A stretch of DNA of 49,798 bases from Methylophilaceae bacterium (GCA_011391175.1 JAABQZ010000007.1:1-49798); one strand, 5' to 3'. Counted from the stretch's first letter, positions 1 to 49,798 are shown. A program made the numbers and translations. Notes: generated by a model from the letters alone, not told the origin.

Positions 1-1892
1 GTGCGTGCGTCTTCGTAACCGTTTTCAATCATATTTTGCATCAGCACAATATTGGATTTTAGAAACTCAATCACGGGTGCTTTATCTAATAAAACCGTAC
101 AGCCATTAGCTGAACGCTCTGCAGAAGCATCGGCAAACTCAAAAGCTTGCTCGACTTTTAGGTCTGGCAAACCTTCAATCTCTAAAATGCGGCCGTTAAA
201 TACATTCTTTTTGTTGGTTTTTCCAACCGTTAATGTGCCCTCTTGTATTGCTGCGTATGGAATCGCATTCACCAAATCGCGCAAGGTAATACCTGGTTGC
301 ATTTCACCCTTAAAGCGCACCAGCACTGACTCTGGCATATCTAATGGCATCGCGCCTGTGGCGGCTGCAAAGGCTACCAAGCCAGAACCCGCAGGAAATG
401 AAATGCCAATCGGGAAACGCGTATGTGAGTCGCCGCCTGTACCAACCGTATCAGGCAAAATTAAACGATTTAACCATGAGTGAATCACGCCATCGCCTGG
501 ACGTAAGGAAACACCCCCACGACTGCTCATAAATTCTGGCAAGCTGTGCTGCAGCTTAATATCGACTGGTTTTGGATAAGCTGCAGTATGACAAAAACTT
601 TGCATCACCAAATCACTACTAAAGCCTAAACAAGCTAACTCTTTTAGCTCGTCACGCGTCATGCCGCCAGTGGTGTCTTGTGAACCCACAGTAGTCGCTT
701 TTGGCTCACAATAGGTATTTGGGCGTACGCCAACGCCTTCAGGCAAACCACATGCACGACCCACCATTTTTTGCGCCAGTGTGTAGCCTTTGGTTGAAAC
801 AACAGCTGGCGTTGCTTTAATGAAAATGTCCGTCTCTGGCAAATTTAAAGCCTTGCGCGCATTGGCAGTTAAGCCGCGACCAATAATCAAAGGAATACGC
901 CCGCCAGCGCGCACTTCGTCTGGAATCGTGACAGGATTCAGCTCGAAGCTAGAAATAACCTCGCCAGTTTCATTTACCACTTTGCCCTCATACGGAAAGA
1001 TGGTGATTTCATCACCAGTTTGCATTTTTGATACATCACACTGAATCGGCAACGCCCCAGAATCTTCCGCAGTGTTAAAGAAAATAGGGGCGATTTTTGC
1101 GCCTAAAATCACGCCGCCTGTGCGTTTATTGGGAATATTAGGAATATCGTTGCCCATGAACCACTGCACTGAGTTAATGGCTGATTTGCGTGAAGAACCC
1201 GTACCAACCACATCGCCCACGTACACGAGCGGCAAGCCTGTTTGTTTTAGGCTTTCAATTTTGTTTAAGCCATCTGGCATTTTGTTAATCAGCATCGCTT
1301 TGGCGTGTAATGGAATATCAGGGCGACTCCAAGCATCTTGCGCAGGGCTTAAGTCGTCCGTATTGGTTTCGCCATCGACTTTAAACACCACCATTTTTAG
1401 CTGATTTGCCAACACTGGTTTGCTGGTAAACCATTCCGCATTTGCCCAACTCTCCATGAGTTTTTTGGCGTGGGTATTGCCAGACTTCATTAACACATCA
1501 ACATCGTGAAACGCATCAAACATTAAAATGGTATTGCTTAAAGCATTAACCGCATTTGCTGCCATAGGCGTACTTAGTAGTTCCACCAAAGCCTGAACGT
1601 TGTAACCCCCTAGCATGGTGCCTAGCAATTGCACGGCTTTCTCAGGTGAAATGAGGGGTGAAGTTGCTGTGCCTTTGGCAATATCAGCCAAAAATGCTGC
1701 TTTGACATAAGCCGCTTGGTCTACACCTGCTGGCGTTTGATTCTCGAGCAAATCGAGTAATAAAGTCTCGTCAGATTTGGCAGGACTTTTCAGCAACTCA
1801 ACTAACGAGGCTACTTGTTCAGGACTCAAAGGTAAAGGGGGTAATTGTTGTGCAGCACGCTCTTGGACGTGTAATTGGTAAGCTTTTAACAT
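1..1892 (-). CDS. acnB: Aconitate hydratase B / 2-methylisocitrate dehydratase, C-terminus beyond window edge
   Basis: Reverse-strand reading from ATG at 1892 gives [34 protein letters not shown]..., with [36 protein letters not shown] and [21 protein letters not shown], typical of AcnB. Open to the window edge, so absent from the ORF track. Confidence 0.95.
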
Positions 1893-2006
1893 GTTAATTA
1901 TTGCTCTTTAAAATAAAATTTTTAGTAAAGTTGTATTATAAATCAGCTTAAACCAGCTACCCTCCCATTTTGAAAAGTTCAAAATATCGAAATATCTAGT
2001 TTCAAG

Positions 2007-2339
2007 CTAATTAACACTCTCTGATACAAACTCTTTAGCGAATGGGATTGGGCAACCACCGCCCATCGCACGCACTTCCCACCGATCTAACAGCGCTTTT
2101 TGGTAATCTTTCCCATGTTTAAGCACTAAAAATGCGCGAACTTCCAGCACATCAGCAAAGCCATTTTTATCGGTATCCATCGCCGCTACATTTTGCTCTA
2201 CCGTAGGGCCAGTGTACTTGCCATCTTTGTCGGTCAGATAGTCTAATATATCTTCAGCAATAGAAGCGTTAGCGCAGAAAAGCAAGCATGCAGTTATTAT
2301 CAGTTTCGTCATTTTATGGTCAATCCCAAAAACATTCAT
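2007..2339 (-). CDS. Small exported protein with one EF-hand-like motif (start probably at the internal Met before KLIITACLLFCANASIA)
   Basis: Signal-peptide-like N-terminus and DTDKNGFADVLE calcium-binding-loop-like segment. Confidence 0.6.
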   Translation of the reverse strand: MNVFGIDHKMTKLIITACLLFCANASIAEDILDYLTDKDGKYTGPTVEQNVAAMDTDKNGFADVLEVRAFLVLKHGKDYQKALLDRWEVRAMGGGCPIPFAKEFVSESVN

Positions 2340-2411
2340 AAATTATGACTGATATTAATACTAATGGTGCGATTTACTATGTGACATTACGCACACTGAC
2401 ATAACCACTTA

Positions 2412-3977
2412 CTACGAAACACTTTGTATATCGATTATCTTATGTTGCGCAATTTTTTCCTTCCATAGCGCTGGACCTGTCTGGTGTACAGATTCACCCG
2501 TCGCACTGACTGCCACTGTCACGGGCATGTCCACCACATCAAACTCATAAATGGCTTCCATACCCAAATCAGCAAAGGCAACCACACGTGATTTTTTAAT
2601 CGCCTTGCTCACTAAAAAAGCCGCACCACCAACCGCTATTAAATACACGGATTTATGCTTCTTAATCACCGCCAGCGCTTCATCTCCGCGCTCTGCCTTG
2701 CCAATACTGCCAAGCAAGTTGAGTTGCCCCAACATTAATTCAGTGTAATCATCCATACGTGTCGCCGTGGTTGGGCCAGCTGGGCCAACTGCTTCATCAC
2801 CTACCGCATCCACTGGACCAACGTAATAAATAAAACGGTTTGTTAAATCAACTGGCAATGTTTCACCTTTAGCCAACATGTTGGCAATACGTTTATGCGC
2901 CGCATCACGTCCTGTCAAAATTTTTCCAGTCAACAACAGCGTCTCGCCCGCTTGCCAATTTGCAACATCCGCTTTGGTTAATGTATCTACATTCACCCTT
3001 TTAGCTTGTGCGCTCGGCGCCCAATGTACATCTGGATAACTGGATAAATCTGGCGGCGTCAGTTCCGCCACACCTGAGCCATCCAGCTCAAAATGTATAT
3101 GTCGAGTCGCTGCACAATTTGGAATAATTGCCACTGGCAAGCTAGCTGCGTGTGTTGGATAATCTAAAATCTTCACATCCAGTACGGTCGCCAAACCGCC
3201 TAACCCTTGCGCGCCAATGCCCAAATTATTCACTTTTTCAAAAATCTCTAAGCGTAATTCTTCTATTCGATTAAGACTTTGCTTATCTTTTAAATTTAAT
3301 GCACGCAATTTCAATTCATGCATATTAATTGGGGCCATCAGTGACTCTTTGGCTAGTAGTACCGCTTTTTCTGCACTGCCGCCTATACCAATACCCAACA
3401 TGCCCGGAGGACACCAACCCGCACCCATTTGGGGCACAACTTCCAATATCCAATCCACAATGCTGTCGTTCGGGTTTAACATCGCAAGCTTGGCCTTGTT
3501 CTCCGAACCGCCGCCTTTTGCCGCGATACTTATCTCAACTTTATCACCCACCACCAACGAGACATGTACTACAGCTGGCGTATTATCTTTAGTATTGGCG
3601 CGCTTTCCAGCTGGGTCAGTTACTATCGAAGCGCGCAATTTATTCTCTGGTAATAAGTAAGCGCGCCGCACACCTTCGTTGACCATTTGTTCAACATCCA
3701 TTTGTACTACATCAAGGCCTGCATCCCATCTAACATTCATGCCTACTCTAACAAAAGCAACAACAATGCCAGTATCCTGACAAATAGGCCGCTTACCTTC
3801 GGCACACATTCTGGAATTAGTGAGAATCTGCGCAATCGCATCTTTAGCAGCGGGTGACTCTTCTAATTTATAAGCCTCTCCCAACGCCTGAATATAATCA
3901 GTCGGATGGTAATACGAGATATATTGCAAAGCATCTGCAATACTTTGAATAAAATCGGCTTGTTTAATAGTGGCCAT
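2412..3977 (-). CDS. fumA: Class I [4Fe-4S] fumarate hydratase (possible mesaconase side activity)
   Basis: 521 aa; CQDTG, GGGSENKAKLAMLNP, GAGWCPPGMLGIGIGGSAEKA, GAQGLGGLATVLDVKI and PNCAATRHIHFELDG motifs of single-chain class I fumarases. Confidence 0.93.
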   Translation of the reverse strand: MATIKQADFIQSIADALQYISYYHPTDYIQALGEAYKLEESPAAKDAIAQILTNSRMCAEGKRPICQDTGIVVAFVRVGMNVRWDAGLDVVQMDVEQMVNEGVRRAYLLPENKLRASIVTDPAGKRANTKDNTPAVVHVSLVVGDKVEISIAAKGGGSENKAKLAMLNPNDSIVDWILEVVPQMGAGWCPPGMLGIGIGGSAEKAVLLAKESLMAPINMHELKLRALNLKDKQSLNRIEELRLEIFEKVNNLGIGAQGLGGLATVLDVKILDYPTHAASLPVAIIPNCAATRHIHFELDGSGVAELTPPDLSSYPDVHWAPSAQAKRVNVDTLTKADVANWQAGETLLLTGKILTGRDAAHKRIANMLAKGETLPVDLTNRFIYYVGPVDAVGDEAVGPAGPTTATRMDDYTELMLGQLNLLGSIGKAERGDEALAVIKKHKSVYLIAVGGAAFLVSKAIKKSRVVAFADLGMEAIYEFDVVDMPVTVAVSATGESVHQTGPALWKEKIAQHKIIDIQSVS

Positions 3978-3982
3978 GTTGA

Positions 3983-5620
3983 TTAACGCGAAGATTTTGC
4001 AATTGCAATATTGGGGCTAATGTCTTTACGCAAAATTTTACCATTTTTGGTGCGCGGAAAGTCATGTGCCAAGTACACGGTTTTAGGTGCTTTGTAGGCG
4101 GCTAAATGTTGTTTACCGTAGGCGGCCAAATCATCGGCTGTCGTTTTTGCCTCTGGTTTCAAAATCGCATAAAGCGCAACCAATACTTTATCTTTTTCAA
4201 GCTCTTCGCCAATGGCGGCACAATCAGCAACATCGGGATGTCCTTTATAGACACGCTCAATCTCATAAGGTGAAACACGATAACCAAAACTTTTGATAAT
4301 GTCATCTTTACGGCCTAAAAACCAGATGTAGCCATTTTCATCGTATTTTGCGTAATCTCCGGTGAAAAAGTAGCCATTATGCTTATATTTTGCAGTTTCT
4401 TCCGGCAGGTTCCAGTAATTTAAAAATATACCAGGGTCATTCAGGGGCACGCTAATCATACCCTCTTCACCTGTTGGCACTTCTTCTAAAGTTTCAGGAT
4501 TAAGTAATTTGATATTATGCCCAGGCTGCGGAAAGCCTGCAGAACCTGGCCGGATAGGACGTAGTTTGTTTTGGCTTAAATAATAAGAAAACTCACTCAT
4601 ACCGACCGCTTCATAAATATCTAAGTGAAAACGCTCACGCCACTGATTTAACACCTCATCTGACAAATGCTCGCCAGCACTCATAAAATGGCGCAAGCTG
4701 GAGATATCTTGATAAGTAGCTGTCGTTTTTTGCAAAATTTGGCGATAAATGGTGGGTACGCCAATAAAAATGGTGGCTTGATGTTTTTGAATCAGGCTTA
4801 ACCACACCTGCGCGTCATTTTTGCCTTCATGCACGATGACCGTTTTGCCTAAGTACAAGGGATCCATCAAACCAGTGCCTAACACGTAAGTCCAATTAAA
4901 CTTACCTGAATGCATGATGCGGTCATTTGTCGTGTCTGAATAATTAAACCAGTATTGCGCAGCAGGTTGGCGGCCAAGCAAGGCGCGGTGCGCATGCAAT
5001 ACGCCTTTGGGGTAGCCGGTCGTGCCTGATGTATACACAAGGTAAGCGGGCTCATCCGATTTGCTTTTGTATGCGGCTTGGCACTGCTGTATAGTGCTTA
5101 GTGCATTTTCCAAACTCAACACATTTAACTGGCTGTGCGGCTCGACATCCGTCGTTTGTGACAACAGAATGTGCTTCAAATTTGGCATCCCTGCCAAACC
5201 TTCTGCCAATTGCTGTTCCATTCCCTCCCAAGCTTTTGCGTCAGTTACCAATACAGTTGCACCTGAATCTTTAGCTAAATAAGCAACTTCTTCTGCGGTC
5301 AGCAATGTCGACGTTGGTACCGAAATCGCACCCATTTTCATCGCACCCAAAAATGCAATCGGGTAATCCAAACTATTAGGCAGGCGAATCAGTACGCGGT
5401 CCCCCACCTTAACTTTTAAATTTCGCAATAATTGTGCAAATTGATCCGTTTTGCGTGCCAATTCCGCAAACGTGATTTGCGATGTGCCAAGCACATCATC
5501 TTCCACAATCATGGCGATGTTATCAACTTGTGATGTGCCTAAATGCTTGTCGCTACAGGCTACGCCAATATTGAAGTGGGTGGGAATATTCCATTCCCAT
5601 GTTGGAAAGTTAGTAAACAT
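3983..5620 (-). CDS. AMP-dependent acyl-CoA synthetase (acid:CoA ligase), substrate unknown
   Basis: YLVYTSGTTGYPKGVLHAHRA P-loop, YEAVGMSEFSYY, FFTGDYAKYDENGYIWFLGRKDDIIKSFGYRVSPYEIE, FPRTKNGKILRK. The track extends to 5644 but ATG at 5620 overlaps the upstream stop (TAATG) and starts MFTNFPTWEWNIPTHFNIG. Confidence 0.85.
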   Translation of the reverse strand: MFTNFPTWEWNIPTHFNIGVACSDKHLGTSQVDNIAMIVEDDVLGTSQITFAELARKTDQFAQLLRNLKVKVGDRVLIRLPNSLDYPIAFLGAMKMGAISVPTSTLLTAEEVAYLAKDSGATVLVTDAKAWEGMEQQLAEGLAGMPNLKHILLSQTTDVEPHSQLNVLSLENALSTIQQCQAAYKSKSDEPAYLVYTSGTTGYPKGVLHAHRALLGRQPAAQYWFNYSDTTNDRIMHSGKFNWTYVLGTGLMDPLYLGKTVIVHEGKNDAQVWLSLIQKHQATIFIGVPTIYRQILQKTTATYQDISSLRHFMSAGEHLSDEVLNQWRERFHLDIYEAVGMSEFSYYLSQNKLRPIRPGSAGFPQPGHNIKLLNPETLEEVPTGEEGMISVPLNDPGIFLNYWNLPEETAKYKHNGYFFTGDYAKYDENGYIWFLGRKDDIIKSFGYRVSPYEIERVYKGHPDVADCAAIGEELEKDKVLVALYAILKPEAKTTADDLAAYGKQHLAAYKAPKTVYLAHDFPRTKNGKILRKDISPNIAIAKSSR

Positions 5621-6735
5621 TACAGCAATACTCCATATGGCCAATTTTGACGCACCACTTGTTCTGGCAATTGTTCTAATACATGCACCGCAAATTCCAT
5701 GTCCGATGTCTTGAGCGCTCGTAATGCATGCGCACGCAACAAGGTTTGTAGCGCCTTGCCGAACATCGGTGGATCTAACATCTCACCTTCAAATTTAATC
5801 GCGCCGCCATGCAAAGCATCTGCCTCTATCGCCGCTTTTAAAATAGCTACTTTTTGCGCTACATCGGTTGGCGATGGCGTGTAAGCAGTTTTACACAAAT
5901 GAATATGCCCTGGGTGAATCACCTGCTTGCCTGTCAGGCCCATGGCTGCTTCTTGGCAAGCGTGTTTGTACACAATGCGCGATTCATTATCGCCATGTAA
6001 ATCCAGCCAACGGCGTACATCATGCGGTTCTAAATATTTCTCTGGCATGATATTTTGGCCAATCAGCGTTTCAACACCACCAATTACACCCTTACCCGCA
6101 ATACGTGCCTCAAACATCAAATGATTCATATAAAACTGCAGCTCTTCTATCCAGCCTTCAGCCGTAATATGAATACCCATGGCTTTTGAAAAGTCGTGTA
6201 TACCAAACACCACATGTTTTACCGTGTTGTATTGCATCAGCTCGGGCGCAATTTTGAGTGATTTCGGGTGCTCGATAATGGGTTGAATCGTGATATGTGG
6301 ATTCACACTCAGTAGCAAACTCGATAAGTCACGCACCTCTGGCGCCCCATAAACTTCACCCGCTTTGGCCAACATCACCACATCGATGTATTCACCCATA
6401 TCGCGTACCAACTGCATATCTAGCTCGTACTCATCGGTACGGAAAGAGTTACAACGAATAGCAATCGTCACGCGCTGATTGACTTTGCGTAGCTCAGGTA
6501 GCTCTTGTCGTAGCAAATCGCGACTCATTGCTTTTTGACGACAGCCATCTTCCAAGTCAAAAATCAGCGTATGCGCAATGGTATGATGCGCATGCTTTTT
6601 CATGCGCGCACTGGCTTGCGCCATGTCTTCGTAAATAGCTAAACTGGGCGCATATTTTACTGGCGGGTAATACAGCTGTATGCCTGGCCAATAATCACCC
6701 AAGCTGGTTTTATTTAATGTTGTTTGTTCACTCAT
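5620..6735 (-). CDS. HpcH/HpaI aldolase / CitE-like CoA-ester lyase
   Basis: HTLIFDLEDGCRQKA, IQPIIEHPKSLKIAPEL and HVVFGIHDFSKAMG motifs (putative metal-binding E and D retained). Confidence 0.85.
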   Translation of the reverse strand: MSEQTTLNKTSLGDYWPGIQLYYPPVKYAPSLAIYEDMAQASARMKKHAHHTIAHTLIFDLEDGCRQKAMSRDLLRQELPELRKVNQRVTIAIRCNSFRTDEYELDMQLVRDMGEYIDVVMLAKAGEVYGAPEVRDLSSLLLSVNPHITIQPIIEHPKSLKIAPELMQYNTVKHVVFGIHDFSKAMGIHITAEGWIEELQFYMNHLMFEARIAGKGVIGGVETLIGQNIMPEKYLEPHDVRRWLDLHGDNESRIVYKHACQEAAMGLTGKQVIHPGHIHLCKTAYTPSPTDVAQKVAILKAAIEADALHGGAIKFEGEMLDPPMFGKALQTLLRAHALRALKTSDMEFAVHVLEQLPEQVVRQNWPYGVLL

Positions 6736-6752
6736 TCCTCACCCCTAAACAT

Positions 6753-6791
6753 ATGCTCTGGAAGCCAATATCTATGCGGCTTGCAGGCTAT
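6753..6791. repeat. 39-bp palindromic intergenic repeat, copy 1
   Basis: atgctctggaagccaatatctatgcggcttgcaggctat; overlaps the sdhE stop codon end. Confidence 0.85.
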
Positions 6792-7041
6792 GTATTTTAT
6801 CTACGATGGATTGCTGTGCCTTACTTTTTAAATGTAAGTTTTTCATTTGCAACACATCCCAAAATTCGTTATCTGGTAGTGCTAACATCACATCAAATGC
6901 GCTCAATTCATCTAGCGTTAAATCGTTAAAATGCTGCGCCATAAAACGTTGTAGCACGATATCCAGCTCTAACATGCCACGCCTGCAACGCCAAGCTAGG
7001 CGGCGCTGTTCTGCATCTCTCAAATTTTCAGCATTCATCAT
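6772..7041 (-). CDS. sdhE: Succinate dehydrogenase flavinylation factor SdhE (YgfY/DUF339)
   Basis: 89 aa with RRLAWRCRRGMLELDIVLQRFM (the SdhE RGxxE region) directly downstream of sdhB. Confidence 0.93.
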   Translation of the reverse strand: MMNAENLRDAEQRRLAWRCRRGMLELDIVLQRFMAQHFNDLTLDELSAFDVMLALPDNEFWDVLQMKNLHLKSKAQQSIVDKIHSLQAA

Positions 7042-7045
7042 TTAT

Positions 7046-7810
7046 TTAGATGGCCTTTATAGAAATTTCTTTTTTAACAGTTTTGGTTTCACGCGCACGC
7101 TCAATTTTTAAATCTTTAATATTGGCAATCGCCGCATTTGGATTGAGCTTTTTGGGGCACACTTCTACGCAATTCATAATATTGTGGCAACGATACAAAC
7201 GATATGGGTCTTCTAGATTTTCCAATCTTTCCTCGGTTGCTTGGTCGCGGCTATCCATGATGAAACGATTGGCCTGCAATAAGCCCGCAGGGCCTACGAA
7301 TTTATCCGGGTTCCACCAAAAGCTGGGGCAGGATGTGGTACAGGCACCGCACAAAATACACTCATACAAACCATCTAATTTGGCACGATCTTCTGGGCTT
7401 TGTAATCGCTCGGTTTCTGGCAACGGGTCGTTGTTCACCAAGTAAGGTTTAACCGAGTTATAGTGCTCAAAAAACTGCGTCATATCGACGACCAAATCGC
7501 GAATCACTGGCAAACCGGGCATCGGGCGCAGCACAATGGGCTGCTCTAAGTCACTCAGTTTCGTAATGCAGGCCAAGCCATTTTTACCATTAATATTCAT
7601 CGCATCACTGCCACACACGCCTTCACGACAGGATTTACGCATGCTCAAGGTTTCATCATGTTCTTTAATGCGAATCAGCGCATCCAATAGCATGTGGTCT
7701 TCATCACGCAAGGCGATATCGTAATCTTGCATGTACGGTTTTTTATCGGTATCAGGGTTATAACGATAAATAGAAAACTTCACTTGATTTGCCATGCTTG
7801 ATTTTTCCAT
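7046..7810 (-). CDS. sdhB: Succinate dehydrogenase iron-sulfur subunit
   Basis: SCREGVCGSDAMNINGKNGLACIT, CILCGACTTSCPSFWWN and CHNIMNCVEVCPKKLNPNAAI; start at internal Met (7810 or 7795) more likely than 7837. Confidence 0.96.
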   Translation of the reverse strand: MEKSSMANQVKFSIYRYNPDTDKKPYMQDYDIALRDEDHMLLDALIRIKEHDETLSMRKSCREGVCGSDAMNINGKNGLACITKLSDLEQPIVLRPMPGLPVIRDLVVDMTQFFEHYNSVKPYLVNNDPLPETERLQSPEDRAKLDGLYECILCGACTTSCPSFWWNPDKFVGPAGLLQANRFIMDSRDQATEERLENLEDPYRLYRCHNIMNCVEVCPKKLNPNAAIANIKDLKIERARETKTVKKEISIKAI

Positions 7811-7811
7811 A

Positions 7812-9560
7812 TTAGTACACCCGTTTTTTCGGTTCAAACGATTCCACTGTAAGCGGTTTTAAGCGCACCGGTTTATAAGCTAAGCGATTGTTTTGTTTGT
7901 AAAAAAGTGAATGTGTCAGCCAGTTTTCGTCATCCCGCTCACTGTAATCCTCACGCGCGTGTGCGCCACGGCTTTCGGTTCGGTTATTGGCTGCATGCAT
8001 CGTAGCAACTGCCACTTCTATCAAGTTATCCAGCTCAAGCGCTTCTACTCTTGCTGTGTTAAATACTTGGCTTTTATCCCTAATCACAATGTACTTCGCG
8101 CGCTCAGCCACCGCATCAATCTCGTCAACACCTGCACTTAATAAATCTGGGAAGCGGAATACGCCGCAATGTGTTTGCATGGTCTTGCGCATGGCATCGC
8201 CCACTTCAACTACGCTTTCTCCTTGTGCGTTTTCTAAGCGACTCACACGTGCCAGCGTCGCCTCTGCGGCATTGGTCGGTAATGGTTTATGCACTTTGTT
8301 TTGTGCGATTTCTGCTACCATTTTATCGCCCGCAGCTTTACCAAATACCACCAAATCCAACAATGAGTTCGAGCCTAAACGATTGGCACCATGCACTGAA
8401 ACACAAGCACATTCACCTACTGCATATAAACCACTCACAGGTTTCTCACCTTCAAGCACGACTTGTCCATCTAAATTGGTGGGGATTCCACCCATCATAT
8501 AGTGGCAAGTTGGCACCACTGGAATCGGGTCATAAATCGGGTCGACATTGGCAAAAGTTTTGGCAATCTCGCGTATGCCTGGTAAGCGCTTATTAATCAG
8601 GTCTTCGCCCAGATGATCTAGTTTTAAATACACCGCGTCTTTATTCTTGCCAACGCCGCGCCCCTCTTTTATTTCTGTGGCCGATGCGCGTGCAATCACA
8701 TCGCGACTAGCTAAATCTTTAGCATGCGGCGCGTAACGCTCCATAAAACGCTCACCTTCGCTATTCACCAAATAGCCGCCTTCGCCACGCACGCCTTCAG
8801 TAATCAACACCCCTGCATTCAACACACCAGTGGGATGAAACTGCCAAAACTCCATATCTTGCAGTGGCAGACCAGCTCGCATGGCCATGCCTAAGCCATC
8901 ACCCGTGTTAATAAAGGCATTGGTACTGGCTTGGAATATCCTGCCAGCGCCGCCTGTGGCGATTAAAGTAGTTTTAGCTTGAAAAATATGAACCTCACCT
9001 GATTCAATCTCTAATGCAATCACCCCCAGCACATCGCCATCGGTATCGCGAATCAAATCGAGTGCAAACCACTCCACAAAAAATTGTGTATTGGCTTGGA
9101 TGTTTCGTTGATACAAGGTATGTAGCATGGCATGGCCAGTTCTGTCAGCCACCGCGCAGGTACGAGAAATAGGCGTTTCACCAAAATTTTGCGTCATGCC
9201 TCCAAACGGGCGTTGGAATATCTTGCCATTGTCTAAGCGGTCAAACGGCATGCCAAAATGCTCTAGCTCAATAATGGCTTTTGCGGCGTTCTTACACATA
9301 AACTCAATCGCATCTTGGTCGCCTAAAAAATCAGAGCCTTTGATGGTATCGTACATATGCCAAAGCCACTTATCTTCTGCTACATTGCCAAGCGCGGCCG
9401 CAATGCCGCCCTGCGCCGCCACGGTGTGCGAACGTGTAGGAAACACTTTGGATAACACCGCTACCTTAACGCCGGCTTCCGCCAGTTGCAGCGAGGCGCG
9501 CAAACCCGCACCTCCACCACCAATAATCACTGCATCAAATTGATGTGTCTCTAAACTCAT
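7812..9560 (-). CDS. sdhA: Succinate dehydrogenase flavoprotein subunit
   Basis: [61 protein letters not shown]; likely start MSLETHQF at 9560 rather than 9587. Confidence 0.97.
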
Positions 9561-9904
9561 ATATTCCACAAAATAAAACTTGCCCAAATTAAATAAGTAA
9601 CTAGCAAAATATCAACGATAGCCTGCAAATAAGCTCTTAGTTTTAAATTAAAAATGTAGTCTTTAAATACGTCGCTTACGCCTAACCAAGCATGCATAAA
9701 AAGACTGATAAAAAAAACAAAAGTCACCAACCTAAACCATATTGGCGCAACGAATTTATGCCAATCGCTGTAACTGGCTGGCTGATAAATCGCCAGCAAC
9801 AGCACCAGCAATAAAATATACGCAGCCATCATGAGGGCACTCAGGCGTTGTGACAGCCATAAGCGCATGCCAGGATATTTATTGGTGAGTAGTTGAATTA
9901 ACAC
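9557..9904 (-). CDS. sdhD: Succinate dehydrogenase membrane anchor subunit
   Basis: 115 aa, hydrophobic segments, position between sdhC and sdh[18 protein letters not shown] and [14 protein letters not shown]. Confidence 0.88.
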
Positions 9905-9920
9905 GTAAATTACCCAGCAA

Positions 9921-10313
9921 CTACCAAATCACAACGGCAAAAATCGCTACTGAAATCCCCACTAACCACAGCACGACACGACCAGAAAATCGTGCTTTTT
10001 GCAGACTGGTCATCCAATGGATGTCTTGCAATAAATGCCGCAAGCCTGCAAAAAAGTGATGGAAAAAAGCCCATGCCAACCCAATAAGCACAAGCTTTAT
10101 AAACCATGTATCAAATAACGCTTCCAGCTGTGTGTAGCTTTGTTGTGACTTTAACGAATATTGAAGCGCCAACAATAGCAATGGCAACATGGCAAATAGC
10201 GCCATGCCAGAGGCACGATGCAAAATGGACACCACTGCATTAATCGGCAGCCTGATTGTGAACAAATTCAGGTTTTTAGGCCTATTTTTATTTTTAGTGC
10301 TAATTTTTTGCAT
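9921..10313 (-). CDS. sdhC: Succinate dehydrogenase cytochrome b556 subunit
   Basis: RPKNLNLFTIRLPINAVVSILHRASGMALF and AFFHHFFAGLRHLLQDIHW, typical SdhC. Confidence 0.92.
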   Translation of the reverse strand: MQKISTKNKNRPKNLNLFTIRLPINAVVSILHRASGMALFAMLPLLLLALQYSLKSQQSYTQLEALFDTWFIKLVLIGLAWAFFHHFFAGLRHLLQDIHWMTSLQKARFSGRVVLWLVGISVAIFAVVIW

Positions 10314-10334
10314 GATATTTAATTATTTATTCTT

Positions 10335-11534
10335 TTAGTTTTCTTTAGCCGCTTTTGCAACCGCACCCGAAACCCTTGCTAGCAAACGTCTATCGAATGG
10401 TTTTGGAATAATATAGTCACGTCCAAATTCAAGCGACTTTAAGTTATAAGCTTGCAGCACGTCTGCAGGTACTGGCTCTCTCGCAAGCTCACTTAAGGCA
10501 TGCGCGGCCGCAATTTTCATTTTTTCGGTAATTTTGGTGGCTTTTGCATCCAGCGCGCCACGGAACAAATACGGAAAACACAAGGCATTGTTCACTTGGT
10601 TCGGGAAGTCACTGCGGCCAGTCGCCATCAAAATATCATCTCGAATCGCATGCGCTACACTTGGCAACACCTCTGGATCTGGGTTTGCCAATGCAAAAAT
10701 GATGGGATTTTTCGCCATGCCTTTGATTAGGGAAGCATCCAACGCATTTTTAGCTGAAACACCAATAAACACATCCGCTTGCGGCATCACATCTGTGAGC
10801 GTTTTATTGCTGCTTGGCTTAACTGCTAACTCTCGGTTATTGTCGTGTAAATCAGCACGCGAAGTGTCTAATACGCCTGTTCTATCTACCATGGTGATAT
10901 TGGTTGCACCCATGAGTTTGAGCAATTTTGCACATGAGCAGCCCGCCGCACCCGCGCCTAAAAACACAATTTTTGCAGTCGCTAACGTTTTACCTTGCAG
11001 TTCAATTGCGTTTAATAAGGCGGCCGCCACAATCACTGCTGTACCGTGCTGGTCGTCATGAAACACGGGAATATCTAGACGTTTTTTAAGCTCGTTTTCT
11101 ATATAAAAACAATGTGGCGCAGCAATGTCTTCTAAGTTAATGCCGCCAAAAGTTGGCGCGATATTCACCACGGTTTGAATAAACTCGTCTGGGGTTGCTG
11201 CATTCACTTCAATATCAAACACGTCAATGCCTGCAAAGCGTTTAAACAACACAGCCTTGCCCTCCATCACTGGCTTGCTTGCAAGCGCACCCATATTGCC
11301 CAAGCCCAATACCGCTGTGCCATCGGTAATAACCGCAACCAAATTACCTTTATTGGTATATTTATAAGCATTGGCAGGGTCTGCATTAATTTCACGCACG
11401 GGCTCAGCCACACCTGGCGTATAGGCCAAGGACAAATCATCTTGCGTTGCGCAGGGCTTGGAAGACTCAACGCTCAGTTTTCCCGGAATCGGAAATTGGT
11501 GATAATCCAGCGCGCGTTTTTTTAGGTCGTCCAT
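10335..11534 (-). CDS. Malic enzyme, short form without phosphotransacetylase domain
   Basis: 399 aa; [74 protein letters not shown]. Confidence 0.93.
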
Positions 11535-11547
11535 TTTTGGCCTTAAT

Positions 11548-12288
11548 TTATTCTAGCTCGCTCATATAATGGTGATCATCAGTTAAGCATAACCCCAATC
11601 GCCACTCCATCGGCTTATCGCCATAGGTGTATGAAACACGCTCAATACTTAGCAAAGGCGCGCCAAGCTTCAAATTGAGCGCCTCTGCTACCTCTCCGCT
11701 AGCGGCTACAGCAGTCAATCGCTCTTCTGCACGTATCATGCGAATGCCATATTCAGTCTCGTACATGCTATACAATGAGCCTTTATTTTCCTCTATACGC
11801 GTGCCATTTAGACCTTTAAATGGGGCACCGGGAATGATGATATGGTCATATATAAGTGGCCTGCCAGAGAATGTTAACAAGCGCTTTACTTCAATTGTGG
11901 CAGCACTTGCTTTTAGCTCCAATATTTTTGCTATATGATTATCGGCTTTAGATTTAATACAGCTAATCAGCTCATTATTTAACGCTTCTTTGTGACCATT
12001 TACTGCTGTCAGGCGCAAAAATCGCAACTTAATACCTTCTTCGTTGTGCGTAGCAACAAACGTGCCTTTACCTTGACGGCGAATTAAAATATTTTCGCTT
12101 GCCAAGCTATCAATAGCTTTACGAACCGTGCCTTGGCTAACTTTATAACGTCCAGCCAAGTCAATTTCACTGGGAATCATCTCACCAGGGCGCCATTCAC
12201 CACCGATTAAGCTCTGTGTGAGCAATACTTTAATTTGGTCATAAAGTGGCCTATAGTTTGGGGCGTTGTGTGTTTTATCTATCATCAT
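11548..12288 (-). CDS. GntR-family transcriptional regulator with UTRA effector domain (HutC type)
   Basis: LIGGEWRPGEMIPSEIDLAGRYKVSQGTVRKAIDSLASENILIRRQGKGTFVA wHTH; C-terminal UTRA-like region. Confidence 0.92.
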   Translation of the reverse strand: MMIDKTHNAPNYRPLYDQIKVLLTQSLIGGEWRPGEMIPSEIDLAGRYKVSQGTVRKAIDSLASENILIRRQGKGTFVATHNEEGIKLRFLRLTAVNGHKEALNNELISCIKSKADNHIAKILELKASAATIEVKRLLTFSGRPLIYDHIIIPGAPFKGLNGTRIEENKGSLYSMYETEYGIRMIRAEERLTAVAASGEVAEALNLKLGAPLLSIERVSYTYGDKPMEWRLGLCLTDDHHYMSELE

Positions 12289-12366
12289 TATTTTGCATCG
12301 CTACAGTTACAAAAATATATGAATCAAATTAAAACACATCGAATTAAATTAGTCTAGTAATTTATA

Positions 12367-12394
12367 TCTTATACAAGACTTATCTTATATAAGA
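12367..12394. promoter_or_regulatory. Putative tandem operator for the adjacent GntR regulator
   Basis: TCTTATACAAGA (12367-12378, near-palindrome) and TCTTATATAAGA (12383-12394, perfect palindrome), 16 bp centre to centre, in the divergent intergenic region. Confidence 0.6.
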
Positions 12395-12407
12395 CATAAG
12401 ATATTTG

Positions 12408-12437
12408 TTGACAGCGTCCAAAAACCGTCTATATAAT
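12408..12437 (+). promoter_or_regulatory. Sigma70-type promoter for the citE-mch-mcl-prpBC(D) operon
   Basis: TTGACA (12408-12413), 18-bp spacer, TATAAT (12432-12437), 33 bp before the ATG at 12471. Confidence 0.75.
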
Positions 12438-12470
12438 CACTGCAACTAAATAAAATTCAAGACCCCACTT

Positions 12471-13352
12471 ATGGAACATTGCTTTCGCCCACGCCGCTCT
12501 GCGCTATATGTGCCAGGCTGTAACCAGCACTATTTAGACCGCGCGCGCACCTTGCCCGCAGACGCCGTTATACTGGACCTTGGTGACCCTATCTTAATTG
12601 ATGCCAAAATTGAATCGCGTCATAACATCGTAGCGGCCGTCAAACAAGGTGGCTATGGCGCACGCGAGGTGATTGTGCGTGTGAATAATCTTGATTCGAT
12701 TTGGGGTCGCGATGACATTAAAGCAGTGGCCAATATCGGTGCTGATGCGATACTTTTTCCAAATATTGAGTCTGCTGAGCACGTGCACACAGCGCTAAAG
12801 CTATTAGATGCGGCTGGTGGCAGCCATATGCCAATTATGGTGATGATAGAGAGTCCACTTGCGGTGCTGAATGTTAAAGAAATTGCTTCTGCATCAGATA
12901 GAATTGTTTGTATGATGATGGCAACATCAGATTTAACCTCACAGCTACACGCTCGCGTCACGCATGAGCAAAGCGCAATTTTAACGGCACTATCCATGGT
13001 AATACTGGCAGCACGCGCCTATGGCCGATGCGTAGTGGATGGCATTACCAGCGATTTTAAAAATATGCATTCATTTGAATACGCCTGCCGTTTAGGTCGA
13101 GACTTAGGGTTTGATGGAAAAACGCTGGTTTCGCCATCACAAATCGCCTACAGCAACGATGCCTATACTCCAAAAAACAGCGAGGTAAATGATGCGCGGG
13201 CGATTATTCAGGCACTTAAAAATGCCAACGAGAAAGGCTTGGGTACGGTTGTCGTTAATGACCGGTTAGTTGAGCACCATCATATTAAAGCCGCTGAACG
13301 CTTGCTAAAACTGCACAACATGATTGCCGAATTAGAAGAAGAATATATATGA
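12471..13352 (+). CDS. CitE-like HpcH/HpaI lyase paralogue (divergent DLGDP motif)
   Basis: FRPRRSALYVPGCNQHYLDRARTLPADAVILDLGDP, GYGAREVIVRVNNLDSIWG, MVMIESPLAVLN, LGFDGKTLVSPSQI. Confidence 0.85.
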   Translation: MEHCFRPRRSALYVPGCNQHYLDRARTLPADAVILDLGDPILIDAKIESRHNIVAAVKQGGYGAREVIVRVNNLDSIWGRDDIKAVANIGADAILFPNIESAEHVHTALKLLDAAGGSHMPIMVMIESPLAVLNVKEIASASDRIVCMMMATSDLTSQLHARVTHEQSAILTALSMVILAARAYGRCVVDGITSDFKNMHSFEYACRLGRDLGFDGKTLVSPSQIAYSNDAYTPKNSEVNDARAIIQALKNANEKGLGTVVVNDRLVEHHHIKAAERLLKLHNMIAELEEEYI

Positions 13353-14413
13353 CCAATAAAGTAAGTACTGGCCGCTTCTTTGAAGACTTCACCTTAAATG
13401 AAGCCATTCAACATGCTACGCCACGCACCATTACGGCTGGTGATTGTGCGATTTATATTGCACTGTATGGCGCGCGCCAACCCTTGTTTTGCAGCGCGCA
13501 ATTTGCACAAAGCTTAGGCCATAAAGCCACCCCTGTCGATGACTTACTGGCTTTTCATATTGCATTTGGCAAAACTGTGCCTGATATTTCGGTTAATGCG
13601 ATTGCCAATCTAGGTTATGCCGATGTGCGTTTTTTACAGGCTGTTTTTGTTGGGGACACGCTTTCCACTTCTAGCCAAGTCATTGGTTTAAAACAAAACT
13701 CAAACGGTAAAAGCGGTGTCGTTTGGGTACACTCGACGGCCACTAATCAGCGCGGCGAGCCCGTATTGAGCTGGGTACGTTGGGTGATGCTACATAAATC
13801 AAATCTAGATGCCCCGGCACCTATAACTGTTGTGCCAACGCTACCAAGCGTTGTTGCGCCGGAAAACTTGCAACTACCCAGTTATTTTTCGGCAGCAAAC
13901 TTTGATGCCAAAGCAACTGGTGGTCAGTATTATTGGGAAGACTATCAAGTTGGCGAATGCATCAGCCACGCCCCTGGCATGACCATTAATCCTGCAGAGC
14001 ATTCGATGGCCACGCGTCTATATCAAAACAATGCACGTTTGCATTTTGACGACCACATGATGAAAACATCAAGCTTTGGTCAGCGATTGGTATACGGCGG
14101 TGTAGTCATTTCCATATGCCGCGCACTGAGTTATGAAGGTCTAGAAAACGCAATTTCTATTCTAGCAATTAATGCTGGTACACATGCTAACCCCAGCTTT
14201 GCAGGCGATACGATATATACACGCACTGAGGTGTTAGACACTTGGGCGTTACCTGAGCGCACTGATGTTGCAGCTTTGCAGCTGCGCATGGTGGGCATAA
14301 AAAATATGCCAGCAAGTGATATTGATAATATCAAAACTGAAAGCGGTTACCACCCTAATGTGGTACTAGATTTAGATTACACCGTACTGATGCCAAGCAG
14401 AGGAAAACAATAA
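13349..14413 (+). CDS. mch: Double MaoC-like hydratase, probable mesaconyl-CoA hydratase (Mch-type)
   Basis: GRFFEDFTLNEAIQHATPRTITAGDCAIYIALYGARQPLF, PVDDLLAFHIAFGKTVPDISVNAIANLGYADVRFL, LSTSSQVIGLKQNSNGKSGVVWVHSTATNQRGEPVL; strong recalled similarity to Rhodobacter-type Mch. ATGA overlap with the upstream gene. Confidence 0.8.
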   Translation: MTNKVSTGRFFEDFTLNEAIQHATPRTITAGDCAIYIALYGARQPLFCSAQFAQSLGHKATPVDDLLAFHIAFGKTVPDISVNAIANLGYADVRFLQAVFVGDTLSTSSQVIGLKQNSNGKSGVVWVHSTATNQRGEPVLSWVRWVMLHKSNLDAPAPITVVPTLPSVVAPENLQLPSYFSAANFDAKATGGQYYWEDYQVGECISHAPGMTINPAEHSMATRLYQNNARLHFDDHMMKTSSFGQRLVYGGVVISICRALSYEGLENAISILAINAGTHANPSFAGDTIYTRTEVLDTWALPERTDVAALQLRMVGIKNMPASDIDNIKTESGYHPNVVLDLDYTVLMPSRGKQ

Positions 14414-14414
14414 T

Positions 14415-15413
14415 ATGGTACATCCAAATGACGCTTTATTCGGCGGTGAAAAACCGTTTCCACTCATCCCTGCCTGCGAACATTTTGCTGGTAGCGAAAA
14501 ACTTATTTTAAAAGCATTAAGTCTGCAAGACGCAAATAACCCGAATGCGCCTGGTGCGGTATTTGATATTACCTGCGATTGCGAAGATGGTGCCTCCAGT
14601 GGCCAAGAAGTTGAGCATGCAGAGATGATTGTGCGGGTGCTCAACAGTGAAGCTAACGTGCACAAAATGGCAGGAGCGCGCATTCACGATTACACGCACC
14701 CTGCCTGGAAGCAAGATATTGATATTTTGGTCAGCGGTGCAGGTAAATTGCTGAGTTATATCACCATTCCTAAATGTACTAGCTTGGCACAAGCCAGCGA
14801 GATGATTGCCTACCTTCAAAAAATTGCCACGTTTAATGGCATTGAGCGCATCATCCCTGTCCACATTCTAATTGAAACACATGGCGCGTTGAACCAAGTA
14901 CATGAAATCGCCAAATTGCCTTGGGTGCAAGTGCTGGACTTTGGCTTAATGGATTTTGTCAGTGCGCATCACGGCGCCATTCCAGCTAGTGCCATGCGTA
15001 GCCCAGGCCAATTTGAACACAAATTGTTAGCACGCGCCAAAACTGAAGTGGTTGCCGCTGCACTAGCAAACGGCGTTGTGCCCGCACACAACGTGACTCT
15101 GGATCTTAAAAATGTAGAAACGACGCAAAGTGATGCAGGCCGCGCCCGCAAAGAGTTTGGCTTTATGCGCATGTGGAGCATTTATCCCTCGCAAATCCAG
15201 GCGATTGTCGATGCCATGAAACCCAATTACGACGAGGTAGCAGATGCAGCTAATATTCTGATTGCCGCGCAGGATGTGGCTTGGGGGCCGATTCAATACG
15301 ATGGTGAACTGCACGATAGAGCAACGTATCGCTATTTTTGGGAAATTTTACAAAAAGCCAAATTGACAGGCGTTGCCATATCTGACGAAGCACAAAAAAG
15401 GTTTTTCTCATGA
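14415..15413 (+). CDS. HpcH/HpaI aldolase, malyl-/methylmalyl-/citramalyl-CoA lyase-like
   Basis: [57 protein letters not shown]. Confidence 0.83.
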
Positions 15414-16309
15414 GTATATTAAGCTCTACTGAATTAAACTCAGCTGGCGCACGTTTCCGCGCAGCTATCGCCACTGAAAAACCACTGCAAATTATCGGCG
15501 CTATTAACGCCTACCATGCCATGCTGGCCACGCAAACTGGCTATAAAGCCTTGTATTTATCAGGTGGCGGTGTGGCTGCTGGCTCACTCGGTTTGCCAGA
15601 TTTAGGCATCTCAACACTTGAAGATGTGTTAATTGATGTGCGACGCATTACCGATGTAGTAGAGACGCCTTTACTAGTGGATATTGATACAGGGTTTGGT
15701 GGTGCCTTCAACATTGCCCGCACTGTGAAATCAGTGATTAAAGCAGGCGCAGCAGCAGTGCATATTGAAGACCAAGTGAGCGCCAAGCGCTGCGGTCATC
15801 GTCCAAACAAAGCAGTCGTTTCTCAAGCTGAAATGGTAGACCGGGTAAAAGCTGCGGCAGATGCGAAGACTGACGCGAACTTTGTCATCATGGCGCGTAC
15901 TGATGCGCTGGCAGTAGAAGGTTTGCAATCGGCGATTGACCGTGCCTGTGCTTGTGTTGAAGCAGGTGCAGATATGATATTTCCTGAAGCAATGACCGAA
16001 CTCAGTATGTACAAACAATTTGTAGATGCGGTCAAAGTACCCGTTCTAGCAAACATTACCGAGTTTGGCAGCACCCCTTTATTTACCGTGGATGAGCTAG
16101 CAAGCGCCGATGTGAGCATGGTGTTATACCCACTTTCGGCATTCCGTGCCATGAATCAGGCCGCGCTTAAAGTCTATCAAACTGTGCGTAAAGAAGGCAC
16201 ACAAAAGAATGTTGTAGATTTAATGCAAAGCCGCGCAGAGCTTTACGAGTACTTGGGCTATCACGCGTTTGAGCAAAAACTTGACAGCCTGTTTAGCGAG
16301 AACAAATAG
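15410..16309 (+). CDS. prpB: 2-Methylisocitrate lyase
   Basis: [67 protein letters not shown] overlap with the upstream lyase. Confidence 0.96.
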
Positions 16310-16337
16310 TAAAGAAGCAATTAAGGGGAAAGTAGCA

Positions 16338-17492
16338 ATGGAAACAACTACAACTTCACACGAACCCAAAAAGAAAAAGGGTGTAGCACTTGCTGGCGTC
16401 AACGCTGGCTCTACCGCCGTTTGCACGGTTGGTCACACTGGCAACGATTTGCATTATCGTGGTTACGATATTATAGAACTGGCAAAATATGCTACGTTTG
16501 AAGAGGTGGCTTATTTGCTGATTCATGGTGAGCTGCCAAGCAAAGCGCAACTGACCTCTTACCATCAAAAACTCAAAACATTACGTGGCTTGCCAACTGC
16601 GCTTAAAGCAGTGTTGGAGCAAATCCCAAAAAATGCTCATCCAATGGACGTCATGCGTACAGGTTGCGCCATGCTAGGTACCTTAGAGCCTGAAGATTCG
16701 AGCAGAAATATTGAAGCCGCCAAAAATTTAGGCGACCGTTTAATTGCGTGTTTCGGCTCAATTTTATTGTATTGGTACCACTTTAGCCATCATGGTAAAC
16801 GTGTTGAAGTTGAGACCAATGATGACTCAATCGCTGCCCACTTTTTGCATGTGTTACACGGAAAAGCGCCGAGTCAACTACACATTGATGCCATGAACAC
16901 CTCACTGGTGCTATACGCAGAACATGAGTTTAACGCCAGCACGTTTACAGCCAGAGTAATTGCAGGCACTTTATCTGACATGTATAGCAGTGTTACCGGT
17001 GCGATTGGCGCGCTACGTGGGGCGAAACACGGTGGCGCCAATGAGGCCGCGATGGAAATTATCGAGCGCTATAAAAATGCTGATGAAGCCGAAGCGGATA
17101 TTTTGGCGCGTATCACCAAAAAAGAAATCATCATTGGTTTTGGGCATCCTGTGTATACAATCGCTGACCCACGCAATGAATCAATAAAAGCAGTTTCACG
17201 CAAATTAAGCGAAGATAACGGCAATATGACGCTATTTAACGTTTCTTCACGCATTGAAGAAGTGATGTGGCGTGAGAAAAAAATGTTCCCGAATTTAGAT
17301 TGGTACAGCGCATCCAGTTACCACATGATGGGCATCCCTACTGGCATGTTCACGCCAATATTCGTCATTTCACGCACCTCCGGCTGGGTTGCGCACATTA
17401 TCGAGCAGCGCATCGATAACAAAATCATTCGTCCGAATGCAGAGTACACAGGTCCAGATAATCGAGCATTTGTACCATTAAATAAGAGATAA
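16338..17492 (+). CDS. prpC: 2-Methylcitrate synthase
   Basis: Citrate synthase fold motifs with PrpC-like [34 protein letters not shown] and [18 protein letters not shown]; start with AAGGGGAA RBS at 16338 preferred over 16269. Confidence 0.94.
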
Positions 17493-17515
17493 ACAAAAAA
17501 ACTTACTTTGTTGCG

Positions 17516-17660
17516 TTAGTTGCCTTTAGCTATTCTATTTTTAAGATGAAGCACAAGGCGCACGGAGCGCAAAAACCAGAATGTACACCTAGTACATGAG
17601 GATTTTGAGCACCGCGCAACGCAGTGATTCGCTTAAAAATCAATAGATAAAGGTAACTAA
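17516..17660. repeat. ~145-bp long imperfect inverted repeat between prpC and prpD
   Basis: Left arm ttagttgcctttagctattctatttttaag pairs with right arm cttaaaaatcaatagataaaggtaactaa; pairing continues inward to a gtac...gtac core. Confidence 0.85.
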
Positions 17661-17662
17661 AC

Positions 17663-19123
17663 ATGTCAGCCCACATTTCAAACGTACGCCCTGCCCCAGA
17701 CCAAGTGATTGTCGATATTGCCAATTATGTTGCAGATTTTACCATTCAATCTGACGAGGCATTTGATACTGCACGCAATTGCTTAATGGACACACTCGGT
17801 TGTGGATTTGAGGCACTTGATTACCCTGCCTGCACCAAAGTACTTGGCCCAGTCATTCCAGGCACAATCGTGCCAAATGGTGCAAAAGTGCCAGGCACCA
17901 GCTATCAGTTAGACCCTGTTCTAGCTGCATTTAATATAGGCGCGATGATTCGTTGGCTAGATTTTAACGACACTTGGCTGGCTGCAGAGTGGGGTCATCC
18001 TTCCGATAATTTAGGTGGCATTTTGGCTTGTGCTGATTATATTTCGCGCAAAAACGTAGCAGAAGGAAAAGCACCACTCACCATTAAAGACGTACTCACT
18101 GCCATGATTAAGGCGCATGAGATTCAAGGCGTATTTGCTTTGGAAAACAGCTTTAACCGGGTTGGCTTGGATCATGTGATTTTAGTGAAAATCGCTTCAA
18201 CAGCGGTAGTAACAAAATTACTAGGCGGCAATAAAGAAGATATCATCAATGCGGTTTCTAACGCATTTGTGGATGGACAAAGTTTGCGCACGTATCGTCA
18301 TAGCCCAAATACTGGCTCGCGCAAATCGTGGGCAGCAGGCGATGCAACCTCTAGAGCAGTTAGATTGGCATGGCTAACTTTGCAGGGTGAAATGGGTTAT
18401 CCAAGCGCACTGACTGCAAAAACTTGGGGCTTTTATGATGTGCTATTCAAAGGTAATGCCTTTAAATTTCAGCGTGATTACGGCAGCTACGTCATGGAGC
18501 AAGTGTTATTTAAAATCAGCTTTCCTGCAGAGTTTCATGCGCAAACTGCGGTGGAATGTGCCATTCAACTCAATGCGCAAGTGGGCAGTGAATTACAAAC
18601 TTTAGAGCAAATCGCGCAGATTGATAAAATCATCATTACCACGCACGAATCCGCAATCCGTATTATCGACAAAACTGGACCACTTGATAACCCAGCTGAT
18701 CGCGACCATTGTATTCAATATATGGCAGCAGTTGGCTTACTCAAAGGTAATTTAACGGCATTGGATTATGAAGATGCGGCAGCCGCTGACCCACGCATTG
18801 ACGCGATTCGCAGCAAAATGACTTGTGTAGAAAAAGCTGAATATACGACAGACTATCACGACCCAGAAAAACGCTCGATTGCCAATGCAATTCAAGTGTT
18901 TTTTAAAGATGGCTCAAGCTCAGACAAGATTGCGGTGGAATACCCAATTGGGCATCGCCGCCGCCGCGGTGAAGGCATTCCAGAGTTAGTGAAAAAATTC
19001 AAAGTCAACTTAGCGCGTAAGTTTGACACAAAAAAACAAGCGGATATTTTAGCTTTGTGTCTAGACCAAGCTAAGCTAGAAGCTACGCCAGTCAACGTGT
19101 TTGTGGATATGCTGGTGGTTTAA
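17663..19123 (+). CDS. prpD: 2-Methylcitrate dehydratase
   Basis: [81 protein letters not shown]. Confidence 0.96.
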
Positions 19124-19152
19124 AACGATTAAATAACGGCGACAAAAAATAA

Positions 19153-19191
19153 ATGCTCTGCAAGCCAATATCCAAGCGGCTTGCAGAGCAT
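19153..19191. repeat. 39-bp palindromic intergenic repeat, copy 2
   Basis: atgctctgcaagccaatatccaagcggcttgcagagcat; perfect 14-bp stem, 11-nt loop. Confidence 0.92.
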
Positions 19192-19279
19192 CAAAATGAA
19201 TGCCCAATTGATTCAAGCGCTTTATTTTAAAATGAATAGCATTTAAACCCATAAAAACGCAGCTCCAAATTTAAGGTAA

Positions 19280-20686
<1,407 letters not shown>

Positions 20687-20704
20687 CTTTTAGGGGTTAC
20701 CGCG

Positions 20705-22044
<1,340 letters not shown>

Positions 22045-22059
22045 TCTCTTGGAAAAACC

Positions 22060-22410
22060 TTGCGTATATTGCCAGCACTGAGAATTGGTGCAGGCTCCAG
22101 CCTAGTTGCTTTAATTTTTTTATGTCTGGCTTGGGAGAGTGTTATGGCACCATTCAAGCCAAATGGCTCATTTCTGATATTAAAAACACTACCTCTATTA
22201 TTGCCTTTACTCGGCATACTCAAAGGCCGCCGCTATACTTACCAATGGGCGAGCATGTTTATCCTGCTGTACTTTACCGAAGGCGTAGTGAGGGCTTGGT
22301 CTGACACAGGTTTATCTGCAAAATTGGCAATGATAGAAGTCGTCTTTTCTATCGTATTTTTTATGTGCACAATTTATTACGCAAAACTCACAAGACAGCT
22401 GCCGCAATAA
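22060..22410 (+). CDS. DUF2069-type membrane protein
   Basis: 116 aa, several hydrophobic helices, LPLLLPLLGILKGRRYTYQWASMFILLYFTEGVVRA. Confidence 0.75.
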   Translation: MRILPALRIGAGSSLVALIFLCLAWESVMAPFKPNGSFLILKTLPLLLPLLGILKGRRYTYQWASMFILLYFTEGVVRAWSDTGLSAKLAMIEVVFSIVFFMCTIYYAKLTRQLPQ

Positions 22411-22461
22411 AGCCGCCATCCTTTATAATAAAAGCATGAAAATTCTGACTTTTAAACCCGC

Positions 22462-23205
22462 ATGAAAATACTACTGTCTAATGACGATGGCTATTTTGCG
22501 CCGGGCTTGAATATATTAGCGCAACACCTGAGCCAGATTGCCGAGATTACCGTGGTGGCGCCAGAACGTAACCGCAGTGGTGCCAGTAACTCATTGACTT
22601 TAGATCGCCCGCTCAGTGTTAAAAAAGCCAGTAACGGCTTTTTTTATGTGAATGGTACGCCAACAGATTGTGTGCATATCGCATTAACAGGCTTGATGGA
22701 TAGCATGCCTGATATGGTGATTTCTGGCATTAACGATGGCGCCAACATGGGCGACGACACTATTTATAGTGGCACTGTCGCAGCAGCCATGGAAGGTTAT
22801 CTGCTAGATATTCCCTCTTTTGCAGTTTCTATGTCGCAACACAACCCCACCCATTTTGATAGCGCTGCACAGGTGGTGATGGAGCTGGTACAACATTACA
22901 AAAAAACTGGTTTTTCTAGCCCAACCCTGCTCAATATTAATGTGCCGGATGTGCCTTATAATGAGTTAAAAGGCAAAGTGATCACCCGCCTAGGCAAGCG
23001 CCACAAAGCCGACCCAGTGATTCAACTTAAAACGCCGCGTAATGAAACGGTATATTGGGTAGGCGCCGCAGGCAAGCCGAATGACGGCGGCGAAGGCACT
23101 GATTTTTATGCGGTTGCACATAATCAAGTTTCTATTTCGCCTATTCAGGTAGATTTGACAAAATATAGCCAAATGAATGACATCAAAGATTGGCTGAATA
23201 AGTAA
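22462..23205 (+). CDS. surE: 5'/3'-Nucleotidase SurE
   Basis: [79 protein letters not shown]. Confidence 0.97.
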
Positions 23206-23206
23206 T

Positions 23207-23878
23207 ATGGCATTAGCGAAACCTACAACCAACAAAGCAGGTATTGGCATGACATCTCTTAGAACGAGAGAGCGTATGTTGGTGCGTCTGCGTGAGCAAG
23301 GCATTAAAGATGAAGTTGTGTTGCATGCCATGGGCGAGATTCCGCGGCATATTTTTGTGGATGACGCGCTGTCAACGCGTGCCTACGAAGACGTTGCGTT
23401 GCCAATTGGTTTTGCACAAACAATCTCGCAGCCTTACATTGTGGCGCGCATGACCGAGATTTTGCGCAACGGCAAACAGTTAAATAAAGTATTAGAAGTT
23501 GGCACTGGCTGCGGCTACCAAACTGCGGTGCTGTCAAAGGTCGCTAAAGAAGTGTTATCCGTGGAGCGTATTCGCCCGCTACTGATGAAAGCGCGCGGGC
23601 ATTTACGTACACTTAAATGCAGCAATGTAAAGTTAGATCATGCGGATGGAAGTAATGGATTAAGCGCATACGCGCCTTTCGACGGCATTATCGTCACTGC
23701 TGCAGCCAGTCATGTGCCGCAAGAATTGTTAGAACAACTGGCCGTAGGCGGACGCATGGTCATACCAGTAGGTACCAGCACGCAAATATTACACTTAATA
23801 GAAAAAACTGCCACCGACTATAAACAAACCAAGCTAGAGCCGGTAAAATTTGTACCTTTATTGGGTGGCATCAGTTAA
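23207..23878 (+). CDS. pcm: Protein-L-isoaspartate O-methyltransferase
   Basis: PIGFAQTISQPYIVARMTE, VLEVGTGCGYQTAVLSKVAKEVLSVERI, FDGIIVTAAASHVPQELLEQLAVGGRMVIPVG. Confidence 0.96.
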   Translation: MALAKPTTNKAGIGMTSLRTRERMLVRLREQGIKDEVVLHAMGEIPRHIFVDDALSTRAYEDVALPIGFAQTISQPYIVARMTEILRNGKQLNKVLEVGTGCGYQTAVLSKVAKEVLSVERIRPLLMKARGHLRTLKCSNVKLDHADGSNGLSAYAPFDGIIVTAAASHVPQELLEQLAVGGRMVIPVGTSTQILHLIEKTATDYKQTKLEPVKFVPLLGGIS

Positions 23879-24885
23879 TGCGCGTTTTTGTCGGGGTTCT
23901 ATTTATCTTGCTAACAGCTTGTACAAGCAACCCACCTGCTCCAGTAATAGACCGCATGCCACAAAGCAAACCCCAGCCTCCAGCAATTAAACCAATCAGC
24001 AAAAGCACGGACTCAGACAAGGATTGGCGTCCTGATAGCCATATTGTTAAAAAAGGCGATACGCTGTTTGGCCTTGGCTTAGAGTACGGCATAGATTATA
24101 AAGAAATTGCCTCCGCCAATAATATTGCACCGCCTTACCCAATTAAAATTGGCCAAAAGTTAGATTTAACTAGCTTTAAAACTAAGCCTGCAGTAGTTGC
24201 AGCTGGCAATTCAGTAGATGGTAAAAATGAGGATGGTGTCGTCATTACGCCGATGAAAACTGAGCCAGCGGTAGTGGGTGATACAACAACACCTACTACT
24301 AGCGCAGGCGCAGACAAGCTGATTGTTTCTGCAGTAACACCTACACTTAGTGAGCCGAAAGCCATACGCGAACCGTACAGCCTAGAAGCGATGAATCGGA
24401 CGCCAAGCACTAGTAGCCAACCGAGTACAACAAACACAGTAGCGACTAAACCTGCTGAAACAAAACCAGCAGAAACTGCAAGTATTGTTACCACAGGCGC
24501 GGCAGCCACAGGTGATGAATCGATTGCTTGGGCATGGCCAACGCAAGGTAGAATCAGCGCAAACTTTAACGAAGCCACCAATAAAGGTATTGATATTGCA
24601 GGTGAAACTGGCCAAGCCATTAAGGCGGCCAGCACTGGTAAAGTAATTTACAGTGGCTCAGATTTGCGCGGCTACGGCAAATTAGTGATTGTTAAGCACA
24701 ATAAAACCTATTTATCTGTATACGCGCACAACAGTAAAATTGTGGTGAAAGAAGGCCAAAATGTAGTCACTGGACAAAAAATTGCCGAGATGGGCAACAC
24801 CGATAGCAACACCACAAAACTACATTTTGAAATTCGTCGCTTGGGTAAATCTGTTGACCCAGCTAAGTATTTAAATCAGAATTAG
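23878..24885 (+). CDS. nlpD: LysM/M23-domain lipoprotein NlpD-like (amidase activator)
   Basis: Lipobox-like LLTACTS, LysM HIVKKGDTLFGLGLEYGIDYKEIASANNI, M23 GRISANFNEATNKGIDIAGETGQAIKAASTGKVIYSG. Confidence 0.92.
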   Translation: MRVFVGVLFILLTACTSNPPAPVIDRMPQSKPQPPAIKPISKSTDSDKDWRPDSHIVKKGDTLFGLGLEYGIDYKEIASANNIAPPYPIKIGQKLDLTSFKTKPAVVAAGNSVDGKNEDGVVITPMKTEPAVVGDTTTPTTSAGADKLIVSAVTPTLSEPKAIREPYSLEAMNRTPSTSSQPSTTNTVATKPAETKPAETASIVTTGAAATGDESIAWAWPTQGRISANFNEATNKGIDIAGETGQAIKAASTGKVIYSGSDLRGYGKLVIVKHNKTYLSVYAHNSKIVVKEGQNVVTGQKIAEMGNTDSNTTKLHFEIRRLGKSVDPAKYLNQN

Positions 24886-24934
24886 TTTCTAAGCTAGCAT
24901 TTAATTAGCATATCCAAACTTAAGGGGATTTGTC

Positions 24935-25300
24935 ATGGCCGCACCACTGAAAAAAGAACCGAATAAATATGCAAAAAACGCAGATATAGAAGCCGACACA
25001 CCTTTAAAAACCATCATTTCTGTCGTGGGAGTCGTACTCATGTTGATTGGTCTTGTGGGTATTGGCTTAGAGTTTTTTAAAGAAGGTGGTTGGCTAAAAT
25101 CTTCGTTAGCTTGGTTGTTTGAATCCACCACCCGCATGATGTTTATCCCCGTGATCATTTTTGTATTGTGGCTACTAAATCGCATGATGTCGTCTACCAA
25201 CCCAAACGAGAGCAAAAAAACTGGCAACATCCCGATGTACGCCATGATGGCAGTGGGTGCGTTTTATGTGTATAGATTTGTCACGACTGGCGGCTTGTAA
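24935..25300 (+). CDS. Small membrane protein of unknown function
   Basis: 121 aa with ~3 hydrophobic segments; ORF with no opposing plausible gene. Confidence 0.6.
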   Translation: MAAPLKKEPNKYAKNADIEADTPLKTIISVVGVVLMLIGLVGIGLEFFKEGGWLKSSLAWLFESTTRMMFIPVIIFVLWLLNRMMSSTNPNESKKTGNIPMYAMMAVGAFYVYRFVTTGGL

Positions 25301-25315
25301 ATTTCAATCATCATA

Positions 25316-25347
25316 AAAAAACCACTCAATGAGTGGCTTTTTTATTA
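25316..25347 (+). terminator. Rho-independent terminator
   Basis: aaaaaaccactcaatgagtggcttttttatt: GC stem plus T-run. Confidence 0.75.
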
Positions 25348-25380
25348 GCTAGTTTATCCTGCAATCTAATCAAACTTTTT

Positions 25381-25773
25381 TTAGTGTTTCTTTTGTGCTT
25401 CGGCCGCGTAATGCTCATGTACCGCCGTCATGTCGCGTTCACGTGCCCATTTAATAATTTCTTCTAGCGCTGCAGCACCAATCTCGCCCACTTGGGTATG
25501 AATGCCTGCCTGGTCACGGATAATCAAGATGCCTGGGATTTGCGCCACTTCAAAGTATTCGCTAATTTCAGGATCCGCTTCTGTATCTACCATGCCAAAT
25601 ACGATATCTGGATGATTCTCTGAAACTGCTTTAAATGCGGGTGTAAAAGCCACACAGGGCTCGCACCACGGCGCCCAAAAATCCACAATCACAAAAGCAT
25701 TGCTTTCTATAGTGGCTTTAAAATTTGCTTTAGTGAGTGCTACAACTGCCATGATTTTGCCTTTAATTGCCAT
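25381..25773 (-). CDS. Thioredoxin-family protein
   Basis: AFVIVDFWAPWCEPCVAFTPAFKAV (WCEPC), IPGILIIRDQAG; start at internal MAVVALTKANFKATI possible. Confidence 0.9.
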   Translation of the reverse strand: MAIKGKIMAVVALTKANFKATIESNAFVIVDFWAPWCEPCVAFTPAFKAVSENHPDIVFGMVDTEADPEISEYFEVAQIPGILIIRDQAGIHTQVGEIGAAALEEIIKWARERDMTAVHEHYAAEAQKKH

Positions 25774-25842
25774 TAATTTTGTTAACGCGTGATTTTAACA
25801 GAGCTTGGTATTTAAGTTAAGCACTAAAAATAATATAAATAT

Positions 25843-25881
25843 CTGCCCTGAAAGCCAATATCCATGAGGGCTGCAGGGCAT
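25843..25881. repeat. 39-bp palindromic intergenic repeat, copy 3
   Basis: ctgccctgaaagccaatatccatgagggctgcagggcat. Confidence 0.88.
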
Positions 25882-25887
25882 ATATTT

Positions 25888-27504
25888 TTAAGGAGCTTTC
25901 GAGGCATAGTGTAAAACAGTTTTCCGCCATATATCCACTTGTTCAGTCTCTAATGCCTTATCTGTCCAAAGTGTAAAGGCAGGTTGATTTATTTTATCAC
26001 CAGTCAGTCGGTAAAGAATCTCGAATTTTTTAAACACATCATCTTGCATGCCTAACTGTTCATAGGCCAACAACGCAAAAAAATGGCAAGGAATAAAACT
26101 AGGTACCATGCTACAGCCCTTCTCGTGAGCCGCAATGGCTTTTTTATAATCCCTAAGCACATAATAGCTATTGCCATGCGCCATTTCATAAAAAACATTG
26201 GTAATCGGTGTAAAGCGCTTGGCTTTTTCTATGTAATACAGCGACTCCTCACCTAATCCTGCCGAAGACAATGCAATCGATAGAAATAAAAGCGCCTCGG
26301 CATTGTTAGGGTCTAGCGCTACAGCTCGACGTGATTCCGCAATGGATTCATCGCGATTTCTAAGCCAAAGATGCGCCCAGCCTAATATTGAAATAGCATA
26401 AGCAGATTTTGGTTCTAGCTCTACAGCACGTTCTGCATACGACAAAGCAAGGTCTAAAACTGCTGGATCATGATTCCATTTTTGCGACCACGATAAATCC
26501 AATGACCTCGCTAACCAAGCGTGTGCAGCCGCATAGTTAGAGTCTAAAGCCAATGCTTTGTTATATAGTGCTATTGCTTCACAGGTGGTTTTTTCGGTGT
26601 ATCTTCTATGCGCGGCAATGGCTTGCAGCAAATAATCATGCGCTTCTATGCTTTTAGTTTCTTGAACGCCAAAAAACGTGGCCTCAGCCCCATCTAGCTT
26701 AATTTGCAACATACTAACAATACTTTGCGTAAGCTCATCTTGCAGGGCAAAAATATCTTTCAGTTCACGGTCGAAACGGTCAGACCATATATGTCCGCCG
26801 TGTTGCGTATCCACTAATTGTGCCGTCACACGCACTTGATTCCCCGCATATTGCACGCTACCTTCTAACAAGTAACGAACGCCTAATTCTGTTGCGATTT
26901 CTTTTGAGGTTTTTGCGGTATTTTTATACGAAAAAGAAGATTGTCTGGAAATAACGAATAAGCCGGACAGCCTTGAGAACATGGCAATCAGGCTATCCAC
27001 AACACCATCTGTAAAATACTCTTTTGTATTATCAACACCGATATTAGCAAACGGCAATACTGCCAGTGAAGGTCTGTCTTCTATCAGGCGCGGCGCGCTG
27101 CTGGTGGCTAGCTCTGGTTTAGCTGACTGACTTTGCCGCAAAGCAATCTCCAGCACGTAGCCGCCTTTGGGGAAGTCAATGCGCACAGCATCTTCTTTGC
27201 CACCGTGATTGGCAGATGGCGTATCGTAATACTCGCGCAGCTTGTTGCGAAGCCTTGTGGCCTCTACCCGCACAATCGCGTCTAAACTAGGGTCAAAATC
27301 ATCTTTGCGGTCAAAGACCTCTAGCGCAATTGTGAAGCCTTTTAATCTACCCGCTTCGCATGCCAAGGTATTGGTGACAAGGTAATCCAAAAAACGCTGT
27401 TGACGTGGCGAGCCAGCAAAAAATGGGCTGGCCAACATGGTCGCTAAGCTAGCACGTATTTGGTCTTGTTCTATTTGTGTCCACTGTTGTTCCACAGCTT
27501 CCAT
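25888..27504 (-). CDS. N-terminal wHTH-like + TolB/FlgO-like + TPR repeat protein, related to class III adenylate cyclase-associated regulators but lacking a cyclase domain
   Basis: SPRQQRFLDYLVTNTLACEAGRLKGFTIALEVFDRKDDFDPSLDAIVRVEATRLRNKLREYY; SLAVLPFANIGVDNTKEYFTDGVVDSLIAMFSRL; VRYLLEGSVQYAGNQVRVTAQLVDTQHGGHIWSDRFDREL; TPRs. Confidence 0.8.
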   Translation of the reverse strand: MEAVEQQWTQIEQDQIRASLATMLASPFFAGSPRQQRFLDYLVTNTLACEAGRLKGFTIALEVFDRKDDFDPSLDAIVRVEATRLRNKLREYYDTPSANHGGKEDAVRIDFPKGGYVLEIALRQSQSAKPELATSSAPRLIEDRPSLAVLPFANIGVDNTKEYFTDGVVDSLIAMFSRLSGLFVISRQSSFSYKNTAKTSKEIATELGVRYLLEGSVQYAGNQVRVTAQLVDTQHGGHIWSDRFDRELKDIFALQDELTQSIVSMLQIKLDGAEATFFGVQETKSIEAHDYLLQAIAAHRRYTEKTTCEAIALYNKALALDSNYAAAHAWLARSLDLSWSQKWNHDPAVLDLALSYAERAVELEPKSAYAISILGWAHLWLRNRDESIAESRRAVALDPNNAEALLFLSIALSSAGLGEESLYYIEKAKRFTPITNVFYEMAHGNSYYVLRDYKKAIAAHEKGCSMVPSFIPCHFFALLAYEQLGMQDDVFKKFEILYRLTGDKINQPAFTLWTDKALETEQVDIWRKTVLHYASKAP

Positions 27505-27663
27505 CCCAGCCTTTGTTATTGTAGTGTAAGTAACGCTATCAATGCCGCGTTACTAACTGTATCTAACTTCTAGCCATCATAACAAAATTTTATATTGTGC
27601 ATACACATCTGAACGAACATTAATCGAATGTTCTGGATGCCACATAATATGAGGAGATTAAAA

Positions 27664-28149
27664 ATGTTTACACTTAACCAACCTACCATTACCGCAGCAG
27701 TTTTTGCAGTATTTTCTTTAACCGCGATCAATGCTAATGCAGAATCTGTTGCAGGGCAAGGCAAGTGTACTTATAAACCAACCGCAGCCAATGTTGCCAA
27801 TACCGATGGTTACGCCGTGATGTTAAGTGAAACCATTTGCGCCTCTAGTGGCGGCTTTATCGAAGGCGCAACAGTTTCAAATCCAGAAATTGCCAATTTG
27901 CACCAAGGCACTGGTGAACATTCTGGCTACTACACCATTACTAACGGTACGGATTCAACCATTGCCAAATGGGCTGGCAACGTAAACACAGTAATGAAAG
28001 ATGGCAACCCAATGACCAGCTTTAAAGGAAAATGGGAGTATGTAGGCGGTACTGGAAAATATAACAGCGTTAAGGGCAAAGGCGAGTACAACGGCTATTT
28101 TACTTCTGCCACAGAATACACCGTGGATTGGAAAGGCCGTAAAGATTAA
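27664..28149 (+). CDS. Exported protein of unknown function
   Basis: Signal peptide TAAVFAVFSLTAINANA, glycine-rich beta-type region GKWEYVGGTGKYNSVKGKGEYNGYF; start at 27664 (after AGGAG) rather than 27628. Confidence 0.65.
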   Translation: MFTLNQPTITAAVFAVFSLTAINANAESVAGQGKCTYKPTAANVANTDGYAVMLSETICASSGGFIEGATVSNPEIANLHQGTGEHSGYYTITNGTDSTIAKWAGNVNTVMKDGNPMTSFKGKWEYVGGTGKYNSVKGKGEYNGYFTSATEYTVDWKGRKD

Positions 28150-28255
28150 ACAAAACTATTTTTTTGCTTTTCTTTCAAACCACGCAATTCATTATAAACA
28201 ACGTGGTTTGATTTCCCTAATTAGTTTTTATTTTGCATAAAAGCAGAGGCATATC

Positions 28256-30016
28256 ATGAACACTACCCAAGCTATGGATCAATTTCGCGAATTTTCAAGT
28301 TATCCAACACAAACCAGAACGCAAATTCCACCTGCTTCTAGCCAAGCAAAGCTCGATGAAACCATCGCGCACTTACGTGAAGCGGCATGGAAATTTGCCA
28401 CGCTACCAATGGAAAAGCGTATCGCACTCCTCACAAACATGCAGCAAGGCTATTTAAGCGTTGCAGGCACCATGGTGGAAGCGGGCTGCAAGGCCAAAGG
28501 CATCGCGCCAGACTCCAACTTAGCTGCAGAAGAATGGGCGACTAGCGCTTGGGGGGTGGTGCGCCAATTGCGCTTGGTGCGCGAAAGTTTGCAGAGCATA
28601 GAAAAAATGGGCGATACGCCGATTGGCAAAATCAAACGCACACCTACTGGCAACTTGGCTGTGCAGGTTTACCCTAATAACGCGATTGATGGCATGTTGT
28701 TTAAAGACGTTACCGTGGATGTTTACATGCAGCCTGATGTCACCGAACAAAGTTTAGCAGCCGATCGCGCCAGTTTCTACAAAAAGCCGCATCAAGGAAA
28801 AGTGACGCTGGTGCTGGGTGCAGGCAATATTGCCAGCATTGGCTTGATGGATGTTGTTACCAAAATGTTTAACGAAGGCAATGTGTGCATTCTGAAAATG
28901 AACCCTGTTAACGCCTACCTTGGCCCTTTTATTGAAGAAGCCTTTAAAGCCGCAATTGAGCAAAACTTTTTAGCCGTGGTATACGGCGCCGCCGAAGTCG
29001 GTAGGCATTTGGTGTATCACCCGAAAATTGATGAGGTGCATTTAACAGGCTCAGACAAAACTTACGACCAAATTGTGTGGGGTAATAATGGTGCTGAGGC
29101 CGATGAACGCCGCGCGCAAAACCAACCTTTATTACGCAAACCCATTACCGCCGAGCTAGGCAATGTCACGCCGATTATCGTCGTGCCAGGCCCTTACACC
29201 GAGAAAGAAATCCGCTTTCAAGCCGAGCAAATTGCCACTGCGTTTACCATGAATGCCTCGTTTATGTGTTGCTCTGCCAAGGTGCTGGTGCTGCCCAAAA
29301 ATTGGGATGGCAGCGCACGCTTTATGAAAGCTTTGCAAGAAGTTTGCGCAGAAATCCCTACCAGAAACGCCTATTACCCTGGTGCGGAAGACCGCTGGCA
29401 AGCCATCATCAAAAGTCGTAGTAATGTCACCAATATTGGCCAAGCTAAATCTGGCGAATTGTCATGGACATTCATTAACGACATCAACCCTGACGATGCC
29501 AATGAAGTACTGTTTCAAGAAGAGCCATTTTGCTCTGTCATCACCAGCGTGCAAGTAGGCAACACAGACCCAAAAGCGTTCTTGCAAGCCGCGACTGAAT
29601 TCGCGAATAATCGGCTGTGGGGGACGCTGAGCGCCACGTTGATTGTGCATCCAAAATCACTAAAAGACGCCAGTACTAATGCTGCGTTTGAACAAACTAT
29701 CGACGAACTTAAATATGGTGCAATTACCGTCAACACTTTTATTGGCTTACTATTCTGCACTGGCGCGCCTTGGGGCGCATATCCAGATTCAACCTCCAGA
29801 GACATTCAAAGCGGTAACGGCTTTGTGCATAACACCAATTTTCTGGAAGGTATTGAAAAATCTGTGTTACGCGCGCCGCTGTTTGCCTTCCCCAAACCCG
29901 CTTGGTTTGCTAGCCATAAAAAAGCTAAAGTGGTCACGCAAAAATTAGTGGCGATGGAAGAAAATGCAAGTTGGGCAAAAGTGCCAGGTATTGTTTTTAC
30001 AGCAATGCAAGGTTAA
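28256..30016 (+). CDS. Atypical long aldehyde dehydrogenase-family protein
   Basis: ALDH-like VTLVLGAGNIASIGLMDVVTKMF, VHLTGSDKTYDQIV, KPITAELGNVTPIIVVPG, NASFMCCSAKVLVLPKNW. Confidence 0.8.
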   Translation: MNTTQAMDQFREFSSYPTQTRTQIPPASSQAKLDETIAHLREAAWKFATLPMEKRIALLTNMQQGYLSVAGTMVEAGCKAKGIAPDSNLAAEEWATSAWGVVRQLRLVRESLQSIEKMGDTPIGKIKRTPTGNLAVQVYPNNAIDGMLFKDVTVDVYMQPDVTEQSLAADRASFYKKPHQGKVTLVLGAGNIASIGLMDVVTKMFNEGNVCILKMNPVNAYLGPFIEEAFKAAIEQNFLAVVYGAAEVGRHLVYHPKIDEVHLTGSDKTYDQIVWGNNGAEADERRAQNQPLLRKPITAELGNVTPIIVVPGPYTEKEIRFQAEQIATAFTMNASFMCCSAKVLVLPKNWDGSARFMKALQEVCAEIPTRNAYYPGAEDRWQAIIKSRSNVTNIGQAKSGELSWTFINDINPDDANEVLFQEEPFCSVITSVQVGNTDPKAFLQAATEFANNRLWGTLSATLIVHPKSLKDASTNAAFEQTIDELKYGAITVNTFIGLLFCTGAPWGAYPDSTSRDIQSGNGFVHNTNFLEGIEKSVLRAPLFAFPKPAWFASHKKAKVVTQKLVAMEENASWAKVPGIVFTAMQG

Positions 30017-30029
30017 AAGTCAAAAAAAG

Positions 30030-30068
30030 ATGCTCTGTAGCCCAATATCCATGGCGCTCTCAGGGCAT
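30030..30068. repeat. 39-bp palindromic intergenic repeat, copy 4
   Basis: atgctctgtagcccaatatccatggcgctctcagggcat. Confidence 0.88.
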
Positions 30069-30084
30069 CTGTTTTTAGTTACTA

Positions 30085-30687
30085 TTAAGCTTTAATTGGT
30101 TTATCCCAAACACCTTCAAAAAACAACTCACTTAGCGGTTTACGTTTACGCTCAGCAAGTTCGCGGGCTTTTAAGTCATCTGGTAGGTTGTTCGCATCCC
30201 CCTCGTAGCCAACAGCAAGCATCGCCATCGGCGTAAATTGTGCAGGAATATTGAATTTTTCGCGCGCTTTATCAGCATTAAAGCCGCCCATTTGATGCGC
30301 GCTCAAACCCAACTCAATCGCTTGCAAGCACAAGTTTTCCGCTGCGGCGCCAGTGTCATATTGCCCCCAGCGGTTTTCTTTCTGGTTATGCCCAAACAAT
30401 GTATCTGCACAAACCAGCATTAAAACTGGTACGTTTTTAACCCAAGTTTGGTTGCTAGGTGCCAAGCAGTCAAAAGCTAGCTGCCAACTTACAGCATCGG
30501 TGTTTTTATCCCATACAATGAAGCGCCAAGGCTCATCACCAAAGCATGAGGGTGCCCAGCGGGCAGCTTCTAGCAAGGCAATAATTTGTTCGGGGCTGAC
30601 TGGCTTGCTGGCGTCAAAAGCGCGCGGGCTCCAACGGTTAGCAATCAGTTCGCTAATGGGCTGTTGGGTGATAGCAGTTTTTTGCAT
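30085..30687 (-). CDS. Nitroreductase family protein
   Basis: NRWSPRAFDASKPVSPEQIIALLEAARWAPSCFGDEPWRFIVW; GLSAHQMGGF. Confidence 0.9.
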   Translation of the reverse strand: MQKTAITQQPISELIANRWSPRAFDASKPVSPEQIIALLEAARWAPSCFGDEPWRFIVWDKNTDAVSWQLAFDCLAPSNQTWVKNVPVLMLVCADTLFGHNQKENRWGQYDTGAAAENLCLQAIELGLSAHQMGGFNADKAREKFNIPAQFTPMAMLAVGYEGDANNLPDDLKARELAERKRKPLSELFFEGVWDKPIKA

Positions 30688-30699
30688 GGCATTTGTCTT

Positions 30700-31779
30700 T
30701 CAAGCGTTCAAAAATGGATAATCAGTGTAACCTTTTTCGGTGCCACCATAGAACGATTTTGAATCCGCTTCGTTTAATGGCGCATCAATTTTGTAACGCT
30801 CAACCAAATCTGGGTTGGCAATAAACGGCACACCGTAAGCAATCGCATCGGCGTGGCCGCTGGCAATAGCCGCATTTCCACGCGCTTTGTCGTAGCCTAA
30901 ATTAGCCATATACGCACCCTTATACAATTTACGCATTTCTACAAAATCAAATGCATCCGCCTTGCCACCACCATGAATACCACCTTCAACCACGTGCAAA
31001 TAAGCTAAATTAAATTGATTTAACTCAGTGACTACATAATTAAACAAGGCCTGCGGATTGCTGTCATGCATATCATTGAATGGATTCACGGGTGAGATAC
31101 GCAAGCCAGTTTTATCGGCGCCTGCAACGCTCACAACAGCTTTAGTCACTTCCATCAGCAAGCGCGCGCGATTTTCAAAACTGCCACCGTAGTTGTCAGT
31201 GCGCTGGTTACTGCCATCGCGCAGAAACTGGTCTAACAAATAGCCATTGGCGGCATGAATTTCCACACCGTCAAAGCCTGTACTTAGCGCGCACTTTGTT
31301 GCGTGCACATACTCTTGCACAATTGCTGGCAGTTCGCACGCATCTAACGTGCGCGGCTCTACATAATCAACCAAGCCCTTGTAAGTAAATGCTTTACCTG
31401 CAGGCTTAATGGCAGAAGGCGCTACAGGTAACGCATCATTTGGCAACAAACTTGGGTGCGAAATACGCCCCACATGCCAAAGTTGCAATACGATTTTTCC
31501 ACCTTTCGCATGCACTGCGTCCACAACTTTCTTCCAACCAGCGGTTTGCGCATCTGTGTAAATACCCGGCAACGCGGGATAGCCGTGTGCCATTTCAGAA
31601 ATCGGCGTCGCTTCTGTCACGATTAAGCCAGCGGTTGCACGCTGCGCATAGTAAGTCACGTTTAAATCATGTGGCACACCGCCCTCACCTGCACGATTTC
31701 TGGTGAGTGGTGCCATGACCATGCGGTTTTTTAAGCTAATTGCACCTAATTTTACGGGACTGAATAAATCTAATGCCAT
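30700..31779 (-). CDS. Old yellow enzyme family NADH:flavin oxidoreductase (NemA-like)
   Basis: LFSPVKLGAISLKNRMVMAPLTRNRA, QLWHVGRISHPSLLPN, GFDGVEIHAANGYLLDQFLRDGSNQRTDNYGGSFENRARLL. Confidence 0.95.
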   Translation of the reverse strand: MALDLFSPVKLGAISLKNRMVMAPLTRNRAGEGGVPHDLNVTYYAQRATAGLIVTEATPISEMAHGYPALPGIYTDAQTAGWKKVVDAVHAKGGKIVLQLWHVGRISHPSLLPNDALPVAPSAIKPAGKAFTYKGLVDYVEPRTLDACELPAIVQEYVHATKCALSTGFDGVEIHAANGYLLDQFLRDGSNQRTDNYGGSFENRARLLMEVTKAVVSVAGADKTGLRISPVNPFNDMHDSNPQALFNYVVTELNQFNLAYLHVVEGGIHGGGKADAFDFVEMRKLYKGAYMANLGYDKARGNAAIASGHADAIAYGVPFIANPDLVERYKIDAPLNEADSKSFYGGTEKGYTDYPFLNA

Positions 31780-31849
31780 GTGATACTCCTGGTAAATTTT
31801 AAAAAAATATTTGAAGCGAATTTATTTAGGCTGGATTATTTGATAAGAC

Positions 31850-32467
31850 TTATTTAACCGGGCCGCTAGCTGGCAATTTCACACCTTCTATCAGCAGGGT
31901 AATTTCAATGTCGTCGCCTACCGATGCATTGGGTTTAATGCCCCAACCAAAGCCAAAATCGCTGGCTTTTAAGCTGGTTTTAGCCTCAAAACCTGTGCGA
32001 TAGCCACCCCACGGGTCTATGCCAAAGCCCAGCACTTTAAACGGAAAGGTGATTTCTTTGGCCACGCCGTGCATCGTGAGCACGCCTGTCATCACGCCCT
32101 CGGTGTTAGATGCGGCCTCAATTTTTTTACTAATAAAAGTCATGCTGGCAAATTTTTCAGCATCTAAATAATCCGCCTCTTTAATATGTTTATCACGTTT
32201 GGCGTGGCTACTATTGACGCTGAGCATATTAATTTTAGCTTCTACTGACGAATTAGCTAGATTTTCACTATCGATTAAAATTTTGCCAGTTATGTCGCTA
32301 AAAGTACCTGATGTTTTGCTGACCACATGGCGCACACTCCAATTAGCAAAACTATGTGAATCATCAATTCGGTAAGCTTCTGGTGCTGCAAATGCATGGC
32401 TGCTAACCAATACCAGAGCGGACTTCAAGGCGATTATTTTTAATGTTTTAAACATATTAGCTCCCAA
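31850..32467 (-). CDS. YceI-family periplasmic protein
   Basis: YRIDDSHSFANWSVRHVVSKTSGTFSDITGKI, DAEKFASMTFISKKIE, LTMHGVAKEITFPF. Confidence 0.93.
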   Translation of the reverse strand: MGANMFKTLKIIALKSALVLVSSHAFAAPEAYRIDDSHSFANWSVRHVVSKTSGTFSDITGKILIDSENLANSSVEAKINMLSVNSSHAKRDKHIKEADYLDAEKFASMTFISKKIEAASNTEGVMTGVLTMHGVAKEITFPFKVLGFGIDPWGGYRTGFEAKTSLKASDFGFGWGIKPNASVGDDIEITLLIEGVKLPASGPVK

Positions 32468-32678
32468 TTATGATAATTTTTTGTTTACTCTTAATTGACA
32501 TCTAGATGAACTCACAAATTGACATCTGCGTGCTGGAGTTGTTCATAAAAATATATTGCCTCGTGCTAATATTAGGTCAAGGTTTGAATTTTTCAAGTAG
32601 CAATGTTGTCGCAATATTGGCCGCCACACGAATGAACCGTTTTTAGCAAACATGTGGCGAATTAAATGATAAGAACCA

Positions 32679-33599
32679 ATGAAAAATAACGAAAAAATAA
32701 CCATGCAAACTGTCTTAAAAGCCATAGTTGGTAGCACGTCTCAAGTTATTTTAGGCAAGCAAACACAAGTTAAGTTAAGCTTGGCCTGTTTGCTTTCTGG
32801 CGGGCATTTACTGATAGAAGATTTGCCTGGTATGGGCAAAACTACGCTGGCGCATACGCTGGCACAAGTGTTAGGCCTCCATTTCAGACGTAGCCAATTT
32901 ACTAGCGATTTGCTGCCCGCAGATATTATTGGCGTATCGGTATATGACCGTGCCACTTCAGCGTTTCAATTTCACCCAGGGCCAGTGTTTACTAATGTGC
33001 TTTTGGCAGATGAAATCAATCGCGCCACGCCCAAAACGCAAAGTGCTCTATTAGAGGCAATGGAAGAACAGCAAATTACCATTGATGGCGAAACACACGC
33101 GCTACCTAAGCCATTCTTTGTGATTGCCACGCAAAACCCCAAACATCATATCGGCACCTTCCCCTTGCCAGAATCGCAGCTAGACCGCTTTTTGATGCGT
33201 GTCACATTAGGCTACCCCGACGCACAATCTGAACGCGCTTTGCTGAAAAATCAGGCAGGCCGCCACTCAATGACAGGTGCATTGATTAAACCAGTATGTG
33301 ATGTCAACACGCTGATCTCACTGCAACAAGCGGTCAGAAATGTGCACGTGTCAGATCAATTATTAGACTACCTGCAAGATTTAATCTTATACACACGCAC
33401 GCAATTTAGCACAGGACTGTCTCCTCGGGCTGGATTGGGCTTAAGGTTATGCGCACAAGCATGGGCGCTGCTTGAGGGGCGCGATTTTGTTATTCCAGAA
33501 GACGTGCAAGCAGTATTTGCCAGCGTGGTATCACATCGTTTAGCTGCTGAAAATAGCGAAATTTCCAAGCAAATACTTGAGCGCGTGGCGATTCGCTAA
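32679..33599 (+). CDS. MoxR-family AAA+ ATPase
   Basis: GGHLLIEDLPGMGKTTLAHTLA Walker A, VLLADEINRATPKTQSALLEAMEE Walker B, NPKHHIGTFPLPESQLDRFLMR. Confidence 0.95.
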   Translation: MKNNEKITMQTVLKAIVGSTSQVILGKQTQVKLSLACLLSGGHLLIEDLPGMGKTTLAHTLAQVLGLHFRRSQFTSDLLPADIIGVSVYDRATSAFQFHPGPVFTNVLLADEINRATPKTQSALLEAMEEQQITIDGETHALPKPFFVIATQNPKHHIGTFPLPESQLDRFLMRVTLGYPDAQSERALLKNQAGRHSMTGALIKPVCDVNTLISLQQAVRNVHVSDQLLDYLQDLILYTRTQFSTGLSPRAGLGLRLCAQAWALLEGRDFVIPEDVQAVFASVVSHRLAAENSEISKQILERVAIR

Positions 33600-33606
33600 A
33601 TCCTAA

Positions 33607-34578
33607 ATGGCGAGTGTTAGTTTATTTAAACCACGCTACTTTACGGCTGACTACTGGAAAAAGTGGTTCCGAGTCGCCAGCAGTCACGACAATATTGCCA
33701 CGCTAAACCCGCGCCAAATCTACATTCTGCCAACACGCTGGGGCATTTTGTATGCTGTCATGCTGATTTTGTTGCTAGTGGGCTCGATTAATTACGCCAT
33801 CAGCCTAGGTTACTACGTCACGTTCTTGCTAGCATCCCTTGGCAACATGGCCATGCTGCACACATGGCGCAATTTAGTGCATCTGCAAATCACCACACTG
33901 CCAGCCAGCACAGTATTTGCTGGTGAAGTCTTACAGATGCAATTACAAATTGCAGACACAAAAAACCGTGCACGCTATGCGATTGCCGCACAGTTTGAAG
34001 ACAACACAGTGGTTAGAGAGGATATTGCAGCCTATGGCAGCCAAACTTTTTTAGTGCCATTACAGACCCAGCAACGTGGCTGGCAAACATTACCGCGCAT
34101 CAAGCTGTACACCGAATTTCCACTGATGCTGTTTCACGCGTGGGCTTATGTACAAAACCCACAGCAAGTATTGGTTTACCCCAAACCAAGTGCTGGCAGC
34201 ACCTCCCCACCGCTTTCGAATATTGGACAAACTGGAGGCAAAAATCATGTCGCAAGAGGTGATGAAGATTTTGATGGCCATAAGACTTACCAAATAGGCG
34301 ATGCGCCAAGCCGTGTCGATTGGAAGGCTTCGAGCAAAGGCGTTGGCATGCTAAGCAAGCAATATAGCGGCGACGGCAGCGCTATCTTACTGTTAGATTG
34401 GGCACAAACCAGTGACTTAGCATTCGAAGCACGCATTTCACAGCTGACTCGATGGGTAATTGATGCGCACGCGGCGCAACAGCATTTTGGCTTAAGACTA
34501 CCCCGTTTAACGCTTCCACCAAATAATACAGAAACACATTACCATGAAGCGCTAAAAGCATTGGCGTTGTTAGACTAA
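33607..34578 (+). CDS. DUF58 domain protein
   Basis: FDGHKTYQIGDAPSRVDWKASSKGVGMLSKQYSGD; next to MoxR. Confidence 0.9.
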   Translation: MASVSLFKPRYFTADYWKKWFRVASSHDNIATLNPRQIYILPTRWGILYAVMLILLLVGSINYAISLGYYVTFLLASLGNMAMLHTWRNLVHLQITTLPASTVFAGEVLQMQLQIADTKNRARYAIAAQFEDNTVVREDIAAYGSQTFLVPLQTQQRGWQTLPRIKLYTEFPLMLFHAWAYVQNPQQVLVYPKPSAGSTSPPLSNIGQTGGKNHVARGDEDFDGHKTYQIGDAPSRVDWKASSKGVGMLSKQYSGDGSAILLLDWAQTSDLAFEARISQLTRWVIDAHAAQQHFGLRLPRLTLPPNNTETHYHEALKALALLD

Positions 34579-34582
34579 TCCA

Positions 34583-36586
34583 ATGAAAGTTATGCCAAAA
34601 GCCAGCCTTAAAAACACACTCAGTCCTACAAATTTGCTTAACAAGCAACACTTATATTGGCTGCTAGCCAGTTTGGCGCTTATCTTGGCCATACACACGC
34701 CAAACCTGCCCATTTGGGTCACTGCTAGCTGCGGGCTATTTGGTGCTTGGCGCTACTTTGCGGTTAACCAACCCTTGCTGATGCCTAATCGCTGGCTGTT
34801 GATGCTGTTATCGTTGCTGGTAGGCTTAGCGGTGTTACTCAGTTTTAAAGGGCAATTTGGGCGTGATGCCAGCTTAAGTTTATTAGTGCTGATGACCGTG
34901 CTAAAGCTGCTAGAAACCCGTTTCATCCGTGACTATATATTCACGGTGGTGCTGGCCTACTTTTTAATCGGCAATTTGTTTTTGTTTAACCAAAGCATGC
35001 TCACTTTTGCTTTGAGTATTCCGCCGCTTATTTTGCTTACCGCCACATTGATTCATGTCAGCCTTAAATCACCACAAAATTGGCAATTTTTACTCAAGTT
35101 GGCAGGCAAATTGTTGCTGCAATCTGTGCCTGTGATGCTGATTCTATTTGTCCTGTTTCCGCGTATTCCTGGTCCCCTGTGGGGCATTCCGCAAGACGCT
35201 TACAGCGGTATGTCGGGCTTAGGTGACAATCTAAAATTTGGCAATATTAGCAATCTTACGTTAAACAGCAGCGTTGCATTTCGCGTGCAATTTAAGGGCA
35301 AGTTGCCACCTAACAATCAGCTGTATTGGCGCGGGCCAGTGTTGTGGCACCAAAATGGCAACGAGTGGCTAATGCCTAGCAAGCGCATAGGCTTGCGTAA
35401 CGAGATATTAGCAACGACTGGCACTGCGTTCGATTATACTATTACGCTAGAGCCACATAACCGCAACTGGTTGCTACTGTTAGACATGCCCACATTAGCC
35501 CCTGCAGGCGGCAATTTTACTCACGATTACTCTGCAGTCAGCAACCAACCTGTGCGCAAGCGCATCCGTTACAGCGCCAGCTCGCATACCAATTACCAGT
35601 TAGGCACAGCACTTGGCGAACGCGAGCAAGTGCTTAGCCTACAACTCACCGAAGGTGAAAACCCGCGTACGTTTGAATTGGTGAAATCATGGCAAAGTCT
35701 GTCAGCCGAGCAAAAAATTAACAAAGCACTTCAAATGTTTCGTGAACAACCTTTCATTTACACCCTGCGACCGCCTATTTTGCGTGAGAACCCAATTGAT
35801 GAATTTTTATTCGACACCAAGCGTGGCTTTTGCGAGCATTACGCTACCAGCTTTGTTTATTTAATGCGAGCTGCAGGTCTGCCAGCGCGGATTGTCACAG
35901 GCTATCAAGGCGGCGAGTTAAACCCCAACGGCAACTACTTAATCGTGCGCCAGAGCGACGCCCATGCGTGGGCCGAAGTATCGTTACAAGGCCAAGGTTG
36001 GGTGCGTGTCGACCCGACTGCTGCAGTGTCGCCAGAGCGCATAGAACAAGGCATTAGCGAGGCACTACGCGACAGCGATGAGCTGCCTTTGCTAGCAAGA
36101 GGCGATTACCCGCTACTTAGAAAAGCATTTTTAAATTTTGACAGTATTAACAATAGTTGGAATCAATGGGTGCTGGGCTATGATGATAAAAAACAGCTAG
36201 AATTTTTAAACCAGTTGACTGGCAAAAAATTAGGCTTGTCTGACTTGGTGTTTTGGATGACAGGCGCGATTGTGTTGGTGATGCTAGCCACCAGCTACTT
36301 TTTGTTTAGGCAAGTTAAAGCCAAGCTTAACCCAGCACAGCAGGTTTACCAACAATATTTACGCAAGTTAAAGCGCGTAAACTTGCAACCCAATACAGGA
36401 GAAGGTGCGCTAGACTTTGCCAGCCGTGCTGCACAATCGTTGCCGAGCTATCAACAGCAAATTTTGCAGATTGCCAGCAGTTATAATGCGCTGCAATATA
36501 GTGAGCAATCTAATGATGGAGTACAGTCAGATATATTGAAACAACTGGAATCTCTAGTAGCGCAACTGAATATTAAAAAGCCGTAA
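34583..36586 (+). CDS. DUF3488/transglutaminase-like membrane protein (TgpA-like)
   Basis: N-terminal multi-TM; FLFDTKRGFCEHYATSFVYLMRAAGLPARIVTGYQGGELN, RQSDAHAWAEVSLQGQGWVRVDPTAAVSPERI. Confidence 0.93.
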   Translation: MKVMPKASLKNTLSPTNLLNKQHLYWLLASLALILAIHTPNLPIWVTASCGLFGAWRYFAVNQPLLMPNRWLLMLLSLLVGLAVLLSFKGQFGRDASLSLLVLMTVLKLLETRFIRDYIFTVVLAYFLIGNLFLFNQSMLTFALSIPPLILLTATLIHVSLKSPQNWQFLLKLAGKLLLQSVPVMLILFVLFPRIPGPLWGIPQDAYSGMSGLGDNLKFGNISNLTLNSSVAFRVQFKGKLPPNNQLYWRGPVLWHQNGNEWLMPSKRIGLRNEILATTGTAFDYTITLEPHNRNWLLLLDMPTLAPAGGNFTHDYSAVSNQPVRKRIRYSASSHTNYQLGTALGEREQVLSLQLTEGENPRTFELVKSWQSLSAEQKINKALQMFREQPFIYTLRPPILRENPIDEFLFDTKRGFCEHYATSFVYLMRAAGLPARIVTGYQGGELNPNGNYLIVRQSDAHAWAEVSLQGQGWVRVDPTAAVSPERIEQGISEALRDSDELPLLARGDYPLLRKAFLNFDSINNSWNQWVLGYDDKKQLEFLNQLTGKKLGLSDLVFWMTGAIVLVMLATSYFLFRQVKAKLNPAQQVYQQYLRKLKRVNLQPNTGEGALDFASRAAQSLPSYQQQILQIASSYNALQYSEQSNDGVQSDILKQLESLVAQLNIKKP

Positions 36587-36605
36587 TATTAAACGCGTAA
36601 AATAG

Positions 36606-37117
<512 letters not shown>

Positions 37118-37135
37118 ATTTATAGCGCTTAAAAC

Positions 37136-37822
37136 TTAATCGTTACCGCCCATTAAACCCATCAGCAACTGCAACAAGCTAGTAAACAGGTTATAAATAC
37201 TCATATACAAGCTTAGCGTTGCCATGATGTAATTGGTTTCGCCGCCCGTCACAATACGGCTAACGTCATACAAAATAAAGCCTGAGAACAACAGCACACC
37301 CACGCCTGAAAGCGCTAGGGTCATGGCTGGAATTTGTAAAAAGATGTTAGCCAGCGATGCGACAATCAACAAAATAATACCCACCAGCAAGAATTTACCC
37401 ATGAAGCTAAAGTCTTTTTTGGTGGTCGTTGCGATACCCGCCATCGTCATTAAAATGACACCCGTCCCACCGGCTGCTAAGCCAACAATTTGGCCGCCGT
37501 TACTTAGGTTTAATGCATGCTGCAAAATAGGCCCAAGCAACAAGCCCAACACAAAAGTTAAACCAAGCAATAACACCACGCCGATACTGCTGTTGCGGTT
37601 AGCCGAAATCGCTGCAAACATGCCAAACAACACGGCCATGGCGCCGATTGCAAACATAAACGGGTGCAAAGCCGCAAATGCAAAATTCATTTTCATGCCG
37701 ACCATTGCACCAATCACGGTTGGAATCATGGTGAGGCCAAGCATGGCGTAAGTGTTGCGTAGCACTTTATTTTGCGTAGCAAGCGATCCTTCACGACCTA
37801 ATACTTGAATATCATCTAACAT
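37136..37822 (-). CDS. Bax inhibitor-1/YccA family membrane protein
   Basis: VLRNTYAMLGLTMIPTVIGAMVGM; FSGFILYDVSRIVTGGETNYIMATLSLYMSIYNLFTSLLQLL. Confidence 0.94.
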   Translation of the reverse strand: MLDDIQVLGREGSLATQNKVLRNTYAMLGLTMIPTVIGAMVGMKMNFAFAALHPFMFAIGAMAVLFGMFAAISANRNSSIGVVLLLGLTFVLGLLLGPILQHALNLSNGGQIVGLAAGGTGVILMTMAGIATTTKKDFSFMGKFLLVGIILLIVASLANIFLQIPAMTLALSGVGVLLFSGFILYDVSRIVTGGETNYIMATLSLYMSIYNLFTSLLQLLMGLMGGND

Positions 37823-37915
37823 TTTATTTCCTTATAAAACCTTGCCAAATGGCAACACTTCTAAGATAGCGACAAACAGTAAAAGTTTCAAGTGAAATTA
37901 TTGTGAAAGCATGCC

Positions 37916-39664
37916 TTAAAACACATGTTTTATTTGCAATTGCAAGGCCTGTAAACCCTTATATTCATTAGCATCCAGTACGTATGCTGCAACAATATTT
38001 TCTGGTAAATTTTCTGCATAATTAAAATAAATCGCGTCATATCTCTTTTTATCAGCGTGTGTACTGTCTTTCTCTAGAATGAGTTTTGAGTGCTTTTCGC
38101 CCAAAATACGCTGATTGATGACTTTGAAATTATCGCTAAAAACTGGCTGCGTAAAGCCTTGACCCCATACACCAGAAGCTAATATATTTGCGGTTTGCAG
38201 GTTCATATCCTGCACTTCTAAATGACCATCTGTTTCTAAAGTCGCCTGTAAATCTGCTTCTGTAAGCAAGCTTCGTGTCACCGCTTCAAATGCAGTTTGA
38301 AACGCTGCAAAATCAGCTTCGCGTATTGTCAAACCTGCAGCCATGGCGTGACCGCCGAACTTCAAAATTAAGTCGGGGTGTTGTTTAGTGACCAAGTCTA
38401 GAGCATCACGCAAGTGCAAGCTGGCAATTGAGCGGCCAGAACCTTTCAACAGTCGTCCATCTTTTGTATCTTGACCCGCATCAGCAAATACCAAAGTTGG
38501 CCGATGGTATTTTTCTTTTATCCTAGAGGCCAAAATACCAATCACACCTTGGTGATAATCGGCGCTATAAATGCTTAAGCTATATTGATTAGCCACTTCA
38601 ATATTTTCCAATGTGCTTAATGCGGTATCTTGCATATCTGCCTCAATATTGCGACGCTCCAAATTCAGATCATGTAATGTTTGCGCTTTTTGCATCGCAT
38701 CCGCCTCAGTTTCAGCAAGTAAGCAGGCGATACCAATACGCATATCATCTAGCCTACCTGCGGCATTGAGGCGCGGCCCGACATAAAAACCCAAATCTTG
38801 TGCAGTGACTTTTTCTGGTGCTTTTCCCGCAATTTTTAGCAGTGCAGTAATGCCTGCACAACATGCACCCGCACGAATCCTCCGTAACCCTTGTTCTACA
38901 AGGATACGGTTATTGGCGTCAAGCTTCACCAAATCTGCCACCGTGCCCAACGCAACCAAATCGAGTAACTCCGTCAAATTTGGCTCGGCTAAACTATGCT
39001 CAGTTTTTTTGGCAAAAACACCACGGCTTCTTAACTCTGCCCGTAGTGCCAGCAACACATAAAACATCACACCCACACCCGCTAAGTTTTTGCTTGGAAA
39101 ATCGCACCCTTGCTGATTTGGATTCACAATACAGGCAGCGTCAGGGGTAGTTTCTGCTGGCAAATGGTGGTCGGTAATCAGCACTTGTAAGCCCAATAAA
39201 TTTGCAGCTGCCACGCCATCCACACTGGCAATACCATTATCAACGGTGATTAAAATATCTGGTTTTAACGTGTTTGCTAGCGCTACAATTTCTGGCGTTA
39301 ACCCATAGCCATATTCAAAGCGATTGGGTACCAAAAAAGCCACATCGGCGCCCATACTTCGCAAGCCTTTTACTGCCACAGCCGTGGCGGTAGCACCATC
39401 GGCATCGTAATCGCCAATCACCAGTAGTTTTTTATTGGCTGCAATCGCGTCAGCCAGCAGCTTAGCCATGGTTAAATTATGACTGAGCTGCTCTGGCGGG
39501 ATAATGCCACTCAAGGAAGTCTCTAGCTCACTTTTCGTCAACACGCCACGTGCTGCATATAGCCTAGCCAGTAGCGGATGCGTGCCATCCGCAATCAATT
39601 CGCTGACAACTTTTTCATCAAAAACACGCTGTCTAATTTGCATATTAACCCTGCCCACCGCCAT
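37916..39664 (-). CDS. recJ: Single-stranded-DNA-specific exonuclease RecJ
   Basis: LLVIGDYDADGATATAVAVKGLRSMGADV, ILITVDNGIASVDGVAAANLLGLQVLITDHHLP, GFYVGPRLNAAGRLDDM, LKFGGHAMAAGLTI. Confidence 0.97.
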   Translation of the reverse strand: MAVGRVNMQIRQRVFDEKVVSELIADGTHPLLARLYAARGVLTKSELETSLSGIIPPEQLSHNLTMAKLLADAIAANKKLLVIGDYDADGATATAVAVKGLRSMGADVAFLVPNRFEYGYGLTPEIVALANTLKPDILITVDNGIASVDGVAAANLLGLQVLITDHHLPAETTPDAACIVNPNQQGCDFPSKNLAGVGVMFYVLLALRAELRSRGVFAKKTEHSLAEPNLTELLDLVALGTVADLVKLDANNRILVEQGLRRIRAGACCAGITALLKIAGKAPEKVTAQDLGFYVGPRLNAAGRLDDMRIGIACLLAETEADAMQKAQTLHDLNLERRNIEADMQDTALSTLENIEVANQYSLSIYSADYHQGVIGILASRIKEKYHRPTLVFADAGQDTKDGRLLKGSGRSIASLHLRDALDLVTKQHPDLILKFGGHAMAAGLTIREADFAAFQTAFEAVTRSLLTEADLQATLETDGHLEVQDMNLQTANILASGVWGQGFTQPVFSDNFKVINQRILGEKHSKLILEKDSTHADKKRYDAIYFNYAENLPENIVAAYVLDANEYKGLQALQLQIKHVF

Positions 39665-40133
39665 AGCACCAAATACTGTTTACTGCCGGCAAACCTTTAG
39701 TCTCGCGCATTTGATTGATGGGGTGTGCAAACAGCAGCATTTGCAGTTCATTAGTAAAACTTGCCCATTTGATTGCACCCTCGCCCGTGGGTAGAAATGC
39801 ACTGATGTCTTTATTGACAGCATTTTCTGCCAGGCTTGTTTCAATGTTGGGGTTAGATAACAACTTTAAAAACCATTGATTTTCATGCCAAAAAAAACTT
39901 AAATTATCCGCCTCAAAGTGCTTATTTAATGTGCCTGTCAGGGCGCTTATTTCTTCAACCTCCAAAGGTAATGGCACTGGTGCTGCCAAACTGAAAGTAT
40001 CGCGCTGCAACACCAAATGCACAGGCGCTGCATATAGCCAATAGCCGCTGCTTGCGTCATTTCCAAGCTGCCGCCAAGCTAACGCTGCATTCACCAGTTT
40101 GGGTTGGAGCAGTTGTTTAATAAAGGAAAGCAT
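39645..40133 (-). CDS. Conserved hypothetical protein upstream of recJ
   Basis: 162 aa; overlaps recJ start; conserved-looking IKWASFTNELQMLLFAHPINQMRETKGLPAVNSIWCYGGG. Confidence 0.7.
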   Translation of the reverse strand: MLSFIKQLLQPKLVNAALAWRQLGNDASSGYWLYAAPVHLVLQRDTFSLAAPVPLPLEVEEISALTGTLNKHFEADNLSFFWHENQWFLKLLSNPNIETSLAENAVNKDISAFLPTGEGAIKWASFTNELQMLLFAHPINQMRETKGLPAVNSIWCYGGGQG

Positions 40134-40169
40134 GTAGCTATTTTAGCATTGATGCTACCAGCTTACTCC

Positions 40170-40201
40170 CAATAAAAAAGCCACCTTGCGGTGGCTTTTC
40201 T
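40170..40201. terminator. Terminator hairpin between recJ operon and glycine-zipper gene
   Basis: aataaaaaagccaccttgcggtggcttttct. Confidence 0.7.
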
Positions 40202-40214
40202 ACTTACCTAGCTA

Positions 40215-40856
40215 TTACCAGTACTTACGGTCGTTATGTTTATGATGACCATTCTTATGACCACGACCTTTATTGTCGTTATAGCGTGCTGGTTGATACA
40301 CCACGGCTGGTCTGTAAACCACATTCGTCACATAACCATTTGGCCTTACTTCAACGTGTACAGGAATATAACGGCCTGGATCTTGATCTGTTACTGTCGA
40401 ATATTGACGACCGTTATACTCGTAACTCACTAAATAACCCGCAGGCACTTGGTGCCAATTATCCACCGTCACACAGCTTTCTACTGGGCGTGTTTCCACA
40501 CGCTCACGCCCACGGCTATCACGACCATTATTATCATAACGGTCACCAATGACCGCACCTAAGCCAGCACCAAGTGCCGCCGTTGCAATACGACCATTCC
40601 CGCCACCAAATCGGCTACCAACTAAACCACCCGCTACACCACCAATAATGGCACCTGTGTTAGAGCGTTGTGGCGCTTCGTAATAACTTTCACGCACATA
40701 TTCTGTACGACATTCTTGACGTGGTGTATTCACACGTTCAAATTGTGGCGTAACCGCTGTTACACGACCGCGGTCTTCATAAGCATCTTCATGGCCTGCT
40801 AACGCAGGTGCAGAAACTGTCGCAGCAATTAAACCAATCAATAATGTTTGACGCAT
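40215..40856 (-). CDS. Glycine-zipper 2TM domain exported protein
   Basis: Signal peptide, NTGAIIGGVAGGLVGSRFGGGNGRIATAALGAGLGAVIGDR. Confidence 0.85.
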   Translation of the reverse strand: MRQTLLIGLIAATVSAPALAGHEDAYEDRGRVTAVTPQFERVNTPRQECRTEYVRESYYEAPQRSNTGAIIGGVAGGLVGSRFGGGNGRIATAALGAGLGAVIGDRYDNNGRDSRGRERVETRPVESCVTVDNWHQVPAGYLVSYEYNGRQYSTVTDQDPGRYIPVHVEVRPNGYVTNVVYRPAVVYQPARYNDNKGRGHKNGHHKHNDRKYW

Positions 40857-41045
40857 TTTAAATCTCCTTGGGTTGTCTGCTTTTTATTGCAGCAGATGTG
40901 CCTAAAACGAGCCTAAATTGACTTTGCCGACTAAGCGCTTCAGATTAATGATTTTACTTAGTTGGTGTCATATCGATTTTTTGTAAGCAAACTTCATCCT
41001 GAACGACTAAACATCAAGCTTTGATGGCTAGAAGCCATTGATTAT

Positions 41046-41082
41046 TCACTCTGTGACTTGATATTTTCACTGTGTGACTTGA
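41046..41082. promoter_or_regulatory. Tandem 16-bp direct repeats, period 21 bp, upstream of pentapeptide protein gene
   Basis: ttcactctgtgacttga and ttcactgtgtgacttga. Confidence 0.5.
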
Positions 41083-41157
41083 GTTACTGTAGCAAGTTTT
41101 TAAGCGCCTATACTGGCAACACATGCTGCAATAGGCAGAAATTTTCGGAGAAGTGCC

Positions 41158-42066
41158 ATGAAACATATCAGACAAGTATTTGCTGTAACTGCGCTCACTT
41201 TTAGCTGCGTTAGTTATGCTGCCGAGATGGATAAAATGGGTGAACAGAAGCCAGAAGTCGAGCGCACAAAAATAAGTCAAGTCGAAGCACTTAAGCAGAT
41301 TGAAAGTAAAGGCTGTGATTTAAGTAACAAGGATGCAGGTTATCTAATCTTTAACGGGCTAGATTTACGCCACTGTAATTTAGAAAACGTCGGTTTTTTT
41401 GGCGCCGAGCTGATGGGTGCTAATTTAAGCGGGACCAATATGAAAAACAGCTATTTAAACTTGGCCAGATTAGAAAATGCCAATTTAAGCAAAGCAAATT
41501 TAACTAACGCCACTATCTTTCAGGCAATTTTTGACAAAACTAACTTTGCTGGTGCCAACCTCACCAACGCGCGCATGATAGGCACGTTGGGTAACGTAGA
41601 CATGAGTAATGCCACCATTAAAAGTGGTCGCTTTGGTTTAGATATTGGCAATCAGCCCATGGGGGCCATGCGCTTTGATGCGATTGGCGGCAATTTCTCA
41701 AACACCAACTTCGAAGGCGCAGACATTAATCGTAGCAACTTTAGGTTTGCCAATTTGCGCGGAGCGAACTTTCGCAATGCCGATTTGTTTCGTGCCGACT
41801 TTAGTAAGGCTGATTTAACAGGCGCAGATATTACTGGCGCCAAAATGGGCGAAGCGGTGCTAGATGAAACAATTATGACCGATGTAGAGGGCTTAGAAGC
41901 AATTAAAGGTTATGACGAGGCAAAAGGCAAATGCATCAATTGCACTGTTGTCGCTACAACGCCCACAAATGAGGTGGCGCCAGAATTAAAGAAGTTAAGT
42001 AGGTTAGATTTAATCAATGGCGAAAACCCTGCCAAAAACCTATGCTGGCAGGGTGCCAGATTTTAA
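41158..42066 (+). CDS. Exported pentapeptide-repeat protein
   Basis: Repeated A(N/D)LxxA units: GANLSGTNMKNSYLNLARLENANLSKANLTNATIFQ, RGANFRNADLFRADFSKADLTGADITGAKMGEAVL. Confidence 0.93.
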   Translation: MKHIRQVFAVTALTFSCVSYAAEMDKMGEQKPEVERTKISQVEALKQIESKGCDLSNKDAGYLIFNGLDLRHCNLENVGFFGAELMGANLSGTNMKNSYLNLARLENANLSKANLTNATIFQAIFDKTNFAGANLTNARMIGTLGNVDMSNATIKSGRFGLDIGNQPMGAMRFDAIGGNFSNTNFEGADINRSNFRFANLRGANFRNADLFRADFSKADLTGADITGAKMGEAVLDETIMTDVEGLEAIKGYDEAKGKCINCTVVATTPTNEVAPELKKLSRLDLINGENPAKNLCWQGARF

Positions 42067-42078
42067 CTATTACCTCTC

Positions 42079-42735
42079 TCAACTACTGGCTAATTTCTCC
42101 AGCTTCGCGCGGTCACTAATCTCCACATGGCCGCGCCCAAGCGCCACCCAGCCTTTTTGCTCAAAACGTTTTAGCTGGCGGCTGACCACCTCACGCGCCG
42201 TACCCAGCTCATCGGCAATTAACTGATGCGTACGATTAATCGTCTCTGTGCCGGCGTCTAGTAACAGCTTGGCCAAACGCGCATCTAGGCTGTGAAATGC
42301 CACCTCGTCTAACAATACAATTAAATCACTAATCAGTGCGCCATAATTGGTCATCACAAAAGTACGAAACACTTTTGAATCTATCATCAGCTGATTAAAA
42401 GCAGACGATGGAATAATCACATCTCGAATCGGCTGCTCGACTATTGTGGATGCAGGATAATTGCTGTTACCTAATAAACAAGTGGTGGTAATAACGCAAG
42501 TTTCGCCAGCTGCTACGCGATACAGCAAAATCTCGCGCCCGGATGACGACATTTTGTATACCCGCGATTGACCTGCAAGCCGCATCACATAAGCCCCGCA
42601 GGCACCGCCTTCTCGATAGCCAATGGTGCCGATTGGCGCCTCTACAATGCGTGCAGATTTGCTTAAAATCTCACGCGCACTTGACTCTAAGGCCAATAGT
42701 GGTGGGAAATGCTGAAGCCAATTTAAATCGTCCAA
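42079..42735 (-). CDS. Crp/Fnr-family transcriptional regulator
   Basis: Effector-domain-like N-terminus; LIADELGTAREVVSRQLKRFEQKGWVALGRGHVEISD HTH. Confidence 0.9.
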   Translation of the reverse strand: MDDLNWLQHFPPLLALESSAREILSKSARIVEAPIGTIGYREGGACGAYVMRLAGQSRVYKMSSSGREILLYRVAAGETCVITTTCLLGNSNYPASTIVEQPIRDVIIPSSAFNQLMIDSKVFRTFVMTNYGALISDLIVLLDEVAFHSLDARLAKLLLDAGTETINRTHQLIADELGTAREVVSRQLKRFEQKGWVALGRGHVEISDRAKLEKLASS

Positions 42736-42838
42736 TTTCTGCTCCCCAAATAACTTATTTTTTTTACATATATCAACTTATATTTATTAATCAAGCCCGC
42801 TTGTTGAAAAGGCGCACTTGCAACATTTCAAACCATGC

Positions 42839-44311
42839 CTAATCAGCAATCAAACGCTTTACCATTTCTAACCCAAAACCGACGCCAAAACCGTTCACAT
42901 CACTCTGCACTGCACCTAAACCACCTTTGCGGTTAGTGCTGGACAAATCGGCATGACACCAAGCCACATCATTTTCGATAAATTTACCCATGAAACGCGT
43001 AGCATGCATGTGGTCACCACCACCCTCTAAGGTACATTGTTTAATGTCGGCAATATCACTATCTAAGTCGCTATCCATATCCTCTTCATATGGAAAAGCG
43101 ACAATACGCTCACCAGCTGCAGCGCCTGCACCCATTGCCTTGCAAGCCAACTCTGCACGATTTGCAATGACCCCACTCATGCGATCGGTCACCGCAACCG
43201 CCATGCTACCAGTGAGTGTCGCATAATCTAAAATCACATCAGGCCTTTGTCTGCTTGCCAAAGTCAACGTATCTGCCAACACCATGCGGCCTTCCGCATC
43301 AGTATGCACAATCTCAATGGTCATGCCATTGAGTGCAGTCACCACATCGTTTTGTTTATAGGCCAATGGACCAATATGATTTTGCGCAATTGCCAGCCAA
43401 CAATCCAATTTTACGGGTAATTGTTGCTGTGTTGCTGCCAGCAGAACACCCAGTGCAACCGCGCTGCCGTTCATGTCTTCATGCATGCCTTGCATATATT
43501 TAGCTGGTTTTAGATTGTGCCCACCTGTATCAAAACAAATGCCTTTGCCGACTAAAGCAATATGTTTTTTGACTTTTTTTGGCTGGTAAGTCAGATGAAC
43601 AATCGCCGCATCCATCGGTTCGCTGCCTTGACCCACGGCGTAAAACGCACCCGCACCCATTTTTTTCAAGGTCGGCATATCAAACTCTTCCCATGCCCAC
43701 CCGTGTTCTTTAGCGAGCTTTTTTACTTTCTCACGATAAATCGTTGGTGTTAGCTCATTAGGTGGCAGCATAGTTAGGCTACGACACAGCGTGTTGCCGG
43801 CCACACGGGCATTCACATAACCGTAATCGTGATTGGCCTTGTGACCATAAATACTGATAGTTTTTAGTGGTTTAGATTTGTTGTCATGCTTATTTTTGGC
43901 ACCTTTGCGGCTAGGTAGCTCAGCCGCATTTACCGTCACCACATAATAAGCGGCACAGGCATTGGCCTCGCGCTCGGCATCCGAACCAAACACACAAATG
44001 GCTAAAGCTTCAGGCTTTTCATCCAGCAAAGGCTTAACTGCTTTGCGCAGCAAGCTATGCTTTTGAAACATAGTCAGCGTTTCATCCAAAATGACAAAAC
44101 TGCCCATACTGCCGTTAGGCAATTCGCAAGTCACTGGGCTCTTATTTAATTCTTTAAATTTGCCTTGACTACGCATCAGTTTATTACTGAGGATTTCAGC
44201 AAAAGGATGGTTATTTTCTACTTTTTCATTCAGCGCAAAAAGTATGTGCTTTTCTGAAATTAACATATTTTCGCTGTAAATCGCTGTATTTTGTGATAAT
44301 TTTAACGACAT
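42839..44311 (-). CDS. M17 leucyl aminopeptidase family protein
   Basis: GKGICFDTGGHNLKPAKYMQGMHEDMNGSA, EIVHTDAEGRMVLADTLTLA. Confidence 0.92.
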   Translation of the reverse strand: MSLKLSQNTAIYSENMLISEKHILFALNEKVENNHPFAEILSNKLMRSQGKFKELNKSPVTCELPNGSMGSFVILDETLTMFQKHSLLRKAVKPLLDEKPEALAICVFGSDAEREANACAAYYVVTVNAAELPSRKGAKNKHDNKSKPLKTISIYGHKANHDYGYVNARVAGNTLCRSLTMLPPNELTPTIYREKVKKLAKEHGWAWEEFDMPTLKKMGAGAFYAVGQGSEPMDAAIVHLTYQPKKVKKHIALVGKGICFDTGGHNLKPAKYMQGMHEDMNGSAVALGVLLAATQQQLPVKLDCWLAIAQNHIGPLAYKQNDVVTALNGMTIEIVHTDAEGRMVLADTLTLASRQRPDVILDYATLTGSMAVAVTDRMSGVIANRAELACKAMGAGAAAGERIVAFPYEEDMDSDLDSDIADIKQCTLEGGGDHMHATRFMGKFIENDVAWCHADLSSTNRKGGLGAVQSDVNGFGVGFGLEMVKRLIAD

Positions 44312-44602
44312 TTATTAACCTTTAACTCTTATATAAAATCTAAGACAACATTAGCAAATCTATAGTTTTTTGTGTTTAAGCACCCTATTTTAACTTGACC
44401 AAAATGCCTAAAAAAGCCACACTACTACCTTTAATAGCGGCACCAAGTAATAGCAATACTTTATAGAACATTCATTTTCACGTTTAGTTGCAGCACCTAA
44501 AAACCGGCGCCTAAAAACCAAAGTATAACTATTCGAATTATACGCGCAGCAAACGAACTGTTGTTAGAACGCGCAATTGCGCGCAACGGAGAAATCTCAC
44601 GC

Positions 44603-47272
44603 ATGGCAATAAATCAGCAAGTTGGCTTAACTGAAACAGACGCACAAGAGACACAAGAATGGCTTGACGCCCTGCTGTCTGTCATTGAAAACGAAGGTAC
44701 AGAACGCGCCCACTTTTTACTTGAGGCAATGATTGATACTGCACGCCGCTCTGGCAGCAACTTGCCTTACAATGCAACAACCGCCTACCTAAACACCATT
44801 CCCACCCACTTGCAGCAACGCTTACCGGGCGACCCAGAAATGGAGCGCCGTGTGCGCGCTCTAATACGCTGGAATGCGATTATGACTGTGTTGCGCGCCA
44901 ACGAAAAATCACCTGGCGTGGGTGGTCATATTGCCAGTTTTCAGTCCGCCGCTACCTTGTATGACACAGGCTTTAACTATTTCTTCCGTGCGCCAAATGA
45001 GAATTTTGGCGGTGACTGCATCTATTTTCAGGGACACTCTTCACCCGGTGTCTATGCCCGCGCTTTCTTAGAAGGCCGTTTTACTGAAGAACAAATGGAC
45101 AACTTCCGTCAAGAGACTGGCGGTAATGGCTTATCAAGTTACCCGCACCCTTGGTTAATGCCAGATTTTTGGCAGTTTCCAACTGTGTCTATGGGCTTAG
45201 GCCCTTTGGCAGGCATTTACCAAGCACGCTTTTTAAAATACATGCACAACCGCGGTATTGCAGATACGAGTGATCGTAAAGTTTGGGTGTTCTGCGGCGA
45301 TGGTGAAATGGATGAGCCTGAATCGCAAGGTGCGATTTCATTGGCCGCACGTGAAGGTCTAGACAACTTAATTTTTGTCATCAACTGCAACTTACAGCGC
45401 TTAGATGGCCCAGTACGCGGCAATGGCAAAATTATTCAAGAGCTGGAGTCTAACTTCCGCGGTGCGGGCTGGAATGCCATTAAAGTGGTGTGGGGTTCAT
45501 ATTGGGATCCGCTATTGGCAATGGATAAGGATGGCTTGCTTAAAAAACGCATGGAAGAATGCGTGGATGGTGAATACCAAAACTTTAAAGCTAAAGGTGG
45601 CGCTTACACGCGCGAGCACTTCTTTGGTAAATATCCAGAATTAAAAGAAATGGTGGCGGCGATGTCTGACCAAGACATTTGGCGCCTCAATCGTGGTGGA
45701 CACGATCCGCATAAAGTCTACGCAGCCTACCATGCAGCAGTAAATCACAAAGGCCAGCCGACTGTGATTTTAGCCAAAACAGTAAAAGGCTACGGCATGG
45801 GCGAAGCAGGCGAAGGCCAAAACATCACCCATCAGCAAAAAAGCATGGATATTGAATCGCTGAAAAAATTCCGCGATCGTTTTGACTTGCCGTTAACTGA
45901 CGAACAAGTTGAAAACTTATCGTTCTACAAACCAGCTGATGACAGCCCAGAAATGAAGTATATGGCGGAACGTCGTGATGCCATGGGTGGCTTTGTGCCA
46001 CAACGTCGTCGCAAAGGTAACGATCTTAAAGTGCCAGATTTAGCTGCTTTTGACAACATGCTCACCGCCACGGGTGAGCGTGAAATCTCGACCACCATGG
46101 CATTTGTGCGTATTTTATCGACACTGGTGCGCGATAAAGAAATTGGCAAGTACATCGTACCGATTGTGCCAGACGAGGCGCGTACTTTTGGCATGGAAGG
46201 CATGTTCCGTCAATTGGGTATTTACTCATCTGTTGGTCAGTTGTACGAGCCAATGGACTCTGACCAAGTGATGTATTACAAAGAATCAAAAACTGGCCAG
46301 ATTTTAGAAGAAGGCATTAACGAAGCGGGCTCGTTCGCAAGCTGGCTAGCCGCCGCGACTTCATACAGCGTCACCGGCACGCAAATGATCCCGTTCTATA
46401 TTTATTACTCAATGTTTGGTTTCCAACGTATTGGTGACTTGGCTTGGATGGCGGGTGATAGTCGTGCACGTGGTTTCTTGCTGGGTGCAACCGCAGGCAG
46501 AACCACACTCAATGGTGAAGGCTTACAGCACGAAGATGGTCACAGTCATTTGATGTCGGCCCTGATACCAAACTGCGTTTCTTACGACCCAACGTTTTCT
46601 TATGAATTAGCCGTCATTATTCAAGAAGGTTTGCGTCGCATGGTGCAAAACCAAGAGGATGTGTATTACTACATCACCTTGATGAACGAGAATTACACCC
46701 ACCCAGAAATGCCAAAAGGCGCTGAGGCTGGAATCCTAAAAGGTATGTACAACTTTAGTAAATCTAAAGCTAAAGGCGAAAAAGTGCAACTGATGGGCAG
46801 TGGCGTGATTTTGCGTGAAGTGATTGCGGCAGCCGAATTGCTAGAAAAAGACTGGGGCGTATCAGCCGATGTGTGGAGCGCAACCAGCTTCACAGAGTTG
46901 CGCCGTGAAGGATTAGATTGCGAACGCTGGAATATGCTGAACCCAGAAAAACCACAAAGACTGAGCTATGTTGCACAATGCTTAAAAGATGCGGCTGGCC
47001 CAGTGATTGCCTCGACCGACTACATGAAAAGCTTTGCCGAGCAAATTGCACGCTTTGTGCCAAACAATTTTGTGGCATTGGGTACTGATGGTTATGGCCG
47101 CTCTGATAGTCGCGAAGCGTTGCGCGACTTTTTTGAGGTGAATCGCTACTATGTGGTGGTAGCCGCATTAAAAGCGCTGAGCGATGAAGGAAAATTGCCC
47201 GCCGCTAAAGTAGCTGAAGCGGTTAAAAAATATAAATTAAACAGCAACAAACCAAACCCGACCAGCATTTAA
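44603..47272 (+). CDS. aceE: Pyruvate dehydrogenase E1 component (homodimeric type)
   Basis: ERRVRALIRWNAIMTVLRANEKSPGVGGHIASFQSAATLYDTGFNYFFRA, VWVFCGDGEMDEPESQGAISLAAREGLDNLIFVINCNLQRLDGPVRGNGKIIQELE; ATG at 44603 preferred over 44561. Confidence 0.97.
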   Translation: MAINQQVGLTETDAQETQEWLDALLSVIENEGTERAHFLLEAMIDTARRSGSNLPYNATTAYLNTIPTHLQQRLPGDPEMERRVRALIRWNAIMTVLRANEKSPGVGGHIASFQSAATLYDTGFNYFFRAPNENFGGDCIYFQGHSSPGVYARAFLEGRFTEEQMDNFRQETGGNGLSSYPHPWLMPDFWQFPTVSMGLGPLAGIYQARFLKYMHNRGIADTSDRKVWVFCGDGEMDEPESQGAISLAAREGLDNLIFVINCNLQRLDGPVRGNGKIIQELESNFRGAGWNAIKVVWGSYWDPLLAMDKDGLLKKRMEECVDGEYQNFKAKGGAYTREHFFGKYPELKEMVAAMSDQDIWRLNRGGHDPHKVYAAYHAAVNHKGQPTVILAKTVKGYGMGEAGEGQNITHQQKSMDIESLKKFRDRFDLPLTDEQVENLSFYKPADDSPEMKYMAERRDAMGGFVPQRRRKGNDLKVPDLAAFDNMLTATGEREISTTMAFVRILSTLVRDKEIGKYIVPIVPDEARTFGMEGMFRQLGIYSSVGQLYEPMDSDQVMYYKESKTGQILEEGINEAGSFASWLAAATSYSVTGTQMIPFYIYYSMFGFQRIGDLAWMAGDSRARGFLLGATAGRTTLNGEGLQHEDGHSHLMSALIPNCVSYDPTFSYELAVIIQEGLRRMVQNQEDVYYYITLMNENYTHPEMPKGAEAGILKGMYNFSKSKAKGEKVQLMGSGVILREVIAAAELLEKDWGVSADVWSATSFTELRREGLDCERWNMLNPEKPQRLSYVAQCLKDAAGPVIASTDYMKSFAEQIARFVPNNFVALGTDGYGRSDSREALRDFFEVNRYYVVVAALKALSDEGKLPAAKVAEAVKKYKLNSNKPNPTSI

Positions 47273-47299
47273 ACACATGGCATTTAAGGGCATTTAAAC

Positions 47300-48667
47300 A
47301 TGGCATTAAAAGACGTCCTCGTCCCCGATATTGGTAATTTCGACTCCGTCGATGTAATTGAGCTATTAGTCAAAGCTGGCGACGTGATTGCTAAAGATGA
47401 TTCGCTATTGACAGTTGAATCAGACAAAGCATCGATGGATATTCCTGCACCTTTTGGCGGTACGGTGAAAGAAGTTAAAACCAAAGTGGGCGATAAAATC
47501 GCACAAGGGCATTTAATTTTAACGCTAGAAGCAACCGAGGGCGACGTTGCATCGCCAGCAGGCAATGCCCAAGCCGCTTCCAGCCCTGCCGTTGCAAAGC
47601 CTGTAGCAGAAGCACCTAAAGCTGAACCAGCTATTACAACACCAGACCTTCCGCAACCCAGCCGCCCAGCTCCAGAGCCAGCTAAAAAAATTCAACCTGC
47701 GCACCAGCCGCTACCTGTCGGCGAGAGTGTCGTAGTGAATAGTGGTAAAACTTCGCATGCCAGCCCAAGTGTGCGCAAGTTTGCACGCGAATTAGGTGTC
47801 AATTTAGCCATGGTACAAGGCAGTGCTGCAAAAAACCGCATCACCCAAACGGACGTGCAGGCCTATGTGAAAAATGAGCTGGCCAAACCACGCAGTGAGA
47901 ACATGGGCGCAGGCTTAGGTAGCTTGGCCACGTTACCAATGCCTGTGATTGATTTTAGCCAATTTGGCGAGATTGAAACCAAGCCGTTATCACGCATCAA
48001 AAAAATCTCTGGTGCTAATTTGCATCGCAATTGGGTGACTGCACCGCACGTCACACAATTTGACGAAGCTGACATTACTGACTTAGAAGACTTTAGAAAA
48101 TCAATGATGGCCGACGCGGAAAAACGCGGTGTGAAATTGACCATGTTGGCGTTCTTAATCAAGGCTTCCGTCAATGCTTTAAAGGCGTATCCAAACTTTA
48201 ACTCTTCACTATCTCCCGATGGCGATAGCTTAATACTTAAAAACTATTACAACATTGGCTTTGCCTGCGATACGCCAGATGGCCTAGTGGTGCCGGTGGT
48301 AAAAGAGGTGCAAAGTAAAGACGTGCTAGATATTGCGCGCGACTTAATGGAACTTTCGACCAAGGCACGTGAACGCAAATTGAAAATTGAAGAAATGCAA
48401 GGCGGCTGCTTTACCATTTCCAGCTTGGGCGGTATTGGCGGCACCATGTTCACACCGATTATTAACTGTCCAGAAGTAGCGATTCTAGGTGTTTCTAGGT
48501 CATCTATGCAACCTGTTTATGATGCAAAAACCAAAGGCTTCGAACCACGTTTGATCTTGCCGCTTTCCCTGTCTTACGACCACCGTGTAGTCGATGGCGC
48601 TGATGGTGCGCGTTTTACCAGCCACATGCGCATGATGCTATCTGACGTACGTCGCTTGTTGCTGTAA
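47300..48667 (+). CDS. aceF: Dihydrolipoamide acetyltransferase (E2) with one lipoyl domain
   Basis: LLTVESDKASMDIPAPFGGTVKEVKTKVGDKI lipoyl domain, ASPSVRKFARELGVNL, LSLSYDHRVVDGADGARFTSHM. Confidence 0.96.
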   Translation: MALKDVLVPDIGNFDSVDVIELLVKAGDVIAKDDSLLTVESDKASMDIPAPFGGTVKEVKTKVGDKIAQGHLILTLEATEGDVASPAGNAQAASSPAVAKPVAEAPKAEPAITTPDLPQPSRPAPEPAKKIQPAHQPLPVGESVVVNSGKTSHASPSVRKFARELGVNLAMVQGSAAKNRITQTDVQAYVKNELAKPRSENMGAGLGSLATLPMPVIDFSQFGEIETKPLSRIKKISGANLHRNWVTAPHVTQFDEADITDLEDFRKSMMADAEKRGVKLTMLAFLIKASVNALKAYPNFNSSLSPDGDSLILKNYYNIGFACDTPDGLVVPVVKEVQSKDVLDIARDLMELSTKARERKLKIEEMQGGCFTISSLGGIGGTMFTPIINCPEVAILGVSRSSMQPVYDAKTKGFEPRLILPLSLSYDHRVVDGADGARFTSHMRMMLSDVRRLLL

Positions 48668-48887
48668 TTACCCTCCAGAGAATGCACTTTTTTAGTGCAC
48701 AGCGCTTCAAAAGCATGCATTAATCTGCTATTTTAGTAGTTCAATGCATGCAAATCCCCCGTAAATACTCGCTTTTCGGCATTTAGCGAGCTGGTACAAC
48801 AATTGCTAAGTGTTAACTAGGCCTACATAAATTTGTTTTGAAATTTATTGTTGCCTAGTTACTTAACGCTGACGATTGGGGATTATC

Positions 48888-49798
48888 ATGACAAGGCTCG
48901 TTCCTGCATTATTAAGTTCCACATTACTGTACTTTACCCTTGTAACGTCTAGCATCGCCGCGCCTATAAACGAAATCGTAGAAAAAATTAGTTCGCACGT
49001 AGTAAAAGTACAAGTCGGTCTAGCGAATGGTCGCTATGGCCTAGGCTCAGGCGTGGTCATTGCTAAAAATCAAGTCGTGACCAATTGTCATGTGGTTGCA
49101 GACGCGGTTTCAGTAACTGTGAACACCAACGGTGAAAACTATAAGGCAAGCGCACTTAAGTCAGATTGGCACCACGATTTATGCATATTGACCGTGGCTG
49201 GCCTTAATGCACCGATTGCGCCTATTGGCTCTAGCGAAAAACTAGCCTATGAGCAACCCGTTTATACCGTCGGATTTGCAACTGCATCTCCTCGCCCAAA
49301 TGGCATTTTTGGCTTTGTTAAAGGCTTATACCCTATGGACAACAGCGTCGTGATTAGAGCCAGCAACGCTTTTAGCAAGGGCGACAGCGGTGGCGGCATG
49401 TTTGATGAAGCTGGTAATTTAGTCGGAATCGTCACTGTTAAAAGCCCAGGCAAAAATGCCTTTTACTATGTGATGCCAGTGGAATGGATGCAACCCATAC
49501 TCAACAAGCCAGAACAACCAATTGTTAGCAAAAGTGAATTACCTTTTTGGGCGGAGTCACATGATAAATGGCCATTTTTCATGAAAATTGTTCAACCGCT
49601 TAAAACAGAGAATTGGGCTGCATTAGAGGCGATTGCTACCGCTTGGTCTGAAAAAGAACCACACAACACAGAAGCAACGTTCTACCGTGCTGTTGCCGAA
49701 TTCAGCTTAAAAAATACTGCTTTTGCAGAGTTACACCTAAATGAAGTTGTTGCAAGTAATAGTAACCACAGCAGCGCTTTGTATTATTTAGGCTTAAT
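48888..49798 (+). CDS. Trypsin-like (HtrA-type) serine protease with C-terminal TPR-like region, truncated by window end
   Basis: ATG at 48888: MTRLVPALLSSTLLYFTLVTSSIAAP signal; GLGSGVVIAKNQVVTNCHVV, SDWHHDLCILTV, FSKGDSGGGMFDEAGNLVGIVT. Confidence 0.88.
   Translation, partial: MTRLVPALLSSTLLYFTLVTSSIAAPINEIVEKISSHVVKVQVGLANGRYGLGSGVVIAKNQVVTNCHVVADAVSVTVNTNGENYKASALKSDWHHDLCILTVAGLNAPIAPIGSSEKLAYEQPVYTVGFATASPRPNGIFGFVKGLYPMDNSVVIRASNAFSKGDSGGGMFDEAGNLVGIVTVKSPGKNAFYYVMPVEWMQPILNKPEQPIVSKSELPFWAESHDKWPFFMKIVQPLKTENWAALEAIATAWSEKEPHNTEATFYRAVAEFSLKNTAFAELHLNEVVASNSNHSSALYYLGL

Follow-up and report, generated by a model that had tools for sequence, protein, structure and literature searches.

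Several described systems bear on the locus examined here, which lies in a 49,798-nucleotide stretch of DNA from a Methylophilaceae bacterium (hereafter the window). The closest is the 'methylcitric acid cycle' cluster of Methylotenera and Methylophilus (prpCBD, cyl1, maoC, cyl2, gntR, mdh, sdhABCD, cyl3, prpE, fum, can; PMC4109929, PMC3728764), whose gene set is identical; the window locus is that cluster, and the methylcitrate cycle that the original prediction mentions for such methylotrophs is indeed in print. In the parts of these reports that describe it, the cluster is presented as a methylcitrate cycle of unknown role, a stated open question for the highly expressed Methylotenera cluster (PMC3728764), and maoC is not named there as mesaconyl-C1-CoA hydratase (Mch), nor cyl1 as a thioesterase-type protein. 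The gene set was thus on record; new here is genome-level evidence pointing toward acetate use, by which the idea becomes directly testable.

The coupling of this cycle to mesaconyl-CoA chemistry, which the original prediction had regarded as uncharacterised, is not a new idea, a matching scheme having been put forward in 2007 for Arcobacter butzleri (PMC2147049), with the citramalate cycle as its first half (PMC8307300). As described in print, A. butzleri ab1917-ab1921 encode a CitE, a ligase-CitE fusion, a MaoC, a further CitE and a class I fumarase, and the proposed interconversion of acetyl-CoA plus pyruvate with glyoxylate plus propionyl-CoA beside a methylcitrate cycle is the one considered here for the window locus; however, the ligase is fused to CitE, the methylcitrate genes lie elsewhere and are of the AcnD/PrpF variant, and the opposite net flux was suggested (PMC2147049). 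The disputed citramalate cycle of Rhodospirillum rubrum (Ivanovsky 1997, reviewed in PMC8307300) likewise leads from acetyl-CoA and pyruvate through citramalate, mesaconate, mesaconyl-CoA and methylmalyl-CoA to glyoxylate and propionyl-CoA, but closes via succinyl-CoA, whereas closure at the window locus would be via the methylcitrate cycle of the same operon. Comparable in part is the lower ethylmalonyl-CoA pathway (Mch, Mcl1, Mcl2; mch near sdh in Rhodobacterales), since Ruegeria TM1040 also clusters mch, a thioesterase-type CitE gene and sdh; the window cluster, in contrast, contains a fumarase and a ligase in place of a crotonyl-CoA carboxylase branch; neither crotonyl-CoA carboxylase/reductase nor ethylmalonyl-CoA mutase is encoded in it, and both are reported to be absent from Methylophilaceae (PMC6794327). 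The glyoxylate assimilation part of the 3-hydroxypropionate bicycle (Chloroflexus) involves the C5 CoA esters considered for the window locus and, like it, an Mch-type hydratase, but profile searches of the locus found no mesaconyl-CoA transferase or C4 hydratase within the cluster, where free acids would instead be handled by the fumarase and the ligase.

Results

The locus is divergent, its minus arm running from the fumarase to gntR and its plus arm comprising cyl1, mch, cyl2, prpB, prpC and prpD:

3-1892, minus: AcnB, first 630 residues, running off the contig end (NCBIfam NF006690, 1066 bits, cut-off 782)
2007-2339, minus: small conserved protein of 110 aa, encoded between fum and acnB, with an apparent EF-hand-like DTDKNG motif
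2412-3977, minus: class I fumarase, candidate mesaconase/fumarase (Pfam Fumerase 319 bits, Fumerase_C 265 bits)
3983-5644, minus: AMP-forming acyl-CoA ligase, candidate mesaconate-CoA (or citramalate-CoA) ligase (best NCBIfam matches below cut-offs, none PrpE)
5620-6735, minus: cyl3, CitE superfamily, lyase residues complete by residue alignment, candidate citramalyl-CoA-forming enzyme
6772-7041, minus: SdhE flavinator (Pfam Sdh5, 72.9 bits)
7046-10313, minus: SdhB, SdhA, SdhD, SdhC, succinate dehydrogenase (TIGR00384, TIGR01816, TIGR02968, TIGR02970, above cut-offs)
10335-11534, minus: malic enzyme without phosphotransacetylase domain (NF009501 positions 7-403 of 764, 535 bits)
11548-12288, minus: GntR/UTRA (HutC subfamily) regulator, SdhR-type (Pfam GntR and UTRA; operator matches the SdhR motif)
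12367-12394, no strand: two tandem candidate operators, TCTTATACAAGA (12367) and TCTTATATAAGA (12383), the 12-mer palindrome
12471-13352, plus: cyl1, CitE superfamily, malyl-CoA-thioesterase (Mcl2) type (38% identity to a Ruegeria CoA ester lyase)
13349-14413, plus: Mch (MaoC), mesaconyl-C1-CoA hydratase/beta-methylmalyl-CoA dehydratase (57% identity to 4e3e)
14415-15413, plus: cyl2, CitE superfamily, lyase residues complete, candidate beta-methylmalyl-CoA/malyl-CoA lyase (nearest structure 3qqw)
15410-16309, plus: PrpB, methylisocitrate lyase (TIGR02317, 430 bits, cut-off 354)
16269-17492, plus: PrpC, 2-methylcitrate synthase (NF009006, 676 bits, cut-off 550)
17663-19123, plus: PrpD, 2-methylcitrate dehydratase (TIGR02330, 858 bits, cut-off 458)

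All the genes originally listed are found in place except that for AcnB, which lies at 3-1892 on the minus strand and not within 2412-19123. The gene order is repeated across Methylophilaceae, even in a 1.35-Mb genome, a recurrence far outside chance expectation. The methylcitrate cycle set is complete, PrpB, PrpC and PrpD exceeding the NCBIfam cut-offs and the partial AcnB exceeding one. NCBIfam and Pfam searches gave no match for the 110-aa protein, homologues of which occupy the equivalent position in 12 of the 80 best cyl3 loci.

Hydration of mesaconate to (S)-citramalate is an activity of class I fumarases and is thought general for the class (PMC4682846). The locus fumarase probably doubles as the ordinary fumarase, because no class II FumC scored above the cut-off in this genome (nor in 36 of 37 Methylophilaceae), leaving it the sole fumarase candidate found. 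The ligase gene adjoins cyl3 in all of the 80 best cyl3 loci; judged by its profile matches, the enzyme is not PrpE, and the literature label prpE is unsupported. Mch is 51% identical to 8hgn ('beta-methylmalyl-CoA dehydratase') and 50% to the Ruegeria protein, its closer solved relative 4e3e being, we presume, the Chloroflexus enzyme. By these identities Mch is closely related to the hydratase that serves the 3-hydroxypropionate and ethylmalonyl-CoA pathways, and by homology it would supply the mesaconyl-CoA hydratase, with beta-methylmalyl-CoA as product, that a citramalate cycle needs.

The CitE-like proteins were scored for Arg, the catalytic Asp, the Glu/Asp that bind Mg and the paired Glu-Asp, which make up the residue set of the CitE/malyl-CoA lyase superfamily. 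Only cyl2 and cyl3 retain this set in full, the catalytic residues being kept in 46/46 and 68/68 aligned proteins, respectively, save for one ambiguous letter at R76 of cyl3. The 'three lyases' of the original prediction are therefore overstated, because in cyl1 the catalytic Asp is replaced by Glu in 46/46 proteins, as it is in the Ruegeria Mcl2-like protein, and one residue positioning Mg-bound waters is mostly lacking from cyl1. This Glu is a mark of the malyl-CoA thioesterase group (PMC3832036), and the Ruegeria CoA ester lyase that cyl1 resembles is encoded next to mch and sdh; cyl1 is probably a thioesterase-type paralogue, not a lyase. The nearest solved relative of cyl2 (3qqw, 510 bits) is uncharacterised. 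An AlphaFold2 model of cyl3, built with 22 aligned relatives, has a mean pLDDT of 63, with residues 182-287 below 50, and was discarded.

The palindrome TCTTATATAAGA occurs in 64 of 71 gntR-cyl1 intergenic regions, and, with its flanking symmetry, places the window site at 12383 and these 64 relatives with the SdhR regulon; it matches the SdhR motif as quoted in PMC4494728, a motif that comes from a study of propionate catabolism. In other betaproteobacterial loci the same palindrome sits between the divergent cyl3-ligase pair and the gene for acetyl-CoA synthetase (acs). A second putative site, with one mismatch, lies at 44327 upstream of aceE; it is found again in the closest relative only, possibly by chance, and was set aside.

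Among the genome searches that the original prediction called for were those for aceA, glcB and sucAB. Isocitrate lyase, malate synthase and 2-oxoglutarate dehydrogenase E1 are each missing from 37/37 Methylophilaceae genomes, whereas among 24 further families of the order they occur in 16, 17 and 22, respectively. All these Methylophilaceae are without isocitrate lyase, module-bearing or not. Among 43 genomes with the cyl3-ligase module, a non-random set drawn from the 80 best cyl3 loci, isocitrate lyase was found in none, Mch in 42 and PrpB in 41. A fairer sample, 300 genomes drawn from the order, had isocitrate lyase in 2 of 17 cyl3-positive versus 154 of 283 cyl3-negative genomes, counts that ignore kinship. 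The absence of isocitrate lyase expected of a citramalate cycle is thus seen in the 37 Methylophilaceae and the 43 module genomes, with two exceptions among 17 in the broad sample.

In one betaproteobacterial group, cyl3-ligase stands divergent beside acs in 13/13 loci, followed by the fumarase in all 11 with sequence long enough; 12 of these 13 genomes have malate synthase and no isocitrate lyase. Acetyl-CoA synthetase also lies within or adjoining the cluster in three Methylophilaceae. We considered cyl1 as a substitute for malate synthase, which predicts its loss where that enzyme exists, but discarded the idea, as every mch locus read in the acs-linked group keeps cyl1 and nearly all genomes of the group have malate synthase.

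Discussion

The sequences show which genes the locus contains, the families to which their products belong, the conservation of catalytic residues, the distribution across lineages and a common operator sequence. From these we infer what the ligase and the CitE-like proteins act on, which way the flux runs and what the physiological role is. At roughly even odds (about 0.5), the locus is an isocitrate-lyase-independent glyoxylate bypass, that is, a citramalate-type acetyl-CoA cycle closed via the methylcitrate cycle. In the predicted sequence, cyl3 would condense acetyl-CoA and pyruvate to (S)-citramalyl-CoA, the thioester would be hydrolysed to (S)-citramalate by cyl1 or cyl3, the class I fumarase would convert this to mesaconate, and the ligase would activate it to mesaconyl-C1-CoA (ATP to AMP); Mch would then form beta-methylmalyl-CoA, to be cleaved by cyl2 into glyoxylate and propionyl-CoA. 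Propionyl-CoA and oxaloacetate would pass through methylcitrate and methylisocitrate to pyruvate and succinate (PrpC, PrpD, AcnB, PrpB), so that the net conversion, acetyl-CoA plus oxaloacetate to glyoxylate plus succinate, would equal the isocitrate lyase outcome at the price of one ATP to AMP. Succinate may return to oxaloacetate or pyruvate through succinate dehydrogenase, fumarase and malic enzyme, and in Methylophilaceae, which lack malate synthase, joining of glyoxylate and acetyl-CoA by a lyase plus a thioesterase is conceivable.

The bypass, as originally predicted, held in all the genome-level tests run, namely the lack of the three enzymes in the family, the near-exclusion with isocitrate lyase, the co-occurrence with PrpB and the regulator site common with acetyl-CoA synthetase; two module-bearing genomes do possess isocitrate lyase, which counts against it. 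That shared site, together with malate synthase occurring without isocitrate lyase, points to acetate use. Further counterpoints lie in the lyases themselves: the Ala beside the Mg-binding Asp that gives space for propionyl-CoA in known beta-methylmalyl-CoA lyases is Ser in cyl1, Met in cyl2 and His in cyl3, and the C. aurantiacus malyl-CoA lyase forms citramalyl-CoA only under high pyruvate excess (PMC3832036). Moreover, cyl1-mch-cyl2-prp is also seen alongside isocitrate lyase and without cyl3 nearby, cyl1 persists in genomes that have malate synthase, and the module carriers are mostly methylotrophs or autotrophs, a lifestyle that alone might explain the missing isocitrate lyase.

The same enzymes might run in reverse, like the second half of the 3-hydroxypropionate bicycle, salvaging glyoxylate and propionyl-CoA via beta-methylmalyl-CoA (cyl2), mesaconyl-CoA (Mch), mesaconate (cyl1 thioesterase), citramalate (fumarase) and citramalyl-CoA (ligase) to acetyl-CoA and pyruvate (cyl3). 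Cleavage of citramalyl-CoA is the favoured lyase direction (PMC3832036). In some lineages cyl1-mch-cyl2 and cyl3-lig-fum form separate loci, which would suit such a run. So would the many carriers that are Calvin-cycle autotrophs, which produce glyoxylate. We nevertheless consider it unlikely, given that methylcitrate-cycle genes of the same operon would compete for propionyl-CoA, that obligate methylotrophs have no evident propionyl-CoA source, and that the acs regulator site and malate synthase without isocitrate lyase indicate acetate use. The published annotation, a conventional methylcitrate cycle burning propionyl-CoA, with succinate dehydrogenase, fumarase and malic enzyme regenerating oxaloacetate and the CitE-like and MaoC proteins in side roles, agrees with the Prp scores above cut-offs, with its description as propionate oxidation (PMC6794327), with the SdhR motif, as quoted, deriving from propionate work, and with a propionate-CoA ligase near the module or adjoining prpBCD in Thiobacillus and a Gallionella, the last also a counterpoint to the bypass; yet the cluster ligase is not PrpE, the Methylophilaceae cluster is joined by acetyl-CoA synthetase instead, and Mch and two residue-complete lyases, kept even at 1.35 Mb, would be left functionless, so that this reading too seems improbable. 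Breakdown of an external C5-dicarboxylate (mesaconate, citramalate, 3-methylmalate or related) to propionyl-CoA and glyoxylate or to acetyl-CoA and pyruvate, feeding the methylcitrate cycle, is the least probable of these: fumarase, ligase, hydratase and lyases would be enough for it, Burkholderia xenovorans uses mesaconate via a promiscuous class I fumarase (PMC4682846), and the metabolite processed in Methylotenera is stated as unknown in the relevant part of PMC3728764, but no dicarboxylate transporter was found among the recurrent neighbours examined, and the acs linkage and the exclusion with isocitrate lyase would go unexplained.

Returning to the bypass, the conserved set probably lets methanol-using and related bacteria turn acetyl-CoA into cell material without isocitrate lyase. 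More tentatively, the citramalate-methylcitrate cycle could be a further natural acetyl-CoA assimilation route across many isocitrate-lyase-lacking beta- and gammaproteobacteria (obligate methylotrophs, sulfur/iron oxidisers and some heterotrophs), with one GntR regulator switching both cycle and acetyl-CoA synthetase, and could also enable acetyl-CoA oxidation in Methylophilaceae, which lack 2-oxoglutarate dehydrogenase. Should the bypass prove real, acetate could be turned into C4 acids by 'obligate' methylotrophs and by many lithotrophs, organisms scored shunt-negative for missing isocitrate lyase would need rescoring, and the disputed citramalate cycle would be revived with a complete, testable gene set. 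In Methylophaga, in line with the bypass, the cluster continues into the genes for PEP synthase and the PEP synthase regulator.

Gene organization of the cluster

The source genome, of the family Methylophilaceae, is 1.76 Mb in size and 84% complete, and the window is one complete contig of it (G000:C94). The genes of the cluster, which include three CitE-superfamily proteins (cyl1, cyl2, and cyl3), diverge from a GntR/UTRA regulator in the following order.

Left arm from the regulator: malic enzyme, SdhCDAB, SdhE, cyl3, acyl-CoA ligase, class I fumarase, small protein, AcnB
Right arm from the regulator: cyl1, Mch (by homology), cyl2, PrpB, PrpC, PrpD
3–1892: AcnB, truncated at the contig end
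2007–2339, minus strand: small conserved protein between the fumarase and acnB

Every gene named in the original prediction is present, except that AcnB lies outside the interval assigned to the locus (2412–19123). The small protein, which begins with a signal-like stretch and contains a DTDKNG motif, occupies the same position in 12 of the 80 loci read and gave no match in Pfam or NCBIfam.

Two candidate lyases and a thioesterase-type protein

Among the residues listed by Zarzycki and Kerfeld for the CitE superfamily, Glu in place of the catalytic Asp is found only in the malyl-CoA thioesterase group (PMC3832036). In alignments of the relatives, cyl2 and cyl3 retain every one of these residues, whereas cyl1 has Glu at the catalytic Asp position in 46/46 sequences, and in 41/47 the pair holding the Mg-bound waters is missing its Glu; cyl1 is 38% identical to a Ruegeria CoA ester lyase encoded near mch and sdh. 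Thus, the three lyases originally proposed reduce to two candidate lyases, cyl2 and cyl3, and one thioesterase-type protein. In the residue alignment, all three lack the alanine by which known lyases accommodate propionyl-CoA, so that substrate specificity is not readable from the sequence.

The MaoC protein is assigned by homology as Mch, sharing 57% identity with the solved protein 4e3e, 51% with 8hgn (named β-methylmalyl-CoA dehydratase), and 50% with the Ruegeria TM1040 MaoC protein adjoining sdh. The ligase is not PrpE, contrary to its name in the literature. Because FumC is missing, the class I fumarase is the sole fumarase detected in the source genome; mesaconate hydration is probably a general extra activity of class I fumarases (PMC4682846).

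Candidate operator and link to acetyl-CoA synthetase

The palindrome TCTTATATAAGA, a candidate operator of the regulator, occurs in the gntR–cyl1 gap of 64/71 beta- and gammaproteobacterial loci; the window carries an exact copy at 12383 and, at 12367, a second with one mismatch. The SdhR motif TCTTATGTCTTATATAAGACATAAGA of PMC4494728 has this palindrome at its core; that paper credits the motif to work on how malonate and propionate are catabolized. In all 13 loci of other Betaproteobacteria in which cyl3–ligase diverges from acetyl-CoA synthetase (acs-linked group), the acs–cyl3 gap also carries the palindrome (10 exact, 3 with one mismatch), and a shuffled-sequence control gave 8 matches per 2.09 Mb. 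Within Methylophilaceae, acs lies inside or adjoins the cluster in three loci (L043, L046, and L052): it either separates gntR from cyl1, flanked on each side by the palindrome, or closes the prp operon, past acnB. The genes for acetate activation thus fall into one candidate regulon with those of the C5-CoA module and of the methylcitrate cycle.

A one-mismatch palindrome, TCTTATATAAAA (44327–44338), was also observed upstream of aceE (pyruvate dehydrogenase E1, 44561–47272) and recurs in the closest relative (G009, L174); the flanks of four other relatives gave no aceE match.

Distribution and relation to isocitrate lyase

A scan for cyl3 with one genome per species gave 240 relatives, of which the best 80 loci were read; the ligase gene sits beside cyl3 in all 80. 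Gene order is conserved throughout Methylophilaceae, including a 1.35-Mb genome.

Layouts of the cyl3–ligase loci
Methylophilaceae: full cluster
Sulfuricella, Thiobacillus, Hydrogenophilus, Tepidiphilus: cyl3-lig-cyl1-mch-cyl2, often with a divergent fumarase
Gallionella, Sideroxydans: cyl2-mch-cyl1/gntR/cyl3-lig
Methylophaga: prpDCB-cyl2-mch-cyl1/gntR-mae-cyl3-lig, then PEP-synthase regulator and PEP synthase
acs-linked group (13 other betaproteobacterial loci): split form, cyl3-lig(-fum) divergent from acs

The second locus of the acs-linked group contains cyl1-mch-cyl2 and gntR; where the contig extends far enough, prpB always follows, and sdh and citrate synthase are usual. Separately, L050 and L053, from other families of the order and with isocitrate lyase present, carry an mch-cyl2-prpBCD-sdh-citrate synthase cluster with no cyl3–ligase pair nearby.

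In genome searches of the kind named in the original prediction, none of 37 Methylophilaceae genomes contained isocitrate lyase over the cut-off, malate synthase, or 2-oxoglutarate dehydrogenase E1, versus 16, 17, and 22, respectively, of 24 further families in the order. In 43 genomes bearing the cyl3–ligase module, chosen from the best 80 cyl3 loci, isocitrate lyase was found in none, Mch in 42, and PrpB in 41; malate synthase was present in 15, 12 of which belong to the acs-linked group (12/13). Strain UKL13-2 is one betaproteobacterium that contains malate synthase and lacks isocitrate lyase. When 300 genomes were sampled more broadly and evenly across the order, 17 contained cyl3, and isocitrate lyase occurred in 2/17 of these versus 154/283 of the cyl3-negative genomes (Fisher p = 0.0007, kinship ignored). 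Among Mch-positive genomes (n = 20), isocitrate lyase was absent in 15/16 with cyl3 versus 1/4 without. The exclusion pattern is strong, yet has exceptions and is partly lifestyle-related.

Predicted pathway and its direction

The cluster most likely encodes a citramalate-type route from acetyl-CoA to glyoxylate and propionyl-CoA, completed by the methylcitrate cycle. Acetyl-CoA and pyruvate would yield citramalate, to be converted through mesaconate and mesaconyl-CoA into β-methylmalyl-CoA, whose cleavage would give glyoxylate and propionyl-CoA; the methylcitrate cycle would then give back pyruvate with succinate, the net being that of isocitrate lyase, with one ATP spent to AMP. Because (S)-citramalate is the isomer on which mesaconase works (PMC4682846), the route is stereochemically consistent. 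What weakens this forward reading most is that the known lyase forms citramalyl-CoA at high pyruvate only (PMC3832036); we infer that the step could be pulled forward by a thioesterase, for example cyl1. It is also possible that the same enzymes run in reverse, from glyoxylate and propionyl-CoA to acetyl-CoA and pyruvate, with which both the chemistry of the lyases and the division of the genes between two sub-loci agree; however, the forward direction is the better match for the neighboring PEP synthase, the prp operon, the acs regulon, and the genomes that have malate synthase but no isocitrate lyase. The bypass originally proposed is partly supported: it gains from the near-exclusion with isocitrate lyase and from the acs and operator association, but probably loses cyl1 as a lyase.

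The cluster is real, conserved, and partly described already. In Methylotenera and relatives it is recorded as methylcitric acid cycle genes (PMC4109929), and PMC3728764 describes it as highly expressed in situ, with its metabolite given as unknown; some streamlined relatives are without it (PMC6794327), and methylcitrate genes of OM43 increase with dissolved organic matter (PMC5120137). A cluster of Arcobacter butzleri has the same kinds of genes, with the same reaction set proposed and the methylcitrate cycle alongside, but features a ligase–CitE fusion (PMC2147049). The cluster is best read as an acetyl-CoA bypass of the citramalate-cycle kind, a cycle reviewed, with doubts, in PMC8307300. 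Our literature search found neither an application of the bypass reading to Methylophilaceae nor an experimental demonstration of the bypass; new here are the findings that acs and its operator are associated with the cluster, that cyl1 is of thioesterase type, and that the module and isocitrate lyase nearly exclude each other.

Elsewhere in the window, two further proteins were observed.

20705–21454, plus strand: NYN nuclease domain fused with an OST-HTH/LOTUS domain, directly downstream of purB
28256–30016, plus strand: 586-aa protein, a divergent member that matches aldehyde dehydrogenase no more than weakly and partially (50 bits)
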